In this document: one piece after another, positions 1 to 64,000 of the stretch
Position numbering within the stretch: position 1 is the first letter of the stretch
Layout: the number at the start of each line of letters is the position of its first letter
Source: Ferroplasma sp.
Lineage (GTDB): Archaea > Thermoplasmatota > Thermoplasmata > Thermoplasmatales > Thermoplasmataceae
DNA: 64,000 bases
Reading direction: 5' to 3'
Assembly (NCBI RefSeq): GCF_031200575.1
Contig: NZ_CP133597.1
Span: forward strand, 1,054,001-1,118,000
Notes under the pieces: generated by a model
Database searches by the model: none
Seen by the model: only the letters and a program-made list of their open reading frames with translations
Told to the model about the DNA's origin: nothing
Made by a program: the position numbers and the translations under genes

Positions 1-735
1 TTAATCCCCTTTCCTGAAGCTTGAAGAAGAAGTTATTCCAGTCCATCTCATCCTCTGAATTGTATATGTCCATTGATAGGAGCTGCCTTATTCCATTGCT
101 GTTTACACCTATTGATGTGTATAATGCCATTGACCTGTATTTACTATTTTCCCTGACTTTAAAGTATGTTGCATCTATGTACAGGTATCTTATCTGTTCC
201 TCTATCCTTGTTTCTAAGAACTCTTTAACCTTGGCATCAAGGTCCTTATTCAAGGATGATACATACTCAGGAGATACATTTACTCCTAGATTATTTATTA
301 TATTGTTTACTGACCTGGTTGATACCCCGTTAATATATGACTCAACTATTACAGAGTCTAAAGCCTTTTCTACAGTTGAATACTTGTCAAATACAGTGGT
401 TGTGAATGAACCTGACCTTATATCAGGCTTATCCAGGATCAGCTCACCATCCACAGTCTTTAATTTCCTCTTCTTGGTTCCATTCCTGTATCCTGTCCTT
501 TTATTGTTCCTTTCATATTTATCAGCATTCAGCTGTTCAATGGCCTCCTGATCCATTACATTGTTTAAAAACCATGTAATCAATTCCTTCTTTCCCTCTT
601 TTCTATCATTTATGAAAAGCTTTATTAATTCCTGTATACTTATTAATTGACTCTTTGCATTTGTCATTTTGTTTACCTCATTATGATATTGCAAAGAGTC
701 ATTTTAAATTTACAGCAAGATAATTACATTATCGA
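1..735 (-). mobile_element. IS256-type (mutator) transposase and IS end, cut by window edge
   Basis: The minus strand carries a transposase that begins at an ATG at 667 (MTNAKSQLIS...) and stays in frame to the window edge, ending in ...KLQERGLI, so about 222 residues are visible and the C-terminal part lies outside. It contains the DAT catalytic region (YLYIDATYFKVRE), the first Asp of the IS256/mutator DDE triad. The same protein, also incomplete, occurs on the plus strand at 40896. Upstream of the ATG the two copies share the segment TGCTGTAAATTTAAAATG and the flanking TAATGTAATT, so the element end lies near 725-735. It probably inserted just upstream of the DsrE-like gene. Family call is confident; whether this copy is intact cannot be judged from the window. 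Confidence 0.85.
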
Positions 736-749
736 GATTTGATAATGAA

Positions 750-767
750 AATTGATATATATCAATT
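750..767. promoter_or_regulatory. 18-bp perfect palindrome before the DsrE-like gene
   Basis: AATTGATATATATCAATT is a perfect inverted repeat centred about 33 bp before the ATG at 792. Its TATA-rich core sits where an archaeal TATA box would lie for a leaderless or short-leader transcript, so a repressor bound here would block TBP. This is inference from position and symmetry; AT-rich palindromes also occur by chance. Confidence 0.4.
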
Positions 768-791
768 TACAATAAAAGATAGTGATGTAAA

Positions 792-1139
792 ATGGCAAAA
801 ATATTTGTAATTCTGACTAAAGGAAAAGATGATTTGAATATGGTTAATGTGGCAGCTAATTTTGCAACCAGCACTGTTAAGAATGCAGGGGCAACCGTTA
901 ATTTCATGTTTCTGGGAAGGGGCGTTGAAAATCTGTTAAAAGATTCAAACGGAATAAAGCCCGTTGCAGATTTAGTCAGTCAGATGAAAGCAGCTGGCAT
1001 AGAAGTAACTTACTGCAAGGTATCCGCTAAAGGTATAGGCCTTATGGAAAGCCAGTTGCTGGACGGAATTGAACCGGTTATGGGCGGTGTACAGACTGCC
1101 AAGGAAGTAGATGCCGGATTTTCCGTGGTTACTTTTTAA
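792..1139 (+). CDS. DsrE/DsrF-like sulfur-relay family protein
   Basis: A 115-residue protein with the alternating beta-alpha layout of the DsrE/DsrF/TusD family: an N-terminal hydrophobic strand (KIFVILTKG), a middle strand NFMFLGRGV and a single cysteine, Cys75, in TYCKVSAKG, at the position where sulfur-carrying family members keep a reactive Cys. The family binds or passes on sulfane sulfur in persulfide relay, but several archaeal members have no known partner. It stands alone here, with no TusA, rhodanese or heterodisulfide reductase genes next to it, so a specific pathway cannot be assigned. The ATG follows a palindromic promoter region and lies close to the end of an IS256-type element, which may influence its expression. 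Confidence 0.75.
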   Translation: MAKIFVILTKGKDDLNMVNVAANFATSTVKNAGATVNFMFLGRGVENLLKDSNGIKPVADLVSQMKAAGIEVTYCKVSAKGIGLMESQLLDGIEPVMGGVQTAKEVDAGFSVVTF

Positions 1140-1186
1140 AATTTTTAATAATTTTTTGGGAACATCATTAAACAGTATTCCGGACA

Positions 1187-2023
1187 TTACGTTCTAGCCC
1201 TCCTTTTTCGTTTTGAAACCAGATATCCAATTCCAATTACCCATATAACAGCTAACACCGGTATATAATTTTCAACATATCTTGAATAGTTAATATCCGT
1301 AATTTTAACATTGGTTGCTATAAGCGACATTACAAAATAAGATGTTTTAATTCCGATATTACCCATTATCATTGCAGCCACACTGGAATTCCCTGGAATT
1401 GATATACTTTTAATCATTGCATACCTATCTGACTGAAGATAGGTTGAAAAGTAAAACAGGCTATAATTGTAGTGCTGATAAACATCCCGTACATTGGAAA
1501 CAACTCCATTATAAGGTATGTAGTATATAGAATGTTGCCCATCGTTTAGTTTATAACTGGAAGGAGGACAGATTGTAGTCATATTCTCTATATTTACAAT
1601 ATTATTACCGAATGGCAATTGTTCTCCACGGTGCAGTGAATTTCCCTCTGGAAAAAGTGATGTGAATATAGTTGAATTTATGGGATATAGTCTGGATAGG
1701 GATTTTATAACTTTTCCAGACTCATTGAAAACAATACTGGTTATATTGGCGCCCTGTGCCGAAACATTTACAAATAAATCGCCCCTAATATAGGTATCTC
1801 CATTTTTCAGTGTTTCATTATAATATCTAGAATTGTTGTTCTGAAAGCTCTTATAATATAAACTCGATGTGAATCTGTATTCCGATGATGCACCAGTTTT
1901 AGCAGGGGAATATATGTCATTTTGGGTATCACTATGAACATCTAGTATAATTACTCCAGGTATAACGACTGTTATAATGACTAGAATCGAGATCACTATC
2001 GTAATTAATTTCTTATAATTCAT
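1187..2023 (-). CDS. Membrane-anchored surface protein, function unknown
   Basis: A 278-residue protein with one N-terminal hydrophobic segment (about residues 7-28), a long polar middle part and one C-terminal membrane segment (about 252-270) followed by a basic tail (SKRKRRART). This layout predicts a large domain on the outside held by both ends. The middle part is rich in N-x-S/T sequons (for example NVSA, NESG, NSTI, NYSL), which suits a glycosylated surface protein of a wall-less acidophile. It lies 6 bp after the preceding secreted-protein gene on the same strand, so the two are probably one operon. I do not recognise a family. Confidence 0.6.
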   Translation of the reverse strand: MNYKKLITIVISILVIITVVIPGVIILDVHSDTQNDIYSPAKTGASSEYRFTSSLYYKSFQNNNSRYYNETLKNGDTYIRGDLFVNVSAQGANITSIVFNESGKVIKSLSRLYPINSTIFTSLFPEGNSLHRGEQLPFGNNIVNIENMTTICPPSSYKLNDGQHSIYYIPYNGVVSNVRDVYQHYNYSLFYFSTYLQSDRYAMIKSISIPGNSSVAAMIMGNIGIKTSYFVMSLIATNVKITDINYSRYVENYIPVLAVIWVIGIGYLVSKRKRRART

Positions 2024-2029
2024 TTAAGC

Positions 2030-2608
2030 CTACTCACAAATATTTTTCATAACGCCGGTAATATCTATTAATGCCGTATATTCCTCAGAGGGGGTTTTGT
2101 TATAAGCAATAGAATACTGCATAAATATATCACCATTGGTGAACACCTCTGCATTAACGCTTACTTCCACATAATTGTTTGTGTATGAGCCGGTCAAGGA
2201 ATAACCTATGTTTTTTATAACAACATAACCATTATACTCCTTAAAGGAACCTGTAGAATTACTGGCACTATTGGTAAACTGAAATTGTTCGGTTATGATG
2301 GTGCATCCGCCCGTGTTTTCTGTTACTTTCCCCTTTACATTATATTGATTAGAATGAGAAACATCATGACATTCGTAGCAGTAGATGGTATTAATACTAA
2401 AGTTGGCTGCATCGTAGGAATTTAGGGTAGAAAACCAATTTGAAGAAACGTTTTTAGAATGAATTACCAAATCATTATAAACAGTGCACGTTTGTGGTTC
2501 TATATTTTCCGGATTTATTTGTGATGTTGCTACAGTTAAGGGATTCATTAGTATTAACCCTATAAATATTGCTGACATAACAATACTCACTATTACTCTT
2601 TTCTTCAT
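2030..2608 (-). CDS. Secreted protein of unknown function
   Basis: The chosen start (ATG at 2608, MKKRVIVSIV...) gives a 192-residue protein opening with a clear signal peptide: two lysines and an arginine, about 17 hydrophobic residues, then NPLTVATSQ. An upstream in-frame start at 2668 would place 20 extra residues before the signal, which is less likely. The mature part holds a cysteine pair in YCYECHD and many N-x-S/T sites, as expected for a glycosylated extracytoplasmic protein. It probably forms a two-gene operon with the membrane protein 6 bp downstream. No family recognised. Confidence 0.6.
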   Translation of the reverse strand: MKKRVIVSIVMSAIFIGLILMNPLTVATSQINPENIEPQTCTVYNDLVIHSKNVSSNWFSTLNSYDAANFSINTIYCYECHDVSHSNQYNVKGKVTENTGGCTIITEQFQFTNSASNSTGSFKEYNGYVVIKNIGYSLTGSYTNNYVEVSVNAEVFTNGDIFMQYSIAYNKTPSEEYTALIDITGVMKNICE

Positions 2609-2668
2609 ATTGATATTAATACATTTATATATATATTTCGGTAACATAATAAATGAATTATTTATCAA

Positions 2669-3259
2669 ATAAACTATTTATATAAAATATTATATATATG
2701 CCATTGATAGGATTAAATACGATATAATTTGATATAAATCTAATAAAAAATGGATCTGGGTTTCATTAATAAAATTGATTAGATTTCTATACCCTAGAAG
2801 GAAATATGCACTTGATATAGGAAGAGAAAACCTTTTAACTACCCTAATATTTTTCATCCCGGTATTGTTTGTTTCTCATAACTTAGAATTAATTCTCAAA
2901 ATTTTAACTCTGACTGACACATGCGAAGAGCCTGCATTAACAAGAGGGATTTATATTTACACATAATATGGTACGCGATCGTGTTACTATATATCCACAA
3001 ATGTGGAGATACTGTTACATACAACTCAAATAATATTAGAACGTCAGAAAATGCTTGTCCTGGTACAGAATGAAGCATCAAATTATCCATGGATTAAAGT
3101 TATAGACAGAAATTATTATATGTCCATTGGAGAAATAATATTTGCATAAAATCGTATTGTAGTGGTCAGTAAAATATGTGGAATCTCAGGGAGGAAATTA
3201 TGTATATCTTGATCTACAGCTTGGAAATCCCATATCAGCAAATTTAAATTTCCCCGGAT
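2669..3259. other. Gene-free stretch with insertion-sequence debris
   Basis: No convincing gene. The segment around 2949-2974 (TTTATATTTACACATAATATG) is nearly repeated at 20638-20663, next to an IS4/IS1634-like transposase remnant, so it is probably an old element end. A second segment, ACACATGCGAAGA near 2917-2930, recurs near 42632. Short open frames here, including a plus-strand one ending in the lipid-kinase gene, look decayed. Confidence 0.45.
2949..2974. repeat. Solo IS-end-like repeat, copy 1
   Basis: TTTATATTTACACATAATATG matches the sequence at 20638-20663 with one substitution. The other copy lies about 40 bp before a transposase C-terminal remnant, which suggests both derive from the same insertion sequence type. 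Confidence 0.4.
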
Positions 3260-4129
3260 TTAACTTGCAAGGAGAATGTTTATTGATTCTGGAATTAGCT
3301 CTATTGAAATCGGGGTGGTAAAAAGTACCTCTCCATCCATTTCCACAGGTGCCTTGTCACCAGATATTTCAATTTGCTGAGCTATTTTATTTATTGTGTC
3401 CCTGTCCTCAATATATGTGCCATTTATCAGTTTTTTAAACTTCATTAAAAGCGTCATTCTCGAAATTTCTTTTATCATGTGTACTTCCATGACATGGTCA
3501 TTCAGGACCGAATTTTTTGATGCAAGCATACCACCACCAAAGTATTTTCCATTTGCAATTATTACATCTATAAATTTACCTTCTATAACTTCATTTTTGA
3601 TGGTTATTTTAAGATTATATGCCCTCAATTTAAACAATTCATTAATAACTGCATGTCTTATCGTGTTTTTATTACGCTTCAATTTTTTATTAACCCTGGC
3701 AATAACATTTGCCCCATAGCCCAGTTCCATTATATTTACAAAATACCTTGTTTTTCCGGAATATTTGACAAGCACTGAGTCTACCTTGAATATCTTATTG
3801 CTTGTTATTGCATTCCCTATATCCTCAGGACTGATGCTTCCGGCAGATTTAACGAAATCGGATCCTGTTCCGGCGTCGATAATTATTAAAACAGTGCTTT
3901 TACAAACAATTGCCTGGCATATTTCGTTTATTGTGCCATCGCCGCCTACACATACGATATAATCATAGTTGCCTTTCAAGGCTTCCTGTGCGTATAAAAA
4001 CGCATCATTGTTCCTTTTTGTTTCCCTTATTATATAATCATAATCTTTTAAGAATCTTTTCAGCCTGTCCAGTAAATACACGCCACGGCCATTGCCTGCA
4101 TGTGGATTTAAAATAACATAAATTTTCAT
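3260..4129 (-). CDS. DAG-kinase / sphingosine-kinase-like lipid kinase
   Basis: A 289-residue protein of the DAGK catalytic family (YegS/BmrU/DgkB type), which phosphorylates a lipid or lipid-like alcohol with ATP. Visible motifs are NPHAGNGRG at the N-terminus, the nucleotide-binding GGDGTINEI around residues 62-70 and GTGSDFVKS, where most homologues have GTGNDFA. The start is fixed by the ribosome site: AGGTGAT at 4140-4134 sits 5 bp before ATG 4129, and a possible GTG at 4138 would lie inside that site. Its Shine-Dalgarno overlaps the stop of the glycerol-3-phosphate dehydrogenase gene (stop at 4131-4133), so the two are translationally coupled and the substrate is probably a glycerolipid or ether-lipid precursor. 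No signal or membrane segment. Confidence 0.85.
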   Translation of the reverse strand: MKIYVILNPHAGNGRGVYLLDRLKRFLKDYDYIIRETKRNNDAFLYAQEALKGNYDYIVCVGGDGTINEICQAIVCKSTVLIIIDAGTGSDFVKSAGSISPEDIGNAITSNKIFKVDSVLVKYSGKTRYFVNIMELGYGANVIARVNKKLKRNKNTIRHAVINELFKLRAYNLKITIKNEVIEGKFIDVIIANGKYFGGGMLASKNSVLNDHVMEVHMIKEISRMTLLMKFKKLINGTYIEDRDTINKIAQQIEISGDKAPVEMDGEVLFTTPISIELIPESINILLAS

Positions 4130-4130
4130 T

Positions 4131-5495
4131 TTAATCACCTATTAAACCTGATAACTTATCAATATTCTCATTTTTAAAATTTTCAGCATTTTCCGGATCG
4201 TAGATCAATACAGGAAGCCTTCGCCTCAGCAGGTCATTGACATATACGGGGCATTCATGGCTTATTATAAACTCAACCTGATCTTTATCAGGCCTTGAAT
4301 AATTGATGTATGGCATATTTCTGCTTTTAACCTCTATTTTCAATTTGTTTTTTATAATTTTTAAAACCTTCCTTGCAGCTGAACGGTAATCGGTTAACTT
4401 TCCACCGAAAACAGTAATAACATTTCCATAATCAACTATTTTGAAGTCACGGGAAATTTTACCTGGATTGTCCCCTTTTCCCATAAGTGGCCTTATTCCA
4501 GAATATGATGCTATAACATCATTTTTATCTACGAAAGGAAATAGATTTTTTGCACTGTTAATCAGATATTCTACATCATCATTATTAACTGAAAAGTCAT
4601 CAGGGCTGTCCACAAATGTATCTGTGGTGCCCAGTATTATGACATGGTCACGTGGAATTAAAAACAGCTGCCGTTTATCAATGCCAGATCTAAATACCAG
4701 AGCATTTTTTATATTAAAATAATCTCTGTTGAAAATTATGTGTACCCCCTTACTCAACCTCATCATTGCGTTCTCAGGCAATCCTAAAGCCTTATTTACC
4801 CGGTTTGCCCAGGGACCAGTAGCGTTTATTATTAGTTTCGCCTTTATTATGACATCTTTTTTATTTATTTTATCAAAACAAGTTAAAACACTGTAACCAT
4901 TATACTCTTTAAAATGCGACAATTCCAGGTAATTGAAGCATAAAGTACCATTATTATAGGCAGATGCAATATTGTATATGACCATTGTTGAATCGTCGGT
5001 CATGGCATCCTCATATGTAAAATATCCATCTACACCTGAATTTTCTCTATAATTATTACTATAAAATTCAGGCATTTTAAATTTCCTTTCAAGCAGGGAA
5101 TAAAGAACAAGGCCGAATTTTATTTCATGCCTGTTCCACTGGCTTTTCCCTGTAAGTACATCAAATTTTATTTTTTTGACAATGTCCAGGTTTTTCAGCA
5201 GGTAATTCCTCTCCTTAATCAATTCACGGACAAGCACTATATGCCCTCCAGACAGATACCTCAAACCACCGTGTATTAATTTTGATGATCCTGAGCTTGT
5301 GCCAGATGCAAAATCATTCTTTTCAATTAATACTGCACTTATGGAATTCTCTGATAGTATATTGGCAATGCCACTTCCAGTTATCCCGCCCCCTACTATG
5401 GCAACATCGAATGTTTTATCCCCTATATTTTTAATGTCCTCATTGCGTGTATGCAATGAAAATTCCCTGTATTTACTATTTGTCAAATATATCAT
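4131..5495 (-). CDS. FAD-dependent glycerol-3-phosphate dehydrogenase
   Basis: A 454-residue flavoenzyme of the GlpD/GlpA family that oxidises sn-glycerol 3-phosphate to dihydroxyacetone phosphate and passes electrons to the quinone pool. Residues about 29-45 hold the dinucleotide fold VAIVGGGITGSGIA, followed by SGTSSGSSKLIHGGLRYL, the family signature. Further signs are GPWANRV, FLIPRDHVIILGTTD and the C-terminal SGIRPLMGKGD. The DAO C-terminal domain is present but short (NDLLRRRLPVL), making the protein some 50-100 residues smaller than bacterial GlpD. It overlaps the preceding AGPS-like gene by 20 bp and is followed by the lipid kinase, a tight three-gene operon. No glycerol kinase lies beside it. 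GlpK-independent sources of glycerol 3-phosphate are therefore possible. Confidence 0.88.
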   Translation of the reverse strand: MIYLTNSKYREFSLHTRNEDIKNIGDKTFDVAIVGGGITGSGIANILSENSISAVLIEKNDFASGTSSGSSKLIHGGLRYLSGGHIVLVRELIKERNYLLKNLDIVKKIKFDVLTGKSQWNRHEIKFGLVLYSLLERKFKMPEFYSNNYRENSGVDGYFTYEDAMTDDSTMVIYNIASAYNNGTLCFNYLELSHFKEYNGYSVLTCFDKINKKDVIIKAKLIINATGPWANRVNKALGLPENAMMRLSKGVHIIFNRDYFNIKNALVFRSGIDKRQLFLIPRDHVIILGTTDTFVDSPDDFSVNNDDVEYLINSAKNLFPFVDKNDVIASYSGIRPLMGKGDNPGKISRDFKIVDYGNVITVFGGKLTDYRSAARKVLKIIKNKLKIEVKSRNMPYINYSRPDKDQVEFIISHECPVYVNDLLRRRLPVLIYDPENAENFKNENIDKLSGLIGD

Positions 5496-6987
5496 CTCTT
5501 AGCATTTTCATAAACACGGAATTATCGCCGGCAAATTCCTCGAAAAATTTTCCCAGCCCATGATGGTGTGTTATTGACCCCCCATTATGCAGAAATACAT
5601 TTACCATATTTTTCCTTATTTTTATTAAATCATCTGTTTTATCGGTTTTAATTATAAAAGTAAAATAAATTGCGCATCCGTCAATATAAAAATGTGAAAT
5701 ATGTGACATTATTATCCCGGCTATGTTCAGCTCCCTTATGCTGTTATTGAATGACAGAATTGCCTCGTCATATAATTTTATTATATTCTCCCAGGAAACC
5801 GATGTCTCCAGTGTATCCGGAACAAGCCCATGTTCCCATAGGACATTCCCGAAATACGGCCTCTCATATCTTGTGTTTTCCCATATTCTGGCAATTGTTC
5901 TCCCTGAATATACGCTATTTGAAGGTTTTTTAAATCTGGCATTGTTGTTTATTAAAATAAGCAGGGAACCCCTGTTGACTTGCCTTAAGGACAGATATTT
6001 ACTAAATATATCTGTTGCCATGGAATTATTCTGGCTTAAAAAAAGGAATTCTGTTTCAGTTTCATCTGACAGCCTCAACACTGTGGGGAATTTTTCCATC
6101 TGCATAAGAGATTTTATCCCATCCTTAAAACTTTTAAAAAAATATGAATAATAATGCCTTCTCTCAGGCAAATTATATACTTTTATGCCGGCATTCATAA
6201 TTATTCCGCATTTCCCCTCGGAACCCATGGCAACATCCTTCACAGAAATGCCTGAGGAGGATCTCGGTGAATACCGGTCTGAAAATAAACCATCGGTTCT
6301 CACAAGTTCAATGTAACTGACCATGTCTTCTATATCTCCATACTGGTTTGATTCCTGGCCTGATTCCTTGGTGGCAATCCACCCGCCTACAGTTGAATAA
6401 TTAAATGATTCCGGAAAATTTCCCATGGTTTTGCCCTTTGTGTTCAATATTTCTTCCAGTTCTTTACCGGTAAACCCTGCACCACAGAATACTATTCCAT
6501 CCCGTAATTCTATTTTTTTAAGTTTTGAGGTATCGATTGATACGGTTCTGCCCTTACCAGTATATTTTGAAATCAACCCGCCGGTAACCGATGTGCCACC
6601 ACCGTACACAGTAATGTGAATATTTTCTTTTTTTAATGTTTTTACTAAATTGTATACCTCATCTTGGTCTGGATATACAACAGCATCAACTATACCGGGC
6701 AAAATTGACAGCCTGGAATTTAAAATTTCAATTGATGATTTGCCTATTGAATGTTTCATCCTGTCTACTGGATCAAAGGATATGCTTTCAATATTAATGC
6801 ACTTCAATAGTATTTGTTTTAATTCATCATCAACTGCGATTTGTGGGGCATTGATATTGCCGTCCCATATTCTGTTACCCCAGTTTATACCAAATAATTT
6901 TTCAATAAATTTTGCTGTATTTTCGTTTACATTGTAATTGCTATTGCCAAAAAATATATTAAATGCCTGTTTACTGGTTTTACCCAT
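5476..6987 (-). CDS. Alkyl-dihydroxyacetonephosphate-synthase-like FAD oxidase
   Basis: A 503-residue member of the FAD_binding_4 family closest to alkylglycerone-phosphate synthase (AGPS). The order is GGGTSVTGG (residues 129-137, FAD pyrophosphate loop), the AGPS-type block PESFNYSTVGGWIATKESG, MGSEGKCGI, and the C-terminal CAIYFTF with Tyr441 and HHHG at 474-477, matching the catalytic Tyr and triple-His region of AGPS. AGPS swaps the acyl chain of acyl-DHAP for a fatty alcohol, making an ether bond. Related D-lactate/glycolate dehydrogenases lack the HHHG block in this form. Operon with glycerol-3-phosphate dehydrogenase and lipid kinase supports ether-lipid or glycerol-phosphate chemistry, unusual for an archaeon. 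The exact substrate is unknown. Confidence 0.75.
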   Translation of the reverse strand: MGKTSKQAFNIFFGNSNYNVNENTAKFIEKLFGINWGNRIWDGNINAPQIAVDDELKQILLKCINIESISFDPVDRMKHSIGKSSIEILNSRLSILPGIVDAVVYPDQDEVYNLVKTLKKENIHITVYGGGTSVTGGLISKYTGKGRTVSIDTSKLKKIELRDGIVFCGAGFTGKELEEILNTKGKTMGNFPESFNYSTVGGWIATKESGQESNQYGDIEDMVSYIELVRTDGLFSDRYSPRSSSGISVKDVAMGSEGKCGIIMNAGIKVYNLPERRHYYSYFFKSFKDGIKSLMQMEKFPTVLRLSDETETEFLFLSQNNSMATDIFSKYLSLRQVNRGSLLILINNNARFKKPSNSVYSGRTIARIWENTRYERPYFGNVLWEHGLVPDTLETSVSWENIIKLYDEAILSFNNSIRELNIAGIIMSHISHFYIDGCAIYFTFIIKTDKTDDLIKIRKNMVNVFLHNGGSITHHHGLGKFFEEFAGDNSVFMKMLRDDIFDK

Positions 6988-7204
6988 AAAAGTATAATAA
7001 TTATGACATATTTAAATTATACACTGAAATATAATTAGTTTCATAATTTCTGTTGTTATACTATTTTTCTTTAATAGTTGATTCCATTCATTAAATATAC
7101 TGATTGCAGAAGAATCGGCATTTATTGCATTAATATATTTTTTATAATTTATTGCTCTATTGAGGTATCAATATCTATTTATTCCCATAATGTATAAATA
7201 AAAC

Positions 7205-7474
7205 ATGAAACATGCCAGGCCTGAGGATCTTAAAGAGGTTGAGCCACTATTAATCCAGATACGCAGGATAAATAATCTTAAGGAGAAACAGACCGGGCAT
7301 TTTTATTTCAGAGGTATAAATATAGTACATTTTCATATAGATAATTCAAGGATATTTATCGATATAGGGGATTCAAGAACAGAAATTATTTTCACTGATT
7401 TTGCAGCTCAAATCGATCGTATCCTATTAGAAGTTAGGAAATATATGCAGGAGGTCTCTCAAAGAAAAAAATGA
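7205..7474 (+). CDS. Small conserved-looking protein, function unknown
   Basis: An 89-residue, charged, soluble protein. The centre (GHFYFRGINIVHFHI...RIFIDIGDSRTEI) reads as several beta strands and the ends as amphipathic helices, the last one basic (EVRKYMQEVSQRKK). It stands alone between divergent operons, with an AT-rich promoter-like stretch just before the ATG. Codon use and composition look genuine. I do not recognise the family. Confidence 0.6.
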   Translation: MKHARPEDLKEVEPLLIQIRRINNLKEKQTGHFYFRGINIVHFHIDNSRIFIDIGDSRTEIIFTDFAAQIDRILLEVRKYMQEVSQRKK

Positions 7475-7707
7475 GTTATCTAACCAAAATGCTTAAATTA
7501 AACCAATCATATAATGTTTTAGGGATAACCCATTTTAGTTATACTTAAATATTCGGTACAAAATAGGATATCCTGAAACCGGCTTAAACGGAGGTTTATC
7601 ATTTCTGGCATCCAAATTGAATTTATCTATAGTCCCTAGAAACAGCTCCATGGTTATCGTCATAAGCACATATCCCGCCTCTAGGATTTATGGTATAGCA
7701 GCTAATT

Positions 7708-9195
7708 CTATTCTTTTATTAGTAACTGATAGGCAGCGTCGGATAGCCCGCTTTCAGGATTTCCATAGAACAGGTGCCTTGTCTGTGTGAATTCATATAT
7801 GCCCTCTAAACCCAATTCCCTTCCAATGCCGCTCATTTTAAAGCCACCTCTAGGGGCTGCGGCCGATAATAGGTGATAATCATTTATCCACACGGTTCCT
7901 GCCTGGATGTTGCTGGCAATATTATATGCCCTGTTCAGGTCATTGGTCCATACCCCTGCGGCCAATCCGTATTCTGTATTGTTTGCTATTTCAATCGCCT
8001 CACTGTCCGTATCAAAGGTAGTAACAGATAGCACCGGGCCGAATATTTCTTCCTTAAATATTTTCATGTCCGTGCCTACATCGGTCAGTAGTGTTGGAGG
8101 ATAATAAAATCCATTTCCCGGAACATTATTTTTTAGCTCCCTGGAATAATATATTTTTGCACCGCCGTTTATGCCCGCTTCCATTAAATTATTTATTTTA
8201 TCAAGCTGCTCTTTATTTGTAATCGCGCTGATGTCTGTATTAAAATCCATGGGATTCCCGGGAACCATATTATCAAGATAATGCCTCATTCTTTCAAGGA
8301 ATCTGTCCTTAATTTTACTGCTGAGTATTAGCCTGCTGCCGGATTCACATAGCTGGCCAGAGTTCAGGTATATGCCGAATAGAACACCCTTAACTGCCCT
8401 CTCAATATCTGCATCATCAAATACAATATTCGGGGATTTTCCACCCAGTTCAAGGGTAACCTTCTTTAAATTCTTTGATGCCTTTTCCATTACACTTCTT
8501 CCAGTATTTGTTGATCCAGTAAAGCTGATCATGTTTATTTTTTTATTTTCGATTAAGTAATTCCCTGTGGTGCTTCCCCTGCCTGCAATTACGTTTACAG
8601 AACCCTCCGGAAAGCCCGCATCCATGATATCACCTGCCAGTTCCAGTGCAGTCAGCGGAGTGTAATGTGACGGCTTTAAAACCACAGAATTTCCAGCCAG
8701 AAGTGCCGGAATTACCTTCCATACTGCCATTAAAAACGGGACATTCCATGGTGCTATTGCTGCCACAGTACCCATGGGAACATACTGTATTACCCCCCTT
8801 GTTCCCGGGTATTCCGGATGTTCTATCTCCCTTGATTCCAAATAATCATTGACTTTTCCGAAATATCTTATATGCTCTATGCCCAGGGGTATATCCATGA
8901 AACTGCTCTGCCTTATGGTTTTCCCTGTATTCAGTGATTCATAATTTGAATATATTTCAGATTTTGATTCTATTATGTCTGCCAGCTTTAATAATAATTT
9001 CTGCCTCTCCTTCAACCCAATTTTAGATATGCCCTTTAATGCCTCTATTGAAGAATTAACTGCTTTATCAACAGTGTTTCTATCAGATTCTATGCAGTAC
9101 CCAATAAGTGAACCATCTGATGGGCTTATCATCTTTATTTTTTCTCCCTCCTGATCTATCTTTCCATCTATAAAATTGCCAAAAATCTTTTCCAT
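7708..9195 (-). CDS. NAD(P)-dependent aldehyde dehydrogenase
   Basis: A 495-residue aldehyde dehydrogenase of the main superfamily, oxidising an aldehyde to the acid with NAD(P). The conserved APWNVPFLMAVWK, VLKPSHYTPLTAL, FTGSTNTGR, the general base Glu249 in TLELGGKSPN and the nucleophile Cys283 in NSGQLCESGSR are all present, as are EEIFGPVL and the C-terminal GGFKMSGIGRELG. Length is standard. It starts directly after the iron alcohol dehydrogenase stop and is the last gene of a five-gene operon with a TPP decarboxylase, so its substrate is probably the aldehyde released by that decarboxylase. A role as glyceraldehyde dehydrogenase of the non-phosphorylating Entner-Doudoroff route, common in this order, is an alternative that the context does not favour. 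Confidence 0.88.
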   Translation of the reverse strand: MEKIFGNFIDGKIDQEGEKIKMISPSDGSLIGYCIESDRNTVDKAVNSSIEALKGISKIGLKERQKLLLKLADIIESKSEIYSNYESLNTGKTIRQSSFMDIPLGIEHIRYFGKVNDYLESREIEHPEYPGTRGVIQYVPMGTVAAIAPWNVPFLMAVWKVIPALLAGNSVVLKPSHYTPLTALELAGDIMDAGFPEGSVNVIAGRGSTTGNYLIENKKINMISFTGSTNTGRSVMEKASKNLKKVTLELGGKSPNIVFDDADIERAVKGVLFGIYLNSGQLCESGSRLILSSKIKDRFLERMRHYLDNMVPGNPMDFNTDISAITNKEQLDKINNLMEAGINGGAKIYYSRELKNNVPGNGFYYPPTLLTDVGTDMKIFKEEIFGPVLSVTTFDTDSEAIEIANNTEYGLAAGVWTNDLNRAYNIASNIQAGTVWINDYHLLSAAAPRGGFKMSGIGRELGLEGIYEFTQTRHLFYGNPESGLSDAAYQLLIKE

Positions 9196-10326
9196 TTAAT
9201 CACCATGAACCTTATTAAAAATGGCTTCTATGCCGTTTCTATCAATATCCTCAGGGTTTGTTATTATGCCTGTCGAATTTTCTGCCAGTTCCACCATCAA
9301 ATCAAAGTTTTTCTTATACTCATCCTCATTTATATTCAGGGCGTCCATTGTTACTGGCTGTCCCATTTTCCCGAATAAATTTTCAATGCTCAAATCCAGC
9401 GAATCTTCCCTGATGCTATCCGGAAGTATGCTGTTCAATTTATCGTATTTGATTTTCGAGGAGCTGTAATTATAACGTATAACCTCGGGCAGAAATAATC
9501 CAACTGTTTTCCCATGTGCTATTTTAAAGACTGCACCGAAGGAATGCCCTAATGCATGTGCCAGCCCTATCTGTGAATTTGAAAAGGACATGCCTGCCAT
9601 GGACGCCCCTATATGTACGTTGTTTCTGGATTCAATATCGCCCGGTTTTTTCAGTACATTTAAGATATTATTTGATATTAATTCCAGTGCCTTTTCTGCC
9701 AGTGCATCTGAATAGGGATTTGCCCATTTTGCTACATAGGCTTCTACTGCATGGGTTATTGCATCCACAGATGTGTTTACTGTCTGTTCCCTGGGAAGTG
9801 ACAGAACCATTTCCGGATCCAAAATAGCATAATCTGGAAGTATCTCCGGTGATGCCAGCTCATTTTTTCTGTGTTCATTTTTTTCAGAAACAACAGCAGC
9901 CCAGGAGCATTCCGAACCTGTGCCGCTTGTTGTGGGTATAGCAATTAAATGGCTTTTCTTCCTCAAATTTAATTTTACCAGGGGTGTAATGTCATAGATA
10001 CTGATGTCCGGTCGTTCGTATAGGGCAAACAAAATTTTTGCAGTGTCCATAGATGAACCACCACCAACCCCAATAAATAAATCAGGCCCGAACTTCTTTA
10101 TCCCGTTTATATGCTGTAGCATGTTGTCATAATCAGGTTCTGGCAGAATGTCAGATACAATGAATTTTTCTGAATTAGCAGGCAAATTTTTTTCAACTCT
10201 GGTTATTAAGCCCGAATTAACTATATTTTTATCTGTTATTATTGCAATCTTTTCTGCGTCAAGCGTACCTAAAAATGATAGGGATTCCTCGCCGAATACA
10301 ATACTGGGCGATCTAAAAAACCACAT
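9196..10326 (-). CDS. Iron-containing (group III) alcohol dehydrogenase
   Basis: A 376-residue protein of the Fe-ADH family, interconverting an alcohol and an aldehyde or ketone with NAD(P). It shows GGGSSMDTAK (cofactor loop), PTTSGTGSE, and the metal ligands in DAITHAVEAYVAKWANP (Asp and His) and GLAHALGHSFG (two His) followed by KIAHG. Length is typical. It lies between the SCP2-like gene (1-bp gap) and the aldehyde dehydrogenase (abutting), so the aldehyde of the TPP decarboxylase can be reduced here or oxidised by the next enzyme. 4-hydroxybutyrate or lactaldehyde-type activity cannot be excluded. Confidence 0.85.
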   Translation of the reverse strand: MWFFRSPSIVFGEESLSFLGTLDAEKIAIITDKNIVNSGLITRVEKNLPANSEKFIVSDILPEPDYDNMLQHINGIKKFGPDLFIGVGGGSSMDTAKILFALYERPDISIYDITPLVKLNLRKKSHLIAIPTTSGTGSECSWAAVVSEKNEHRKNELASPEILPDYAILDPEMVLSLPREQTVNTSVDAITHAVEAYVAKWANPYSDALAEKALELISNNILNVLKKPGDIESRNNVHIGASMAGMSFSNSQIGLAHALGHSFGAVFKIAHGKTVGLFLPEVIRYNYSSSKIKYDKLNSILPDSIREDSLDLSIENLFGKMGQPVTMDALNINEDEYKKNFDLMVELAENSTGIITNPEDIDRNGIEAIFNKVHGD

Positions 10327-10327
10327 A

Positions 10328-10738
10328 TCATGCCTCGAACTCTGTTTTTACCAGGGAAGCAGTATTGACCATTTCCTTGGCGGCCTTGGTATATCGCATT
10401 ATTTTCATCATGGGGCCATCAAGCTTGAACTTTCCTGTCATAAGCCCCTGGATTGGGTCTATTTCTTTATTGATCAACTTAACCCAGTTTGAATACTTCC
10501 CTATATAACTGAATTCAGATTTTTTTATGTCATCTTCCTTATCCGATGCCTTATATGATCTGCACTCTCCATGGAATAGGTCCAGATAGAGGTACCATGT
10601 TTTGCTGTACTTCTCATCAGGCTGTATAACAAAGGTGATATCACCCTCCCAGGTTTTGCCTGCATCTTTATATTCTTTGTTGCTATTTAGAGCCTTTACA
10701 TATTCATCTGCCCACTCAGGGCTTGGAAAAACTGCCAT
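10328..10738 (-). CDS. SCP2-like lipid/hydrophobic-ligand binding protein
   Basis: A 136-residue protein of the sterol-carrier-protein-2 fold. The C-terminal part carries the family pattern IQGLMTGKFKLDGPMMKIMRYTKAAKEM, preceded by the beta strands ITFVIQPDEKY and TWYLYLDLFHGEC. In bacteria and archaea stand-alone SCP2 domains occur beside genes for degradation of aromatic or fatty compounds, where they are thought to bind hydrophobic intermediates. Its place inside the operon for 2-oxo-acid decarboxylation fits such a role and suggests that the substrates are hydrophobic or aromatic. There is a 54-bp gap to the TPP enzyme gene upstream. Confidence 0.7.
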   Translation of the reverse strand: MAVFPSPEWADEYVKALNSNKEYKDAGKTWEGDITFVIQPDEKYSKTWYLYLDLFHGECRSYKASDKEDDIKKSEFSYIGKYSNWVKLINKEIDPIQGLMTGKFKLDGPMMKIMRYTKAAKEMVNTASLVKTEFEA

Positions 10739-10792
10739 AATGCTTATAAATGTTAAATATATATAAATATTATTAAGTGGATATTATAACTC

Positions 10793-12334
10793 TTATAAAA
10801 ACATTTTTTCTATATTTTTATCCGTATTTACAACAAGAACCTTCGGGCCATCGCCCTCCCTTAGCCATTCCAGTTCACCCAGATCATTTGATGCTACCAT
10901 GGTATCTATGTTAAAACCCTTAGAAATGCTTTCAATATTGAGATTTAAGGTCAGGTAATCCCTATTCTGCATTTCAGGATAATATGAATCCGCGAAACTC
11001 TTTAAAATATTATAGCCACCGTTGTTCAGCACCAGTATTTTAACGGGCAGATTATATTTTTTCATTGTCCACAGGCTCTGTACAGTATACATGAATGATC
11101 CATCCCCTATTATTACCAGGGTTTTCCTGTTGTTCACCGAAATGCCTGTGGATGCTGGCAATGCCCAGCCCAGCTGCCCGGTTTTTGCAGTAAAATATTT
11201 TTTACTACCATAGCCAAATATTGACCTTACATTCTCTGTTGCAGAAATAGACTCATCAACCACTGTATAATCCTTAAAAATCTTCCTTGCCATATACAAA
11301 ACATAGTTGACTCCCATTGTAAGTCTTTCCCTTGCTATTTTGTTTGGAAATGTTAGATCCCTGCTTTTATGATAATTTCCCTTTTTATTTACCAGGCTTT
11401 TAGCCTTTTCTAGGAAAAGTTTCGGGTTCATGAAGTATGATTCGCCTGTTTTACGGGATAAATCCGTGCCTACAAAAATTACATCCTTTCCGGCAAATGG
11501 CTTTGATGGAAGGTATGGATAGAAGATGATGTCCCCTCCTATAAATACAATTAAATCATTTTCTATAAAATTCAAATTCATCAATGTAGAGGCTGGCAAT
11601 AAATCACCGGCATAGTTGTCCTGTTCCGTATTATATGTGGACCTGGATGCCAGAGGTTCTGAATAGACCTTAACACCGAGTTTTTTAGCAAACTCACCGG
11701 CTTCCTTAAAAGCGTTGTAAAGATCAATTTCATAGCCGAACACAATTGCTGGATTTTTTGCCCTGTTGATTTTATCACATATTTCCTTAATTGCCTCTTC
11801 ATCAGAGATATTGTAATTAGGATCCTGGTACTGCTGTTTATAATATTCCCCGTTATAATCCATTATATCCATCGGAAAGGAAAGGAATACAGGGCCCATC
11901 TGCGGCGTCAATGCAATTTCCCTGGCCCGTTTAAGGGCAACAGGTATATCCTCGGGATTTTTTATTTCGTACTTATACTTAACAAAATCTGAAACCATGG
12001 ACATGGTATCGCCTGACAGCAGTGGATCATAAACTAAATGCCTTGTATCCTGCTGCCCTGCAGTAACTATTACTGGAGACCTGTTCATTTTTGCTGTAAA
12101 TAAAAAAGCCATGGAATTCCCCAGGCCCGGCATTGTATGCAGATTTACCATGGACGCTCCAGAATTATATAATGAATAGCCATCAGCCATTCCCAGTGCA
12201 ATTGAATCGTGCAGCGATAAATAGTAATTATCAACTGATCTCAGCATCGGGATCTCTGTTGTTCCCGGATTTCCTGATATAAAGTTAATTTTGGCATCCT
12301 TTAATGAATTATATAGGATTTCATAGCCCTTCAT
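10793..12334 (-). CDS. Benzoylformate-decarboxylase-like TPP enzyme
   Basis: A 513-residue thiamine-diphosphate enzyme most like benzoylformate decarboxylase: the N-terminal SGNPGTTEIPML, LGMADGYS, NLHTMPGLGN and PVIVTAGQQDTRH align block for block with that family, and the TPP-binding GDGSFMYTVQSLW...LNNGGYNIL lies near residues 410-445. The active-site His of NLH is kept, but the residue matching the N1'-activating Glu (LQEAC in the bacterial enzyme) is Asp here (LHDSI), and the Ser of GNPGS is Thr. Expected reaction: a 2-oxo acid to an aldehyde and CO2. It overlaps the hydroxyacid dehydrogenase gene by one base. Substrate may be phenylglyoxylate or another aryl or branched 2-oxo acid. Confidence 0.78.
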   Translation of the reverse strand: MKGYEILYNSLKDAKINFISGNPGTTEIPMLRSVDNYYLSLHDSIALGMADGYSLYNSGASMVNLHTMPGLGNSMAFLFTAKMNRSPVIVTAGQQDTRHLVYDPLLSGDTMSMVSDFVKYKYEIKNPEDIPVALKRAREIALTPQMGPVFLSFPMDIMDYNGEYYKQQYQDPNYNISDEEAIKEICDKINRAKNPAIVFGYEIDLYNAFKEAGEFAKKLGVKVYSEPLASRSTYNTEQDNYAGDLLPASTLMNLNFIENDLIVFIGGDIIFYPYLPSKPFAGKDVIFVGTDLSRKTGESYFMNPKLFLEKAKSLVNKKGNYHKSRDLTFPNKIARERLTMGVNYVLYMARKIFKDYTVVDESISATENVRSIFGYGSKKYFTAKTGQLGWALPASTGISVNNRKTLVIIGDGSFMYTVQSLWTMKKYNLPVKILVLNNGGYNILKSFADSYYPEMQNRDYLTLNLNIESISKGFNIDTMVASNDLGELEWLREGDGPKVLVVNTDKNIEKMFL

Positions 12335-13272
12335 TATAGATCACCCTTTATCTTATATAATGGCTCCAGTCCCTGTGTATATTTTATTAGATTTCCTATT
12401 GTCTCCTGCAGAAATCTCTGCTGGCTTTCAACTGTTACACCTGCAATATGCGGTGAAAAGATTACATTATCCAGTTTGAATAGCTCTGAAGAAAAATCCG
12501 GTGGCTCCCTGCTGTATACATCAATGCCCGCGTATATATTTTTAGTTTTTATGGCATTAATCAATGCATCTTCATCCATGATTTCTCCCCTGGATGTATT
12601 TATAAAAATTGAGTTATCCTTCATCATTGAAAAATGCCTATCATCGAATAATTTTAATGTACTCTCTGTTAGTGGCAGGTGTACCGATATTATATCTGAA
12701 TTCTTCAGAACCTCCTCCAGCCCCATATAGGTTAATCCATATAATTCTTCATCCTGGGCTGATAATCTTTTTACATCATAATATACGATTCCCGGTCCGA
12801 AGGGTATTAACTTCTGCACAAGCTTGATGCCTATAGCTCCCATACCAACAATGCCGAATATCTTCCCGTTCAATTCGGTGGAATTTGTCAGTACAGGCCA
12901 TTCACCGCTGCGTATTTCCTTATCAAAAAATATTAAATTCTTTAAAAATGCCAAAACCATTGCGATAACGTGCTCTGCAACAGCGTCCTTGTTCGCCCTG
13001 GGAATATTTGACAAAATAATATTCCTGCTTTTTAAATATTTTACATCAACATTGTTATAACCTGTGCTGGAGACCTGCAGAAACTTTAAATTTGGGAATT
13101 TGTCTATTTCATCCTTTCCAAACCGTGTAAATGTTGTTATAACAACAACCTCTGCATCATGTTTCTCGAAATCCATATCCGTCCTTATCTCTATCCCGGG
13201 CATTATCTGGTCTACTGTTTTCCTTATATCCTCTATGGGCAAAAATGCAGGCAAAATAACCAATATTTTCAT
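12334..13272 (-). CDS. D-2-hydroxyacid dehydrogenase (NAD)
   Basis: A 312-residue member of the D-isomer-specific 2-hydroxyacid dehydrogenase family, reversibly oxidising a hydroxy acid to the 2-oxo acid. The cofactor fold is GIVGMGAIG with YYDVKR at the end of the second strand; the catalytic Arg is in FINTSRGEI, the Glu in DVYSREPP and the His in FSPHIAG. It is the first gene of the minus-strand operon. Upstream a TTTAAAAA box lies about 30-38 bp before the ATG. Together with the decarboxylase that follows it could run a mandelate-like route; a role as phosphoglycerate or glyoxylate/hydroxypyruvate reductase is possible but does not explain the operon. Confidence 0.82.
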   Translation of the reverse strand: MKILVILPAFLPIEDIRKTVDQIMPGIEIRTDMDFEKHDAEVVVITTFTRFGKDEIDKFPNLKFLQVSSTGYNNVDVKYLKSRNIILSNIPRANKDAVAEHVIAMVLAFLKNLIFFDKEIRSGEWPVLTNSTELNGKIFGIVGMGAIGIKLVQKLIPFGPGIVYYDVKRLSAQDEELYGLTYMGLEEVLKNSDIISVHLPLTESTLKLFDDRHFSMMKDNSIFINTSRGEIMDEDALINAIKTKNIYAGIDVYSREPPDFSSELFKLDNVIFSPHIAGVTVESQQRFLQETIGNLIKYTQGLEPLYKIKGDL

Positions 13273-13455
13273 GGGAATATAACATGTTTGCCTATTAAAA
13301 AGTTTTTAAATGCACGATTATTCAATATGAACGAATACTGAAGGATGATATTAATAGATAACTTAGGAGCCAAGATTTTGAACATTGCTCCCATCCTGTC
13401 ATATTTCTATAACTTGTGGGGAATTAACCCGTTAGTTAATACGTTTGCTTCAAAA

Positions 13456-13473
13456 TAACTATATATATTTAAA
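13456..13473 (+). promoter_or_regulatory. TATA box for the secreted phosphoesterase
   Basis: TAACTATATATATTTAAA ends 12 bp before the ATG at 13486 and its left half lies about 24-30 bp upstream, the place expected for a leaderless archaeal transcript. No Shine-Dalgarno precedes the ATG. Confidence 0.45.
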
Positions 13474-13485
13474 TGTTAAATTTTC

Positions 13486-14967
13486 ATGAGGGCGAAACTG
13501 TTTCTCAAAGTTGCTGTAATTGCCATTGCTTTAATGTTTATAATAATAGCCTTTTCCCCTGAAGCATCAACATCCACAGTTAGCATGCAAAACAAACAGG
13601 GAATAAGGTTAGACTCTGATACAGGAACCAGAACCCCAATAAAGCACGTTATAAATATATATCTGGAAAATCACAGTTTTGATAATCTATTCGGGATATA
13701 CCCCATTGATAACTACACAGCCAATTCAAGTATTTCTGCAAACCTTTCTATACCATTAAATCTGCTCTCGGACAGGGCAGCAAGGAATATGTTAACTGAA
13801 ATACCCACAGGAACTTTCTATACCAAGGACCCCAATGAGGGATATGTTTCATACCATCTGGATTTTAATCATGGAAAACTAAATGGTTTTCTAAAAGGTA
13901 GTGGTCCCCAGGGCCTTACCTACTATTCTGCCGCACAGGAGGCACCTCAATGGGATATTGCAGAGCAATACGGCCTGGCCGATAATTTTTATGCCCCGTG
14001 CCTCTCTGAAAGTGCACCACATCATCTTTACTATGTTGCAGGTTACTCTCCAATAATCAATGATTATGGCCCTCCTCCCTATATTCCATATTCACAGTCT
14101 ATATTCGGGGAGCTTTCAAAATATAATATATCATATGGAGTCTACCTGAATAATACAGCATATAGATGTGCATCATGGAATTTTCTGTACGGGCATAGCC
14201 ACTATTCCTCACACCTCCAGAGCTGGAACGCCTTTTTGAATCAAACTGCAAATGGTACACTCCCGGCGGTTAGCTATTTCTTTTCACAGGGCACAGGCAA
14301 AAGCATGGGGCCTCCGGATAATATACTGAACGGCGAAATGCTGCTGCTTTATGTCATAGACGCAGTTGAAAAAAGCCCGCTGTGGAACTCTACAGCCATA
14401 TTCATTACCTACGATGGCTTCGGAGGGTATTATGACCAGGTTGTTCCGCCTGTTATGGATAATGTACAGCTTGGCTTAAGGATACCACTTATAGTTATAT
14501 CTCCATATGCCAAGGAAGATTATATTTCTAATACCCAGATGCTTGTTACATCAATACTTGGGTTTATCGATTATAACTGGAAAATGCCAGCACTGAATAA
14601 AATGGTCGACGATTCGTACCTGCCCTTGGATTTCTTCAATTTCTCTGACATGCGAGGGCCCATACAATTTAATGCTTCCGCTGGTTTTCCTGTCCCGTCT
14701 AATATACATTTTGCCCTGGTGACAGACACTTCCACGGACAACTATTCAGGACTCTTCCCCATGGAGCCACAGATACCTCTAAACACATTGGGGTATAACA
14801 GGTCTGGCTCTTCATCTGTAAATCTCTCCTCCATGGGTGTGGGCATACTGAATAAAAATGAACATGGATACATACCCTTCTTTGAAAGCATTGGATTTTA
14901 TTCCCTACTGGTGGTAGTGGAGATAGCAATTGCAGCGGCCATTGTAACCATGTACAGGAGGAGGTGA
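13486..14967 (+). CDS. Secreted, membrane-anchored phosphoesterase (PLC / acid phosphatase family)
   Basis: A 493-residue protein with an N-terminal signal (MRAKLFLKVAVIAIALMF) and a C-terminal membrane anchor (SLLVVVEIAIAAAIVTMY followed by RRR), so the enzyme part faces the acidic outside. The domain is the phosphoesterase family of bacterial non-toxic phospholipase C and AcpA acid phosphatase: KHVINIYLENHSFDNLFG near residue 60, SESAPHHLYYVAG, and ITYDGFGGYYDQVVPP near residue 310. Many N-x-S/T sites suggest glycosylation. Likely job: hydrolysing phosphate esters outside the cell, either for phosphate supply or for phospholipid turnover. It is 4 bp from the following membrane protein gene, forming an operon. 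Confidence 0.8.
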   Translation: MRAKLFLKVAVIAIALMFIIIAFSPEASTSTVSMQNKQGIRLDSDTGTRTPIKHVINIYLENHSFDNLFGIYPIDNYTANSSISANLSIPLNLLSDRAARNMLTEIPTGTFYTKDPNEGYVSYHLDFNHGKLNGFLKGSGPQGLTYYSAAQEAPQWDIAEQYGLADNFYAPCLSESAPHHLYYVAGYSPIINDYGPPPYIPYSQSIFGELSKYNISYGVYLNNTAYRCASWNFLYGHSHYSSHLQSWNAFLNQTANGTLPAVSYFFSQGTGKSMGPPDNILNGEMLLLYVIDAVEKSPLWNSTAIFITYDGFGGYYDQVVPPVMDNVQLGLRIPLIVISPYAKEDYISNTQMLVTSILGFIDYNWKMPALNKMVDDSYLPLDFFNFSDMRGPIQFNASAGFPVPSNIHFALVTDTSTDNYSGLFPMEPQIPLNTLGYNRSGSSSVNLSSMGVGILNKNEHGYIPFFESIGFYSLLVVVEIAIAAAIVTMYRRR

Positions 14968-14971
14968 AAAC

Positions 14972-15586
14972 ATGTGGCATGGCAACAAAAAGTCTGGAAA
15001 GGGTATGGTACTTATATCCACTCTGGCAGCCATAATAGCTCCTGCAATTCTTGGCGTCTCCCTGATTTTTACCATGGGATATTCCTCAGGACTTATCTAT
15101 ATAATAGGGGCTCCATACCAGCTTCTTTCCCTGTTTGAGGGTATCATAGCTGGCATTCTGGTTTTTTCCTTTGCAGGATACATTATTGGATCGGCAAAAA
15201 CATACAGGCTCATATCCGGACTGATTTTCGGCATTGCAACATTCTTTATTGCCTATTATATAATACACAGTCTCAACTTTGTGGTTCCCAACGGACTTCT
15301 TGCAGTATGTACATTTATAATCACGGGAACCTTTTTGCCTGTTTCACAGTTCGCAAGGGCAATTTACCGTGGCAGATTCCTTGGCGGGCTGGTTGTTCCA
15401 TCAGGGATATCTATTCTTTCAATAGTTATTATAGCTGAACTTGCAATACTTTATGAGAATAGCGGGCAGTCAAATCTGGCGGAAATTGTCATTATAATGA
15501 ATTCTATAGCCCTGATATTGCTGATACTAATACTGGCATCGCTGCTACACAGAAAAACATCAATTTCGGGGTTACTCAGAAATTGA
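14972..15586 (+). CDS. Polytopic membrane protein, function unknown
   Basis: A 204-residue protein with about six predicted membrane helices (for example VLISTLAAIIAPAILGVSLIF, LIYIIGAPYQLLSLFEGIIAG, LISGLIFGIATFFIAYYII and a final LILLILILASLL). It starts 4 bp after the phosphoesterase stop, preceded by AGGAGGTG inside that gene's end, a strong ribosome site that fixes this ATG. The pairing suggests it assists or localises the phosphoesterase, but no family is recognised. Confidence 0.65.
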   Translation: MWHGNKKSGKGMVLISTLAAIIAPAILGVSLIFTMGYSSGLIYIIGAPYQLLSLFEGIIAGILVFSFAGYIIGSAKTYRLISGLIFGIATFFIAYYIIHSLNFVVPNGLLAVCTFIITGTFLPVSQFARAIYRGRFLGGLVVPSGISILSIVIIAELAILYENSGQSNLAEIVIIMNSIALILLILILASLLHRKTSISGLLRN

Positions 15587-15736
15587 TTCCATATTATAAT
15601 ACTTCAGTATATCCACTGTTGAACCGCATAAATTTGTGAATAAAACCCTTGGATGCATCGTCTTTAGCTGTATAGTAAAGAAATAATATTTTTTTCTCTT
15701 TAGAAATTTTTAAGTATTCAAAGTAGTTTGTTTTTA

Positions 15737-16987
15737 ATGGAAGAAATAAATAACTCCAGCCGTAGATGGTTTATACTTGCAGCTTATACACTTGTTGCAC
15801 TGTCCTCCCAGGCCATATGGTTGAATTTTTCAGGCATAGCTGTTCCCCAGGTTGAAACCATATACAGGGTCAATGTATCCGAAATCGGCTATCTGGCTGC
15901 ATTCTGGCCGCTTATTTTCATACCCTTATCAATACCCACAGGCATACTTGTTGACAGAATAGGCTTCAAGAAGGTTGTTTCAATGGGGGCCCTGATTATT
16001 GCCTTCTTTTCATGGATGAGGATCTTTGCCGGCAGGGATTTCATAATGCTGGTTGTTTTTCAGAGCCTGGCGGGGATAGGACAACCATTCATATTCAATG
16101 GAATATCAAAAATAGCGGGTACATGGTTTCCTGCAGGGGAACAGGCTGTTGCGACGGGAGTTGGTACCCTGGGGCAAATACTTGGAATGATCGTTGCACT
16201 TATAGTTGCCCCACTAATGGTTCCCCTCTCATCGTTCTCTGAACTCCGTGCAAATATGATAGTTTTTTCCTTGATAGCCACTGTTGCATTTATCTTATTC
16301 TTTATAATTTCCCGGGAGAACCCTTCATTTACACCATCCCATGACAAAAATCTTGTAAGCGAGATCAGGGGGCTTCTCAATATAAGGAATATTATACTTC
16401 TCATGGCGCTGTTCTTTATAGGTGTGGGGATATTCAGTGGGCTGGCGCAGTGGATAGAGAGCATGCTGGCATCCCGTGGGGTTTCATCCCTCACAGGGGG
16501 GATTATAGCAGCATCCATGCTTATCAGTGGAATTGCAGGGATGATAGTGATACCGTACATTGCAGATAAAAAATCCAAGCTAAAACAGTTTGTTCAGGTT
16601 AACAGCCTTATAGCCGCTGTATTTCTACTGTTATTTGCTTTCAGGGCGAATATTGCCATATACTTTGCTATTGCCATTGTTATAGGGTTCTTCCTGCTTT
16701 CACTGGCACCAATAGGCCTTCAGATATCACTTGAAACCGCCGGTGAGAAAAGGTCAGGCACATCAGCAAGCCTTATCTGGCTGGCATCACAGGTCGGTGC
16801 CCTATTTCTCATACTGATAATGGGGGATCTCGGACCCGTGACATTTACGGTGTCCAAAGTGCTGTTTCCACCCTGGTTTTTGACCATGCTTGTTGTGGCT
16901 GTTCTTACCCTAGTTGCATTCGGCCTGAGTTTCTTTATAAAAAACACCAGGAACCGTCAGGGAAAAATGATCAATGAAAGCAGGTGA
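15737..16987 (+). CDS. MFS transporter
   Basis: A 416-residue major facilitator superfamily carrier with twelve predicted membrane helices. The loop between helices 2 and 3 reads PTGILVDRIGFKKV, the MFS signature A form (G-x-x-x-D-R-x-G), and a helix-5 region GTLGQILGMIVALIVAP fits. I chose the ATG at 15737; the TTG at 15728 lies in the AT-rich leader. The closest look is to NNP/CynX-type anion or organic-acid carriers, but the substrate cannot be read from the sequence. It stands alone between the phosphoesterase operon and the convergent sugar kinase gene. Confidence 0.8.
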   Translation: MEEINNSSRRWFILAAYTLVALSSQAIWLNFSGIAVPQVETIYRVNVSEIGYLAAFWPLIFIPLSIPTGILVDRIGFKKVVSMGALIIAFFSWMRIFAGRDFIMLVVFQSLAGIGQPFIFNGISKIAGTWFPAGEQAVATGVGTLGQILGMIVALIVAPLMVPLSSFSELRANMIVFSLIATVAFILFFIISRENPSFTPSHDKNLVSEIRGLLNIRNIILLMALFFIGVGIFSGLAQWIESMLASRGVSSLTGGIIAASMLISGIAGMIVIPYIADKKSKLKQFVQVNSLIAAVFLLLFAFRANIAIYFAIAIVIGFFLLSLAPIGLQISLETAGEKRSGTSASLIWLASQVGALFLILIMGDLGPVTFTVSKVLFPPWFLTMLVVAVLTLVAFGLSFFIKNTRNRQGKMINESR

Positions 16988-17018
16988 ACCTTTTTAAATT
17001 TTTATTTTTCAGGAATAT

Positions 17019-18578
17019 TTATTTTGCTGTATTTATCCTGTGCATAGATTTCCTGTTATTCCTGTAATAATTCTTAAATTCTTCAAAATTTTTCCTGTAA
17101 ACGACGAAATTTTCCACGTTGGGCTTGTAAACAGCAGGCTCCCCTGATACTGTCTTCAGGTCTTCCATGGAGATGATGCCAGACCCCACCCCAGCCAGCA
17201 GGGCTATGCCCCGGACAGTTGAAAATCTCGGGTCTGGAATTACGCTTATTTCTCTTTCCAGCACGTCAGATAGTATCTGGGGCCAGACGCTGGAGAGTGC
17301 GCCTCCACCAGACATGATAATTCTGTTGGGTACGTTTCCCTTTCCCAGGAATTTATCCACTATGGCAAGGAGCCATTTTGAGTTGAAAGCAACCCCTTCC
17401 ATGACTGACCTTATTAAATCCTCCCTTCCATGGCCAAGGGACAGATTGAAAAATCCACCCCTTAAAAGGGAATCTTCGACAGGTGCCCTTTCTCCGTAGA
17501 CCCATGGCAGGAAAATTAGGCCATTTGAACCGGGAGGAGAGGCGGAAGCCATCCTATCAATTGTATAGTACTTATCATTACCTCCTATTCCAAGTATACC
17601 GGATATGTACTCCATGCAGCTTGATGCGTTTTCCTGTTCTGCTGCTATGAAATATTTTCCTTCAATTGCTGAGGGAAGGGATGCAATATTGTGTATTATG
17701 TCGGTTTTTTTATGCGCCACATGGGCTGTAATCCATGAGGATGTTCCCAGGTAGAGCAGAGTGGAATAATGATCAATGCAACCACCACCCAGAAGTGAGC
17801 ACTGGGTATCTCCACATCCGCCTATTACATCAACGTCATCCGGAAGCCCAAGCTCTGAGGCAGCTTCCGGTGTGATCTTTCCTGCAATATCCACAGCCCT
17901 TATCATCTCTGGAAGTTTATCCGGATCCAGCTTATTCAATCGTATAAGCGACTCACTATATTTGATTTTATCCGGATTTCGGTTATCACTTGACCACAGC
18001 AATGTTGCAGTATCCCATGTTGTTTTAAAGTTCCCCGTAAGTCGCATGTTGATATAATCCTTTGGTTCCAGAAATTTATATGTATCCCTGTATATGTCCT
18101 GCATGTTTTCCCTGATATACAGAATATGGGCAATAGTATCCTTACCGGAATGGGCAGGAGCTCCTCCTGTAAGATGAAGCCATCTGTACAGCTTATCAAC
18201 CCTGTATCCGGAAATTGATGGGAAACCACCTGTAAGTGCTTCCACCTCTTTGCTTCCCCTCGTGTCCATCCAGATTATGGCATTGTGAAGCGCCTTTCCT
18301 TTGCTGTCAACAGGAACAGTGCCTGACCACTGGCCTGTGACCCCAATTGAGGCTATATGATATTCGCCAGCCCTGTTTTTTATATTGCTGATACAGGATT
18401 TTATAGCATTCCACCATTCGTCAGGATTCTGCTCTGCAGCCCCCTGGTTTCCGATATCAAGGCCATAGCTGCAGAAAGAAGTTGCCACTGTTTTCATCTG
18501 GTCATCAAGGAGTATGGCCTTACAGGAGGATGTCCCCATATCCAATCCCAGCATAGCCTTAATTTTATCCATAGGCAT
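17019..18578 (-). CDS. FGGY-family carbohydrate kinase (xylulokinase-like)
   Basis: A 519-residue kinase of the FGGY family: AMLGLDMGTSSCKAILLD (phosphate-binding strand-turn), GVTGQWSG, IIWMDTRG, GGCGDTQCSLLGGG and the C-terminal MSGGGALSSVWPQIL. The pattern WMDTR and the length are those of xylulokinases and gluconokinases. Start: ATG 18578 overlaps the TGA of the upstream PLP-enzyme gene as TGATG, a classic coupling, so I prefer it to the GTG at 18593. It is co-transcribed with a sphingosine-phosphate-lyase-like gene, which is an unusual partner for a pentulose kinase, so the sugar or polyol substrate is uncertain. Confidence 0.82.
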   Translation of the reverse strand: MPMDKIKAMLGLDMGTSSCKAILLDDQMKTVATSFCSYGLDIGNQGAAEQNPDEWWNAIKSCISNIKNRAGEYHIASIGVTGQWSGTVPVDSKGKALHNAIIWMDTRGSKEVEALTGGFPSISGYRVDKLYRWLHLTGGAPAHSGKDTIAHILYIRENMQDIYRDTYKFLEPKDYINMRLTGNFKTTWDTATLLWSSDNRNPDKIKYSESLIRLNKLDPDKLPEMIRAVDIAGKITPEAASELGLPDDVDVIGGCGDTQCSLLGGGCIDHYSTLLYLGTSSWITAHVAHKKTDIIHNIASLPSAIEGKYFIAAEQENASSCMEYISGILGIGGNDKYYTIDRMASASPPGSNGLIFLPWVYGERAPVEDSLLRGGFFNLSLGHGREDLIRSVMEGVAFNSKWLLAIVDKFLGKGNVPNRIIMSGGGALSSVWPQILSDVLEREISVIPDPRFSTVRGIALLAGVGSGIISMEDLKTVSGEPAVYKPNVENFVVYRKNFEEFKNYYRNNRKSMHRINTAK

Positions 18579-19969
18579 CAGCTGTAAAGCCACTCCACAA
18601 TGTTCGTTAGAAACAGATCCACTGCTTCCCTGGGCATTGCTGATGCCATGCCATAGACAGGTGCAAGTCCGGCTGCTTTGCTCTCTCCACTTTTCATTAA
18701 CTTAACAGATTCCTGAAGGTCATGTACGTATCCCTCCTTTACTCCTGGCTCAGTCTGCCTCATGGTGAGTGCTATATGAAACGCCGGTGGGTTGGCAAGC
18801 CCGCTAAGCATCCATCCCTTTTTACCCATTTCAGCCATTAAGGAGTATGGATTTATTGCATCAGAGGTCAGTGCAACAACCCATAATGGATTCCCCATGA
18901 GTTTTAATTCAGGAATTTTCTTAACCTCATTGATTATGTATTTTCCTGTATCCAGAATGGACCTGCTGCTCTTCTGGTATCCTGATGAACCCATAAGGAG
19001 CATGACAGCCCAGGCAGCAACAATGGGATACCCGGGCCTGCTGCCTGCCATGGTGGGGGTGAAGTATATACCACCTTTCCATGTTCCTGTGGCATAGAGC
19101 TGATTCTGAAATAGTTCGCTATTTCTGTAGAGCACCACTGATGTGCCCTTGGGCGCAAAACCATATTTATGTGTATCCATGGAAATGGATGTTACACCCT
19201 CAAGCCTGAAATCAAATGGCGGCAGCGGGCATCCTGCATTATTCGCCCATGGAATTATGAAACCGCCAAGGCAGGCATCCACATGCATTCCTATACCATG
19301 GTCATGTGCAATTTCAGACATTTCCTTTACAGGGTCAAAGGTTCCGTAGGGGAAGTTAGGCATGGAACCTACTATTGCAACAGTGTTTTTAGTTATGGCA
19401 GATTTCACCTTCTCAATATCGGCTATGTAATTTTCATCAAGGTCTACAAATACAGGTTTCATACAGAAATAGTCACAGGCTTTCAGGAATGCTGCGTGTG
19501 CAGATACCGGAAGTATGATTTCCGGTTCTGTGATGCCCCTTGATTTTCTGTAATAATCACGATACGCCTTCATGGCCAGGAGTATGCTTTCAGTGCCGCC
19601 TGATGATACCACGCCCCTGGTGGACTCATTGCCATTCATTATGCCGGCACACATAGATACTATCTCAGTTTCGAATTTAGTTAGGCTTGGCCAGACATCC
19701 GGATGTAGTGGATTGGACTGTGAATACACAGAATAAACCCTGTCCAGAAAATTAAGCAGGTCACTTCCACCATGATATACAGCACCTGATACCTTGCCTG
19801 CCTTCCACTGCCTGTTCTCCTCGCTTGAGTATTTTTTAAGGGTACCGAGGATACTATCACCATCTATGCCTGTGTCCGGTATTTCACGGTATTCCTTAGA
19901 ATTATTTTTGTATGGCTTGAGGCTTTTTTGTAGTTCTTCCATAATCTTATCAATGTCAAGATTGTCCAT
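18578..19969 (-). CDS. PLP-dependent lyase/decarboxylase, sphingosine-1-phosphate-lyase-like
   Basis: A 463-residue group II PLP enzyme. The Schiff-base Lys268 is in MDTHKYGFAPKGTSVVLYR, followed by WKGGIYFTPTMAGSRPGY, which is the sphingosine-1-phosphate lyase form rather than the glutamate or tyrosine decarboxylase form. Upstream GGTESILLAMKAYRD and VHVDACLGG equivalents (MHVDACLGGFIIPW) bind the cofactor. Family members cleave a phosphorylated amino alcohol into an aldehyde and phosphoethanolamine, or decarboxylate amino acids. Archaea have no sphingolipids, so the true substrate is open; a retro-aldol step feeding the coupled FGGY kinase is one idea (inference). Confidence 0.75.
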   Translation of the reverse strand: MDNLDIDKIMEELQKSLKPYKNNSKEYREIPDTGIDGDSILGTLKKYSSEENRQWKAGKVSGAVYHGGSDLLNFLDRVYSVYSQSNPLHPDVWPSLTKFETEIVSMCAGIMNGNESTRGVVSSGGTESILLAMKAYRDYYRKSRGITEPEIILPVSAHAAFLKACDYFCMKPVFVDLDENYIADIEKVKSAITKNTVAIVGSMPNFPYGTFDPVKEMSEIAHDHGIGMHVDACLGGFIIPWANNAGCPLPPFDFRLEGVTSISMDTHKYGFAPKGTSVVLYRNSELFQNQLYATGTWKGGIYFTPTMAGSRPGYPIVAAWAVMLLMGSSGYQKSSRSILDTGKYIINEVKKIPELKLMGNPLWVVALTSDAINPYSLMAEMGKKGWMLSGLANPPAFHIALTMRQTEPGVKEGYVHDLQESVKLMKSGESKAAGLAPVYGMASAMPREAVDLFLTNIVEWLYS

Positions 19970-20080
19970 TAGTGATTATAAACTGTGGTGTATATAAAAA
20001 TTTGTCTCAAGTGAAAAGTCGTACAGGATTATTGTTTGCATATAATTTCAATAAATAAGGACAGTATTAAAAATCAGTTA

Positions 20081-20281
20081 TTATCTGGGAACATGAGAAC
20101 ATTCCTCAAATATGAATGATTTTCCTGATCTGCGCAGGCCACTTTCCGTTACTATATTAATTCCACTTAATATTTTAAGCATTTTATTAATGTAAAACTT
20201 CCTTGATATGCCTGTATAAGATTTTTTACCCCAGAAATTGTAATCTGATAAAATGCTGATAAATTCCTCATCTGAAATCAT
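20081..20281 (-). pseudogene. N-terminal fragment of an archaeal AAA ATPase (DUF4143-type)
   Basis: A 66-codon frame starts MISDEEFISILSDYNFWG and reaches a Walker A-like LRRSGKSF, then stops a few residues later. Archaeal AAA_14/DUF4143 ATPases of about 400 residues begin in just this way, with the P-loop near residue 50, so this is the broken head of such a gene. The remainder is missing. The palindromic operator-like sites of the intact gene are still upstream (20283-20330). Confidence 0.6.
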
Positions 20282-20282
20282 T

Positions 20283-20330
20283 ATGTCACATAAGACATGT
20301 TTTTATGTAAATATTGTGTCACATGTGACA
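20283..20330. promoter_or_regulatory. Two TGTC...GACA palindromes before the AAA ATPase fragment
   Basis: TGTCACATGTGACA at 20317-20330 is a perfect 14-bp palindrome, and ATGTC-N6-GACAT at 20283-20298 repeats the same half-sites. They flank the probable TATA region and reach to within 2 bp of the start codon, an arrangement expected for autoregulation. Confidence 0.5.
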
Positions 20331-20374
20331 TACTATTTAAAAAAATTCACCATCGTGTACCATATTATGTTTAT

Positions 20375-20566
20375 TTATAAAGGGTACCTCCTGTTGAACA
20401 TCTCTTTAATCTTATCATGGCATCTATAGTATCCATTCTTTATTCCAGGATTCTCATCCAGATACTGGTTATGCTCTATTTTCATAAGTGCTTCCGGTTT
20501 CTCTTTGACTGTGTTTTCTATTTTATCCTCTACATCCCATACGTTTATATTGTCAGATTCCGTATT
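20375..20566 (-). pseudogene. Transposase N-terminal remnant (mutator/IS256-like?)
   Basis: A 63-codon minus-strand frame without a usable start reads ...WDVEDKIENTVKEKPEAL...HNQYLDENPGIKNGYYR... and ends RRYPL. The NP-x-x-KNGYYRR-type stretch resembles the N-terminal part of mutator-family transposases, but it lacks the following catalytic domain. Two TAA codons sit just before it after an AAGGAGG. Assignment is tentative. Confidence 0.35.
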
Positions 20567-20637
20567 TTATTACCTCCTTGTTGCTCAAAAGAGTTATTTC
20601 TCCCTGTTATTTAATGATCATTTCGTTATTAACAGGG

Positions 20638-20663
20638 GGTTTATATTTACACAAAATATGTTA
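20638..20663. repeat. Solo IS-end-like repeat, copy 2
   Basis: TTTATATTTACACAAAATATG is almost identical to 2949-2974. It lies directly before the transposase remnant at 20702 and probably belongs to that element. Confidence 0.4.
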
Positions 20664-20701
20664 CACAACCGAGGGAGAATATAGAGCAGTGCTTCTGTGC
20701 A

Positions 20702-20986
20702 ATGAAGAATGACATGAAGAATGATAAAACATACCTGAGGGACAATGATGCCATAAGAGGCTATTTCTTCATATCATTCATCGCACTGTACATACATTAC
20801 AGGATACTTGAGATATTAAGAATCAATGATTTGATAGGGAAGTACTCTGTGAATGAACTACTGTTTGAACTGTCAAAGGTCTATGCAGTGAAATACTCAG
20901 ATAATAAGATAGAGTTCAATGAAATCCCTAAAAAGGTGGAATCACTATTAAAGAAGATAAACATGGACATATTACCTAAGAATTAG
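20702..20986 (+). pseudogene. C-terminal remnant of IS4/IS1634-type transposase
   Basis: The 94 codons from NDAIRGYFFISFIALYIHYR to IPKKVESLLKKINMDILP match the last 80 or so residues of IS4/IS1634-family DDE transposases (the helix after the catalytic Glu and the terminal linker). Everything before it is missing, so the element is dead. A second remnant of the same C-terminus lies on the minus strand near 25655-25775. Confidence 0.65.
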
Positions 20987-21378
20987 CCAGTTAAGGTTAA
21001 TAAATTATCTACATACATATATGACTGTGGAGGTCTAGAACCGAGGCATATCTCATTAAATGCTCTTGGCTGGCTTAATAATTGTAAATCTGTAATTTTA
21101 ATTGCGTAGCCAATTTCTGAATCTTTAAAGTAACTAAAAAATTCTTTTTTGGATATTCCAGATTCTTTTTTTAGTTCTGCCCAAAGGTCTTTCGGTTCTT
21201 TACTAATAATACTTCCTATTATAAAATATCCTATAATTTTTTTGTCCGGGCTTGAAGAGTATATAATTGCATATCTTACATTTTTATTTTTAAAAATTTT
21301 TCTCCTGAATTCATATTTCTTTTTACCTTTTATAATTTTTTTAGTATATTTTGGCTTAATTGAAAGTATAACATCCAT
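20983..21378 (-). CDS. ASCH-domain (PUA-like) protein
   Basis: A 131-residue protein with the ASCH fold: ILSIKPKYTKKIIKGKKKYEFRR at the N-terminus is the family opening, followed by the strands YAIIYSSSPDKKIIGYFIIG. ASCH and EVE domains are PUA-like folds that bind RNA or modified nucleotides; some have N4-acetylcytidine amidohydrolase activity. Its start overlaps the end of the PIN-GNAT-PUA gene by 23 bp, so the two are co-translated and probably act together. Very AT-rich codon use compared with the metabolic genes nearby points to transfer. Confidence 0.75.
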   Translation of the reverse strand: MDVILSIKPKYTKKIIKGKKKYEFRRKIFKNKNVRYAIIYSSSPDKKIIGYFIIGSIISKEPKDLWAELKKESGISKKEFFSYFKDSEIGYAIKITDLQLLSQPRAFNEICLGSRPPQSYMYVDNLLTLTG

Positions 21379-22756
21379 CTATACCTACATGCTTTTTTAT
21401 TTTATTATATTTTTCATTGTTTATTTTCATTATAGATTGCGGAGCCCCTTTTAATATTTCATTTTTGATCAAATAATCTAAATCTAAACCCTTTTTAAAT
21501 GTAAAATTATATAAAAACATAATAACTAGCTGATTTCCATTCTTAATATCTTTTTTATTATAAACGCTTCTCTTTCCTATCACTTTTATAATATCATCAC
21601 TATTATTAAGTCTATATGCTTTTTCAACAATACCAATATTTAACAAACTCTTTTTATCCTCAGAACGATAAAACATTATTACATCTCCAGGATTTATGTT
21701 TTTTATTCTTGAATTTGAAATATATGCTTTTTCTATTGTATTTTTTTCTGTTATTGGTTCACCAGAAAATTCAGTAATCAGCGTTTGTATATTATTTTTT
21801 TGCACAAATAATCTATTATAAAACTCTGGTTTAATTGGTATAATGAATTTATTAACTTTCACCCCATCATAGAAGCTAGGGTAATATATTTTATCAAATT
21901 TAATAATATCATTTGGACTTTCATAATTTTCTGGAATTAACTGTTTAACATAAACACGTTCATTGCGTTCATTTAAACCATAATCTATAAAACCGTATTT
22001 TTCAATTAAACTTATTAAATAATCATTATCCTCCGGAAAATGTGTAAGGTATGTTTCAAATATTTTTAGTTTTAAACATATATCTATAATAATTCTTATA
22101 AATAATTCACCCAACTTATAACCTGTTGAGGTAACAATAAATGTTGAAATTTTTAATCTGTTTTTTACACTTAAGCCCCAATCTTTAAGTTTTATAGTTT
22201 CCTTCTCTTCTTTATATATTATAATGCCTCCAATACTATCATCATCATTATAATAAACAGCACATTTTCTTTTTTCTTTAGATATCTTTTCAAACCATTC
22301 ATTAAATTCACTATACTCAGATTTTAATTTATCAAAAATTTTATCATTTAGATTAATATTATCTACTGTATCAAATTTTATTTTAGGTGAATACAGTGAT
22401 GGTGTTTCTGAAAGTATATTATAAGAATCTGATATAGTTAGTATTTGATTTTCTATACCTAAATTCTGTGATATTGAAAGGATTTTAATATTTTCTGTTA
22501 TTAAAAAATCATTTTCTTTTTTATAAATAGAATAAAGCATGTATTTATCAATTTTATTTTTAAGGTTTAATTTATCTATAAAATCATTCCTAACATTTTC
22601 ATCAACATTTATTATTTTATAATTTTTTAGTTTGCCATTTATTTTATGTTCATCTGTTAAATTATAAAAAATCACCATTATGTCATTACTGTTTAATACC
22701 TCGAAAAGTTTGTCATTATTTAAATCTAAAATTTTTTGATCTATTAATATTTTCAT
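21356..22756 (-). CDS. PIN-like / GNAT acetyltransferase / PUA-EVE-like three-domain protein
   Basis: A 466-residue protein with three parts. Residues 1-115 look PIN-like (MKILIDQKIL, then NDFLITENIKILSISQ, the usual place of later PIN acidic residues). Residues about 145-280 are a GNAT acetyltransferase: LKISTFIVTSTGYKLGELFIRIII is the acetyl-CoA-binding V/IxxxxGxG/A-like helix and LIEKYGFIDYG the C-terminal signature. Residues about 300-460 are PUA/EVE-like (IKNINPGDVIMFYRSEDKKSLLNIGIVEKAY). It is the first gene of a pair with an ASCH protein. Such combinations suggest a toxin or RNA-modifying defence module, but no enzymatic activity is established by the sequence alone. Confidence 0.65.
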   Translation of the reverse strand: MKILIDQKILDLNNDKLFEVLNSNDIMVIFYNLTDEHKINGKLKNYKIINVDENVRNDFIDKLNLKNKIDKYMLYSIYKKENDFLITENIKILSISQNLGIENQILTISDSYNILSETPSLYSPKIKFDTVDNINLNDKIFDKLKSEYSEFNEWFEKISKEKRKCAVYYNDDDSIGGIIIYKEEKETIKLKDWGLSVKNRLKISTFIVTSTGYKLGELFIRIIIDICLKLKIFETYLTHFPEDNDYLISLIEKYGFIDYGLNERNERVYVKQLIPENYESPNDIIKFDKIYYPSFYDGVKVNKFIIPIKPEFYNRLFVQKNNIQTLITEFSGEPITEKNTIEKAYISNSRIKNINPGDVIMFYRSEDKKSLLNIGIVEKAYRLNNSDDIIKVIGKRSVYNKKDIKNGNQLVIMFLYNFTFKKGLDLDYLIKNEILKGAPQSIMKINNEKYNKIKKHVGIDGCYTFN

Positions 22757-23067
22757 TAAATCACTTTAGATGGTAAATTCTTCAAAAATATTAAATGTAT
22801 TCATCATAAAAAGTTTATTAAAGAAGTATTATTTATATTCTTAAAATACTATGTTATTTAGAATGATGATAATGTAATTATTCTGATGTAAATTTAAAAT
22901 TAATGCATCTTCATCTGTTATTTTCAAACTCTTGTAATATGTATTTTACCAAGGGTATAGTTTCAGGTGTAATCACCGATTTGGAATTCACCATTTTATC
23001 CGGTTTAAAATTCCCCACCTGATTATAGCATCAGTGGTGGAATTTGATTGGCAGCGAGGTGTGGAGA
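22757..23067. other. AT-rich intergenic region, probable IS21 left end
   Basis: No gene. The right half (about 22975-23067) contains GAATTCACCATTTTATCC and a later GGTGGAATTTGATTGG just before the IstA-like start, so it is probably the left end of the decayed IS21 element. Confidence 0.35.
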
Positions 23068-23430
23068 ATGATTAAAAATATGGTTGAAAGAGGAATTAGC
23101 AAGGCTGAAATAGCAAGGCAGTTGGGAATAGACAGTAAGACCGTAAGGAAATAAGCCAGTAGCAATAATATGCCATCTGTTAAAAAACACAGTAAAAGGG
23201 CATCAAAGCTGGACCCTTACAGGGATTGGATAAAGGGTCTTATTGAAAAGTACAATCTTTCCAATGTCAGGATATTGGAGGAAATCAGGCAGGATGGATA
23301 TGATGGTGGAAAGACAATACTGGGAGATTACTGCCTTACACTCAGGAAGGACCGCAGAATTCAGGCAGTGTACCGCTATGAAACAGAAAGCAGTCACAGG
23401 TAGATTTTGCTGAATTTATGAAATGCCAGT
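23068..23430 (+). pseudogene. IS21-family IstA transposase, decayed
   Basis: ATG 23068 opens MIKNMVERGISKAEIARQLG, the helix-turn-helix of IstA, then meets a TAA in VRK*. The same frame continues with SKLDPYRDWIKGLIEKYN and YRYETE, and after a one-base shift with SQVDFAEF, the first catalytic Asp block of IS21. The rest, and IstB, are missing; an IS5-type remnant on the other strand takes over near 23405. Confidence 0.75.
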
Positions 23431-23640
23431 CTATCCTTAATGATCTGCAGGATAATGTCCTGAAGTTGGGTATATCTGTAATATTCAGCAGTTCCATGAA
23501 TTCAGGATGGTTATTGAAGAAATATTTAGACGGCCTGTATGATACTCCATATATCTTCAATATTACAATAATTTTTACAATAAGGGATGCGGGATATTTT
23601 CTTATTCTATCCTCCGTAACTATTTTTATCCAACCTCTGC
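23405..23640 (-). pseudogene. IS5-type transposase N-terminal remnant
   Basis: The minus strand reads EDRIRKYPASLIVKIIVIL then KIYGVSYRPSKYFFNNHPE and PNFRTLSCRSLRIDWHFIN, a recognisable N-terminal region of an archaeal IS5/IS4-superfamily transposase. The catalytic part is absent because the frame runs into the IS21 remnant. Confidence 0.5.
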
Positions 23641-23754
23641 ATAGTTAATGGGATGTGGTTCGTTGCCATATCCCATCAATGTTTTTAAAATTAATAAATA
23701 TGGCAATTGTTGAACAAATTATGAAAGTTTGGATAGCCTAATGGCTCAATGAAA

Positions 23755-23900
23755 TGAATAATTTAAATGACGGCAAAATAATAATAGGTAATGCATCATA
23801 AGATTACAACAATATAAGGCCATATTCTACATTGGATTATTATTCACCAATGCGGTTTCTTGATAAATGGAATAATGAAGTAAATTTAGGAAATATTTCA
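23755..23900 (+). pseudogene. Integrase-type transposase C-terminal scrap (IS3/IS481-like)
   Basis: The plus strand near 23807-23885 encodes YNNIRPYSTLDYYSPMRF, the usual end of rve-family integrases (IS3 and IS481), with nothing left of the catalytic core. Confidence 0.5.
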
Positions 23901-23956
23901 AATAAAATTTCATGAAGGATTAAATTATAAAAATATAAAAGTGATTGTGGATTTTA

Positions 23957-25402
23957 TTAATTTCCATTTGCCTCAATAAAACTTTTTAAATCATTTAAAT
24001 CCATCAAAATGATATCTTTGTCCTTTAAAGTATTTATATCCCCAATAAAGCCGGATTTAGAGAATAATGCATAAATAACATTGCAATTATTATATTTTTC
24101 GAGCAAAATTCTGGATTTTTCTCTTAATTTATCTATCAATGATACAGATATTTTTTTATCAGTCCATTTACATTCACCAAATAATATTTCATTTCTTTCA
24201 TGGGAATAGGCAACTATGTCTATCTCCTCAATATTTTTACCTTCTTCCTTTGATTTGTTTTTGCCCCACCACCTTGACACATTATCATAATATTTTCCCG
24301 TTAAACCGTCATATATTAATGATCTTATTAAAAATTCAAACCTTTCACCCGAATAGGTATTAAAATCATTTTTTATATAATTAAGCACTTTTTCTGTCCT
24401 TGAATTTTCTATCTCACTTTTATTTGGCAATATATAACGAAACCAGAATGATAAATAATTATCCTTAATCCAGTAAAGCCTGCGTTTAAAATTCTCATTT
24501 GAGCCAAATGGCATTTCAGGCCCTATAAAATCAAGGGACATTAAAACATCAATATATTTTGATACCATGCTTTTATCCATTCCTGTATATGAGCATATTT
24601 CATTGAGCCTGTGGTTTCCAATGGCTATTGCCTTTAAAATTGTAAAGTAATTTCTGGCCTCCCTTAATTCACTTCTTAATAAGAATTCTGCCTCCTCATA
24701 AAGATAGCTGCCACGGTTTAGGAAATTATTTGTTAAATTATCCCAGAATGGCAATTTAGAATTGAATTTCAATATATATTCTGGTATTCCACCAAGAACA
24801 AAATAACTATTGCATAGATCCTCAATGTTATAGTTAAGAAAATTATTGATATATTTAAATTTTAATGGCTTGATTCTAATCTGGCCTGTCCTTCTTCCAT
24901 ATAATGGGGATTTGTAAGATAAAACATCATTTTCCATTACGCTCACAGATGACCCGGAAAGAATTAAAAAAACATTATTATTTTTAAGAAATGAGTCATA
25001 AATTTTCTGAAAAATTGATGGTATTGATCTGTTGGCCTCTATTAAATATGGGAATTCATCTATTGCAATAATAATTTTTGATTTTTTTGTTTTTTCTATG
25101 AAATTTTTGTTATTTACAATCGATGCAAAAAGTGAATACCAGTCATTGTAATGTGCATATTCAATGCTTTTATCGTTGAAAAATTCTGATAATAACCTCT
25201 GGAAATTTCTTATATTCTCAGTATCTCCCTCATTGGTTGCAAGAAAGTACAAACCATGGCCTGACATAAAATGATTTATAAGCTCCGTTTTCCCAACCCT
25301 TCTTCTTCCATATATAATAATTAATTCAGGATTATCATTAGAATGATGATTTTTTAATATATCCATTTCCTCAATTCTATCAATAAATTTTTGTTGAGAC
25401 AT
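23957..25402 (-). CDS. Archaeal AAA ATPase with DUF234 nuclease-like C-terminus
   Basis: A 481-residue P-loop ATPase. Walker A is GRRRVGKTEL near residue 32, Walker B IIAIDEFPYLIEA near residue 110, and the sensor LILSGSSVSVME and PLYGRRTGQI are the archaeal ATPase signature. A winged-helix part follows (NEICSYTGMDKSMVSKYIDVL). The C-terminal DUF234 domain contains EEIDIVA...ILFGECKW, a D...E-x-K pattern of PD-(D/E)xK nucleases. The family is abundant in archaea, often near mobile DNA, and its role is unproven; a toxin or defence role is a common suggestion. Palindromes lie right at its start codon. It sits among IS remnants. Confidence 0.78.
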   Translation of the reverse strand: MSQQKFIDRIEEMDILKNHHSNDNPELIIIYGRRRVGKTELINHFMSGHGLYFLATNEGDTENIRNFQRLLSEFFNDKSIEYAHYNDWYSLFASIVNNKNFIEKTKKSKIIIAIDEFPYLIEANRSIPSIFQKIYDSFLKNNNVFLILSGSSVSVMENDVLSYKSPLYGRRTGQIRIKPLKFKYINNFLNYNIEDLCNSYFVLGGIPEYILKFNSKLPFWDNLTNNFLNRGSYLYEEAEFLLRSELREARNYFTILKAIAIGNHRLNEICSYTGMDKSMVSKYIDVLMSLDFIGPEMPFGSNENFKRRLYWIKDNYLSFWFRYILPNKSEIENSRTEKVLNYIKNDFNTYSGERFEFLIRSLIYDGLTGKYYDNVSRWWGKNKSKEEGKNIEEIDIVAYSHERNEILFGECKWTDKKISVSLIDKLREKSRILLEKYNNCNVIYALFSKSGFIGDINTLKDKDIILMDLNDLKSFIEANGN

Positions 25403-25421
25403 AAGTATAATACTTTATACT
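25403..25421. promoter_or_regulatory. Palindromes at the start of the DUF234 ATPase
   Basis: AAGTAT-A-ATACTT (25403-25415) and AGTATA-N6-TATACT (25404-25421) overlap and touch the ATG at 25402. A TTTAAATTT box lies further upstream, so a protein bound here would cover the transcription start. Confidence 0.4.
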
Positions 25422-25955
25422 CAACTAATATTTAAATTTAAGTTTATATAAATTACAACTTTATACCAATATAAATAATCTGTATATAAATAATAAAAGC
25501 ATAAATCATGAATAATTATCCAAAATATTAATCCATGGATTCAAAATATGGTACAGGATCTTAATCTTCTCACTTGTATTGAACATTATTGCTCATTAGT
25601 GATGAGAAGGGTATTAAAATTATGAAACATACTAAAATAATTGTTATAATCTTTAATCGGTAATTCTTAGGTAATATGTCTAGGTTTATCTTCCTTAACA
25701 GTGATTCTACATTTTGAGGAATTTCATTGAACTCTATCTAATCATCAGAGTACTGGATTACATAGTGGTTATATTAACACTTAATATTGTACACAACCAT
25801 GGAACAGCCTCCTTCAAAATGTATTCATTGCTTTATATGATCTGGCATAATATAACAAAACATAGAAAATGAAATGTTAAGGGATTCCTTGAAATGCATA
25901 ATCATGATAAATGTTATATGTGGTATGATATCATTACTTTAAGTCCAAATTCCAT
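25422..25955. other. Gene-free region with IS4/IS1634-type remnant
   Basis: No intact gene. The minus strand at about 25655-25775 gives RIEFNEIPQNVESLLRKIN-like text, the same transposase C-terminus as at 20870-20986 with substitutions. The rest is AT-rich sequence without recognisable coding. Confidence 0.5.
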
Positions 25956-28424
25956 TTACCGCTTGAGTATTGCGTCTACAGTTTTCAAAGTGTTTTCATA
26001 ATCAAGCCACTGCATATTCTTTTCCATATCCCTGAGTTCTGGAGCATTCAGATATACATAATATGGAAGCATTGTATATTTTATAGCTCCCAGATTTCCG
26101 ACTATTCTTTTCATTTCTCTGTAATGTTTCATAAATTTATTCATATTACCAGTTTTGATATACATGAAACAGTAACTCCCCTGCGCATAAACCATGCCAC
26201 CAGGATACTTGACCTGTTCCTGTGTGTCCATGGCCAGATCAGAATATTTTAAGCTGGAAGAAAAATCACCCCTCATGGAGCTCGCTATAGACAGTGCGGC
26301 ATATGTTTTACCGTATTCCACTGGAGCATTCAGATTCTTGTTGATTTCTACTGATTTTTTACCGTACTCAAGCGCCTTCTCCGGATCGAACCAGCAATAC
26401 GATTCGGCAAGATTGTTATATAACTCACCCTGTAAACGTAAAATATTGAATTTCCTTGCCAGCTCCATAGCATTGAAATATTTTTCAAGGGCATTCTCAA
26501 ACATAAAATTAAACCGGTAAATATGTCCCTCTATTCTGATCATTTCTGCAAATAGTACGCAATTTGTGTTCTGTTTTCCATATGCAGATTCCATTATATT
26601 CATGGCGTCTGAAAATTTGCCGGACAGGAACGTAAGGTCCCCTATCTGATTCTGGGATTTAAGGTAAAGTTCCCTACTCATATTATCCTTATATTTTTCA
26701 GAAATTCCCTTGAATGTAGTCAGTGCATCTGAAAATCTGCCCATTACACGCAGTGTATCAGCCCTGTAATATGATATGTAATCTTTATAATTGCCAAATA
26801 ATGCATTTTCTGAATTTATATTCTCCAGTATTTTAATGCTATTTTCTAGCATTCCGATTCCTCTGAGATATGCAGCATACAGGAATTGAATCCGATCATC
26901 TTCCGGGCGCTTTTTAATGATCTGGCCCGAGATATTTCCTACTATATTCCAGTATCCGGCGTCTATGAGGAAAATCGAGAGTTCGATAAATTTTTCACCA
27001 GTGCTTATGGATGCTTCAGGTATATATGAGAGGAGATTCATAACATTGGGGTAAAAAACTACAAGTGAATCGTATGGAATGTTATGTTTATTTTCGTTGA
27101 GGTAGTTTATCACACCTGAAAAAATTTTATCGATGATCCTGGTTTTCTCACTTATTGTGGGGTTGTTTATAACATATTCATAAAAATTATCATGTACTTT
27201 GTATATGCCTTCTATGTCCTCAACCTTAAGAACAAACGAATGGTCTGTTATTTCCTCAAAGTTTGAAAGTGCAACCGGTATATTGAGCTCCTTTACCAGA
27301 ATTTCGAAGATGTTGAAATTAAAGAAATGGATGTATGATAAAGCAGTGAATAGTGTTCTTTCATCATCTGAAAGGTGTGACAGAAATCTTGGTATAATTT
27401 CATTTGTAGGAATTATAAAATCATAACCTGAAATATTGTTATCCTTATTTCGCAAATAAATTTCTACACAGAGGTCAAGATACAGAGGAAGCCCTTTGCT
27501 GCTGGATATTATAGATTTTCTGATAGATTCATCTGGAATAGGAACTGATTTGAGGAAATAGTCAGAATCCTGATCACTGAGATAATCCAGTATATGCTGG
27601 TCCAGTATTTCATGCCACGAAGGATCTTTCTGCTCCCATTTCAGGTATTCCCTGCTCCCTATAATAAAAAGTGTTCTCTCAGAGGAGAGTAAGAGCTCCT
27701 GTATAAATTCATCCGGTTCACTGTTCAATAATTCAAAATCCTGGCGTCTGTATATGGATTCATACGAATCAAGAAATATGGCAAATACAGAATCTTTGCT
27801 ACGGGATGCTATGGAAATATCTATTCCCAGAAGATGTGGGAGCCTCTCAGATATGGCCTCAGGATTTCTCTGGCATGCATCTATAGCGTCAATTTCATCG
27901 TGGTACTCTTTAAACTGTACTGAATATTTCTCCCTGACCCTGATGGCAATTTTGTCTATAAGCCCTACAGGAATATGTATGGCCTCAAGGATATCACCGG
28001 TTACATCCCAGAGAACGCTATTTTTGGGTATGAATTCCTTGATCTGGTCGGCAGATTTCCCTATTGAGGATAAGTATTTAACCAGCCCATAGTCGAAAAG
28101 GATGCATGGAAACCTTATCTGCTTTCTGAGGCCCAGGAGAACAGCCGATGGTGAATTGTATTCATGTACGTCCATCCCGGCAAAAAGAATAGTTACTGTA
28201 TGACCGTCTGATTCTCTGTTTCTTTCATCCACAGTGGCCATCAGCTCCGATAAAAGCCTTGATTTTCCGATTCCACCTACACCGTAATACACCAGTGCCT
28301 TTCGTTTTATTTTACCACTGGTAATTTCATCAAGCCACATATTGAATACCCTGAATGGCTCTATCCTGTCTGTAAATTTTTTAATCGCCTGCTGGGTTTT
28401 TCTTGAAAACTTGCTTTCAGGCAT
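25956..28424 (-). CDS. STAND-type NTPase with C-terminal TPR array
   Basis: An 822-residue protein. A P-loop YYGVGGIGKSRLL lies near residues 46-58, Walker B FAIFLDSYESI near 220 and LFIIGSREYLKW near 265, followed by a winged-helix stretch and, from about residue 430, helical repeats with TPR spacing (for example AYLRGIGMLENSIKILENI, NNLAESYCWFDPEKALEYG, YAALSIASSMRGDFSSSLKYS). This is the plan of STAND regulators and of Avs-like defence sensors, but no N-terminal effector domain is present. Start: GGTGAT at 28437-28432 is well placed for ATG 28424; ATGs at 28439-28430 are alternatives. It overlaps the oxidoreductase gene upstream, so the two are coupled. Confidence 0.72.
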   Translation of the reverse strand: MPESKFSRKTQQAIKKFTDRIEPFRVFNMWLDEITSGKIKRKALVYYGVGGIGKSRLLSELMATVDERNRESDGHTVTILFAGMDVHEYNSPSAVLLGLRKQIRFPCILFDYGLVKYLSSIGKSADQIKEFIPKNSVLWDVTGDILEAIHIPVGLIDKIAIRVREKYSVQFKEYHDEIDAIDACQRNPEAISERLPHLLGIDISIASRSKDSVFAIFLDSYESIYRRQDFELLNSEPDEFIQELLLSSERTLFIIGSREYLKWEQKDPSWHEILDQHILDYLSDQDSDYFLKSVPIPDESIRKSIISSSKGLPLYLDLCVEIYLRNKDNNISGYDFIIPTNEIIPRFLSHLSDDERTLFTALSYIHFFNFNIFEILVKELNIPVALSNFEEITDHSFVLKVEDIEGIYKVHDNFYEYVINNPTISEKTRIIDKIFSGVINYLNENKHNIPYDSLVVFYPNVMNLLSYIPEASISTGEKFIELSIFLIDAGYWNIVGNISGQIIKKRPEDDRIQFLYAAYLRGIGMLENSIKILENINSENALFGNYKDYISYYRADTLRVMGRFSDALTTFKGISEKYKDNMSRELYLKSQNQIGDLTFLSGKFSDAMNIMESAYGKQNTNCVLFAEMIRIEGHIYRFNFMFENALEKYFNAMELARKFNILRLQGELYNNLAESYCWFDPEKALEYGKKSVEINKNLNAPVEYGKTYAALSIASSMRGDFSSSLKYSDLAMDTQEQVKYPGGMVYAQGSYCFMYIKTGNMNKFMKHYREMKRIVGNLGAIKYTMLPYYVYLNAPELRDMEKNMQWLDYENTLKTVDAILKR

Positions 28425-29403
28425 TAGCATCATCACCATTCAATGGACTGTACATTGTATTATAGACCATTTTTCCATATTCCTCATTGCCTTTGCCCGA
28501 GTACAGGGCTTCATACACGGCAGCCTCAAGGCCGATATAATGTGCTAAGAGGTGATTTTCCTCTTCTGCAGAAAATAAAAGCTTGCTACCTGTATCGTTA
28601 CTGATTGTCACTGTAAGTCCGGAGTGGTTCAGCCTGATTCTTGAATCCGTTTCAGGAAATGTGAAATCGGTATATTTAAAGGATGAATTTGAGACCCAGT
28701 TTGTAACAGTATGCCCGAAGCCTGCATCTTTATTTGAATCATTGAACTTCATTGATGCGGTTGAAAATAAATCAGAAAAGGTTCCCGCATAACTGTCACC
28801 GAAGGTTAATGAATCCAACCTTATACTGTCAAATATAGAATATAGCATGCTCAGAATATTCGATCCGCTATCGACCCAGCTGCCCAGAAGGCTCAATGCC
28901 TTATTCTTTAATTCTCCATCGATGAAATATGGATCAGAGAAATAGGAATAAAAGCTACCTATCTTTCCATATTCTTTATGAAGATCTGGGATCGATGTTC
29001 TGAACCAGGCTATTTCAGGTGAATATACAAAGTGGAATGCATTAAAAACCAATGCGTGATTTTCACGTGCTTTTTCCAGTAGTTTATTGTATTCTTCCAT
29101 ATTCAGGACGGTTGGCTTTTCAACTACTATGTTCTTTCCATATGATAAAATTTCCATTGCGGTTGTGTAATGGTTATCTGTCGGTGTACAAATGATGCAT
29201 GTATTTATTTCGGGATCATTAAGGAGGTGTTCAAAAGTTTTATAGAATTTATGGCCGGCAGAGTCAGAGGCATTTATGCTGGTATCATATATTCCGGCGA
29301 TATTCATTCTATTGTCTTTTAATATTGCCTTTTCCCAGTACTTTCCAATGTAACCATACCCCACGATGGCCATATTTATTTTTTTATTTACTCTGGCTAC
29401 CAT
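28417..29403 (-). CDS. Gfo/Idh/MocA-family NAD(P) oxidoreductase
   Basis: A protein of about 328 residues with an N-terminal Rossmann fold (MAIVGYGYIGKYW), NTCIICTPTDNHYTTAMEIL and the EKPTVLNMEEYNKL motif that carries the conserved EKP of the Gfo/Idh/MocA family. The C-terminal substrate domain is short and divergent. Such enzymes oxidise or reduce sugars, inositols or related compounds. I chose ATG 29403, 17 codons after a possible TTG at 29421. Its end overlaps the start of the STAND NTPase gene. The pairing with an NTPase is odd: the oxidoreductase could be a metabolic gene disrupted in context or a sensor domain partner. Confidence 0.72.
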   Translation of the reverse strand: MVARVNKKINMAIVGYGYIGKYWEKAILKDNRMNIAGIYDTSINASDSAGHKFYKTFEHLLNDPEINTCIICTPTDNHYTTAMEILSYGKNIVVEKPTVLNMEEYNKLLEKARENHALVFNAFHFVYSPEIAWFRTSIPDLHKEYGKIGSFYSYFSDPYFIDGELKNKALSLLGSWVDSGSNILSMLYSIFDSIRLDSLTFGDSYAGTFSDLFSTASMKFNDSNKDAGFGHTVTNWVSNSSFKYTDFTFPETDSRIRLNHSGLTVTISNDTGSKLLFSAEEENHLLAHYIGLEAAVYEALYSGKGNEEYGKMVYNTMYSPLNGDDANA

Positions 29404-29651
29404 AATTATCATCAATGTCAAGAAACTGGTGTATTCCTTTAAAAATATAAATGTTAAGTCTTAATAAATGTTTGCATGTCGGCAGGATATCTGGGGGAAT
29501 CAATGAAGATTTCTTGATTTAGCCACCATTTTAATTTACTCATGTAATATTTTATGTGAATATTATCTGGTTATTAGTAATAAAGTTATTATCTAAGCTC
29601 AGGGTATTTGTATCGCATTATTATTTTATCATTAAATAGATCAAAAAATTC

Positions 29652-30407
29652 TTATTTATTTTTGAAGAAGATTAATGCAAATTCACCATCCTTGGTTATG
29701 GTCAAACACTTGGACTTATGATTATCTTTTATATATTCCTCAGTAAGAAGACCATTGTCTATGAGTTTTCGTATCCATTTTGAAAATGTACCGTGTTGAA
29801 GCTTATGCCTGCCATTATCATTAAAATTATTATGGGATTTATAATAATCAGCTAATTCCTTGTATACCTCTGTAAGTTTTACGCATTTTTCCTGCTCAGA
29901 TATAGAATTATTAACTATTTCAAGTATTTTTAACAAATATCTATTATTTTGAAGTTCTGTAGGCGCAATACGGGGAATAGTAAATTCAATCGTATTCTTA
30001 TTTATGTCAATATAATAAGAGAAACCATCTATCCATATAGCCGTTGTAAAGAGGTTTAATGCGAGGACTTTTCTGCCACTGGTTAAATTGAAATAAAAAT
30101 TAGCCTCTGGATTTTCTTCACGCAATCTGAAGACCTGTTTCATAACATCGTTTAAATCATTTTCAGTTACCTTGATTATTTTAAACTCTATCCCAATCTC
30201 TTTTGCCGTATCCTCCAAATTTTTTAAAGCCTTATTTATCTCCTCAAAACTTTTATTTTGATTATTTATTTCTTTATAGTTTTGCTTCTCAACAAATACT
30301 ATAATCTGGTCAATGCTATAATTCTTTACTGCAACCTTATATGTTTCGACTATATTTCTTCCAGCGGAAAATATATGGAATTGTTTATTTTTATTGGTAT
30401 TGTTCAT
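29652..30407 (-). CDS. CARF-domain winged-helix regulator (Csa3-like)
   Basis: A 251-residue protein with an N-terminal CARF-like Rossmann domain (FHIFSAGRN, QIIVFVEKQNY, and FYFNLTSGRKVLALNL, the equivalent of the CARF ligand motif) and a C-terminal winged helix (HGTFSKWIRKLIDNGLLTEEY). This is the Csa3/HFX_2341 type of transcription regulator, which senses cyclic oligoadenylate or other nucleotides. The start is ATG 30407, because TTTTATATTTAA at 30428-30439 lies at TATA distance and would otherwise be inside the gene. It is divergent from the NYN-CARF-helicase-PLD module and is its probable regulator. No cas genes are in the window. Confidence 0.72.
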   Translation of the reverse strand: MNNTNKNKQFHIFSAGRNIVETYKVAVKNYSIDQIIVFVEKQNYKEINNQNKSFEEINKALKNLEDTAKEIGIEFKIIKVTENDLNDVMKQVFRLREENPEANFYFNLTSGRKVLALNLFTTAIWIDGFSYYIDINKNTIEFTIPRIAPTELQNNRYLLKILEIVNNSISEQEKCVKLTEVYKELADYYKSHNNFNDNGRHKLQHGTFSKWIRKLIDNGLLTEEYIKDNHKSKCLTITKDGEFALIFFKNK

Positions 30408-30465
30408 TTTCAAATTGTACATCCTTGTTAAATATAAAATTGTTTCCATTTATCGAAATAATTTC

Positions 30466-30485
30466 CAATTACATTATTATAATTG
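30466..30485. promoter_or_regulatory. Inverted repeat in the divergent CARF/NYN promoter
   Basis: CAATTA-N8-TAATTG spans 30466-30485, just before the NYN gene start and between the two divergent promoters. Its spacing and place suit a dimeric winged-helix regulator such as the CARF protein transcribed away from it. Inference. Confidence 0.4.
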
Positions 30486-30487
30486 TC

Positions 30488-31069
30488 ATGGATGTATATA
30501 TTATGGATAAAGAAAGTGGTAAATCTGAAATGATACACATAGCTATACCGAATGAAGATATGATAAATGGGAATTACGCAATAATAGATGGCATGAATAT
30601 TGCACTATCCAGAAAAAGCAAAGATAAGGCCATATTGAATAATCTGATGAAAGTTTATAAAAAGCTCCAGGAATCATATGACCATGTTGAAATTATCGCC
30701 GATGCCAGTATAAAATATAAGGTTGATGACATTCAATCCCTAACTCAATATGAAAAAAAACAAAAAATCTTTATATGCCCGTCAGGCATAATAGCCGATG
30801 ACCTTATATTGCATCGGGCATTTTCCCTGTATAATCTCGGAGTTTCAGTTACTATAGTAACAAATGATAATTTTCCTGTCAACCGGTTCTCAATACAATA
30901 TGAAAACATTAGAAATCTTACGGTCTCTATACTTAATGATAATAGTATATATTTATTGGAAAGGAATATTCCATATCTAAATAATAGGGACAAGAAAACA
31001 ACAGGATATATAGGAATGGATGATAAAAAAGAGTATAGGGATTTAATGGTGGTGAGTAAAAAACAATGA
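30488..31069 (+). CDS. NYN / Zc3h12a-like PIN-fold ribonuclease
   Basis: A 193-residue protein. NYAIIDGMNIAL places an Asp at residue 34; further acidic residues are Asp72 (EIIADASIKYK), Asp104/105 (GIIADDLILHRAF) and Asp127 (TIVTNDNFP). This order is that of NYN/Zc3h12a-type PIN-fold nucleases, which cut RNA with a metal-bound acidic cluster. The start is ATG 30488 or ATG 30503; the open frame upstream crosses the regulator promoter and is not used. It overlaps the next gene by 4 bp (ATGA). As the first gene of a CARF-linked operon it is the likely toxic effector. Confidence 0.68.
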   Translation: MDVYIMDKESGKSEMIHIAIPNEDMINGNYAIIDGMNIALSRKSKDKAILNNLMKVYKKLQESYDHVEIIADASIKYKVDDIQSLTQYEKKQKIFICPSGIIADDLILHRAFSLYNLGVSVTIVTNDNFPVNRFSIQYENIRNLTVSILNDNSIYLLERNIPYLNNRDKKTTGYIGMDDKKEYRDLMVVSKKQ

Positions 31070-31563
31070 ATTTCAACACTGACGACGAGGTAAGATATTT
31101 AAAAGGCTCTGTACATCTATTATTGGTGGGGCAGTCTAAAGGCCATATTAGTAGGGTAATAGAAATATTTGAACCGATACATTTGGATCTGTTCACATCA
31201 GCAGAAATGTTAGATCAAGTTACAGAGTTCATCAGTTCGACGAATTCATATAAAGGTTCATATCATATATCTGTAATTCCATCTTTTACAGAATATAGTT
31301 TATTTTCAGGTATTTCTATTATTTACTCACGTTATAAAAGCTTAAAATTAAGTTTCCCAGGAATTAGAATCTACTTTGGTATTACTGGCGGGACAAATAC
31401 TATGGCTGTTGAAATGGCCTTAAGTGCAGTAATGGTAAAAGAACCCATGCATTATATGGTAAAAGCTCAGGGGAGTAAGGATACTACAGATGATGTAATC
31501 CTATTCGATAGTGAAGAATTAAACAGAATGATTAAAAATAGTACAATTGGTGGAGGGAGATAA
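31066..31563 (+). CDS. Stand-alone CARF-like protein
   Basis: A 165-residue single-domain protein. HLLLVGQSKGHISRVIEIF gives the first strand and loop, and IRIYFGITGGTNTMAVEMAL carries TGGTN at 107-111, the ligand-binding motif typical of CARF domains. There is no attached effector, so it may sense a nucleotide and pass the signal to the NYN nuclease or helicase, or degrade the ligand as ring nucleases do. It overlaps the NYN gene by 4 bp and abuts the helicase gene. Confidence 0.65.
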   Translation: MNFNTDDEVRYLKGSVHLLLVGQSKGHISRVIEIFEPIHLDLFTSAEMLDQVTEFISSTNSYKGSYHISVIPSFTEYSLFSGISIIYSRYKSLKLSFPGIRIYFGITGGTNTMAVEMALSAVMVKEPMHYMVKAQGSKDTTDDVILFDSEELNRMIKNSTIGGGR

Positions 31564-34296
31564 ATGGAACGTGGTCAATTTAATGATTATAAAGATATAT
31601 TATATTATTCAAATTTAGAGCAGGAAAAGTGGAACACAGATGATCAAGCATTTAATGAAACTCCTTATAGCCAGCTGAAAAAATACCTGAGCATACTGAC
31701 AATTTATTCTAAGATCCTTAAAAGTAAGGCAGACGCCCTAAAATTTCAGTGGAGTCGAACAAATATTCCCGATGGGGAAGCAAAGGAGTTGTTTGCAATA
31801 CAACTAAACAAGCCAAAACACAATGAAAGTGATAGTAATTATCTGGATAAGGAGGAAATATTACAGCAAATCTCCGAACAGGCCATTACGAAACTGATAT
31901 CTGATGATCACGAGCAAAAAAAGAGAGAGTATATAGAAATTATCGATGTATACAATGATGAAAATGAAGAATATATAACCCTAATAGTAAATAAATTGCC
32001 TAGCAATTCTATAGTTATTCCTGATTTAAGCGATTTGTCCTTGAAAAGGGAATTAGCTGCAATTAAAAAATTAATGGATGCACCTGAGAATTATTTACTT
32101 CCATTACTCAGGCTTGCAGGGCAAAAAAGCGATGAATTCTGGTCTGAACCTGAATTGGTAGATGTAAATGAATGGAAAGTTCTAACTGATACAACATTTC
32201 CTGGCATAGATGACCAGCGTAAAATGGTCAGGCAGGCCCTATCCACGAATGACTTCGCGATTCTTGAAGGTCCGCCCGGCTCAGGAAAGACTACAGTTCT
32301 TTCAGAACTAATATTGCAACTGCTTCTGGCAAAGAAAAGAGTGCTACTCGTAGGATCGACTCACGTCGCAGTTGATAATGTGCTTGAAAAGATAATTAAG
32401 TACACGAACATAGCAGTGCCGATTAGAATGGCACACGCAGACCTGGAATTACCACCAGAAATTATGGATTTAACATATTATAAATATATTAAAAGCTTCA
32501 AAGCCAGGCTTCTTAAAGAACTATTAAAATTACCGGATAAAAACAATATACAAAAAGAATGGATAAATGAAATACAAACAGATAAAAATGACGCTTTTAT
32601 AACCCAGCTAATCAATGATAGTATAAATCTGGTCAGTGGCACTACTTATGGCGTTCTTCAATTTCCAGAGATCAAAAATTGCATAAAAAATGGTACCTTT
32701 AAACCTCTCTTCGATGTAATGATTATAGATGAAGCCAGCAAAACGAACTTTACAGAATTCCTGGTTCCCGCACTCTTTGCTAAAAAGTGGATTATTTCAG
32801 GAGACCCAAAACAACTTTCACCTTACACTGACCAGGATTTCATTGTGAGTGAGATTGATTCGTTGTTGCAGGATGAATATAAAAATAGCACTGTCACTTA
32901 TCATGATATAGAAAAGGTTTCTTTGCTCGCATTCTGGGCTTACACTACAGTTAAACTTCCGGGAAACAAGCCTCAGAAAAAAGCCCTGCTGATACTTAAT
33001 GATGCCGACTGGAAATTGGTAAACTTCATATTGGAGCAGATAAAAAAATCTGATAGAAAAATAATAACCCACATTATACCTGAAGTCGTTAATAATGAGG
33101 AATTAGAAAAAATTATGGTAAATGGTTCTGATATTATAATAGCAAATTCCAGATTTATACAGAAATACATTGATGCTTTGCCTTACGGTATTACCATATG
33201 TGGAAACATGTCATTAGGAGACGAAATAAAACTAATAAATAGATTCCACTTCAAATTTATCAACTTAGAAAATTTACATAATCCGCATCATCTAAAAAAT
33301 CCACATAATGTGGCGCTCAAGGATGTATACGAAGATGGAAAACTATCTAAGGAAATTGCATGGAGATTAATAAGATATTATGAGATGAGAAAGTCACCTA
33401 ACAAGGCTTTACTGTACAAGGAGCAAATAAGAGATTTAATTCCAAAATTCTCTGAAGATCTGATTGGTAATAAAAATAAGAAAATTGTGGATGTTGTATG
33501 GTATACACTGGATAATCTAAAGAGTGCAATTTTTCCATCAATACTGGATATCCTGATATCAGGAAATTCAAGTATCAATTCATATTATAAAGGTTCAGTC
33601 CTCGAGTCCGGGCTTCCAGCAGAATATAAAAAATCTGTATGGACTCTGTTAAGCTATCAGTATAGGATGCATCCGGAAATATCCTACTATCCCAGAAAAC
33701 TGGTTTATACATCGGAAGATGGAACCATAATGGCTTTGAAAGACACAAATAAAATAGATAGAAGCTGGAATTTTAAAAAATATAAGCAAAGAGTAGTGTG
33801 GCTGCATGTTGCGGGAAAAAGCATGGATAAGATGAAATCTAAGAGACAGAATATTAATGTCCAAGAGGCAGATAGAATAATAACGGAACTAAAGGAATTT
33901 GTTGAATTTGCTTCCAAGGGTTCCTCAGAAAAAAATGTATGGAGTGTTGCAATAATGTCCTTCTATAGAAATCAGACTAGAGAGCTGAAGAAAAGGATAA
34001 GGGAGTATTTTACTGGAAAAGGGTCTGTTTATTATAATGATAAAAAATCTGTAAAAATCTTTGTGGGAAACGTTGATGCTATGCAGGGGAGGGAAGCGGA
34101 TATAGTATATCTATCTATGGTAAGAACTGGAGGATTGGGTTTTCTTGACAACATGAACCGGATTAACGTAGCCATAACACGGGCAAGATACCAACTGGTA
34201 ATAGTGGGTAACTATAAAACATTCGAAAATTTCAGAAACGAGGGCACACTCGTGAATAAACTTGCAAAAGAGATTAAAGCTAACTATGATTTTTAA
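31564..34296 (+). CDS. SF1 (Upf1/Dna2-like) helicase with large insertion
   Basis: A 910-residue helicase. After about 210 N-terminal residues come the Q-type segment, Walker A GPPGSGKTT near 236, LVGSTHVAVDNV (motif Ia), MIIDEASKT near 387, ISGDPKQLSPYT near 418, SYQYRMHPEISYYP near 697, AMQGREADIVYLSMVRT near 839 and NVAITRARYQLVIVGN near 868. This is the AAA_11/AAA_12 set of Upf1/Dna2 helicases. Between the GDPKQ and QYRMHP motifs there are about 270 residues, far more than usual, containing an alpha/beta domain (KKALLILNDADWKLV, ADIIIAN-like SDIIIANSRF). It starts immediately after the CARF gene stop (TAAATG) and probably unwinds foreign DNA or RNA within this module. Confidence 0.85.
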   Translation: MERGQFNDYKDILYYSNLEQEKWNTDDQAFNETPYSQLKKYLSILTIYSKILKSKADALKFQWSRTNIPDGEAKELFAIQLNKPKHNESDSNYLDKEEILQQISEQAITKLISDDHEQKKREYIEIIDVYNDENEEYITLIVNKLPSNSIVIPDLSDLSLKRELAAIKKLMDAPENYLLPLLRLAGQKSDEFWSEPELVDVNEWKVLTDTTFPGIDDQRKMVRQALSTNDFAILEGPPGSGKTTVLSELILQLLLAKKRVLLVGSTHVAVDNVLEKIIKYTNIAVPIRMAHADLELPPEIMDLTYYKYIKSFKARLLKELLKLPDKNNIQKEWINEIQTDKNDAFITQLINDSINLVSGTTYGVLQFPEIKNCIKNGTFKPLFDVMIIDEASKTNFTEFLVPALFAKKWIISGDPKQLSPYTDQDFIVSEIDSLLQDEYKNSTVTYHDIEKVSLLAFWAYTTVKLPGNKPQKKALLILNDADWKLVNFILEQIKKSDRKIITHIIPEVVNNEELEKIMVNGSDIIIANSRFIQKYIDALPYGITICGNMSLGDEIKLINRFHFKFINLENLHNPHHLKNPHNVALKDVYEDGKLSKEIAWRLIRYYEMRKSPNKALLYKEQIRDLIPKFSEDLIGNKNKKIVDVVWYTLDNLKSAIFPSILDILISGNSSINSYYKGSVLESGLPAEYKKSVWTLLSYQYRMHPEISYYPRKLVYTSEDGTIMALKDTNKIDRSWNFKKYKQRVVWLHVAGKSMDKMKSKRQNINVQEADRIITELKEFVEFASKGSSEKNVWSVAIMSFYRNQTRELKKRIREYFTGKGSVYYNDKKSVKIFVGNVDAMQGREADIVYLSMVRTGGLGFLDNMNRINVAITRARYQLVIVGNYKTFENFRNEGTLVNKLAKEIKANYDF

Positions 34297-34313
34297 AAAA
34301 TAGAGGTGGACAT

Positions 34314-35390
34314 ATGATAAGTAATGAGATAATAATGGAGAGAGATATTGAGTATGAAAGTGTTGACTGCATTGCAACTATAAGGGTAAAAACACAAAAT
34401 GAATATATAATTACCATTTTACGCATAGCTGATAAATTTGGATTATTAACTCCTGAGAATTTGAGGAATAACCTATTGCCGGAACAACCACTCGGGATGG
34501 CAGAAAATATTATTGAACATTACAAAGCTATTGGGTTTATCGAAGAGTCCGGCGCTCTTACAGAATTAGGTAAAATGGCAGTTAATGGCGACGTTTATAT
34601 GCCAGAACAGGGAGAATACACAATATATGCCACCCAAGATAAACTTTTCAATAATCCTGTTATTGAAATTTCTAGGATTAAACGGAATGAAAATAAGGAA
34701 AAGTCCGTAGAAAAACCAAACATGCTGGTAGGATTTGTCAGTCAACCCACTATAGTTTTATTGGATGGCCACAAAGAAGAGGTAATCATAGAATCTATAA
34801 GTAATAAGGTTCAGCCCATTAAATCTAAGGGTAATTTTAGCGTTGAGGCCAGATGCAATGGTAACAGTGATGTAACCCTAAGAGAAGAAGGAAAGCCCCT
34901 ATATACATTTCAGAATAACCTACTTAAAATAGATGATGTATGGAATGCATTAATCAAAAGCAAATCCCTTAAGTGGAAAGGGGCCCCTCTCCAGAACGGA
35001 ATTTTACTGTTAAGTTATGACAGCACCAGGCTAGAGGAAAGGAAGTCATTTACCAGAACTATAGATGAAATGAAATTGTATTTAAGTGAATTCGGAACAT
35101 TGAAGATCAAGCCTATTACAGTGAATATTCAACCATTATCGCAAAATGATGCAGACCTATGGGCACAGGATGTAATTGAAGACAAATTGGTTGATTTTTT
35201 AACTGAGGATAAATTTATAAATATATCAGAAAAAGTAAAGAAAAAATTTAGAGTGCATATTCCTAAAACTCCGACCCGAAATGATATGATAACAATACTG
35301 TACAATAAGTCGATAAAGAATGGAGGTGGAGTGCCCAGGGAATACTGGTACTTGCAGGCCCCAGTTGACCTGAATATGGAGGTTGAGTAA
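34314..35390 (+). CDS. Unknown protein of CARF module, wHTH-like N-terminus
   Basis: A 358-residue protein with a preceding GAGGTGG ribosome site. Residues about 28-85 (YIITILRIADKFGLLTPENL ... ALTELGKMAV) look like a winged helix; the rest is mixed alpha/beta without a motif I recognise. The end (PREYWYLQAPVDLNMEVE) runs directly into the PLD gene with TAAATG. Constant neighbours would be the best guide to its role; here it joins a helicase and a PLD nuclease, so an adaptor or DNA-binding subunit is likely. Confidence 0.55.
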   Translation: MISNEIIMERDIEYESVDCIATIRVKTQNEYIITILRIADKFGLLTPENLRNNLLPEQPLGMAENIIEHYKAIGFIEESGALTELGKMAVNGDVYMPEQGEYTIYATQDKLFNNPVIEISRIKRNENKEKSVEKPNMLVGFVSQPTIVLLDGHKEEVIIESISNKVQPIKSKGNFSVEARCNGNSDVTLREEGKPLYTFQNNLLKIDDVWNALIKSKSLKWKGAPLQNGILLLSYDSTRLEERKSFTRTIDEMKLYLSEFGTLKIKPITVNIQPLSQNDADLWAQDVIEDKLVDFLTEDKFINISEKVKKKFRVHIPKTPTRNDMITILYNKSIKNGGGVPREYWYLQAPVDLNMEVE

Positions 35391-36881
35391 ATGGTAAGCA
35401 ATAATATTTATAAAGGAATCGATTTTAATAAGATTATCGATAATGGAAATAAAATAATAGGACCAGTTTTATTGAAGCAGGATCATGTTGAATCAGAAAG
35501 TATAATTTCTGGAAAGCATGATATCTTCCAGCCCGGATCTGCCAATCTCATAAACGAAGTAGTTAAAGTGATCTCACAGACCAAGCAATTCCTCTGTGTT
35601 AGCAGCTTCCTTATACAGGACTCCAAAATTATCGATGAAATCAGAAAATGCTATGAAAGGGGCGCTAGGGTATATATTTTAACGGCTGCAGAAACGCAGT
35701 TATCTGATCCTAATGAAGATGATGATAGCACTTTAGAAGCTAGAAAAAAAGCTTCCCGAGATATGTTGAACAATCTAGGTTCACATGTGCTTATTCACAC
35801 AGGAAATAATCTGCATGCTAAATTTCTTGTATCCGATCCGAAAACACAGCCGAAGGCTATTGTATTCACATCCAATTTAACCGTCAGAGCGCTTACGGAA
35901 AATATTGAACTTGCCGTTGAGTTATCGGAAAAATTGGAAGTAATGGAATTATTCAGGCAATTTTTATACGGGTTCTGGGCAATAGCCGAAAGAGAATTAG
36001 ACCCATATAGAAAGTTGTCTCCTATTAATAGGCATCCAGAATTCTTAGATATAAATTATAAACCAGAAAAGCTGAAATGGACTTTAGATAATCAATTACT
36101 GATTAAAGATGTGCTGGAAAAAATGATTGACTCTGCTGAGACATATATATCGCTTTCTGCCTGGACTATAGATTCAGAACATCCTTTGGCAGAGAAAATA
36201 ATTAAAAAGGCTTCCGAGGGTGTAAAAGTTACTTTATTTACAAGGCCACATAATGCAAATAAGGAGTTTATTAGCAAATTAATCAGCAACGGTGGCACTG
36301 TATACTGTCATAAATTATTGCATGCAAAATCTATAATTGTGGACGGCAAAGATGGACTAATTATGACTGCTAATATATCTAAATTAGGGCTCGATGAAGG
36401 GTTTGAAACTGCGGTAATTTTAACCAAAGCACAGATAGATACTTTAGCTGAAATACATAGAGAATGGCAGTACAGATGTGAATACAAGAGCGAACAGAAC
36501 ATAATGTTGAAGGATATAAAAGATCGGTGGATTAATTTAAATAGGAGTTTTGAAGAATTACCAAAACCAGAAAAAACGGAAATACATTTAGAAGTTACAG
36601 CTAAAACGTTAAGGGATTATTATGATGGAAATATAGATCCATATATACCTATAAAAGAACAGAAAAATACAGATAACAAAGAAATCCATTATACTATTAC
36701 CCTCCTGCCACCAACGCTCCCCCCTGAGGTAGAAAAGATGAAACCCAAAGAAGAAAACAACTTAAAAATTTATCATACCAAGAAGGGAAACTATATCTGT
36801 ATCAAAACAAAGGAACAACTGCCAGAGGCAGAGGAATTATCCAAACAAAATCATGCGATAATTGTTTTATGTAACGAATAA
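35391..36881 (+). CDS. Phospholipase-D-superfamily nuclease with two HKD motifs
   Basis: A 496-residue protein with two PLD domains. The first HKD is LHAKFLVSD at about residue 140 followed by FTSNLT, the second LHAKSIIVD at about residue 310 followed by MTANISKLG; both keep His and Lys. Such double-HKD proteins hydrolyse phosphodiesters and commonly serve as nucleases in defence operons. About 110 C-terminal residues are extra and proline- and charge-rich. It abuts the wHTH-like gene. DISARM also uses a PLD protein (DrmC), but DrmC is smaller, so this one is assigned to the CARF module. Confidence 0.8.
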   Translation: MVSNNIYKGIDFNKIIDNGNKIIGPVLLKQDHVESESIISGKHDIFQPGSANLINEVVKVISQTKQFLCVSSFLIQDSKIIDEIRKCYERGARVYILTAAETQLSDPNEDDDSTLEARKKASRDMLNNLGSHVLIHTGNNLHAKFLVSDPKTQPKAIVFTSNLTVRALTENIELAVELSEKLEVMELFRQFLYGFWAIAERELDPYRKLSPINRHPEFLDINYKPEKLKWTLDNQLLIKDVLEKMIDSAETYISLSAWTIDSEHPLAEKIIKKASEGVKVTLFTRPHNANKEFISKLISNGGTVYCHKLLHAKSIIVDGKDGLIMTANISKLGLDEGFETAVILTKAQIDTLAEIHREWQYRCEYKSEQNIMLKDIKDRWINLNRSFEELPKPEKTEIHLEVTAKTLRDYYDGNIDPYIPIKEQKNTDNKEIHYTITLLPPTLPPEVEKMKPKEENNLKIYHTKKGNYICIKTKEQLPEAEELSKQNHAIIVLCNE

Positions 36882-37110
36882 TTTTTAGTAAACTCTACAA
36901 TAATGCGATTGTATAGATAATATAATAGTTTTGCTGTAAATTCAAATGGCACTCTACGGTTATCCTTAATCAACCTCAATAATTTGAGGACAAATATCCA
37001 AGACTAAATATTAACCATTCTTATATTCTAACAATTTACCATAAAGTTATTCAGCAATAATATATTTATAAACCAATTAAATTAAATAAAAATTCTCGAT
37101 AATATACAAT
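36882..37110. other. Intergenic region with a solo IS256-type end
   Basis: About 36917-36955 reads GATAATATAATAGTTTTGCTGT and then AAATTCAAATGGCACTC, closely resembling the IS256-type ends at 40826-40870 and (reversed) 700-735. No transposase gene accompanies it, so it is a solo end or coincidental similarity. No other feature is seen. Confidence 0.35.
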
Positions 37111-37221
37111 CTATTTCGGTTTATTCCCTCTTCCCTTCCCCGATGGATTTTCTGTTTTACTTGGATAATTCGGGTTAGGCTGGGTTTGTTTCGGTGTTGA
37201 TTTCCAGAACTTTTCTTTCAC
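37111..37221 (-). CDS. Tiny basic, disordered protein (36 aa)
   Basis: A GTG at 37221 opens a 36-residue frame, VKEKFWKSTPKQTQPNP then NYPSKTENPSGKGRGNKPK, rich in Pro, Asn, Lys and Gly and without hydrophobic core. The text NPNYPSKTxNPSGxGRGN has the look of a conserved short family rather than random translation. It lies antisense in the leader region of mcrB, with AT-rich TATA-like sequence upstream and no clear ribosome site. Function unknown. Confidence 0.45.
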   Translation of the reverse strand: MKEKFWKSTPKQTQPNPNYPSKTENPSGKGRGNKPK

Positions 37222-37543
37222 ATATTATATATATTATATCAATATTTAATACTTCCTATATAATTAAGCTATAATAACTTCTAATTCAATGGCAGAGAAT
37301 ATTTATTTAATCATGGGTATACAGTTATACTAAAGACCGGAAATCTTGTAATAAACATAAGTTTCGATGTTTTTATTTCAATATTGAATAACAACAATTT
37401 ATAAACATATGGTAATTTGCCTGTAAAATGGTTTGGTACTTTTATACGCATTATTTTTAAATATAAAGTATAAAACATAGTTAACTCTAGAGATTAGTAT
37501 AATATGGAACTAAAATTTAAATACAGATATATGTTTTGCACCT
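37222..37543. other. Leader region of mcrBC
   Basis: No gene. AAAATTTAAATA at 37512-37523 lies 21-32 bp before the mcrB ATG and is a good TATA box for a leaderless transcript. The region is otherwise AT-rich; the left end also serves the tiny minus-strand gene. Confidence 0.4.
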
Positions 37544-39208
37544 ATGGAGAGTCTTACAGAAAAAGAAAAATCAGAATTCCTAAAATATTACCTTGAATAC
37601 GAAAAAGAGTTAAAAACAAATCCTGATTGGATAAACGATAGAGAGGCACATATAGAGCATAAAAAAGATTTGGAAAAATATCTTTCTAAAGATAAAATAG
37701 GAAAATTGGCAAAAAATGAACTTATTGAATTATTAAAAACGTTATGGGCAAACAATATGTGGCTAGATGTTGATGGTAGATTTATAAAAGGAAACAATAA
37801 TGATTTTGAAATGGTTAGGGATGAAATAGCTAAATTACTTTATGGTGAAGGCGATATAGCAAATAGAATTAATAACTTTTATGTGAAGATAAAGTACTTT
37901 GGAATATCTAATTTGTCAGAAATGCTTAATTTTTCATTTCCAGATAAATATCCATTATGGAACGTTAAGGCAATAGAAAATGTTAAAAGTATTACTTTTT
38001 ATAACAAAGGTTTTCAGCAGATAGGAGAATCAAGCCTAAATACAAATAGCAAGAAAGGCAACGACTATCAAAATGTAATAGATGCTATAACTGCAATAAA
38101 AGATTCCATTTCTAATTCAGTGGGGATAAAACTAGACTTCATTCAAATGGATAGTATAATTTCTTATACAGCCGGACACTACAACCAAGAAGAAAAACCA
38201 AAAACAACTAATACCAAGCAAAACGAAGATAAAGAACAAGAACTAAAATACCCTTCACTTCCAAAAAACATAATACTTCATGGTCCGGTGGGAACCGGTA
38301 AGACATACCTTGCAAGAAAACTAGCAAACTACCTTGCCAAAGGTCAAATAATAAATTTATCCGAAATAGAGACTTTGCTGAATGAAAATATTGACCCTAA
38401 AAACCATGAATTATTTCCAATTGAAGATAGCAATTTTCGTATGGTAACTTTCCATCAGTCATATGGATATGAAGAGTTCATTGGTGGCATAACGGCCGAT
38501 ACCGATGGCAATGCAATAAAATATCATATAAAAGATGGTATATTTATGGAACTGTGCCAACAGGCAAGAGAACATATGGATAGACCATATGTCATTCTCA
38601 TCGATGAAATCAACAGGGGAGATATTTCAAGAATATTCGGCGAGCTTATTACCCTAATAGAGGAGGACAAGCGATATATCAATGAAGCTTCACCAGGTAT
38701 TTCCATTACTGTACCTAACTTCAAGGATAAATTTTCTGTACCTGACAATGTATTTATTATTGGCACGATGAACGATTCAGACAGGAGCATAGCACTTTTG
38801 GACGTAGCTCTACGGAGGAGATTCATTTTCTTTAATGTGCCGCCTAACAGTAAGGTGCTAGAAGGGTGGATTAAAGATGAGGGCCTAAAATCAAAAGTAA
38901 CCAATGCTTTCAGCGCTTTAAATCAGAGGATAGAAAAAGAAAAAGATGTGGATTCAGAAATAGGCCATGCCTTCTTTAAAAGCCTTGAAAACACCAATGA
39001 CGAAAGAAAAGAACTGGTTTATATATTTAAGTACAAAATTTTTCCACTTCTCAATGAAATTTTTTACAGCCAGAATAATGAATTAAAGGAGCTAATACCA
39101 GATGATTTTAACGGGCAAAAACTGAATCTAAATAATATAGAAAATTATCTTGATTATTTAAGCAACCTTATAAAATCAGGCGATTCTAGTGAATATGGGA
39201 AGCAGTAA
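37544..39208 (+). CDS. mcrB: McrB-type restriction GTPase
   Basis: A 554-residue protein. The N-terminal 230 residues form the recognition part; YFGISNLSEMLNFSFPDKYPLWN resembles a helix-hairpin-helix-like element found in related proteins. The AAA+ domain starts with ILHGPVGTGKTYLARKL near 246, then YVILIDEINRGDISRIFGEL near 350 and GTMNDSDRSIALLDVALRRRF near 407-425, the McrB signature (MNxxD and the arginine finger region). McrB hexamers use GTP to drive McrC cleavage of DNA containing modified cytosine. The N-terminus is not the DUF3578 of E. coli McrB, so the recognised modification may differ. It overlaps mcrC. Confidence 0.87.
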   Translation: MESLTEKEKSEFLKYYLEYEKELKTNPDWINDREAHIEHKKDLEKYLSKDKIGKLAKNELIELLKTLWANNMWLDVDGRFIKGNNNDFEMVRDEIAKLLYGEGDIANRINNFYVKIKYFGISNLSEMLNFSFPDKYPLWNVKAIENVKSITFYNKGFQQIGESSLNTNSKKGNDYQNVIDAITAIKDSISNSVGIKLDFIQMDSIISYTAGHYNQEEKPKTTNTKQNEDKEQELKYPSLPKNIILHGPVGTGKTYLARKLANYLAKGQIINLSEIETLLNENIDPKNHELFPIEDSNFRMVTFHQSYGYEEFIGGITADTDGNAIKYHIKDGIFMELCQQAREHMDRPYVILIDEINRGDISRIFGELITLIEEDKRYINEASPGISITVPNFKDKFSVPDNVFIIGTMNDSDRSIALLDVALRRRFIFFNVPPNSKVLEGWIKDEGLKSKVTNAFSALNQRIEKEKDVDSEIGHAFFKSLENTNDERKELVYIFKYKIFPLLNEIFYSQNNELKELIPDDFNGQKLNLNNIENYLDYLSNLIKSGDSSEYGKQ

Positions 39209-40463
39209 TTTAAAAACCCTCTATGAATACGAACCCTGCATGGACAACGACATAATCCATGAACTCAATGAGCTTACATCCCGTAATGAGGAGCTATCTA
39301 AATTTATGGAAATTACTAAGACATATGTAAAATTCAAGCATTATACAGGATTTATCCCAACAAAGAATTATCGAATTCAGGTGCTTCCAAAGATCAGGAA
39401 CCTAGATTTGGATGAAAAGAATAGCAGTAATAATCTTATCAGGATTCTTCTTTATGTTTTCTCGCCACCCGGGGCGAGTATCCCTAAAGTAGAAATTAAG
39501 GATAATACAGAACTCGATATACTAGATCTAATAATACGAATGTATGCCATAACACTTGGAGAACAGATACTACAGGGAGCATATAGAAAATACATTAGAC
39601 TTTCTGAGGAAAGTAAATTTTTAAAGGGAAAGCTTAATATCGCCAAGCAGATAAGTAGAATGGATCAGTCAAAATTTTCGGTTATAGATTTCAGGTTTTC
39701 TATGGACAACGATCTTAATCGGTTCTTTGCACATGCAAACAGGTATTTTATGCAGTTTACACATGACAGGGCAAATGCAAACCTTCTGGCATGGATAGAT
39801 AGCATTCTTCATGATGAGGATATATCACCATGGCATCAATGCAAGATTAGTTTCAACAGGTTAAATGAAAGATTCAGAATTCCTTACATATACGCAAGTT
39901 TAATACTGCAAAATAAGTTGATGCTGTCTGGAGAAAGCTATAATACTATGGCCATGATATTTGACATGAATAAGATATTTGAAAGGTTTTTTACAGAATT
40001 CATATGCAGGAATAAGAGGGAAATATTTGGCAATGAAATTCTACACATAAGGGTTCAGGAAGGAGATTATAATTTCATATATGATAATAATGCTATAAGG
40101 TACACAAAGCCAGATTTAATATTATTTCTTAAGGATTCTACATGTATATTTGATACAAAATACAAGAAACTGGATGAACCAAAAATCTGTGAACTCAAGA
40201 AGAAAAATGATAAAGTTCATTCAATAGCACCCAGTGATCTTTATCAGATGTACGCATATTCCCAGATATATCATTCCAAGAACACAATACTAGTATTTCC
40301 AGGAGCAGAAAGCAAACTCAGTAAATCATACAGATTTACTGAAAATGGTAATAAAAAACTCTGGGTATATATGCTCAAACTGAATCTTAATAATAATTGG
40401 GAATCAGACCTAGTCCAGAATTTTAAGCACGATTTCACGGAAATCCAAAATCAGGATCATTGA
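39195..40463 (+). CDS. mcrC: McrC-type nuclease subunit
   Basis: A 422-residue protein with the McrC order: an N-terminal beta-rich part (YVKFKHYTGFIPTKNYRIQVLPKI), the middle helices, and a C-terminal PD-(D/E)xK nuclease with KPDLILF near residue 305 and CIFDTKYKKL near 320, then SDLYQMYAYSQIY. The start is ATG 39195, inside the mcrB end (14-bp overlap); the GTG at 39189 is less likely. McrC stimulates McrB hydrolysis and cuts DNA between modified sites. Confidence 0.87.
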   Translation: MGSSNLKTLYEYEPCMDNDIIHELNELTSRNEELSKFMEITKTYVKFKHYTGFIPTKNYRIQVLPKIRNLDLDEKNSSNNLIRILLYVFSPPGASIPKVEIKDNTELDILDLIIRMYAITLGEQILQGAYRKYIRLSEESKFLKGKLNIAKQISRMDQSKFSVIDFRFSMDNDLNRFFAHANRYFMQFTHDRANANLLAWIDSILHDEDISPWHQCKISFNRLNERFRIPYIYASLILQNKLMLSGESYNTMAMIFDMNKIFERFFTEFICRNKREIFGNEILHIRVQEGDYNFIYDNNAIRYTKPDLILFLKDSTCIFDTKYKKLDEPKICELKKKNDKVHSIAPSDLYQMYAYSQIYHSKNTILVFPGAESKLSKSYRFTENGNKKLWVYMLKLNLNNNWESDLVQNFKHDFTEIQNQDH

Positions 40464-40608
40464 AATAATTAAACATTTCATTAAGTTTTTAATATTTACA
40501 ACTTATTTTTGATTGCAAAACTTGGGATTTATCGCTCCCAAATAACGAATATACTCATACATCTTATTCAAAATAGATGTGGTCAATTTACTTCTACTAA
40601 TTTAGTAA

Positions 40609-40755
40609 TTATTTAGAATTTCTCCATATCCTTCTTAATCTTCCCCCTTCATACTCATCATTGTTGGGGTTCAACTGGTCAGCATGGTTGTCCTAGTCAT
40701 GTTCTTCTTTTGACTTTTCAAGGTCGCCATCTTTATGACTACCTCTGTTTGACAT
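40609..40755 (-). pseudogene. Tiny hydrophilic protein with in-frame amber codon
   Basis: ATG 40755, preceded by GAGGTGTG, opens MSNRGSHKDGDLEKSKEEHD, meets TAG at 40693-40695, and continues in the same frame as DNHADQLNPNNDEYEGGR to a TAA at 40609. The DNHAxQLNPNNxxY text belongs to a short conserved hydrophilic family, as far as I recall it, and spans the stop, so the TAG is a recent nonsense mutation or a sequencing error. It is downstream of mcrC and antisense to it. Confidence 0.5.
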
Positions 40756-40825
40756 GTCACACCTCAGAAAATATATAAGTTATTAACTTATAAATATTAC
40801 GAATTTATAATTATAACATGTTGTC

Positions 40826-41745
40826 TCGTTATAATGTAATTCTTTTGCTGTAAATTTAAAATGACTCTTTGCAATATCATAATGAGGTAAACAAAATGAC
40901 AAATGCAAAGAGTCAATTAATAAGTATAGAAGAACTAATAAAGCTTTTCATAAATGATAGAAAAGAGGGAAAGAAAGAATTGATTACATGGTTTTTAAAC
41001 AATGTAATGGATCAGGAGGCCATTGAACAATTAAATGCTGATAAATATGAAAGGAACAATAAAAGAACAGGATACAGGAATGGTTACAAGAAGAGAAAAT
41101 TAAAGACATTAGATGGAGAACTAATATTAGACAAGCCTGATATAAGGTCAGGATCTTTTACAACTAAGGTATTTGACAAATACTCCACTGTTGAAAAGGC
41201 TTTAAACTCTGTAATAGTTGAGTCATATATTAATGGGATATCAACCAGGTCTGTTAATAATATAATAAGTAATCTAGGTATAAATGTATCGCCTGAGTAT
41301 GTATCATCACTGAATAAGGATCTTGATATAAAAGTTAAGGAATTCTTAGAAACATGGATAGATGATAAAATAAAATACCTGTACATAGATGCAACATACT
41401 TTAAAGTCAGGGAAAATAGTAAATACACATCAATGGCATTATACACATCAATAGGTGTAAACAGCATTGGAATAAGGCAGATTCTTTCCATGGATGTTTA
41501 TAATTCAGAGGATGGGATGGACTGGAATAATTTCTTCTTCAAGTTAGGGGAAAGAGGATTAATAGGAGTACAGCTGGTAATATCAGATGGCCATAAGGGG
41601 ATAATGAATGCAGTTAAAGAGTCATTTCAAGGATCATTATGGCAGTACTGCCATTTCCATTTCCTTAAGAATTTAAGAAAGACAATGAATAAGGAACAGT
41701 GGAAGGATATATCAAAAATAGTGTCAGAGGCATTAATGGATGAAT
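40826..41745 (+). mobile_element. IS256-type element, truncated by IS110 fragment
   Basis: The left end (TGTAATTCTTTTGCTGTAAA) is followed by a transposase from ATG 40896 that repeats the protein at the window start: MTNAKSQLIS, RTGYRNGYKKRKLK, YLYIDATYFKVREN and VISDGHKGIMNAV (second Asp). It loses homology after KIVSEALMDES near 41745, where minus-strand IS110 sequence begins, so the third catalytic residue and right end are gone. The first TTG in frame at 40869 lies within the element end and is not the start. Confidence 0.82.
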
Positions 41746-42080
41746 CACTGTTTCTCCTGATGGAATGTATATCTCCTTCATTCCTCCCTTCCTAAATACA
41801 TCTGCAAGCTGGAATGAATCCTCCCTGTCAGTCTTCTTATAATTGTTTGCTATTTTAGGAACCTTCGCAGGATTTATCAAATGTATCTTATAGTTTAATT
41901 TTAATAATTCTTTAAAGAGATACTTGCCTGATGTTGATGATTCTATTACAATATCATGATCCCTGTAATTAAATAAAAACCATTGACTGTCTCCATATTC
42001 CTCTAGACAATAATATTTCCATTATCCTCCATAGCCGTAGCATATACGGAACGTTTATGTACATCCAAGCCAATTACCAT
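41745..42080 (-). pseudogene. IS110-family transposase, N-terminal half, frameshifted
   Basis: From ATG 42080 the minus strand reads MVIGLDVHKRSVYATAMEDN, the DEDD-type start of IS110, then a stop; one base later the protein continues EEYGDSQWFLFNYRDHDIV, ESSTSGKYLFKELLKLNY, INPAKVPKIANN and KTDREDSFQLADVF. The first Asp, the Glu and the later acidic pair of the RuvC-like domain are kept. The protein ends at the junction with the IS256 copy, so the serine-containing C-terminal domain is missing. Confidence 0.8.
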
Positions 42081-42262
42081 TTAATCACCTTTGATTCTGT
42101 GAGATTCAGAATCGTAGACTCGACAAACACCTATCCACCTTATTAGATATTAATAAGGTAAGAAATCGAGGCGAATGGCGGCTATTCTTTCTAACGGCCT
42201 CAAGGGTCAAGCTGCATAACAACCGCCTCCGATTCTCACAGCTATATCGTCATATAGCTGAG
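42081..42262 (-). ncRNA. Structured region upstream of IS110 start, possible bridge-RNA relic
   Basis: The 180 bp before the IS110 start codon hold three perfect stems: GATTCTG/CAGAATC (42093-42113, 7-base loop), CCTTATTA/TAATAAGG (42138-42158, 5-base loop) and AGCTATAT/ATATAGCT (42240-42259, 4-base loop), and a possible long-range pairing of TGTGAGA (42098-42104) with TCTCACA (42234-42240). In IS110-group elements the bridge RNA that guides recombination is encoded in exactly this upstream non-coding end. Identification is inference from position and structure. Confidence 0.45.
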
Positions 42263-42751
42263 GCTAAATAAGGTTTTTCATGATTTCTTCCTGCTATGTT
42301 CTCCATGGAATGATGTGTATGAATATAATGGGTCATGGTTATGGATCGATTACTTTCATGGACTTTATTATCTCCATGGGCAGAGGTAAATTGAATATAA
42401 ATATGAACGGAAATGGATGAGTAATAAGGGAGATGCAATGAATTAGAGGCATTTGATGTGTATTGATAGCTTCAGCCATGCAGCTGAAGTGTATTTCTCC
42501 TTCTGAACCGGGTAAAATATTCAGTTATGTGTTGCTTATAGCACTACAGTCATGGCAATTCATGTAGCAAAGAGATAGAATAACATGATGTTTTCGTGTT
42601 AAAGGTCTGTATTACATCGTCTGCTATTTACACATGCGAAGAATCTGCGTATAAACAAAAATTTTTATACACGATACACATATTTAACTCATCATGTTTG
42701 CAATATCTTTTTATCGGACTTTTTCAAGTATAATTATGACGGGGGTGTTAT
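42263..42751. other. Intergenic region before the DISARM-like operon
   Basis: No supported gene. A hairpin CTTCAGC-CATGCA-GCTGAAG lies at 42470-42489. ACACATGCGAAGA near 42632 recurs near 2920, suggesting IS debris. The right end carries the operon promoter (AAGTATAATTA near 42728) and the ribosome site GGGGGTG 5 bp before ATG 42752. Confidence 0.4.
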
Positions 42752-45700
42752 ATGAATCCTGCTTCTATTGAGCTAATAAGGAATGTAAGGCAGCAACTAC
42801 TTGGACCTGCTGGAACATATGATGAATGTATATTTGATAATCCGGTAAACAGGTATGTTGTTGGGATCATTAAACCATATTATGCTAACCATGACAGTAA
42901 TCTAGAAGGCGAATATGTTTTAGATACCGGAGGTGTAGAGGAAGGGGACGAAATAAAGCAGGATACGAAACCACAGCTTAATTCATTTGGCATTTCGTTC
43001 AAAATGATCAATGGCACATTTAACGTTCTTGTAAGTTATGGAAAATATCATCAGGTAAAATTGAATAATAAAGATGTCTATAAAAGACAGTCCGTGCGTC
43101 ATAATAAACTTGGTATAAAAGGTACCTGTGAGTTTATACTCGAATATACAGATTTCAGCACAGTAATATTAAAAGTAGATGAGTATAATGGATATTTTAA
43201 TGTTATGGTTTATAACAAAGCAAATCAGAAAATTAAATATGATGATATATATAGATATTCACTGTTCCAGCCTTCTATAAGAATTAATGTAACTGGGGGT
43301 CTAATAGACACAGAAGCTTGTGGAAATGTAACTGATTCAAACATAAAATTTCTGTATAGGGATACTAAAGAGCTTGCAAGGGGAAAAAATTGTGCTGCTA
43401 TATGGAAGGCTCTCGATGTAGAAAATGAAAATGATAGCGTAAACATCAAGCTTAACAGTTGGCCAGATTATAGTGATAATTACAAAGATTTCTACATCCC
43501 GGATATAAGAACGGATTTCATGCCTGTATATAAATCCTATATTCCTGAAACAAGAAAACTCGAAACAGAATTTAATGCAGAGAACATGGCGGAAAAAAAT
43601 TCCAGCATGGAAAATCTTGATATTCTTATAAACGAGTATAGATCATGGATCACTTCCATAACACCCGCCGTTCCTAAAGATGAAATTCAGGTGAAAACAA
43701 ATATTGAAAATCTTTTAGAGACATGTAATAGAATGGAACGTGGTTTGCAGATCCTCAGAGGTAATAAAGATGCTTCGAGGGCATTCAGGTTTGTCAACAG
43801 AGTTATGGCGACAAATTCTCAGTGGCATCGCAGAGATAGCAATAGCAGTTTTAACTGGAGGGCTTTTCAGATTGCATTCCTGCTAATGGAAATTGAATCA
43901 ATTACAGATCCTGCGTCTGTAGACAGGGATAAAATGGACATACTATGGGTCCATACCGGTTCTGGTAAAACAGAGGCTTATCTGGCTGTTGCCCTTTTTG
44001 ACATAATTTGGAGAAGGTATAAAAGTTCAGGTAAAGATGATAATCCCGGCACGTCCATTATAACAAGATATACCCTGAGACTCCTCACATCACAGCAGTT
44101 CCGCAGAACAGTAGATCTAATTGTGGCTGCCGAATATGTAAGAAATAATTTTGAAGAATTTAATGATAATATTAATTGTCCAATTTCTGCGGGTATGTGG
44201 GTTGGAGGTGGGATGACACCCAATAAAATATCTGATGCAGTTAAAGTAATTCAAAATTCAGTAAAAGGCGAATCTGAGAAGTCAGAAGGGGATCCGGTGC
44301 AGCTATATAAATGCCCTGCATGTGGTAGCTGGCTTGCGATTCCCACGGGTGGGATAAGGGCAGGCACTCCTATATTCGCTGCGGGACCTTGTGGTGGTGT
44401 TACAACAACAGCTGATGTAGACATACAACTACTAAAAGAGGAAAGTGTGTATGGCGCACGGATGGGTGTTTATAGAATAGTATTTCCTAATAAAATGGAA
44501 AGGGAAGATATTATAAATTCTACATTATATGAAGACTTTCATGAAGCTGGAACATATCTAAATATTCCCGGATATAGAATAAGTCATGACCATAAAGATA
44601 TCTATATTACATGCATGAATCCAGAATGCCGCATATTTAATACCAGAATACCTGTTTATACTGTTGATGATCAAATATACAGCAGAAAACCATCAATAAT
44701 AGTGGCTACAGTTGATAAATTTGCAAATATCCCTTTTAACCCTCTGGCCTCCAATATACTTGGAGATATTAATAAAAAAACAAAACCGCCGGATCTGATT
44801 ATTCAGGACGAGATGCATCTTCTTAACGGTCCCCTTGGAAGCCTTTTTGGGCTCTATGAGAATATGGTTGATGCCATTATAGAAAATAGGGGAGATTTAA
44901 AGGTTAAATACATAGGTGCCAGTGCAACTGTTAGTAGCGTGGAGGATCAGGTTTCACTGCTTTTCGCCCGTAGGGCCTCGGTTTTTCCGCCAAGTGGGAT
45001 TCAACAGGATGAAAATTTCTTTTTTACCAAAGATTATGGTGAAAATCATAGAACTAGGATATATGCCGGCATTATGGGAGCACCAGATTTGGGGGTGCAG
45101 ACCCCACTAATACGGCTAATGGCCCAAATTATTGCGTTCAGGGAAAATTTCAGGGACACCTCCGATCTTAAAAATTTTTATACGCCTGTATTCTATTTTA
45201 ATTCAATAAAGGAGCTTTCCATAGCCACATCACTTTTCAGGGAGGATGTCAGGGAATTGCTTGAAAAATTTACCCCGCCAGTTAAACTTGATACAGCAAA
45301 TTATGAGGAACTCTCAGGCAAGGCAAAATCTGCAGAGATACCGGTAAAACTTGATCGTCTTGAAAGCTGGAATATTACACCAGAGGAGAATACAGGGGCA
45401 TTATTTACAACGTCTATGTTCGGAACCGGTGTGGATATCTCAAGACTCACAGAGATGATAATGAGTGGACAGCCAAAATCAACATCGGATTATATACAGG
45501 CAACCGGCAGGATCGGCAGATCGGCGGATGGTGTGGTGTTTGTGTTATATAATCCCCTAAAACCACGCGACATCAGTCATTATGAAATGTTCATGCAGTA
45601 CCACAGCAGAATTAACATTTATGTTGAGCGTTCCCCTGTTTCACCCTTTTCCACTGGATCCATGGAGACCGGCATGGGTGCTACAATCACTGGATTTGTC

Positions 45701-47752
45701 AGGGCGGTCGAACCAGAACTACGTGATGATCCTAGTAAAATATTAATATATAAGGGTTCAATATTCGATGATTTTATAAGGAAAACCGAAGATAGATTAA
45801 GATCTATGGATATAAAAAGTGGAGATATAATTTCTGAAATACATAGAGATAGAGATAAATGGCATCAAATTGTATCAAATCAAAAAAGTAAAGTGATATA
45901 CAGAAGTAATCCATATAAGATGCCACCTCCAGATGACGTTATTATTCTTGGTTCATCGCGTGATACTGTGATGCATCCTCTAGCCAATATAGTATTTAAA
46001 AATGTTCCAAATTCTCTCAGGGAAGTGGATGATATCGCGGTATTTGGACACAATAAAACAGCCGAGTATACAATTAGGCAAACCCAATTTGTTCTATCAT
46101 TTGGTCCAGAATCCATACTTGAGGGTGATCATGGTTCCTACCTCATCCAGCGTGCGGGTTTATACGGAATTCAGTCATCATACTACCTTCCCCAGACTGT
46201 ATCAAACAATACAATTGATGAAAGTAATGGGTATGCTAGAAATCTAATTGCCAGAAAATTTAATTATAACGCCGAGTATATAAAGTTTATATCATTACCG
46301 TCGAATGAATATGTAGGAAAAAATGACCAGACACCTATATATGAAGTTATGCCTTTCCCTACGTGGGGAATCTGCAGTAATGTAAATAATCATAGAAAAA
46401 AAAGCAGCATACTGTATCAATATCTAAAAAAGACTAAAAACATAACCAAAATAATAGGATGCCCAGAATGCGGAAGCTATAAATATACTCCGGTAAGATT
46501 TGTTTCTGCTTGCCCCATGGGGCATCTGGATGATGTAAACTGGAATTTTTCAGTTCATGGTGGCAATATGTGCTACCCGAATTATTATTACTGGGATGCT
46601 GGTGGGTACTCACTCAAGTCTATACATATTGAATGCAGTAAATGTGGGAGGAAGACCAATATGGGAAATATTTATGGGGTGTATAATAAGAATATGATCA
46701 AATGCCCTATACCTGACAACAAAGGAACAGTGTGTGGCATGAATATGTCCATCGCACAGCGTGATTCAAGCTCATTAAGACTTCCAGAGATAATTACATT
46801 ACTCAATATTAACAGTACAGGTAAAGTACCGCAAAACACCGAAGAAAAACTAATTGAGGCAGCTGGAAATGCATGGAAGAGATACAATGATATAAAACTG
46901 TTAGAATCTATCCTCCTTAAACTGGATGAGGTAGATCCTAAAAAACACCAGGAGATAATCTCCAATCCAGATAAGTATTACTTTGGCAACAGCAGTGATG
47001 ACATTATTGGTATTTTCAGGAATGAATTCAGATATCTCTCAGAATCTACAGGTAGTCTTATTGATGAAGAATTCCGTATGGGGGAGTTTACCGCAGCCAA
47101 GAACCATAACTATAATGGAAATGTGTATTATAGACCAATACAGAATATATCTGCAATTGCTATTCAGACGTCATATATCAGGAATACTGGAGGGAAAAAA
47201 GTAAATCATGTATCTGTCCCATCATGCACAGAATACCGGGGAGAGCATTACTTTCCTGCAACAATCCTGTCAGGCGACGCAATTTTCATAAGGTTTAATA
47301 ATATCAAAATACATAGTGAGTATACACATTCTGAATTTAATAGCACAGTGTTTGACAAATATCCGCTGGATTATACATTTACATATTTGCATACGCTGTC
47401 ACATAGTATATTAAGAGCAATATCAGAATATACAGGATATTCCCTCCCATCAATTAGAGAAAGGATTTATGCATTTGGGAATAGCGGTGGTATCCTTATA
47501 TATACAACAGGTGTAGGTAGCGATGGTAGTATGGGTGGACTCGTGGATCTTGTAAATCACGATAAAATGGAAAAAATTCTTGATGATGCAATTCATAATG
47601 TCAGTATATGCTCAAACGATCCTTTCTGTCTCAACACTAAAATGACAGCGGATAAATACAATGGTTCGGCATGCTACAGCTGCATACTTTTACCCGAAAC
47701 GTCATGTGAATATGGTAATAAGTATCTTGACAGAAATGCAGTTTTAATGTGA
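42752..47752 (+). CDS. DrmA-DrmB fusion: DISARM helicase with DUF1998 half
   Basis: A 1666-residue protein. Residues about 400-1090 are DrmA-like: Walker A HTGSGKTEAYLA at 401, RYTLRLLTSQQFRR near 438, the SF2 DExH box IIQDEMHLLNGPLGSLFG near 684 and motif VI QATGRIGRSADG near 918, then NVPNSLREVDDIAVFG at the end. A CPACG knuckle lies near 521. Residues about 1105-1666 are DrmB-like: IRQTQFVLSFGPESILEGDHG, CPECG, VRFVSACPMGHLDDVNW, HTLSHSILRAI, IYTTGVGSDGSMGGLVDL and CYSCILLPETSCEYGNKYLDR (DUF1998). In known DISARM loci these are two genes. DISARM blocks incoming phage DNA. Strong GGGGGTG ribosome site. Confidence 0.85.
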   Translation: MNPASIELIRNVRQQLLGPAGTYDECIFDNPVNRYVVGIIKPYYANHDSNLEGEYVLDTGGVEEGDEIKQDTKPQLNSFGISFKMINGTFNVLVSYGKYHQVKLNNKDVYKRQSVRHNKLGIKGTCEFILEYTDFSTVILKVDEYNGYFNVMVYNKANQKIKYDDIYRYSLFQPSIRINVTGGLIDTEACGNVTDSNIKFLYRDTKELARGKNCAAIWKALDVENENDSVNIKLNSWPDYSDNYKDFYIPDIRTDFMPVYKSYIPETRKLETEFNAENMAEKNSSMENLDILINEYRSWITSITPAVPKDEIQVKTNIENLLETCNRMERGLQILRGNKDASRAFRFVNRVMATNSQWHRRDSNSSFNWRAFQIAFLLMEIESITDPASVDRDKMDILWVHTGSGKTEAYLAVALFDIIWRRYKSSGKDDNPGTSIITRYTLRLLTSQQFRRTVDLIVAAEYVRNNFEEFNDNINCPISAGMWVGGGMTPNKISDAVKVIQNSVKGESEKSEGDPVQLYKCPACGSWLAIPTGGIRAGTPIFAAGPCGGVTTTADVDIQLLKEESVYGARMGVYRIVFPNKMEREDIINSTLYEDFHEAGTYLNIPGYRISHDHKDIYITCMNPECRIFNTRIPVYTVDDQIYSRKPSIIVATVDKFANIPFNPLASNILGDINKKTKPPDLIIQDEMHLLNGPLGSLFGLYENMVDAIIENRGDLKVKYIGASATVSSVEDQVSLLFARRASVFPPSGIQQDENFFFTKDYGENHRTRIYAGIMGAPDLGVQTPLIRLMAQIIAFRENFRDTSDLKNFYTPVFYFNSIKELSIATSLFREDVRELLEKFTPPVKLDTANYEELSGKAKSAEIPVKLDRLESWNITPEENTGALFTTSMFGTGVDISRLTEMIMSGQPKSTSDYIQATGRIGRSADGVVFVLYNPLKPRDISHYEMFMQYHSRINIYVERSPVSPFSTGSMETGMGATITGFVRAVEPELRDDPSKILIYKGSIFDDFIRKTEDRLRSMDIKSGDIISEIHRDRDKWHQIVSNQKSKVIYRSNPYKMPPPDDVIILGSSRDTVMHPLANIVFKNVPNSLREVDDIAVFGHNKTAEYTIRQTQFVLSFGPESILEGDHGSYLIQRAGLYGIQSSYYLPQTVSNNTIDESNGYARNLIARKFNYNAEYIKFISLPSNEYVGKNDQTPIYEVMPFPTWGICSNVNNHRKKSSILYQYLKKTKNITKIIGCPECGSYKYTPVRFVSACPMGHLDDVNWNFSVHGGNMCYPNYYYWDAGGYSLKSIHIECSKCGRKTNMGNIYGVYNKNMIKCPIPDNKGTVCGMNMSIAQRDSSSLRLPEIITLLNINSTGKVPQNTEEKLIEAAGNAWKRYNDIKLLESILLKLDEVDPKKHQEIISNPDKYYFGNSSDDIIGIFRNEFRYLSESTGSLIDEEFRMGEFTAAKNHNYNGNVYYRPIQNISAIAIQTSYIRNTGGKKVNHVSVPSCTEYRGEHYFPATILSGDAIFIRFNNIKIHSEYTHSEFNSTVFDKYPLDYTFTYLHTLSHSILRAISEYTGYSLPSIRERIYAFGNSGGILIYTTGVGSDGSMGGLVDLVNHDKMEKILDDAIHNVSICSNDPFCLNTKMTADKYNGSACYSCILLPETSCEYGNKYLDRNAVLM

Positions 47753-47757
47753 GATAA

Positions 47758-50175
47758 ATGATATATAAGTATTTTTTTAAGTATCCTGCATGTCCCCAGT
47801 GTGGTGCCCCTATATATAACCCGGCAAAGGTCAAAATTGATGCTCAAAACAAAAGATACATATGTGGTGGATGGGAAGACTGCCATATATTTAATAAAGA
47901 ACTACCATGGAAAATTAATTTAAACCCTGCAGAAAATGCGTATATAGAATGGATAACTGCAGGTATCAGCGGTATTCATGCTGTCAACTGGCCATTTCCT
48001 AATAGGCCTTTATTTCTAGCTGTTGCCGCAGATACAATCTCTCACATTCTTGATAGGAATGTTCTTCTGATAACTATGTCTGATAAACCAACTGAAAACG
48101 TTTTAGAGGAGACTAGTGTACATGAAATATTATCAGGTCTGTATAGGGTAACAGGCGATCGTGTAAACAAACAATCCCAGGGAATAAGTAAGAAAGATAT
48201 TTTTCCAATTATACGTAACGCGTGGGAATATAACATAGATGGAATTATTAAGGGTAAAATCCCGGTAAAATCTTTCTGGAAAGATATAGCGGACAATTAT
48301 GGCGTTACACGTGAGAGGCTAAATCTCAGAAAAATCCCCAATGGCTCACGATTTGGAACTATAAATTGTTATAACGTTATGGATTACAGTGAGTTCTACT
48401 CTAGTTCATCCTCAACTGTCAGGGAATTAGTTACTGTAATTAAATACATATCACAAGAATCCGTTTTAAATTATATTAGGGAGCGGGATCCGGCTATTGT
48501 TATTATTGATGCCGGCAGTAACACAGATATTCTTGAATTTTTACTTAAGGATTATTGCATACCTGTAGTGGCATTTACAGACTATGACATGAATACTGTA
48601 AAGAAGCTCATTAACAATGGCATTAAATTTCACCCATTAAAGTCCACTGAATTCATGAATGCTTACAGCCTAATATGTCATGCTGGGAATCTATACCGCT
48701 CAAGAAAATTTAATATTGAATATATTGAATATAGTACACGTAATATTATAATACCAGGATCATTGCATATAGATAACGAAATGGTAGAGAGGCTCAGGCG
48801 TATAGAACTCAAATCAATTCTTACTCTAAGAGATATATCTAATATTACTGTACGTAATGATAATATCTCTAAACTTATAGATGATGTATATTCTCTTTCA
48901 AGAGATGCGGGAGATATCTTTAGAAAAATAATTGAGGATAAATTTGGATCGGGCCTAAATATAAACCCATGGCGCAATGAATTTATTAATATTATAAAGG
49001 AAAGGAAGATGAATGAAAACTGGGCAATTATGGCGGGGAAATTTCTCGATAGTTACTTAAAATCGGAAGGAATTACTCTTCATACCCTCCTGCCTGCTGA
49101 TGTTGCGGGCCTAAGAACTAAGGGCATTATGATTCCCGGGATCTACGGTAATTTTAATTTCAGCACACTGAACACTGAAAAAATACTTGTCTGTGGAACG
49201 AGCGAATTGCTTGAATATGCACGTTATTATATTAAAAACTCTAAGTGCCAGAAATTTTACAGACCATTTGTTGAGTATACTGGCGATATGCCACGACTCA
49301 TCAGAGCTGTTATCGATAGTATTAATTATAATGAGTTTAAAGAGTACAGTAAATATGGTAGCGATGATATCGACTATTATACTGAGATTCACCCAATAGA
49401 AGATAAAATTAGAAATACAATTAAGTCGGGCGATGAAGCCGTATATATCTATGGAATAGACGGAAGGTATACTATCATACCAGCAGGTGTGGAGATATAT
49501 GTTATCAGAGGTAGAAGCATTGAATCTATAAGGTTATCAGAGAAAAATATCTATAAACTTCCGGGAACATATATACTCTTTGACAGAAGTGGACTATATA
49601 GATCCATACATCTTGAGCTTCTGCAATTCATTCTTAATAGTGGTGATATTGAAACAGTTCGTGTGGGCGGCAGAAGTGTTAGTATAATAGATATTTTCAA
49701 TAAATCACGAATGTGGATACACGGGCTATCAAAACTATCCAGAATCATCTCAGCAGAGAATATTGCATCAGATCTTAAAAATCTTGAATTAAGTGCAGAA
49801 AATGAATCATATTTAAAAAGATGGTGGGTTCCGATAGAGACTAGGGATGATACAGTGAGCTTATACATAGCCGATAGCCCAAAAACCCTAAATGATATGA
49901 TACGTATATTTGGATATCTAAAAGATAAACTTGGAGATGAATCATTCAGCAATAACGCTGCTGTTGAATGCTATAATGATGTAAGTATAATGCACAGACT
50001 TTCAAGAAATATACTGCACGGTGAGTACATTGATCTTTCTAGGAAATTTTTTAACTTAATTAATGGGGCAACGGATAACGCACGTTTATTGATCAAAAGA
50101 GCAACGCTTGAAAAAGTTAATAATGACACGGATGCATATACCATAAATTATCCAGAGGGTATGGGGGCTGAGTAA
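47758..50175 (+). CDS. Zinc-ribbon protein at DrmE position, function unknown
   Basis: An 805-residue protein starting 5 bp after the DrmAB stop. A four-Cys ribbon lies at the N-terminus (Cys12, Cys15, Cys36, Cys42 in ACPQCGAP and ICGGWEDC). The middle (about 230-320) has Rossmann-like text (AIVIIDAGSNTDILEFLL, IPVVAFTDYDM), and a later section (YVIRGRSIESIRLSEKNIYKLPG) is beta-rich. I see no nuclease or NTP-binding motif. Class 2 DISARM contains a large unknown protein, DrmE, of similar length; position and size make a DrmE relation plausible but unproven. Confidence 0.55.
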   Translation: MIYKYFFKYPACPQCGAPIYNPAKVKIDAQNKRYICGGWEDCHIFNKELPWKINLNPAENAYIEWITAGISGIHAVNWPFPNRPLFLAVAADTISHILDRNVLLITMSDKPTENVLEETSVHEILSGLYRVTGDRVNKQSQGISKKDIFPIIRNAWEYNIDGIIKGKIPVKSFWKDIADNYGVTRERLNLRKIPNGSRFGTINCYNVMDYSEFYSSSSSTVRELVTVIKYISQESVLNYIRERDPAIVIIDAGSNTDILEFLLKDYCIPVVAFTDYDMNTVKKLINNGIKFHPLKSTEFMNAYSLICHAGNLYRSRKFNIEYIEYSTRNIIIPGSLHIDNEMVERLRRIELKSILTLRDISNITVRNDNISKLIDDVYSLSRDAGDIFRKIIEDKFGSGLNINPWRNEFINIIKERKMNENWAIMAGKFLDSYLKSEGITLHTLLPADVAGLRTKGIMIPGIYGNFNFSTLNTEKILVCGTSELLEYARYYIKNSKCQKFYRPFVEYTGDMPRLIRAVIDSINYNEFKEYSKYGSDDIDYYTEIHPIEDKIRNTIKSGDEAVYIYGIDGRYTIIPAGVEIYVIRGRSIESIRLSEKNIYKLPGTYILFDRSGLYRSIHLELLQFILNSGDIETVRVGGRSVSIIDIFNKSRMWIHGLSKLSRIISAENIASDLKNLELSAENESYLKRWWVPIETRDDTVSLYIADSPKTLNDMIRIFGYLKDKLGDESFSNNAAVECYNDVSIMHRLSRNILHGEYIDLSRKFFNLINGATDNARLLIKRATLEKVNNDTDAYTINYPEGMGAE

Positions 50176-50177
50176 AC

Positions 50178-51125
50178 TTGGAGAAAAATAACAGATTAAA
50201 AATGCTGGACATGTTTTCTGGTATGGGTGGGATGTCTATCGGATTCGCACGCAGAGGCTTTAGTGTTACAGGTATCGATATAGAACCTTTTGCAGTTGAT
50301 TCTTATAATAAATTAACAGGTGGAACTGGTTCTGCTGCAGATTTACGGGAGATAACTATTAAATCTAATTATGATGTTATTGCTGGTGGTCCGCCTTGCA
50401 GACCTTGGTCAACAGTAAATCTAAAAGCACGTAAAATGCATCATAGAGATTATGATCTTGTACAGAAATATTTCAGCATAGTGACTGATAAGATGCCTAG
50501 GGTGTTTATTATGGAGAATGTACCTGCAATAATGAATGATCCTGTTATAGGGGAATCAATTAATAATGCTGTAAAAATGGGATACACCGTTAAAACTGGT
50601 ATCATTAGATATTCAGATTATGGGGCTGCGACTGCCCGACAGCGGTTCTTTGTAACTGGTGTAAAAGGGGAGAAAAATAATATATTCGAATACCTCGCAA
50701 AACAAATTAAAATCACAAAAACTGTACGCGACGCTATATGGCCATATAGGCATCTAAATGAGGGCGCAACTCCGGACCATGTCTGGCCACATCTTAGAAC
50801 AATTTCAAAGTATTCTGATAAATATAGAACAGGAAAATATGGATGGAGGTGGTTGAAATGGGATGAACCGTCTCCCTCTTTCGGAAATGTTATGAAAACG
50901 TATACACTTCATCCAAACTATCCACCTGAAAACCCTAATGCACGTGTAATATCTGTTCTTGAGGCACTGAGAATAATGGGATTTGATAATTTTGAATTTC
51001 CTAAATATATACCAATGGGTAAAAGATACCAGATGGTGGTAGATTCAATTAGCCCTGTTTTTTCATATACACTTGCAGGGGTGATTAAAGATGTGCTCAG
51101 AGAAGCCAGGACAGTTACAGCATAG
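50178..51125 (+). CDS. DNA (cytosine-5) methyltransferase (DISARM DrmMII-type)
   Basis: A 315-residue C5 methyltransferase: motif I MFSGMGGMSIGF (SAM binding), motif IV GGPPCRPWS with the nucleophile Cys74, motif VI MENVP with Glu113, motif VIII TARQRFF, a target-recognition stretch about 205-255 and motif X (SPVFSYTLAGVI). It methylates cytosine in a short site, marking host DNA. It begins with TTG 50178 right after the DrmE-position gene; ATG 50202 is the alternative. No cognate restriction endonuclease is adjacent; DISARM itself would use the mark. The end overlaps the glycosylase gene by 35 bp. Confidence 0.87.
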   Translation: MEKNNRLKMLDMFSGMGGMSIGFARRGFSVTGIDIEPFAVDSYNKLTGGTGSAADLREITIKSNYDVIAGGPPCRPWSTVNLKARKMHHRDYDLVQKYFSIVTDKMPRVFIMENVPAIMNDPVIGESINNAVKMGYTVKTGIIRYSDYGAATARQRFFVTGVKGEKNNIFEYLAKQIKITKTVRDAIWPYRHLNEGATPDHVWPHLRTISKYSDKYRTGKYGWRWLKWDEPSPSFGNVMKTYTLHPNYPPENPNARVISVLEALRIMGFDNFEFPKYIPMGKRYQMVVDSISPVFSYTLAGVIKDVLREARTVTA

Positions 51126-51750
51126 GGTAGGAGGAGAGATTATAAAATTGGGAGTAAATAATTATCGCAGTTTCCCATGGAGATTTACCTACGATCCTTA
51201 CCTTGTTGCAGTTTCAGAAATTCTTTTAAGAAGGACAAAGGCAGTTCAGGTAGGTATGGTATATAATCAGATAATAGAAAGATATCCTTCAGTGCAAAAG
51301 ATGGTAAATATACGGGATGACGATGTCATGTTATCCTCGCTGGGTCTCCATTCCAGAGCACGAATATTGCGTAAATTTGCAGGTCAAATTGTTGATATTT
51401 ATGATGGTATTATACCGGAAGAGCGAAAAAAACTTCTAGCGATAACAGGATTAGGGGATTACAGTACATCCGCTATACGTGTATTCGCATTCAGGCACAT
51501 TGATCCATTAATTGATGCTAACACTGTAAGGATAATATCAAGAATAAATGGCATTCCGTTTTCCGATTCATTAAGAAGAAGTAAAATAATACATAAGAAA
51601 TATGAAGAAATAGCTAAATTATATGATCCAGTAGTGTTTGGTTATTCTATCCTTGACTTTGGTGCTCTGATTTGTGGCACTGTTCCTGTATGCGGTATAT
51701 GTTCCCTGAATAGCGTATGCCAGTATGCAATAAACCATACTAATAAATGA
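51091..51750 (+). CDS. Mig-type T/G mismatch DNA glycosylase (HhH-GPD, Fe-S)
   Basis: A 219-residue HhH-GPD protein. FPWRFTYDPYLVAVSEILLRRT, the helix-hairpin-helix TGLGDYSTSAI and the catalytic Asp142 in PLIDANTVRI match the thermophilic mismatch glycosylase Mig. The residue where endonuclease III has its lyase Lys is Tyr124, as in Mig, so a monofunctional T/G (and U/G) glycosylase is expected. A Fe-S cluster Cys195, Cys201, Cys204, Cys210 is present with spacing 5-2-5 rather than 6-2-5. It repairs deaminated 5-methylcytosine made by the coupled methyltransferase. ATG 51091 lies in the upstream gene; TTG 51148, 11 bp after AGGAGGAG, is an alternative start. Confidence 0.82.
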   Translation: MCSEKPGQLQHRVGGEIIKLGVNNYRSFPWRFTYDPYLVAVSEILLRRTKAVQVGMVYNQIIERYPSVQKMVNIRDDDVMLSSLGLHSRARILRKFAGQIVDIYDGIIPEERKKLLAITGLGDYSTSAIRVFAFRHIDPLIDANTVRIISRINGIPFSDSLRRSKIIHKKYEEIAKLYDPVVFGYSILDFGALICGTVPVCGICSLNSVCQYAINHTNK

Positions 51751-52718
51751 ACTTGTATCCAATTCGACCTCTTCTACCATTGCCATATATTTTTTCTGTG
51801 ATAGTTTACATGGGTACCTCGCTTTAATTTGTCTAAATTAACTTTTAAAAAATTAGATATTATCATTTAATTAATATATAAATACAAATTATATATTATA
51901 ATTATCCATATAAATATATTTATATAAATAAATATCTATAAATAAATATTATAAAAATAATTAATCTATACTTTATTTTAATTATAATTATATTAATATT
52001 ATTTCTGAAAGACTGTTATAATATGCATTATGCAAATAAAATATGCATATGTTAAAGTTATATTTATGTGACTTATATTACGTTCCAAGTAAACTTAATT
52101 CCTTAAATCGTTTATAAATTCCTCATATATAATATTCATTTATGTACTTTGGATCATAATCTATTCATCGCTCATATTCATAATTACCTCGCTTATACCA
52201 CAATAATTCCCGTATTCCTAATATACTCTCAAAATAATGCAGTATAACAAACGTTATACGGCGTTTTTGCTTAAATACTTTTTATACTGTAGTGATTTTA
52301 TGAAAATACAGTAGAATGCAGGCTGCTGGATGCCCTTTCGTGGCATGACAAACCCATTTTTGCTGGATCTATCCATATTCCTATATTGTACAGTAAGGAC
52401 TGCTAATTATATGATTGCCTAAAATAAATATATATTATATATTATATTAAATTAATATTTATTTTATTTAATTAATAATTATTATTTAAATATAACTATT
52501 AAATAAAATATTATAATATAATTATAAAAACATTTTATTAATTATATAATAGTATAAGGATATTACTTAATTTTTTGAAAGTAATATGCAAATTGAAAAT
52601 AATTATTACCTCCAGGTTGTGGGATATATCGGTGCTTTACAGGAACTTTTCCCAGGAATCGCCAGAAGTTCGGTCAAACGCCCTCAGCCAATGCTCCTGA
52701 TTTCCTCAAATAGACTTT
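51751..52718. other. Very AT-rich intergenic region
   Basis: About 970 bp without a supported gene. The stretches 51850-52010 and 52420-52560 consist almost only of A and T in runs of ATAT/AATTAA. A more GC-rich island near 52300-52380 (CAGGCTGCTGGATGCC) and 52610-52710 shows no coding I can identify. It separates the defence island from the MGMT gene and may mark an old junction. Confidence 0.45.
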
Positions 52719-53405
52719 GTGCAAAACGATTATAAATCCCTCTTATATTATTCAGATATGAGTGGCGCTGCTGGGGAGAAATTCCATAAAGATACCATAA
52801 TCACGCATCGTTGTGACAGTTACAAATCACTGACAGAGACATCACAAATACAATCAGGAATAAGAACAGTAAAATATGGAGGCGATGGAAAGGGTGTTGA
52901 AATAAAATACAGGATATTTGCCTCTAAAATAGATAAAATACTTCTGGCGAAAACCGATAGAGGAGTCTGCAGCATCATTATTGGTGCTGACGAAGAATTG
53001 TTATATGGCTCACTCCAGAAACAATTCCCGCATGCTACATTGACAGAATCAGCTGGCATGCAGCCGGAAATTGATTCCATAAATCACTATCTGGATGGTG
53101 GATTGCTCGATATGCCGGTTGATATATGTGGTACTGAATTTCAGGTAAAGGTCTGGACAGCCATCAACGCAATACCCTATGGAGAAACCAAATCTTACAG
53201 TGAACTGGCTGAGGAGATAGGCATGCCTACTGCATACCGGGCAGTGGCCAATGCCTGCGGGGCGAATCCGGTACCTCTAATTATACCATGCCACAGGGTT
53301 GTTGGCAAGAATGGAAGTCTCGGAGGATATGGCCCGGGGATAGACAAAAAGAAATTCTTGCTTGAACTTGAGAAAAAGAATAAAGATAGCAATAAAGGAA
53401 ATTAA
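52719..53405 (+). CDS. ogt: Methylated-DNA--protein-cysteine methyltransferase (MGMT, Ada C-terminal type)
   Basis: A protein of 228 residues from GTG 52719, or 215 from ATG 52758. The active-site block LIIPCHRVVGKNGSLGGYG is complete, preceded by GTEFQVKVWTAINAIPYGETKSYSELA, the helix-turn-helix with the Arg finger (TAYRAVANACG). The text before it (VEIKYRIFASKIDKILLAKTDRGVCSI) aligns with the C-terminal half of E. coli Ada, and the N-terminal 40 residues look like a worn-down remnant of Ada's regulatory part. It transfers the methyl from O6-methylguanine to its Cys. Confidence 0.88.
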   Translation: MQNDYKSLLYYSDMSGAAGEKFHKDTIITHRCDSYKSLTETSQIQSGIRTVKYGGDGKGVEIKYRIFASKIDKILLAKTDRGVCSIIIGADEELLYGSLQKQFPHATLTESAGMQPEIDSINHYLDGGLLDMPVDICGTEFQVKVWTAINAIPYGETKSYSELAEEIGMPTAYRAVANACGANPVPLIIPCHRVVGKNGSLGGYGPGIDKKKFLLELEKKNKDSNKGN

Positions 53406-53889
53406 GTCAAACACTTTAGGTAACCATGATATTCTCTGGAATGTTGACTACGTGGCAGATAATAAATCTAGTTTCCATGCAGGTGATGCATTATGGCAAT
53501 ATTATTAGCTATAGCAGTCATGATTATCATACGGCTTCTCTAAGCACAATATCCTTGTAACCCAGAGAGGACAATCCCTTTCAACAGATATTTCCTGAAA
53601 AGAAATCTATTCAGTTTAAATTGGAGCCATAAAATAAAAACATCAAGTTGCATATATCCAATAAATTTAACTAAATTGAAATATTTTCAGAAGTCACGAA
53701 TGGCACGAATTTTAAAATGACAGCATAACATTTATTTTTTAAATAAACTAAGTGGAGAAGTTTTACAGGCCATTGAAATATAAATAGTATGTAATGTAAT
53801 AGTGACCACTTCTGGAAGTTAGCAAAGAAGAATTTAAGTCATCAGACTAAAAAATAACTTATAAAATATTTAACTTATTTCCCTTAATT
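53406..53889. other. Intergenic region, nothing identified
   Basis: No gene supported. The plus strand near 53690-53730 reads GGCACGAATTTTAAAATGACAGCATAAC, which in reverse faintly resembles the IS256-type end (TGCTGT...TTTAAAATG), but the match is short. Confidence 0.4.
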
Positions 53890-54278
53890 TTATTGAGTAA
53901 TTTTTTTATCTAATGCAACTAACGGAATTGATAAGGCCATTGCTAAAAAACATAGGATGCATCATATACTGTAATGTCCATATTCACAGATAATGAACAA
54001 GCACCTTTGAGGATTTCATTAAAGCTATGTACTTTCAATAAACTTAATAGAGAATAAGTTTCATCCATTATGGTGTTCCCGTCATCAACACTTATAGTAT
54101 CCTTTTTTATTCTTCTCCAGATAGTATTGAAAGACTCATAGTAAGTCAGATCATGTATATGAAAACGATCGAATTTGTATAGCCTGTTTTCAATAAGATC
54201 GGTAGCGCTATATTTTAATATAAGTGACATTATGGCTGAGGTATCCAGAACTGCCTCCTTACTGTTTATCATGGTCAT
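53890..54278 (-). pseudogene. VapC-like PIN toxin with frameshift
   Basis: From ATG 54278 the frame reads MTMINSKEAVLDTSAIMSLI with the first PIN Asp, then Glu in YYESFNTIW, and VYDASYVF before a stop at 53943. In another frame the family C-terminus follows at once: AMALSIPLVALDKKITQ, ending at 53890. The break falls in GTTTTTTAG; one more T would give SYVFLAMALS, the usual VapC text. So a one-base deletion in a T run inactivated it, or a sequencing error is present. The decayed antitoxin lies upstream. Confidence 0.72.
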
Positions 54279-54360
54279 CCATTATCAATTTGTATGAATA
54301 CTCTAGGATCCCATATTTAGATTCCATTTTCTTTCTATTACTATTTATATCATTTAACTT

Positions 54361-54480
54361 TTACTTGACCTGTTTCTTTTTAATCAGTACTTCAAGATAA
54401 TTCCTTACCTCGTCATTATAATGTATCTTGTATTCCTTTAGTTCCTTTTTTAATAAATGAAATATAGATATAAATACCTT
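54361..54480 (-). pseudogene. VapB-like antitoxin remnant
   Basis: The minus strand reads LLKKELKEYKIHYNDEVRNYLEVLIKKKQVK then TAA at 54361, the usual helix-rich VapB body, but without a good start. The same frame after the stop (SNRKKMESKYGILEYSY) reaches the VapC start, so the TAA may be a nonsense mutation in a once longer antitoxin. Confidence 0.5.
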
Positions 54481-54893
54481 ATATCGAGAAAACCGATTCC
54501 AAACACTCTATGAGGATATACCTGCTCAACAAGCCTACAAATAAGATTTTTTCAGAAATGAACATAGTTGAAATGAAATAACTTAATATAGTTGCAGTCA
54601 AGATAGGAAAGAAATATCTCTGTGATATTTATAGGTTGAACAAAGCATCAAGCATGGGAATTGCTGTTGTACTTCCAGAACTTGAAGTACGTTTAAGAAT
54701 ATCGGTTTATATATTTCAAGGGGTATTGATCAGGTGGGGGTATTATGACAATATTCTCTGGTTAGAATCTGAAAATAAGCCCTAGAAGAAAATTCAAAAA
54801 ATGGACCAGTATGAATATGTTTATTGTTTTAATGGAATGCCAGTAAATACACTGGAATCAAAATTCGGTTGTTCATTTTTGGAGTAATAATGT
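54481..54893. other. Gene-free region with a decayed open frame
   Basis: The plus strand from ATG 54511 (MRIYLLNKPTNKIFSEMN) is broken by TAA and TAG codons but continues as LNKASSMGIAVVLPELEVR and MDQYEYVYCFNGMPVNTLES to about 54886. It looks like a degraded gene of unknown family. Confidence 0.35.
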
Positions 54894-55349
54894 TTATCCC
54901 AAATAAGTAGAATTTAAGCCAGAGGTAAGTGCCAACTTATGAAGCTTTTCATCACCAGTATAAAACTCATTACATCCAACTTCAATGGCACTTACAATCT
55001 GCAAGGCATCAGCAACATAGATGTGGTGTTTTATTACAATATCCCAGCTACTTTCCAATAAACTTTCTGACAGTGTGATTATCCTTATCCTACTAATCTT
55101 CTTGAGCCTCGCAGTTTCATTCGAGAATCTGCCCATAACTTCATCTGACTGCTCACCTGTAATTCTTTTTTGTCTGCGCGCCCTGTCAAATACTCCAATA
55201 ACCTCTCCAATATTCCAAATATTAAATGAAAGCAGAACGTTTCCGAGATAGGCCTCATTGTATTGTTCACGAATAAACTCTGAACCGGCTTCTAGCACAT
55301 ATCTCTTTATTATTGCACTGCTATCAAGATATGCGACTTTCTCTGTCAT
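54894..55349 (-). CDS. vapC: VapC-type PIN-domain toxin
   Basis: A 151-residue PIN-domain ribonuclease. The acidic set is visible: Asp9 in AYLDSSAIIKRY, a Glu in WNIGEVIGVF, Asp in YVADALQIVSAIEVG and Asp in FYTGDEKLHKLA. VapC toxins cleave tRNA, rRNA or mRNA when not bound by the antitoxin. The start overlaps the antitoxin gene by 26 bp. Spacing and size are standard and the frame is intact, so the pair is probably active. Confidence 0.85.
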   Translation of the reverse strand: MTEKVAYLDSSAIIKRYVLEAGSEFIREQYNEAYLGNVLLSFNIWNIGEVIGVFDRARRQKRITGEQSDEVMGRFSNETARLKKISRIRIITLSESLLESSWDIVIKHHIYVADALQIVSAIEVGCNEFYTGDEKLHKLALTSGLNSTYLG

Positions 55350-55584
55350 TCCTCATGCTCCTTACCAGGCCGGAAACTTTACCATTTGGTTTAATCGGGT
55401 CAAAATCCAGGTCTGATTTGCCATACTTTGAGTATTTCATTAAGGATTTATCTAAATTTAAATACAGTTCATTTTCTATAGCATCCCTTAGGATAGAGCT
55501 TATATCCTTACCACGCTGTAATGCCAGATTCTTGAGCTCCATCCAGATTTCGCTATCTATAGATATACTTGTTTTGACCTTCAT
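55324..55584 (-). CDS. vapB: Ribbon-helix-helix antitoxin partner of VapC
   Basis: An 86-residue protein starting MKVKTSISIDSEIWMELKNLALQRG, a ribbon-helix-helix strand and helix, then ISSILRDAIENEL. The basic and flexible C-terminus (RSMRNDRESRIS) would bind the toxin. It is the first gene of the pair; the promoter region upstream holds the palindrome-like ATATACCAATATACC-type AT sequence where it could autoregulate. Confidence 0.75.
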   Translation of the reverse strand: MKVKTSISIDSEIWMELKNLALQRGKDISSILRDAIENELYLNLDKSLMKYSKYGKSDLDFDPIKPNGKVSGLVRSMRNDRESRIS

Positions 55585-56042
55585 ATAAATATAAATGGTA
55601 TATTGGTATATAATTATTTACCCATATACCAAAATTTTTGGCAATGAAAACCCTTAGAAATGCACATCTAATTGATATGGAAACGGTAAGAAAGGTACTC
55701 ACCAACAACATCATAAATATTTAATATTACACATTACAAACTTATAGTCACCTGATTAAGGTGCAAGAAATTTAGTTCTTTGGCCATATTTTAAATAGAA
55801 TTTAAAACTCTATAAAATGCATTATCATGATTTAAAATGGCTTTTGCATCTATTATAAATCCGTGTTTATATTTATCTCTTTAGAGTTGTTTTTACTTTA
55901 AACTGCCCGTAACCTGAATTTATACGCCTAAATTTTCATAAAGTACTACAACATCACGCTATAAGACCGATAAGTTGGCAAAACATACAATAAGATTTAA
56001 TCGTAATATATATGATTTCAAAATGAGCCCACGATATTTGAT
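55585..56042. other. Intergenic region, nothing identified
   Basis: The left edge holds repeated ATATACCA segments at 55598-55632 on either side of a gap, a possible operator for the vapBC promoter. No gene is supported in the rest. Confidence 0.35.
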
Positions 56043-56270
56043 TTATTTTGTTAATTTTTTTGCAGTTTTATTTTTTATGTATCTTTCTGAAAAATGTACA
56101 ATGTTAGGGAGCAATGCCGCTAATACCATGACTCCTAATACAGTGTTTGCGTCTGATTCAGAAGTGTAATGTTTAAACATATAATAAATTGTAGCCATAA
56201 CAAGGGCATACAGTAATACGACACCAGCAAATTTTAGAAATTTTGTTCTCCAGATAGTACCATCTCTCAC
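56043..56270 (-). CDS. Small membrane protein, two helices
   Basis: A 75-residue frame with two hydrophobic segments, KFAGVVLLYALVMATIYYMF and ANTVLGVMVLAALLPNIVHF, a charged linker and a basic end (NKTAKKLTK). The amphipathic pattern suits a genuine small membrane protein, but there is no homologue I recognise and no strong ribosome site. It lies near IS debris. Confidence 0.4.
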   Translation of the reverse strand: MRDGTIWRTKFLKFAGVVLLYALVMATIYYMFKHYTSESDANTVLGVMVLAALLPNIVHFSERYIKNKTAKKLTK

Positions 56271-56427
56271 AAATAAGTAGTTTGTAAAAATATTTAAATT
56301 TTACAGGCTAAAAAATATTTTTAACAAACTTGAGCAAAGTCTACATGGGAGAATTCATAATAGGCTTATTTGATGCCTATTTGCTATACCCTATTGAGTA
56401 TTGATGCTTTTGTATGCAAATATCAAA

Positions 56428-56525
56428 ATTTATATACGATTATAGGAAGATGTATACATATGAATAATGTTATAAGCGTGAGGAACAACAGTGATAATGT
56501 AACGAGATACAAAAAGCAATTATTG
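56428..56525 (+). pseudogene. Truncated antitoxin-like start next to IS remnant
   Basis: TTTATATA near 56430 lies at TATA distance from ATG 56461, which opens MNNVISVRNNSDNVTRYKKQL, similar to the start of VapB-type antitoxins. After about 22 codons the frame runs into the IS256 remnant and stops, so the gene was cut by insertion and deletion. Confidence 0.3.
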
Positions 56526-56841
56526 GTTATTCAAGGATGATACATACTCAGGAGATACATTTACTCCTAGATTATTTATTATATTATTTACTTACCTGAT
56601 TGATACCCGTTAATATATGATTCTGCTATTACAGAGTTTAAAGCCTTTTCAACAGTTGAATACTTATCAAACACAGTGGTTGTGAATGAACCTGACCTCA
56701 TATCAGGCTTGTCTAATGTTAGTTCACTATCCTTATTAGCTCTTACTCACATATTAATTGACTCTTTGTCTTTGTCATTTTGTTTACCTCATTATGATAT
56801 TGCAAAGAGTCATTTTAAATTTACAGTAAATATATTACACT
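56526..56841 (-). mobile_element. Decayed IS256-type remnant with internal deletion
   Basis: The sequence matches the element at the window start in two blocks: positions equivalent to about 246-450 (transposase middle) and 640-725 (start codon and left end). The part between them is deleted and the reading frame is broken by small indels. The end sequence AAATTTACAGTAAA is kept. It is non-functional by itself. Confidence 0.72.
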
Positions 56842-57003
56842 ATCTATAAATATATTGCCAGTTTCTTGATCTGGTAATAATATGGTTATACTTGAGATAA
56901 CATATAAAGATAAAATAATGATAAAAATAGAATTCCACCAGTTTACAGGATATACGATTAAAATGCTAATATTATAATCCCATATGTTTGCATGAACTTT
57001 AAA

Positions 57004-57040
57004 TAATACGGGGTATTACTTAGTAATATGGGGTATTACT
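57004..57040. promoter_or_regulatory. Tandem palindromes before the AAA ATPase
   Basis: TAATAC-GGG-GTATTA (57004-57018) and AGTAATATGGGGTATTACT (57022-57040, 7-bp arms) are two copies of the same box, 20 bp apart, the second ending 1 bp before the ATG at 57042. The 20-bp period would place two dimers roughly on one face of the helix. Confidence 0.5.
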
Positions 57041-57041
57041 A

Positions 57042-58139
57042 ATGCTATTTGACATAACACCAAAAGACAATATTAAAGATCTCTACGGGCGTGAACAGGA
57101 AACATTATTATTGAAAAGATGCGTGACCGAACCATTAACAGTAATATATGGAATCAGAAGAACCGGAAAAACAAGCCTATTAAAAAGCGTATTGAATTCT
57201 ATTGATATGCCTTATATAATAATAGATATAAGGGAATTATTTGATGAATCCGGTGCAATCAGGGAAAATGAAATATCACTCAAAATATTAAATGAGTTAA
57301 GGAAGAGTATGGGTATTTCTCAAAAATTAAAATTCTTTATTACCGATATCCTATCCAAAATAAATGGCATTGAAATAAATCATTTTAAAATAGATATAGA
57401 CACATCCAGAAAATATCAATTAAATAATATTCTTGAGATAATTAATGAAATTTCACAGAAAAATAATAGTATCTTTATCCTGGCTATAGATGAGGCTCAG
57501 TATCTGAAATACAGTGGAAAACGTTATAATAATATATTATCGTGGGCATATGACAGTTTAAAAAATATACATATAATCATCACCGGCAGTGAAATTGGAA
57601 TTTTAGAGGATTTTATTGACATTGAAAATACAGAAAGCCCTTTATTCGGAAGAATGATAAATGAAATTAAAATTGGGCATTTTACTAATAATATGTCCTA
57701 TAATTTTTTAAAGGCAGGTTTTCAGGAAGCTGAATTAAAAGTAAATGATAATGATATAAATTCGGCCATAGAGGTACTGGATGGAATTGCAGGATGGCTA
57801 ACATACTATGGTCATAACCGCACCGTTAGGAAGTTGAATAACTATGATTCAATAAACAGTGTCATAGAATATAGCAGAAGATTAATTGACAGTGAGATAG
57901 ATAAGTTAATAAATAATTCTAAGGACAGGTATATCGCAATCATGGAAGCAATTGCTGCAGGGCTGAACAGCTGGTCTACAATAAAGGCTTATGTCACCTC
58001 AAAAACAGGCTATATACCATCTACAATTTTGAATAACCATATAATTAAACTTCAGAAATATGGGTTTATTAGAAAATCAGAAAGCAAATATTATATTGAA
58101 GACCCATTAATTAAATTAAAGTTTAAGAACAAAAAATGA
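57042..58139 (+). CDS. Archaeal AAA ATPase
   Basis: A 365-residue P-loop protein of the archaeal ATPase family: YGREQETLLLKRC, Walker A VIYGIRRTGKTSLLKSV near residue 40, Walker B IFILAIDEAQYLKY near 148, HIIITGSEIGILEDF and SPLFGRMINEI, followed by a winged helix (SKTGYIPSTILNNHIIKLQKYG). It lacks the DUF234 nuclease of its relative at 23957. Function unknown. Two palindromes at its start suggest tight autoregulation. It follows an IS256 remnant, as its relatives in the window also lie by mobile DNA. Confidence 0.75.
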   Translation: MLFDITPKDNIKDLYGREQETLLLKRCVTEPLTVIYGIRRTGKTSLLKSVLNSIDMPYIIIDIRELFDESGAIRENEISLKILNELRKSMGISQKLKFFITDILSKINGIEINHFKIDIDTSRKYQLNNILEIINEISQKNNSIFILAIDEAQYLKYSGKRYNNILSWAYDSLKNIHIIITGSEIGILEDFIDIENTESPLFGRMINEIKIGHFTNNMSYNFLKAGFQEAELKVNDNDINSAIEVLDGIAGWLTYYGHNRTVRKLNNYDSINSVIEYSRRLIDSEIDKLINNSKDRYIAIMEAIAAGLNSWSTIKAYVTSKTGYIPSTILNNHIIKLQKYGFIRKSESKYYIEDPLIKLKFKNKK

Positions 58140-58383
58140 CTTAAATATACACACTTCTGGACATTACTTAATATTATTCCAATTCTGAACTAAGGAATCG
58201 GCTACCAATAGCTAATAGAATACCGGACTGTGGGGTTAACAATATCCTTAATATATACCTTTGGGGTTATAGCAGGAATAAGCAGAATGTAAAGAAGTTG
58301 TTGAAATAACCTATATCTGAATAGATAATCCCATATTCCTAACTTTATGAAAAATTATATTTAGTCCTGTACATTATTTCCCC
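58140..58383 (+). promoter_or_regulatory. Promoter region of the two-HTH regulator
   Basis: AAATTATATTTA at 58352-58363 lies 21-32 bp before the ATG at 58384, a good TATA box for a leaderless transcript. The remainder of this gap shows no gene; a short frame ending NVKKLLK at 58308 may be an IS scrap. Confidence 0.4.
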
Positions 58384-59154
58384 ATGGATTATACTGATTC
58401 CAGAATAATTTTTAGATTGCTAAAGAATCCACGTGAAAGCCTGAGTAGCATAGCATCGGATCTGGACATAAGCGCTCAGGATATGAATTACCGGGTAAAA
58501 AAAATTAAAGAGGATGGCATTATTAAAAGGTACATGCTCCATGTTAATCCTGCCGTTTATGGAAAAAATTCCCTGTACCTGGCCTTTCAGAATGACAAAA
58601 CCTACCCTGGATCGGTATCATCAATTATAAAATGCCTTGAAAAAATTGTAGTTTATGGCTTCTCAGGAACAGAGGATGAACTGCATCAGAGAAAAAAGGA
58701 CATGGAGGATTCACTGGGAACCCCTGTGATGGAATACAGACCGAAAGCCTTTACCGGGAATTCTTTAGTAAGCCCCCTTGACCTGCAGATCATAAACGTA
58801 TTGAGAAATGATCCCATGAAAAAATCCCCGGACATATCAAGAATCCTTGATGTTAAGTCATCTACTGTGGAGAAAAGGATAGACAGGCTCAGGGAGAACA
58901 AACTCATATCCATAATACCCAAGCTGGACCTTTCAAAAATCAACATTGTTATTTTAGGAATATTCACCACAAGGCCGGAAACAATAGAGAAGGAGCTGGA
59001 CGAATCATTTTTTGTTGTAAATGACCGTGTTTCAGGCATATCCCTAAGCATAGAAAAGGACATCTATTCTGCAAATTCAATTATTCAAAAAATAAAGAAA
59101 ATAGATAAAAATATTGAGACTATGGTTATATACGATTACGATTTCTTCGAATGA
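58384..59154 (+). CDS. Transcription regulator with two Lrp/AsnC-like HTH domains
   Basis: A 256-residue protein with two copies of the same fold: residues about 5-55 (RIIFRLLKNPRESLSSIASDL, then MNYRVKKIKEDGIIKRY) and about 138-190 (LQIINVLRNDPMKKSPDISRIL, then STVEKRIDRLRENKLIS). Each is an Asn/Lrp-type winged helix, followed by a strand-rich ligand or dimer part (VILGIFTTRPETIEKEL). It converges on the MMPL gene with a 19-bp overlap, so it may or may not control it. The double-HTH plan occurs in Thermoplasmatales and Sulfolobales regulators of unknown ligand. Confidence 0.7.
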   Translation: MDYTDSRIIFRLLKNPRESLSSIASDLDISAQDMNYRVKKIKEDGIIKRYMLHVNPAVYGKNSLYLAFQNDKTYPGSVSSIIKCLEKIVVYGFSGTEDELHQRKKDMEDSLGTPVMEYRPKAFTGNSLVSPLDLQIINVLRNDPMKKSPDISRILDVKSSTVEKRIDRLRENKLISIIPKLDLSKINIVILGIFTTRPETIEKELDESFFVVNDRVSGISLSIEKDIYSANSIIQKIKKIDKNIETMVIYDYDFFE

Positions 59155-61442
59155 GGGAATAGAGCCGAAATCATCGCCGGAAAATAGACAGTTCTTATTA
59201 TAAATGTGTCTATTAGCAGGGAGATTATGAACGCTATTCCCAGCTGCTCCAGAAAGGCCACAGGTATAAGGCTAAGCGATCCAAGGGATACTGCAAGTAT
59301 AATGCCCAGGGCTGACACAACCTTTCCTGAGGAGGCAATTCCGTTCTTTATTGCTGCATCCCGTTCATTGGTGGCTGATTCCTCCCTTATCCTGGATATG
59401 ATAAACACTGTATAATCGCTGCCCAGGGAGAATAATATTATAAACAGTATTATGGGAATCAGGTAGATTAATGCCTCATGCAGTACATATTTCGAGAGGA
59501 AATAGAGCAGCGCTGTTGTCCAGGATACACTGAAGAAAACACCTGTCAGTGATATTAATGGATACTTCCATGACCTGAATGATATCCCTATTATGACAGC
59601 TATTACCGTTGCTATTAATAATTCCAGTTCTCCATAAATGGCATTATTCTGTTTTTTCTCATCTATAACTGTGGATGTTATTCCCCCGACTATAAATTCT
59701 GAATTGCTTCTTATCTTTTTGACGAGGTTAATTGCATGATCGGTGTACGGTGAATAATCTGTATAGACAGTATAGTATGCATATTTGCTTCCAATGGAAT
59801 ACTGGCTGATATCTGTACTGTTCGTTACAGTTTTTCCATTTGCGTCAGGACCTATGACATCCCCAACTCCATTCAGTGATGTTAAATATTCAGCATCCCT
59901 ATGAAGTGTACTGTTCACGTTATTCATGCCCTGAATATCTGTTATAACATATACTGGATAAAGTTCGCTGTCGCCAAAGCTGTTATCTATTGCATTTAAT
60001 CCCTTTACGGCTTCAAGATTTTGTGGCAGCCCGGTGTTGAAGTTATATGTTGTTGGAACAGCAAAGAATGAGTATATGCCCAGGGACCCCAGAATCAGAA
60101 CTACGGCTATAACCATAAATTTTCTTTTTACGGAAACATCTGCTATCCTGTAAAACCTCGATCTGGCACGTGTCTCAGGATTTATGGGCTTCATTCCGAG
60201 TTTCATGAATAATTTTTTGCCGAATAGGGATATAACCGCAGGTAGAAGTACTGTTTCTAATAAAATCGTAAATATCACTGCAAAGAATAGGGTTGTACCC
60301 CATGAGTGGAATCCCGGTATAAAGTAAAAGGTGAAAAGGCTGAAGGCTACAGTCAGGCCGCTTATAACTATGGATTTGCCTGATTTTCTTATGGCAGTTT
60401 GAAGTGATTCCTCACTGCCATGCCCCTGCCTGAGCTCGTCACGGTATCTTGATATTATAAATAGAAGGTAATCGGCTGAAATACCCAGAATCACGGCAGT
60501 TAGGGTATAATTAACTATATAGCTTACATGGTGGAATATTAATCCGGTAATATATTCTGAAACATAACCCAATAGAAGTGCTATACCCGAGAATATAAAA
60601 ACCAGTATTGACGACTTCCATGAAAGGGCTGCAAATAATACCGCTATTGCAAGGAATATGAAAATAAGCCCGAATGCAAAACCTGCCTTTGCTGTCTCCT
60701 GGGAGGTTTCATATGCAATAGCACCGTTTCCTGTTGTAATGGCATTGCCAAAATCCTTCTTCGCCAGAGAGTTCACGGCTGGAAATGCAATTTCTGACGC
60801 AGTCTTTCCACTGCTAACATCCTTGCCAGCCCTTACACTGAATGAAAGGTATACCAGCGTTATATTTTTGGCAGAATATTCAGAGTAAATGAATGATGGC
60901 ACGCCTGATGTGCCGTAATGGGTAACATAATATAATCCCGGATTATAGCCAGAATGAACAGATAATATCATGGCAGGTGTTATATTATAGCCGGTAGAAT
61001 TAAGGTATTCTGATGCCTCTGTGGCATTCCCATTATAATGATCCAGGGTCTGGTTAATATACAGTCTATTACTGGAATTAATGCTTTTATCTATAAATGA
61101 AGCGTATGCACTGTAGACAGAATCTGAGGCAGAATAATTCCTTAAATGGAGTCCTGAAAGATTGCCCTGGAATGAAAGGACAGTGGTAGCAAATGTTGAG
61201 CTATTCAGGGCAGCAGGATTGTTTCCCTGTAACACTATAATCAGGCTTGAATTGTCAGGAATTTTTTTATCAAGAATCCCCTGTGCTATTTCTGACTCTG
61301 AATGGGACGGCGCATTTGATGATGTGGAATAGCTTATAAAGTGTGAATATCCTGTAAATGCAGGAAATAAGGCAATTATGACAATGGCCCACACAGCAAT
61401 TACAAGTATTCTATGTTTTGTTATCTTACTGGATAAATCCAT
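59136..61442 (-). CDS. MMPL/RND-type exporter
   Basis: A 768-residue membrane protein from ATG 61442 (MDLSSKITKHRILVIAVW). It has the MMPL layout: one membrane helix, a large outer domain (about 50-215), five more helices, then a repeat of helix, outer domain (about 420-560) and five helices. GISADYLLFIISRYRDELRQG and GSDYTVFIISRIREES are the duplicated proton-relay helices with the paired acid residues. Archaeal members export lipids, drugs or solutes using proton force. An upstream in-frame start at 61520 would add a basic leader and is unlikely. Confidence 0.82.
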   Translation of the reverse strand: MDLSSKITKHRILVIAVWAIVIIALFPAFTGYSHFISYSTSSNAPSHSESEIAQGILDKKIPDNSSLIIVLQGNNPAALNSSTFATTVLSFQGNLSGLHLRNYSASDSVYSAYASFIDKSINSSNRLYINQTLDHYNGNATEASEYLNSTGYNITPAMILSVHSGYNPGLYYVTHYGTSGVPSFIYSEYSAKNITLVYLSFSVRAGKDVSSGKTASEIAFPAVNSLAKKDFGNAITTGNGAIAYETSQETAKAGFAFGLIFIFLAIAVLFAALSWKSSILVFIFSGIALLLGYVSEYITGLIFHHVSYIVNYTLTAVILGISADYLLFIISRYRDELRQGHGSEESLQTAIRKSGKSIVISGLTVAFSLFTFYFIPGFHSWGTTLFFAVIFTILLETVLLPAVISLFGKKLFMKLGMKPINPETRARSRFYRIADVSVKRKFMVIAVVLILGSLGIYSFFAVPTTYNFNTGLPQNLEAVKGLNAIDNSFGDSELYPVYVITDIQGMNNVNSTLHRDAEYLTSLNGVGDVIGPDANGKTVTNSTDISQYSIGSKYAYYTVYTDYSPYTDHAINLVKKIRSNSEFIVGGITSTVIDEKKQNNAIYGELELLIATVIAVIIGISFRSWKYPLISLTGVFFSVSWTTALLYFLSKYVLHEALIYLIPIILFIILFSLGSDYTVFIISRIREESATNERDAAIKNGIASSGKVVSALGIILAVSLGSLSLIPVAFLEQLGIAFIISLLIDTFIIRTVYFPAMISALFPHSKKS

Positions 61443-61596
61443 GGAAATTAATTTTAAATGGATTATTAAAAATATATAAAAATTTTTTTTATTCTTATGG
61501 AATATGCATTGTGAAGCCATATAATGCTTAGGAATCCCATGGCATTGCAGGGGAGGAACTTAGGCACTCCGGGAAACCCTGAATGTAATATATAAA

Positions 61597-62592
61597 TTAG
61601 AATGAATCGAGTATTTTAATATATTTTTCACGTACCCCAGTATCCTCAAACTGCCTTAAGATCCTATCCCTAATATTAGAGGAGATCTTAATACCATTTT
61701 GGTTCATGAGATAAAGCAGTGACCCCACAGCAACCTGGTAGCCAAAAAAAACCTTCGGTTTAGTTAGTAGTTGCTTCTCAATCATTGATATATATACATC
61801 ACCTGCCATGTAGGTTCCGCCTACCAGTGATATATTTTTAGAACCTATTTCCATCTGTGCTGATTTTATGGCATTTGATACATATGTTGCCGAGGTATGC
61901 AATATATTAATGGCATTTGCGTACCCTGATTCGGCTATACTTGAAACTCTTCTTGAGAATCCTGCAATAAGTGCTTTATTCTGGTTCTGTTCCAGATGCG
62001 GTATTAACTCGTGAAATTCCATATTGAAATATTCCTCTGCAGACCTCATGAGAACTCCATCGGGATATATTTTATCGTATTCCATTGTCCCTATGTTCAG
62101 CCCAGACTTTGCCATCCATGATGCCGAACCATCATCACCAATGAACCAGTTCCATCCGCCCTTCCTTTTTAACTCATTATTCTTCTGGTAAAATAAAACG
62201 CTGCCTGTTCCCCCTGCGAATACTATGCCATCTTCACCAAGATTGGCGAGGTAATATGCACCTACGCCGTCGTTTAGAACAGTGAAATCATCCCTGCCGG
62301 TAATATTCCTTACTATATTCCTACCAGTTTCAGTTAAGGATATGGAATCACCAACTCCTGCAATGCCAAATATGCCACCATAAATGTCCTCAAACCCGAC
62401 TTCCGCCATTTCCAGTGATCCCATGCATGCCTTCTTTATATTATCTGATGCAATTTTCACCCCTGCGCTGGTAAGGTTTGAAGGACCTGAGATACCACTG
62501 CCCACAACTTTTTCAGAAACCAGGTCATAAGCTATGGAGGCAGTTTTTGTTGCGCCGCCATCAACAGCCAGAATATATCTTTTATCTGCCAT
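61597..62592 (-). CDS. BadF/BadG-type ATPase, N-acetylglucosamine-kinase-like
   Basis: A 331-residue sugar-kinase-fold protein: ILAVDGGATKTASIAYDL (phosphate 1), GISGPSNLTSAG, GIAGVGDS, NDGVGAYYLAN, GIVFAGGTGSVLFYQ (phosphate 2) and WFIGDDGSASWMAKSGLN. This set belongs to the BadF/BadG/BcrA group that includes N-acetylglucosamine kinases. Substrate is most likely an amino sugar because the gene follows a GlmS-like SIS isomerase by 10 bp. The preceding permease would bring in the sugar or an amino acid. Confidence 0.8.
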   Translation of the reverse strand: MADKRYILAVDGGATKTASIAYDLVSEKVVGSGISGPSNLTSAGVKIASDNIKKACMGSLEMAEVGFEDIYGGIFGIAGVGDSISLTETGRNIVRNITGRDDFTVLNDGVGAYYLANLGEDGIVFAGGTGSVLFYQKNNELKRKGGWNWFIGDDGSASWMAKSGLNIGTMEYDKIYPDGVLMRSAEEYFNMEFHELIPHLEQNQNKALIAGFSRRVSSIAESGYANAINILHTSATYVSNAIKSAQMEIGSKNISLVGGTYMAGDVYISMIEKQLLTKPKVFFGYQVAVGSLLYLMNQNGIKISSNIRDRILRQFEDTGVREKYIKILDSF

Positions 62593-62602
62593 TATAGCAC
62601 CA

Positions 62603-63619
62603 TCATTTTACGATCTTTTTCAATCTCTCAGGATGGTCAGGGTCCATCCCGGAACTAACAGTCTTCCAGTTTGCCATAAGCTGTATAACAGGCAGGTAAA
62701 GAAGCGAACTTAATGGACCACTTTCACCGGGTATTTTTATATCAGATTTTTCATTGGGCCCTATGGATATGATATTTTTAGTAATTTTAGAAATTTCATC
62801 ATATACCCTCTTATATGTACCTGTATCCTGCTGCCCCATTATTATAACTGTATGGGTACTGGAAAGTATATGTATTGGACCATGGAGATATTCAGCAAGT
62901 GGATATGCCTCTGTGGGAATTCCAGCCGTTTCTTCAAATTTTAATGCACCTTCCTTTGCCACTGAATACAGGTACCCGTCCCCAAGAAATATAACCTTTG
63001 ATAAAAGCCTTGAATAGAGGTTGTTTAAATTCTCCCCGATAGACAATATATTTTCTATATGGCTCGAAATTAAAGTTAGCTTATTTTTTATTGTATCAAT
63101 ACTTTCATTTTTAAAGACACGTTCAGAAAGAGCATAGAGTGCGGCTATCTGCGCTATATGGCTCTTGGTGGCTGCAAGGGATTTCTCCTCTCCTGCTGCC
63201 GTTATAAGCGAAATCCCACATTTCCTGTCAATATAGCTCCCCATAGTGTTTGTGACAGCCAGTGTATTAAATCCGCTGGAAATAGCAAGATCAGTAGCCC
63301 TTATTATATCAACATTATCTCCAGACTGGCTTATCATAATTGCCAGCACATTTCTATCCCATTTGGAGGCATAACAATAAAATTCAGATGCCCTGACGGC
63401 CATGGCCGGTTCTCCACATAATACAAGATGCTGGGCCATTATTCGCCCTGCATGATAGCTTGTGCCATTGCCAACCAGAAAGACAAAATCTGCCTTCTTC
63501 AATGCCTCGCCTGCTACGTTCAGGGATTTCTGGATAGAGTCCACAGTTTTTATTATAGACTCAGGCTCCTCCATAATTTCTTTATACATCTCTGTTTCTT
63601 TATAATTCCAGTTGTCCAT
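62603..63619 (-). CDS. SIS-domain sugar isomerase/deaminase, GlmS C-terminal-like
   Basis: A 338-residue protein with two SIS domains and no glutaminase part. It starts WNYKETEMYKEIMEEPESI, the usual opening of the isomerase half of GlmS; VFLVGNGTSYHAGRIM and ISQSGDNVDIIRA form the first sugar-phosphate site, and EFEETAGIPTEAYPLAEYLHGPIHIL-type text (FEETAGIPTEAYPLAEY) and HGPIHIL the second. Stand-alone SIS proteins of this type deaminate or isomerise amino-sugar phosphates. The next gene is a GlcNAc-kinase-like protein, completing a small amino-sugar operon. Confidence 0.82.
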   Translation of the reverse strand: MDNWNYKETEMYKEIMEEPESIIKTVDSIQKSLNVAGEALKKADFVFLVGNGTSYHAGRIMAQHLVLCGEPAMAVRASEFYCYASKWDRNVLAIMISQSGDNVDIIRATDLAISSGFNTLAVTNTMGSYIDRKCGISLITAAGEEKSLAATKSHIAQIAALYALSERVFKNESIDTIKNKLTLISSHIENILSIGENLNNLYSRLLSKVIFLGDGYLYSVAKEGALKFEETAGIPTEAYPLAEYLHGPIHILSSTHTVIIMGQQDTGTYKRVYDEISKITKNIISIGPNEKSDIKIPGESGPLSSLLYLPVIQLMANWKTVSSGMDPDHPERLKKIVK

Positions 63620-63630
63620 ATCTTCACCAC

Positions 63631-64000
63631 CTATTTACTATCATCAACATCTCCTGTTTCAGCCATCATATATTCTACAGTACTGTTTCCCAGTTCACCT
63701 TTGATTTTTTTATAAATAGTATACACAATTATAGCTATTAGAATTAACACAGCAAGTACTACGAATGCCAGGTAGGGCTCAACCAGATCGCTTATTATGC
63801 CCAGGTAAAATGTGTATACAAACAGCACTCCGCCTGCTACAGGAATTATCAGGCCTGATACGTACCTCCTTGCCTTTGAAAATTTAAGCTCCTTATGCTT
63901 ACCAAGAAATGTGAACAATCCGAATTCAGGAATAAAATGATGGAAGTACCACAGTATTGTGGAAGCAGTGCCACCAACATAAAAGCAGTCTGCTACAGTT
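63631..64000 (-). CDS. APC-type permease, C-terminal part (cut by edge)
   Basis: The frame is open to the window edge: VADCFYVGGTASTILWYFHH then FIPEFGLFTFLGKHKELKFS, two membrane helices (SGLIIPVAGGVLFVYTFYLG and LAFVVLAVLILIAIIVYTIY) and a charged tail. The helix-loop pattern is that of the last two helices of APC-superfamily amino acid permeases. A TTG at 63918 lies inside this frame and is not its start. It is 11 bp upstream of the SIS gene, so it belongs to the same operon and likely feeds it with a substrate. Confidence 0.6.
   Translation of the reverse strand, partial: TVADCFYVGGTASTILWYFHHFIPEFGLFTFLGKHKELKFSKARRYVSGLIIPVAGGVLFVYTFYLGIISDLVEPYLAFVVLAVLILIAIIVYTIYKKIKGELGNSTVEYMMAETGDVDDSK

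Follow-up and report, generated by a model that had tools for sequence, protein, structure and literature searches.

The region upstream of the broken transposase gene in the window (the whole 64,000-nucleotide stretch of Ferroplasma DNA that was analysed) is very probably (for the guide-RNA identity we put the probability at roughly 0.93) the decayed left end of a Thermoplasmata IS110/IS1111-family element with its guide RNA on the minus strand. This reading, which the original prediction had offered as a possible bridge-RNA relic, has held up since (i) the structure covaries, (ii) the guide loops match the flanks and (iii) an empty target was found. Structure, target pairing, donor pairing, core, ends and the empty target site can all be read from the sequences. 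The relic (42288 to 41745, minus strand) is the left part of an element only, and its features and immediate surroundings are as follows.

41745 to 42288, minus strand: the relic as a whole, with left end, RNA region and the 5' portion of the transposase gene but no right end (homology to intact copies, from the left end to about 41745)
42289 to 42298, minus strand: left half of the original target, CATAGCAGGA (flank of the relic L051 similar; site uninterrupted in L013 and L014)
42282 to 42288, minus strand: '7-bp' end, that is, core AG (42287-42288) plus the 5-nt outer extension AAATC, the donor half-site (alignment of copies)
42271 to 42281, minus strand: left copy of the 11-bp subterminal inverted repeat ATGAAAAACCT (11-bp repeat in intact congeners)
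42096 to 42268, minus strand: bridge/seekRNA region (matched at 152 bits by covariance model R1, whose training set includes the window copy)
42239 to 42260, minus strand: 5' stem-loop (6 of 8 pairs changed on both sides in 20 sequences)
42177 to 42229, minus strand: predicted target-binding loop (stem with 5 of 7 pairs changed on both sides, 99.3% paired)
42210 to 42219, minus strand: 5' guide, matching the empty target AAGCTGCATA over 10 contiguous nt (uninterrupted site of L013/L014)
42187 to 42194, minus strand: 3' target guide TTAGAAAG, which has the sense of the left target with its core AG (GAAAG vs GGAAG of the left flank, 4/5)
42119 to 42170, minus strand: predicted donor-binding loop, including the hairpin 42137-42159
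42161 to 42167, minus strand: 5' donor guide, GATTTCT, whose reverse complement AGAAATC is the 7-bp left end
42128 to 42135, minus strand: 3' donor guide GATAGGTG (in relatives AATAGGAG, matching the right end ATAGGAG)
42097 to 42118, minus strand: 3' arm of the closing stem, partner at about 42227-42239 (helices 2 and 3 of the covarying structure)
41745 to 42080, minus strand: transposase gene fragment with start codon at 42080, in-frame TAG and frameshift, cut at about 41745
40869 to 41795, plus strand: truncated Mutator-family transposase ORF adjoining the cut end (PF00872, E=1e-70)

This copy is dead, its gene being broken, its right end gone and its donor guide mutated. The stop, the frameshift and the cut bear out the inactivated transposase that had been noticed beforehand, and what is left, about the first third of the gene, falls on its own below the profile cut-off (25.6 vs 29 bits). 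The RNA has one visible defect, namely ATAGGTG in the 3' donor guide as against ATAGGAG in relatives and their right ends, and this change at a core position is decay. At the cut end, the last codons of the truncated Mutator ORF run antisense into the relic, and upstream of the relic lie about 45 bp of another Mutator copy, the gene into which the element had inserted; the left target half lies inside this transposase gene remnant, which extends to about 42336. Further along (about 42341-42640) the window carries a remnant of another transposase that is repeated elsewhere in the genome, and the matching locus L006 contains a reading frame that we take to be IS4-like. A 1666-aa ORF on the plus strand (42752-47752), whose first two thirds match DISARM DrmA and whose last third matches DrmB (PADLOC), is an apparent DrmA-DrmB fusion, and because of this ORF and a nearby McrBC gene (39189-40463) the insertion-sequence remains likely sit inside a defence island.

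The structures on which the original prediction was built are all present, directly upstream of the transposase start codon as had been claimed: three perfect hairpins of 9 bp (42239-42247/42252-42260), 9 bp (42137-42145/42151-42159) and 7 bp (42093-42099/42107-42113), together with a 14-nt long-range pairing (42097-42110/42228-42241, 86%). On both strands the 182 nt fold more stably than every one of 200 dinucleotide shuffles (z -4.3 for plus, z -4.1 for minus). As the start codon is on the minus strand, minus is the sense strand, and a plus-strand reading of the RNA was rejected on the grounds of the gene, the model score (152 bits minus vs 12 plus) and the polarity of the guides. Rfam 15 gave no match for the RNA at the gathering cut-off or at E<=5, and a covariance model was therefore built. 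In 20 sequences from seven genera, pairing reaches 93.5% over a structure of 43 pairs (5' stem-loop, closing stem, target loop and donor loop), and 15 of these pairs show two-sided change, a level that none of 500 shuffles reached, while slid versions of the structure are only 32-50% paired; RNAalifold, unaided, proposes most of it. Two-sided changes are few or absent in the closing stem and the outer donor stem. The 42093-42113 hairpin is doubtful because it overlaps, and competes with, the 3' arm of the family-conserved closing stem, and it probably stands outside the working fold. Aligned copies share a constant backbone, with hypervariability in two segments of the first loop.

Matches at the DNA level were found in 10 of 61 genomes searched, and the covariance model detects RNA copies in 34 of the 77 genomes of the family and seven such copies in the genome under study. 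Some contig-edge copies may be misassembled. This genome has ten transposase fragments and no full-length gene, so the intact copy that had been sought there turned up in congeners instead, three of which (G005, G006 and G008) have open transposase frames of 381-388 aa. These intact proteins contain PF01548 and PF02371 (far above both cut-offs in 3/3) and show sequence matches to the IS621 and ISCro4 chains. The RNA structure recurs in intact family copies, and the counter-finding envisaged beforehand, that they would lack it, did not materialise. Among named records, relatives of at least 45% identity are all titled Thermoplasmata, Thermoplasmatales or Thermoplasmatota, bar one 'uncultured archaeon', and the viral contigs of the IMG/VR collection contain no relatives of either lineage described below. 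Insertion sequences of Cuniculiplasmataceae include IS110, according to an excerpt of PMC5155288. In the transposase tree, whose sequences include no named IS1111 or IS110 reference protein, the family resolves with strong support as (F15,(L1,L2)), where F15, L1 (lineage 1) and L2 (its sister lineage) are labels coined here; the row L1_L152 of this tree is the L2 copy adjoining an L1 element in G077.

That the RNA is better kept than the protein, as was originally suspected, is true against five of six compared copies (RNA 84-95% identical without gaps, coding part 77-90% with gaps) but not against the sixth, L044, to which the coding part is slightly closer (0.903) than the RNA (0.890). The same contrast separates RNA from coding identity in pairs of intact elements (0.89-0.95 vs 0.79-0.89), so it is a family trait rather than a sign of selection still acting on the relic RNA, and as evidence of retained function it was rejected.

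The two variable segments follow the flanks of each copy. When each stretch of the RNA was compared, in either sense, with the left and the right flank and the flanks were shuffled between elements as a control, the maxima fell exactly at these segments (z 7.3 and 5.4 in L1; z 4.8 and 3.6 in F15), the 5' segment being the reverse complement of the right flank and the 3' segment having the sense of the left flank plus core. Permutation at fixed register gave P=5e-5 on each side for L1 (n=20 left, n=17 right) and P=2e-4 and 0.00125 for F15 (n=7). A register-free test, which compares each match with random sites of the same locus and combines the p values, gave p=2.7e-10 for the 5' half and right flank of L1 (n=20) and p=5.5e-5 for its 3' half and left flank (n=24), p=1.5e-6 and 6.7e-6 for F15 (n=7), and 1.4e-5 (n=3) and 0.015 (n=3) for F15 elements not used before. 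For the opposite guide order the same test returned p 0.94-0.98 in L1 and 0.94-1 in L1 and F15 together. The scan and the fixed-register test left out L034, L046, G071, G019c and G012 (same target, no left end or degenerate core), the 24 L1 elements of the register-free test do not include L046, and L061 and L057 were excluded from every guide test as degenerate. Taken individually, 9 of 20 L1 elements on the right and 8 of 24 on the left reach p<0.05, the matches being imperfect in many copies because these are old; complete copies that do not match their own flanks are L035, L052 and G046 on both sides, and G020 and L046 on the right. L046 and L037 (G006) have a right flank in common that is matched by the 5' guide of L037 only, the guide of L046 resembling that of other copies, a pattern that suggests either guide exchange between copies or a contig-edge artefact. 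In held-out solo left-end copies the match to the left flank is not significant (1.94/5 for own and 1.67/5 for mismatched flanks, P=0.17, 17 of the 21 examined, one lacking the repeat and three more the 3' guide), a null result that fits decayed or recombined copies, though it was not predicted.

It is on these flank matches that other explanations of the structures founder. The hairpins could serve the transposase mRNA as a leader or a regulator of its translation rather than be a guide, as their place directly upstream of the start codon and the ribosome-binding-like stretch after them would allow, but a leader would have no reason to carry variable loop segments that track the flanks of each copy, and we regard this as very improbable. 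Less credible still is that composition and inherited sequence produced the fold incidentally and base bias the flank matches, since, for all that the genome is AT-rich and that several copies lack a match and solo left ends a significant one, a permutation that keeps composition still yields P=5e-5, the opposite order fails on the very same sequences and the covariation of the fold lies above all shuffles.

The guide-RNA reading gains further from the site into which the window copy had inserted. Its left flank, AACATAGCAGGA-AG, continues as CTGCATACTAAC in two Mutator paralogues that are uninterrupted (L013 and L014), the target thus still occurring twice in the genome, and L015 has a diverged version of the uninterrupted site. 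With the right end of the element itself lost, the 5' guide of the window RNA predicts AAGCTGCATA, which is ten contiguous bases of this empty site, and a second relic, L051, has the same guides at the same place in another copy of the Mutator gene. The 3' target guide of the window copy, taken alone, is not significant in the register-free test (p=0.19). The worry that guide loops might never match flanks has thus been allayed, both by the loops of the family and by the window guide with its empty target. This informative target was found via the flank repeat and not via a search of the genome with the 16-nt predicted target, which at 3 mismatches gave no clear excess over the reversed control (17 vs 17 forward, 15 vs 10 reverse). 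Relic guides, in other words, can still reveal past insertion targets.

The second loop is complementary in sequence to the ends of the element itself. L1 and F15 elements have subterminal repeats that are followed outwards by an extension of 7 bp on the left and 3 bp on the right, though in some copies the repeat is shorter or there is one base more. The inverted repeats are 9-14 nt long, mostly 11-14. The 3-bp end is matched over 7/7 nt in 17 of 20 L1 and 7 of 7 F15 elements with both ends, the matches following the natural variants GGAG/GAAG and GGGAG/AGGAG, and the 7-bp end is matched over 5-6 nt in most elements, with one compensatory case (AGAGGTC/GACCT in G036). Misses concern the 3-bp end in L056, L037 and G077, and the 7-bp end in G096, G020 and G012. 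In intact relatives, the guide RNA would bind the DEDD transposase, as in published bridge/seekRNA systems, its first internal loop would pair with the target and its second with the joined ends of the element, and recombination would take place at the core common to target and donor, here AG. It is by analogy that we infer transcription, transposase binding and catalysis for this guide RNA system, which would add an archaeal AG-core member to a family of genome-engineering interest.

The sister lineage L2, found in G072, G075 (two elements), G076, G411 and G084 and as a left end beside an L1 element in G077, has a homologous RNA upstream of its gene, a model built on L1 only matching 7/7 L2 loci (E 4e-7 to 9e-10), 7/10 F15 loci (one weakly, one partly) and 0/13 outgroup loci. 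Here it is the 3' loop whose partner is the right flank (p=2.6e-5 for six elements, against 0.96-0.99 in the wrong order), the only signal in an exact permutation (P=0.0028) and one that extends over 10 contiguous bases in G084; the 5' half tends towards the left flank, short of significance (p=0.1, n=7), with one clear 7-nt match in G072. The L2 core is CT, the reverse complement of AG, a 7-bp-type extension (GACAC-CT) stands at the right end, and the ends are the mirror image of those of L1, including the extensions GTGTC/ATGTC and AGT/AGA. The donor guides have the same partners in L1 and L2, the 5' one pairing with the 7-bp-type end and the 3' one with the 3-bp-type end. Since the L2 left junction, unlike that of L1, is not constant in length (ACT repeats separate core and repeat in L160-L163, L169 and L171), L2 core positions are uncertain.

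The whole RNA-transposase cassette would thus be flipped in L2 relative to the outer extensions, yielding the IS110/IS621 order with a CT core, and such a flip should be neutral, since an RNA acting in trans can serve its DNA in either orientation. It rests on six or seven elements, two of which (G075a and G075b) are close relatives, and as L1 and L2 are sisters while F15, with L1 polarity, lies outside, it is most simply derived in L2. The simplest origin, and to us the likely one, is that the cassette became inverted between the subterminal repeats. That an L2-type gene and RNA were instead paired independently with foreign ends, through recombination between different elements, is rather unlikely; L1 and L2 copies do sit side by side in G077 and G011, where recombination is possible, but a single inversion explains both the mirror-image ends with their extensions and the RNA still pairing with the homologous end. 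In these two genomes (L152 and L153), the L1 and L2 elements abut left end to left end with one core in common, their genes divergent and their outer ends of equal polarity, and the junction resembles a circle junction. The recombinase, a relative of the inversion protein Piv, may itself have inverted the cassette.

How these elements compare with known systems depends on the feature considered. The original prediction had put the RNA where IS110-group elements have theirs, which is right as to its place upstream of the gene; as far as sequence goes, the ends and guide order of L1 are IS1111-type (right-target guide 5', left-target guide 3') and not in the IS621 order. The nearest outgroup elements examined, in a tree of proteins other than the named references, show the classical IS1111 layout: in the archaeal L189 and L190 the long non-coding region lies downstream, and its 5' half has matches of 9 and 10 nt to the right flank. 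Open PMC literature, the scope of our search (subscription papers and preprints being outside it), yielded no description of guide RNAs in Thermoplasmata elements or of a mirror relation of the L1/L2 type.

In excerpts of Siddiquee et al. 2024 (PMC11187229), IS1111 seekRNA elements (ISEc11, ISKpn4, ISPa11) are given subterminal inverted repeats of about 11-13 bp, extensions of 7 bp on the left and 3 bp on the right, a top-strand match that precedes the bottom-strand match, a GL-P----SG transposase motif and a non-coding region that is downstream of the gene in nearly all and upstream in few (e.g. ISMtsp17, for which those excerpts map no RNA). L1 is like this group, as so characterised, in repeats, extensions, guide order and motif (GLxPxxxxSG is present in the consensus of our transposase alignment) and unlike it in the place of the RNA, which is upstream of the gene in L1, L2 and F15. 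With IS621, going by excerpts of Durrant et al. 2024 (PMC11208160) and Hiraizumi et al. 2024 (PMC11208158), L1 shares an RNA upstream of the gene, a 5' stem-loop, a target loop followed by a donor loop, guides that include the core, and a conserved donor loop with a variable target loop. It differs in that in IS621 the bottom-strand (left) guide comes first, the core is CT and the inverted repeats measure 2-3 bp, whereas L1 has the top-strand (right) guide first, AG and repeats of mostly 11-14 bp, and not the short or absent repeats of IS621-like elements.

The excerpted text of Siddiquee et al. (PMC11187229) takes the reversed guide order to mean that IS1111 and IS110 elements may work differently, a question that both guide orders in one clade, with constant RNA-to-end pairing, make directly testable. 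We lean slightly towards this 'reversed' order being a matter of cassette orientation within the same targeting mechanism, with RNA-to-end pairing invariant and the inversion having occurred naturally. The difference between IS110 and IS1111 elements could then be the same mirror relation as that between L1 and L2, for in L2, as in the excerpted accounts of IS621, the 5' side of each loop goes to the bottom strand and the core is CT.

Follow-up and report, generated by a model that had tools for sequence, protein, structure and literature searches.

A class 2 DISARM variant with a derived DrmA-DrmB fusion and a Mig-like glycosylase gene in Ferroplasma

The 64,000-nt window (i.e., the whole stretch of DNA analysed here) carries a compact four-gene operon, in which drmA and drmB form a single open reading frame followed by the genes of an 805-aa zinc-ribbon protein, a C5-cytosine DNA methyltransferase and a glycosylase. 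Its features are listed below.

42741..42747, + strand: Shine-Dalgarno-like GGGGGTG 5′ of drmAB, read directly
42752..47752, + strand: drmAB fusion gene, 1666 aa, ATG start, with matches to the DrmA and DrmB models and to the 7S9V chains
42752..46069, + strand: DrmA part (aa 1 to ~1106, boundary approximate), SF2 helicase; PADLOC DrmA match to residue 1098, 7S9V chain A, alignment
46070..47749, + strand: DrmB part (aa ~1107 to 1666, boundary approximate); PADLOC DrmB match at 1107-1664, 7S9V chain B
residues 1549-1645 of the fusion: C-terminal MZB/DUF1998 zinc-binding domain of the DrmB part (Pfam MZB)
47758..50175, + strand: putative divergent drmE, 805 aa, N-terminal zinc ribbon and predicted helicase-like body without Walker A (hhalign, predicted structure, motif check)
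50178..51125, + strand: drmMII, C5-cytosine DNA methyltransferase, 315 aa, TTG start (PDLC02655, 4.4e-95; PF00145, 1.1e-38)
51091..51750, + strand: mig-like T:G mismatch glycosylase with FeS-cluster cysteines, 219 aa (1KEA, 5e-28; catalytic Tyr and Asp)

The four genes had been described as running without gaps; the tight packing and the coordinates hold, but the array is not strictly gapless, with spacings of 5 nt and 2 nt followed by a 35-nt overlap. Genes 1, 3 and 4 each have a Shine-Dalgarno-like G-rich stretch ahead of their start codon. The operon is bracketed by the second and third of three copies of an IS256-family element (1-737, 40824-41562 and 56527-56844; ~85–92% alike), these two copies being mutually inverted and the third having an internal deletion, and the genes flanking the operon are themselves variable across the genus. 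Just upstream (37544-40463), a McrB-like AAA protein and McrC form a modification-dependent restriction pair, whose compatibility with the resident C5 methyltransferase would be of interest. Downstream of the operon, a gap of ~950 bp contains two very AT-rich, partly palindromic segments (51850-52000 and 52430-52560), and an Ada/Ogt-like O6-methylguanine DNA methyltransferase gene (52719-53405; DNA repair) is found ~1 kb after mig.

The original prediction of DrmA-type helicase motifs joined to a complete DrmB-type half within 1666 residues was borne out, and family models and structure show a complete DrmA linked to a complete DrmB, since the first two thirds of the product match the PADLOC DrmA model (PDLC02571, E=1.6e-250), the last third matches the DrmB model (PDLC02583, E=3.3e-112), and the only solved structures matching the fusion at E<=0.001 are chains A and B of the Serratia DrmAB complex (PDB 7S9V), each on its respective half. 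The C-terminal half was assigned to DISARM DrmB and to no other DUF1998 family, and NCBIfam DrmB_fam scored 333.7 bits, above its cut-off of 240. The DrmA half remained under the NCBIfam DrmA cut-offs (814 vs 999 and 610 vs 950 bits), these thresholds being meant for DrmA as a full-length protein of its own. The motifs quoted for both families are indeed present in the halves named, with Walker A HTGSGKT and DEMH retained in the DrmA half and the cysteine clusters in the DrmB half. Note that the Serratia complex is a class 1 system made of two separate chains, with a longer DrmA N-terminal part than here.

The 805-aa protein gave nothing significant when compared directly with PADLOC, Pfam and NCBIfam, and the PADLOC DrmE models matched neither this protein nor its archaeal relatives (988–1033 aa). 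Ten of these relatives were therefore aligned and compared with true DrmE proteins (L041, L056). While a profile of two DrmE sequences reached only 17%, the 13-sequence DrmE-family profile built afterwards gave an hhalign match of 94% to the archaeal family (E=1.4e-7, 366 collinear columns, in the C-terminal half), against 0.6% and 0.4% for the DrmA and DrmB controls, and the archaeal-family profile matched the L056 DrmE at 4e-5. Structures predicted for the 805-aa protein and for DrmE are of low confidence (mean pLDDT 67 and 62), with a similar order of elements in their C-terminal halves and with RIG-I/MDA5-like and other SF2 helicases as top matches at low TM-scores. Neither family has a conserved Walker A or DExH motif (two single-sequence matches were isolated), and a scan of viral contigs with DrmE returned no relative. 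The profile comparison and the similar order of predicted elements thus support the proposal that a zinc-ribbon protein stands in the place of DrmE, here as a putative divergent DrmE with a zinc ribbon, and we tentatively suggest from the predicted folds that DrmE may be a helicase-like protein devoid of ATPase activity.

Genes 3 and 4 proved to be the C5 methyltransferase and T/G glycosylase originally predicted: the DrmMII model PDLC02655 is the best match of gene 3 (4.4e-95; PF00145 at 1.1e-38), and the closest solved structure to gene 4 is Mig.MthI (PDB 1KEA, 5e-28), with which it shares the catalytic Tyr and Asp. Gene 4 also has the HhH-GPD fold and the FeS cysteines of a Mig enzyme, while differing from Mig.MthI by its location inside a DISARM operon and by an FeS loop one residue shorter. 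A MutY adenine glycosylase was rejected as its identity (131 bits vs the curated mutY cut-off of 286.5).

The fusion is not restricted to a single genome. A genome scan and a class-wide search revealed the identical four-gene order, with the same fusion and 79% identity, in another species of the genus (L023, identical to contig 115 of G637, Thermoplasmata archaeon WH5.bin18), so that the order sought in related genomes was indeed recovered, and the genome of that species contains a second fused copy (L024, 40% identical), followed by a gene of the 805-aa type at the contig end. Between the window and L023, dN/dS amounts to 0.151 for drmAB, 0.199 for drmE, 0.118 for drmMII and 0.157 for mig, while the 50 residues over the fusion junction are conserved like the rest (86% identity, dN 0.072, dS 0.597); purifying selection acts on each of the four genes and on the fusion junction. 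Fused proteins were found in 3 of 106 DrmA loci (the window, L023 and L024) when the ORFs of the retrieved loci were scanned for both domains, these loci being the nearest to the query rather than a census, with contigs ending before drmB in a few of them. None of the 18 DISARM loci from viral contigs is fused, and in plasmid records (best 12 of 87 matches) drmA, or a helicase, and the DUF1998 gene are always listed separately. In the DrmA tree (43 rows, quick search, no bootstrap), the three fused proteins form one clade (SH-aLRT 100) nested in a 14-row, mainly archaeal clade of split DISARMs (support 100), and only one change of state is needed.

Two alternative readings of the fusion were considered. 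As several split relatives have contiguous drmA and drmB that share a frame and are separated by just one stop codon, one base error could join the two genes, and the fusion might be an error of sequencing or assembly, or mark a gene in decay. However, an independent assembly of another species shows the same fusion and gene order, that species has a second fused locus, and purifying selection (dN/dS 0.12–0.20) spans the junction; hence the fusion is no artefact, and the probability of such an error is negligible. The single stop codon instead offers a short route to fusion. Alternatively, the protein could be a DNA-repair helicase of the YprA/MrfA type or a Dpd-type single-chain helicase, outside DISARM and single-chain by ancestry, as the wider YprA family usually carries its helicase and DUF1998 modules on one protein, with DISARM presented in a large survey as the one branch that consistently splits them between separate genes (PMC12458937). 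We regard this origin as highly unlikely, given that only DrmA and DrmB chains match among solved structures at E<=0.001, that DrmE and DrmMII are present in the operon, and that the fused clade is nested, with support of 100, inside split DISARM DrmA. Indeed, DpdJ, MrfA and related proteins likewise unite both modules in one chain but are not the nearest relatives, and the nesting in split DISARMs points to a single, derived fusion event and not to a single chain retained from the ancestor of the YprA family (PMC12458937).

Beyond the fused clade, the closest DrmA relatives belong to archaeal split DISARMs with Mig (L018, L025, L027, L031, L084, L149 and the congener L019), which have the same components in the order MII-Mig-DrmA-DrmB-(DrmC)-DrmE, but with separate DrmA and DrmB, usually with drmC, and with a methyltransferase ~100 aa longer than here. 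In one of them (L031:2169-5965, same in L151), drmA lies in two overlapping frames (1080 and 209 aa), through either a frameshift or an assembly error. Considering informative loci only (i.e., those showing DrmMII on the same strand as DrmA), Mig is next to DrmMII in 11 of 14 loci of the archaeal clade, including one (L032) in which it is only a weak glycosylase-like part of the methyltransferase ORF, and Vsr does so in 1 of 14, whereas 1 Mig and 14 Vsr were found among 45 loci elsewhere (Fisher p=0.0007, which overstates the significance because the loci are related). All nine Migs of the archaeal clade whose motif was readable retain the catalytic Tyr. The Vsr-type nickase genes counted outside the archaeal clade lie near the C5 methyltransferase of bacterial DISARM loci (e.g., L034, L056, L070 and L110). 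In addition, a single ORF of L032 (16361-18394) seemingly joins a C5 methyltransferase to a glycosylase-like HhH region, and one ORF upstream of drmA combines Vsr-like and methyltransferase-like matches in L047, L048, L049 and L050; these ORFs seem to link repair with methylation in DISARM loci.

No drmC was found next to the operon with the ORF list and the PADLOC models. The nearest PLD gene (35391-36881) lies ~6 kb upstream, past the McrBC pair and the IS256-family transposase; its product has two PLD domains and matches the DrmC models (8e-30), and could be a source of nuclease. It belongs to an operon (31066-36881) with an SF1 helicase and another protein, possibly a separate defence system. 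The claim that drmC is missing and a repair enzyme added therefore stands for the absence of drmC at the operon, but Mig is no hallmark of the fusion and was not acquired along with it, being common in split archaeal DISARMs, some of them with drmC. DrmC is reported to be dispensable and often missing in DISARM (PMC9142583), so its absence was not taken to exclude the locus from this system.

The place of Mig in the operon is open to two other interpretations. Since the two fused operons complete in view and the split operon of a congener (G065) have Mig and lack drmC, and base-excision restriction enzymes exist (PMC10273834), the glycosylase might be an effector that replaces DrmC and damages invading DNA through base excision. 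The restriction glycosylases treated in that work are R.PabI-like and not HhH enzymes; seven loci keep DrmC together with Mig (L018, L025, L027, L031, L084, L095 and L149), so that Mig is not simply a DrmC substitute; and in other loci this position is taken by Vsr, consistent with repair. We thus consider an effector role very unlikely, and no better a chance is given to its extended form, a base-excision DISARM in which the single-chain DrmAB of the fused clade would steer the damaging glycosylase to invading DNA. Mig and Vsr are unrelated T:G repair enzymes, and their presence beside the same methyltransferase type points to the repair of deaminated 5-methylcytosine; from these gene associations, Mig probably mends mutations arising from methylation. 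A Mig next to a C5 methyltransferase, as in the pair of Mig.MthI, is also known in ordinary restriction systems. The DrmMII-Mig pair could accordingly be an independent module (e.g., a type II restriction remnant) merely neighboring DrmAB and DrmE, all the more so as it precedes drmA in split relatives and follows drmE here, and hence moves as a unit. This seems improbable, as the pair recurs by DISARM genes in Thermoplasmata, Archaeoglobales and Methanosarcina with tight operon spacing, no restriction endonuclease gene lies in between, and the methyltransferase scores best with the DrmMII model.

Altogether, the locus is a class 2 DISARM variant in which DrmAB is a derived fusion and drmC is absent locally, the class definitions being based on PMC9142583, PADLOC and general knowledge. 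It represents a known defence system and not a new kind, filed as a variant because drmA and drmB form one ORF (as in L023 and L024). With class 2 DISARM (drmA, drmB, drmC, drmE and drmMII), it has in common DrmA, DrmB, DrmMII and a putative DrmE homologue in one operon, and it differs by the fused DrmA-DrmB, the absence of drmC, the added Mig and a putative DrmE so divergent that the PADLOC models miss it. Class 2 DISARM was already known in Archaea (PMC11705971), and the new element of this archaeal system is the fusion. Neither a DrmAB fusion nor Mig as a regular partner was described in the limited set of literature searched.

We consider it likely that the operon is a restriction-like defence system with covalent DrmAB, self-marking by DrmMII, a helicase-like DrmE and a Mig that protects the host, its antiviral activity being suggested by analogy. 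In class 1 DISARM, DrmAB is a 1:1 complex activated by unmodified 5′-overhang DNA (PMC9142583), and we extend this mechanism by homology from that class 1 system to the covalent class 2 DrmAB. DrmA, as an ATP-driven SF2 helicase, and DrmB, as its DUF1998 zinc-binding partner, would act as one polypeptide, making the 1:1 complex covalent. DrmMII would place 5-methylcytosine on the DNA of the cell, and DrmAB would load on unmodified DNA with single-stranded ends, such as that of viruses, and translocate along it, thereby blocking it or exposing it to nucleases. DrmE, which itself has no ATPase motif, may serve as a helicase-like scaffold or regulator, and a nuclease, if needed, would be supplied from elsewhere in the cell. 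Mig would take out T from the T:G mismatches that arise by 5-methylcytosine deamination, and would thus spare the host the harm done by its own methyltransferase rather than attack the virus.

The putative divergent DrmE family, which escapes the current PADLOC DrmE models, broadens the search for class 2 DISARM in Archaea. The recurrent pairing of the archaeal DISARM methyltransferase with T:G repair suggests that self-marking with 5-methylcytosine has a cost in mutations, which the operon itself may pay down. Finally, a derived and selected re-fusion within DISARM shows that DrmA and DrmB need not be separate chains, and the fusion offers a single-chain DrmAB for biochemistry.
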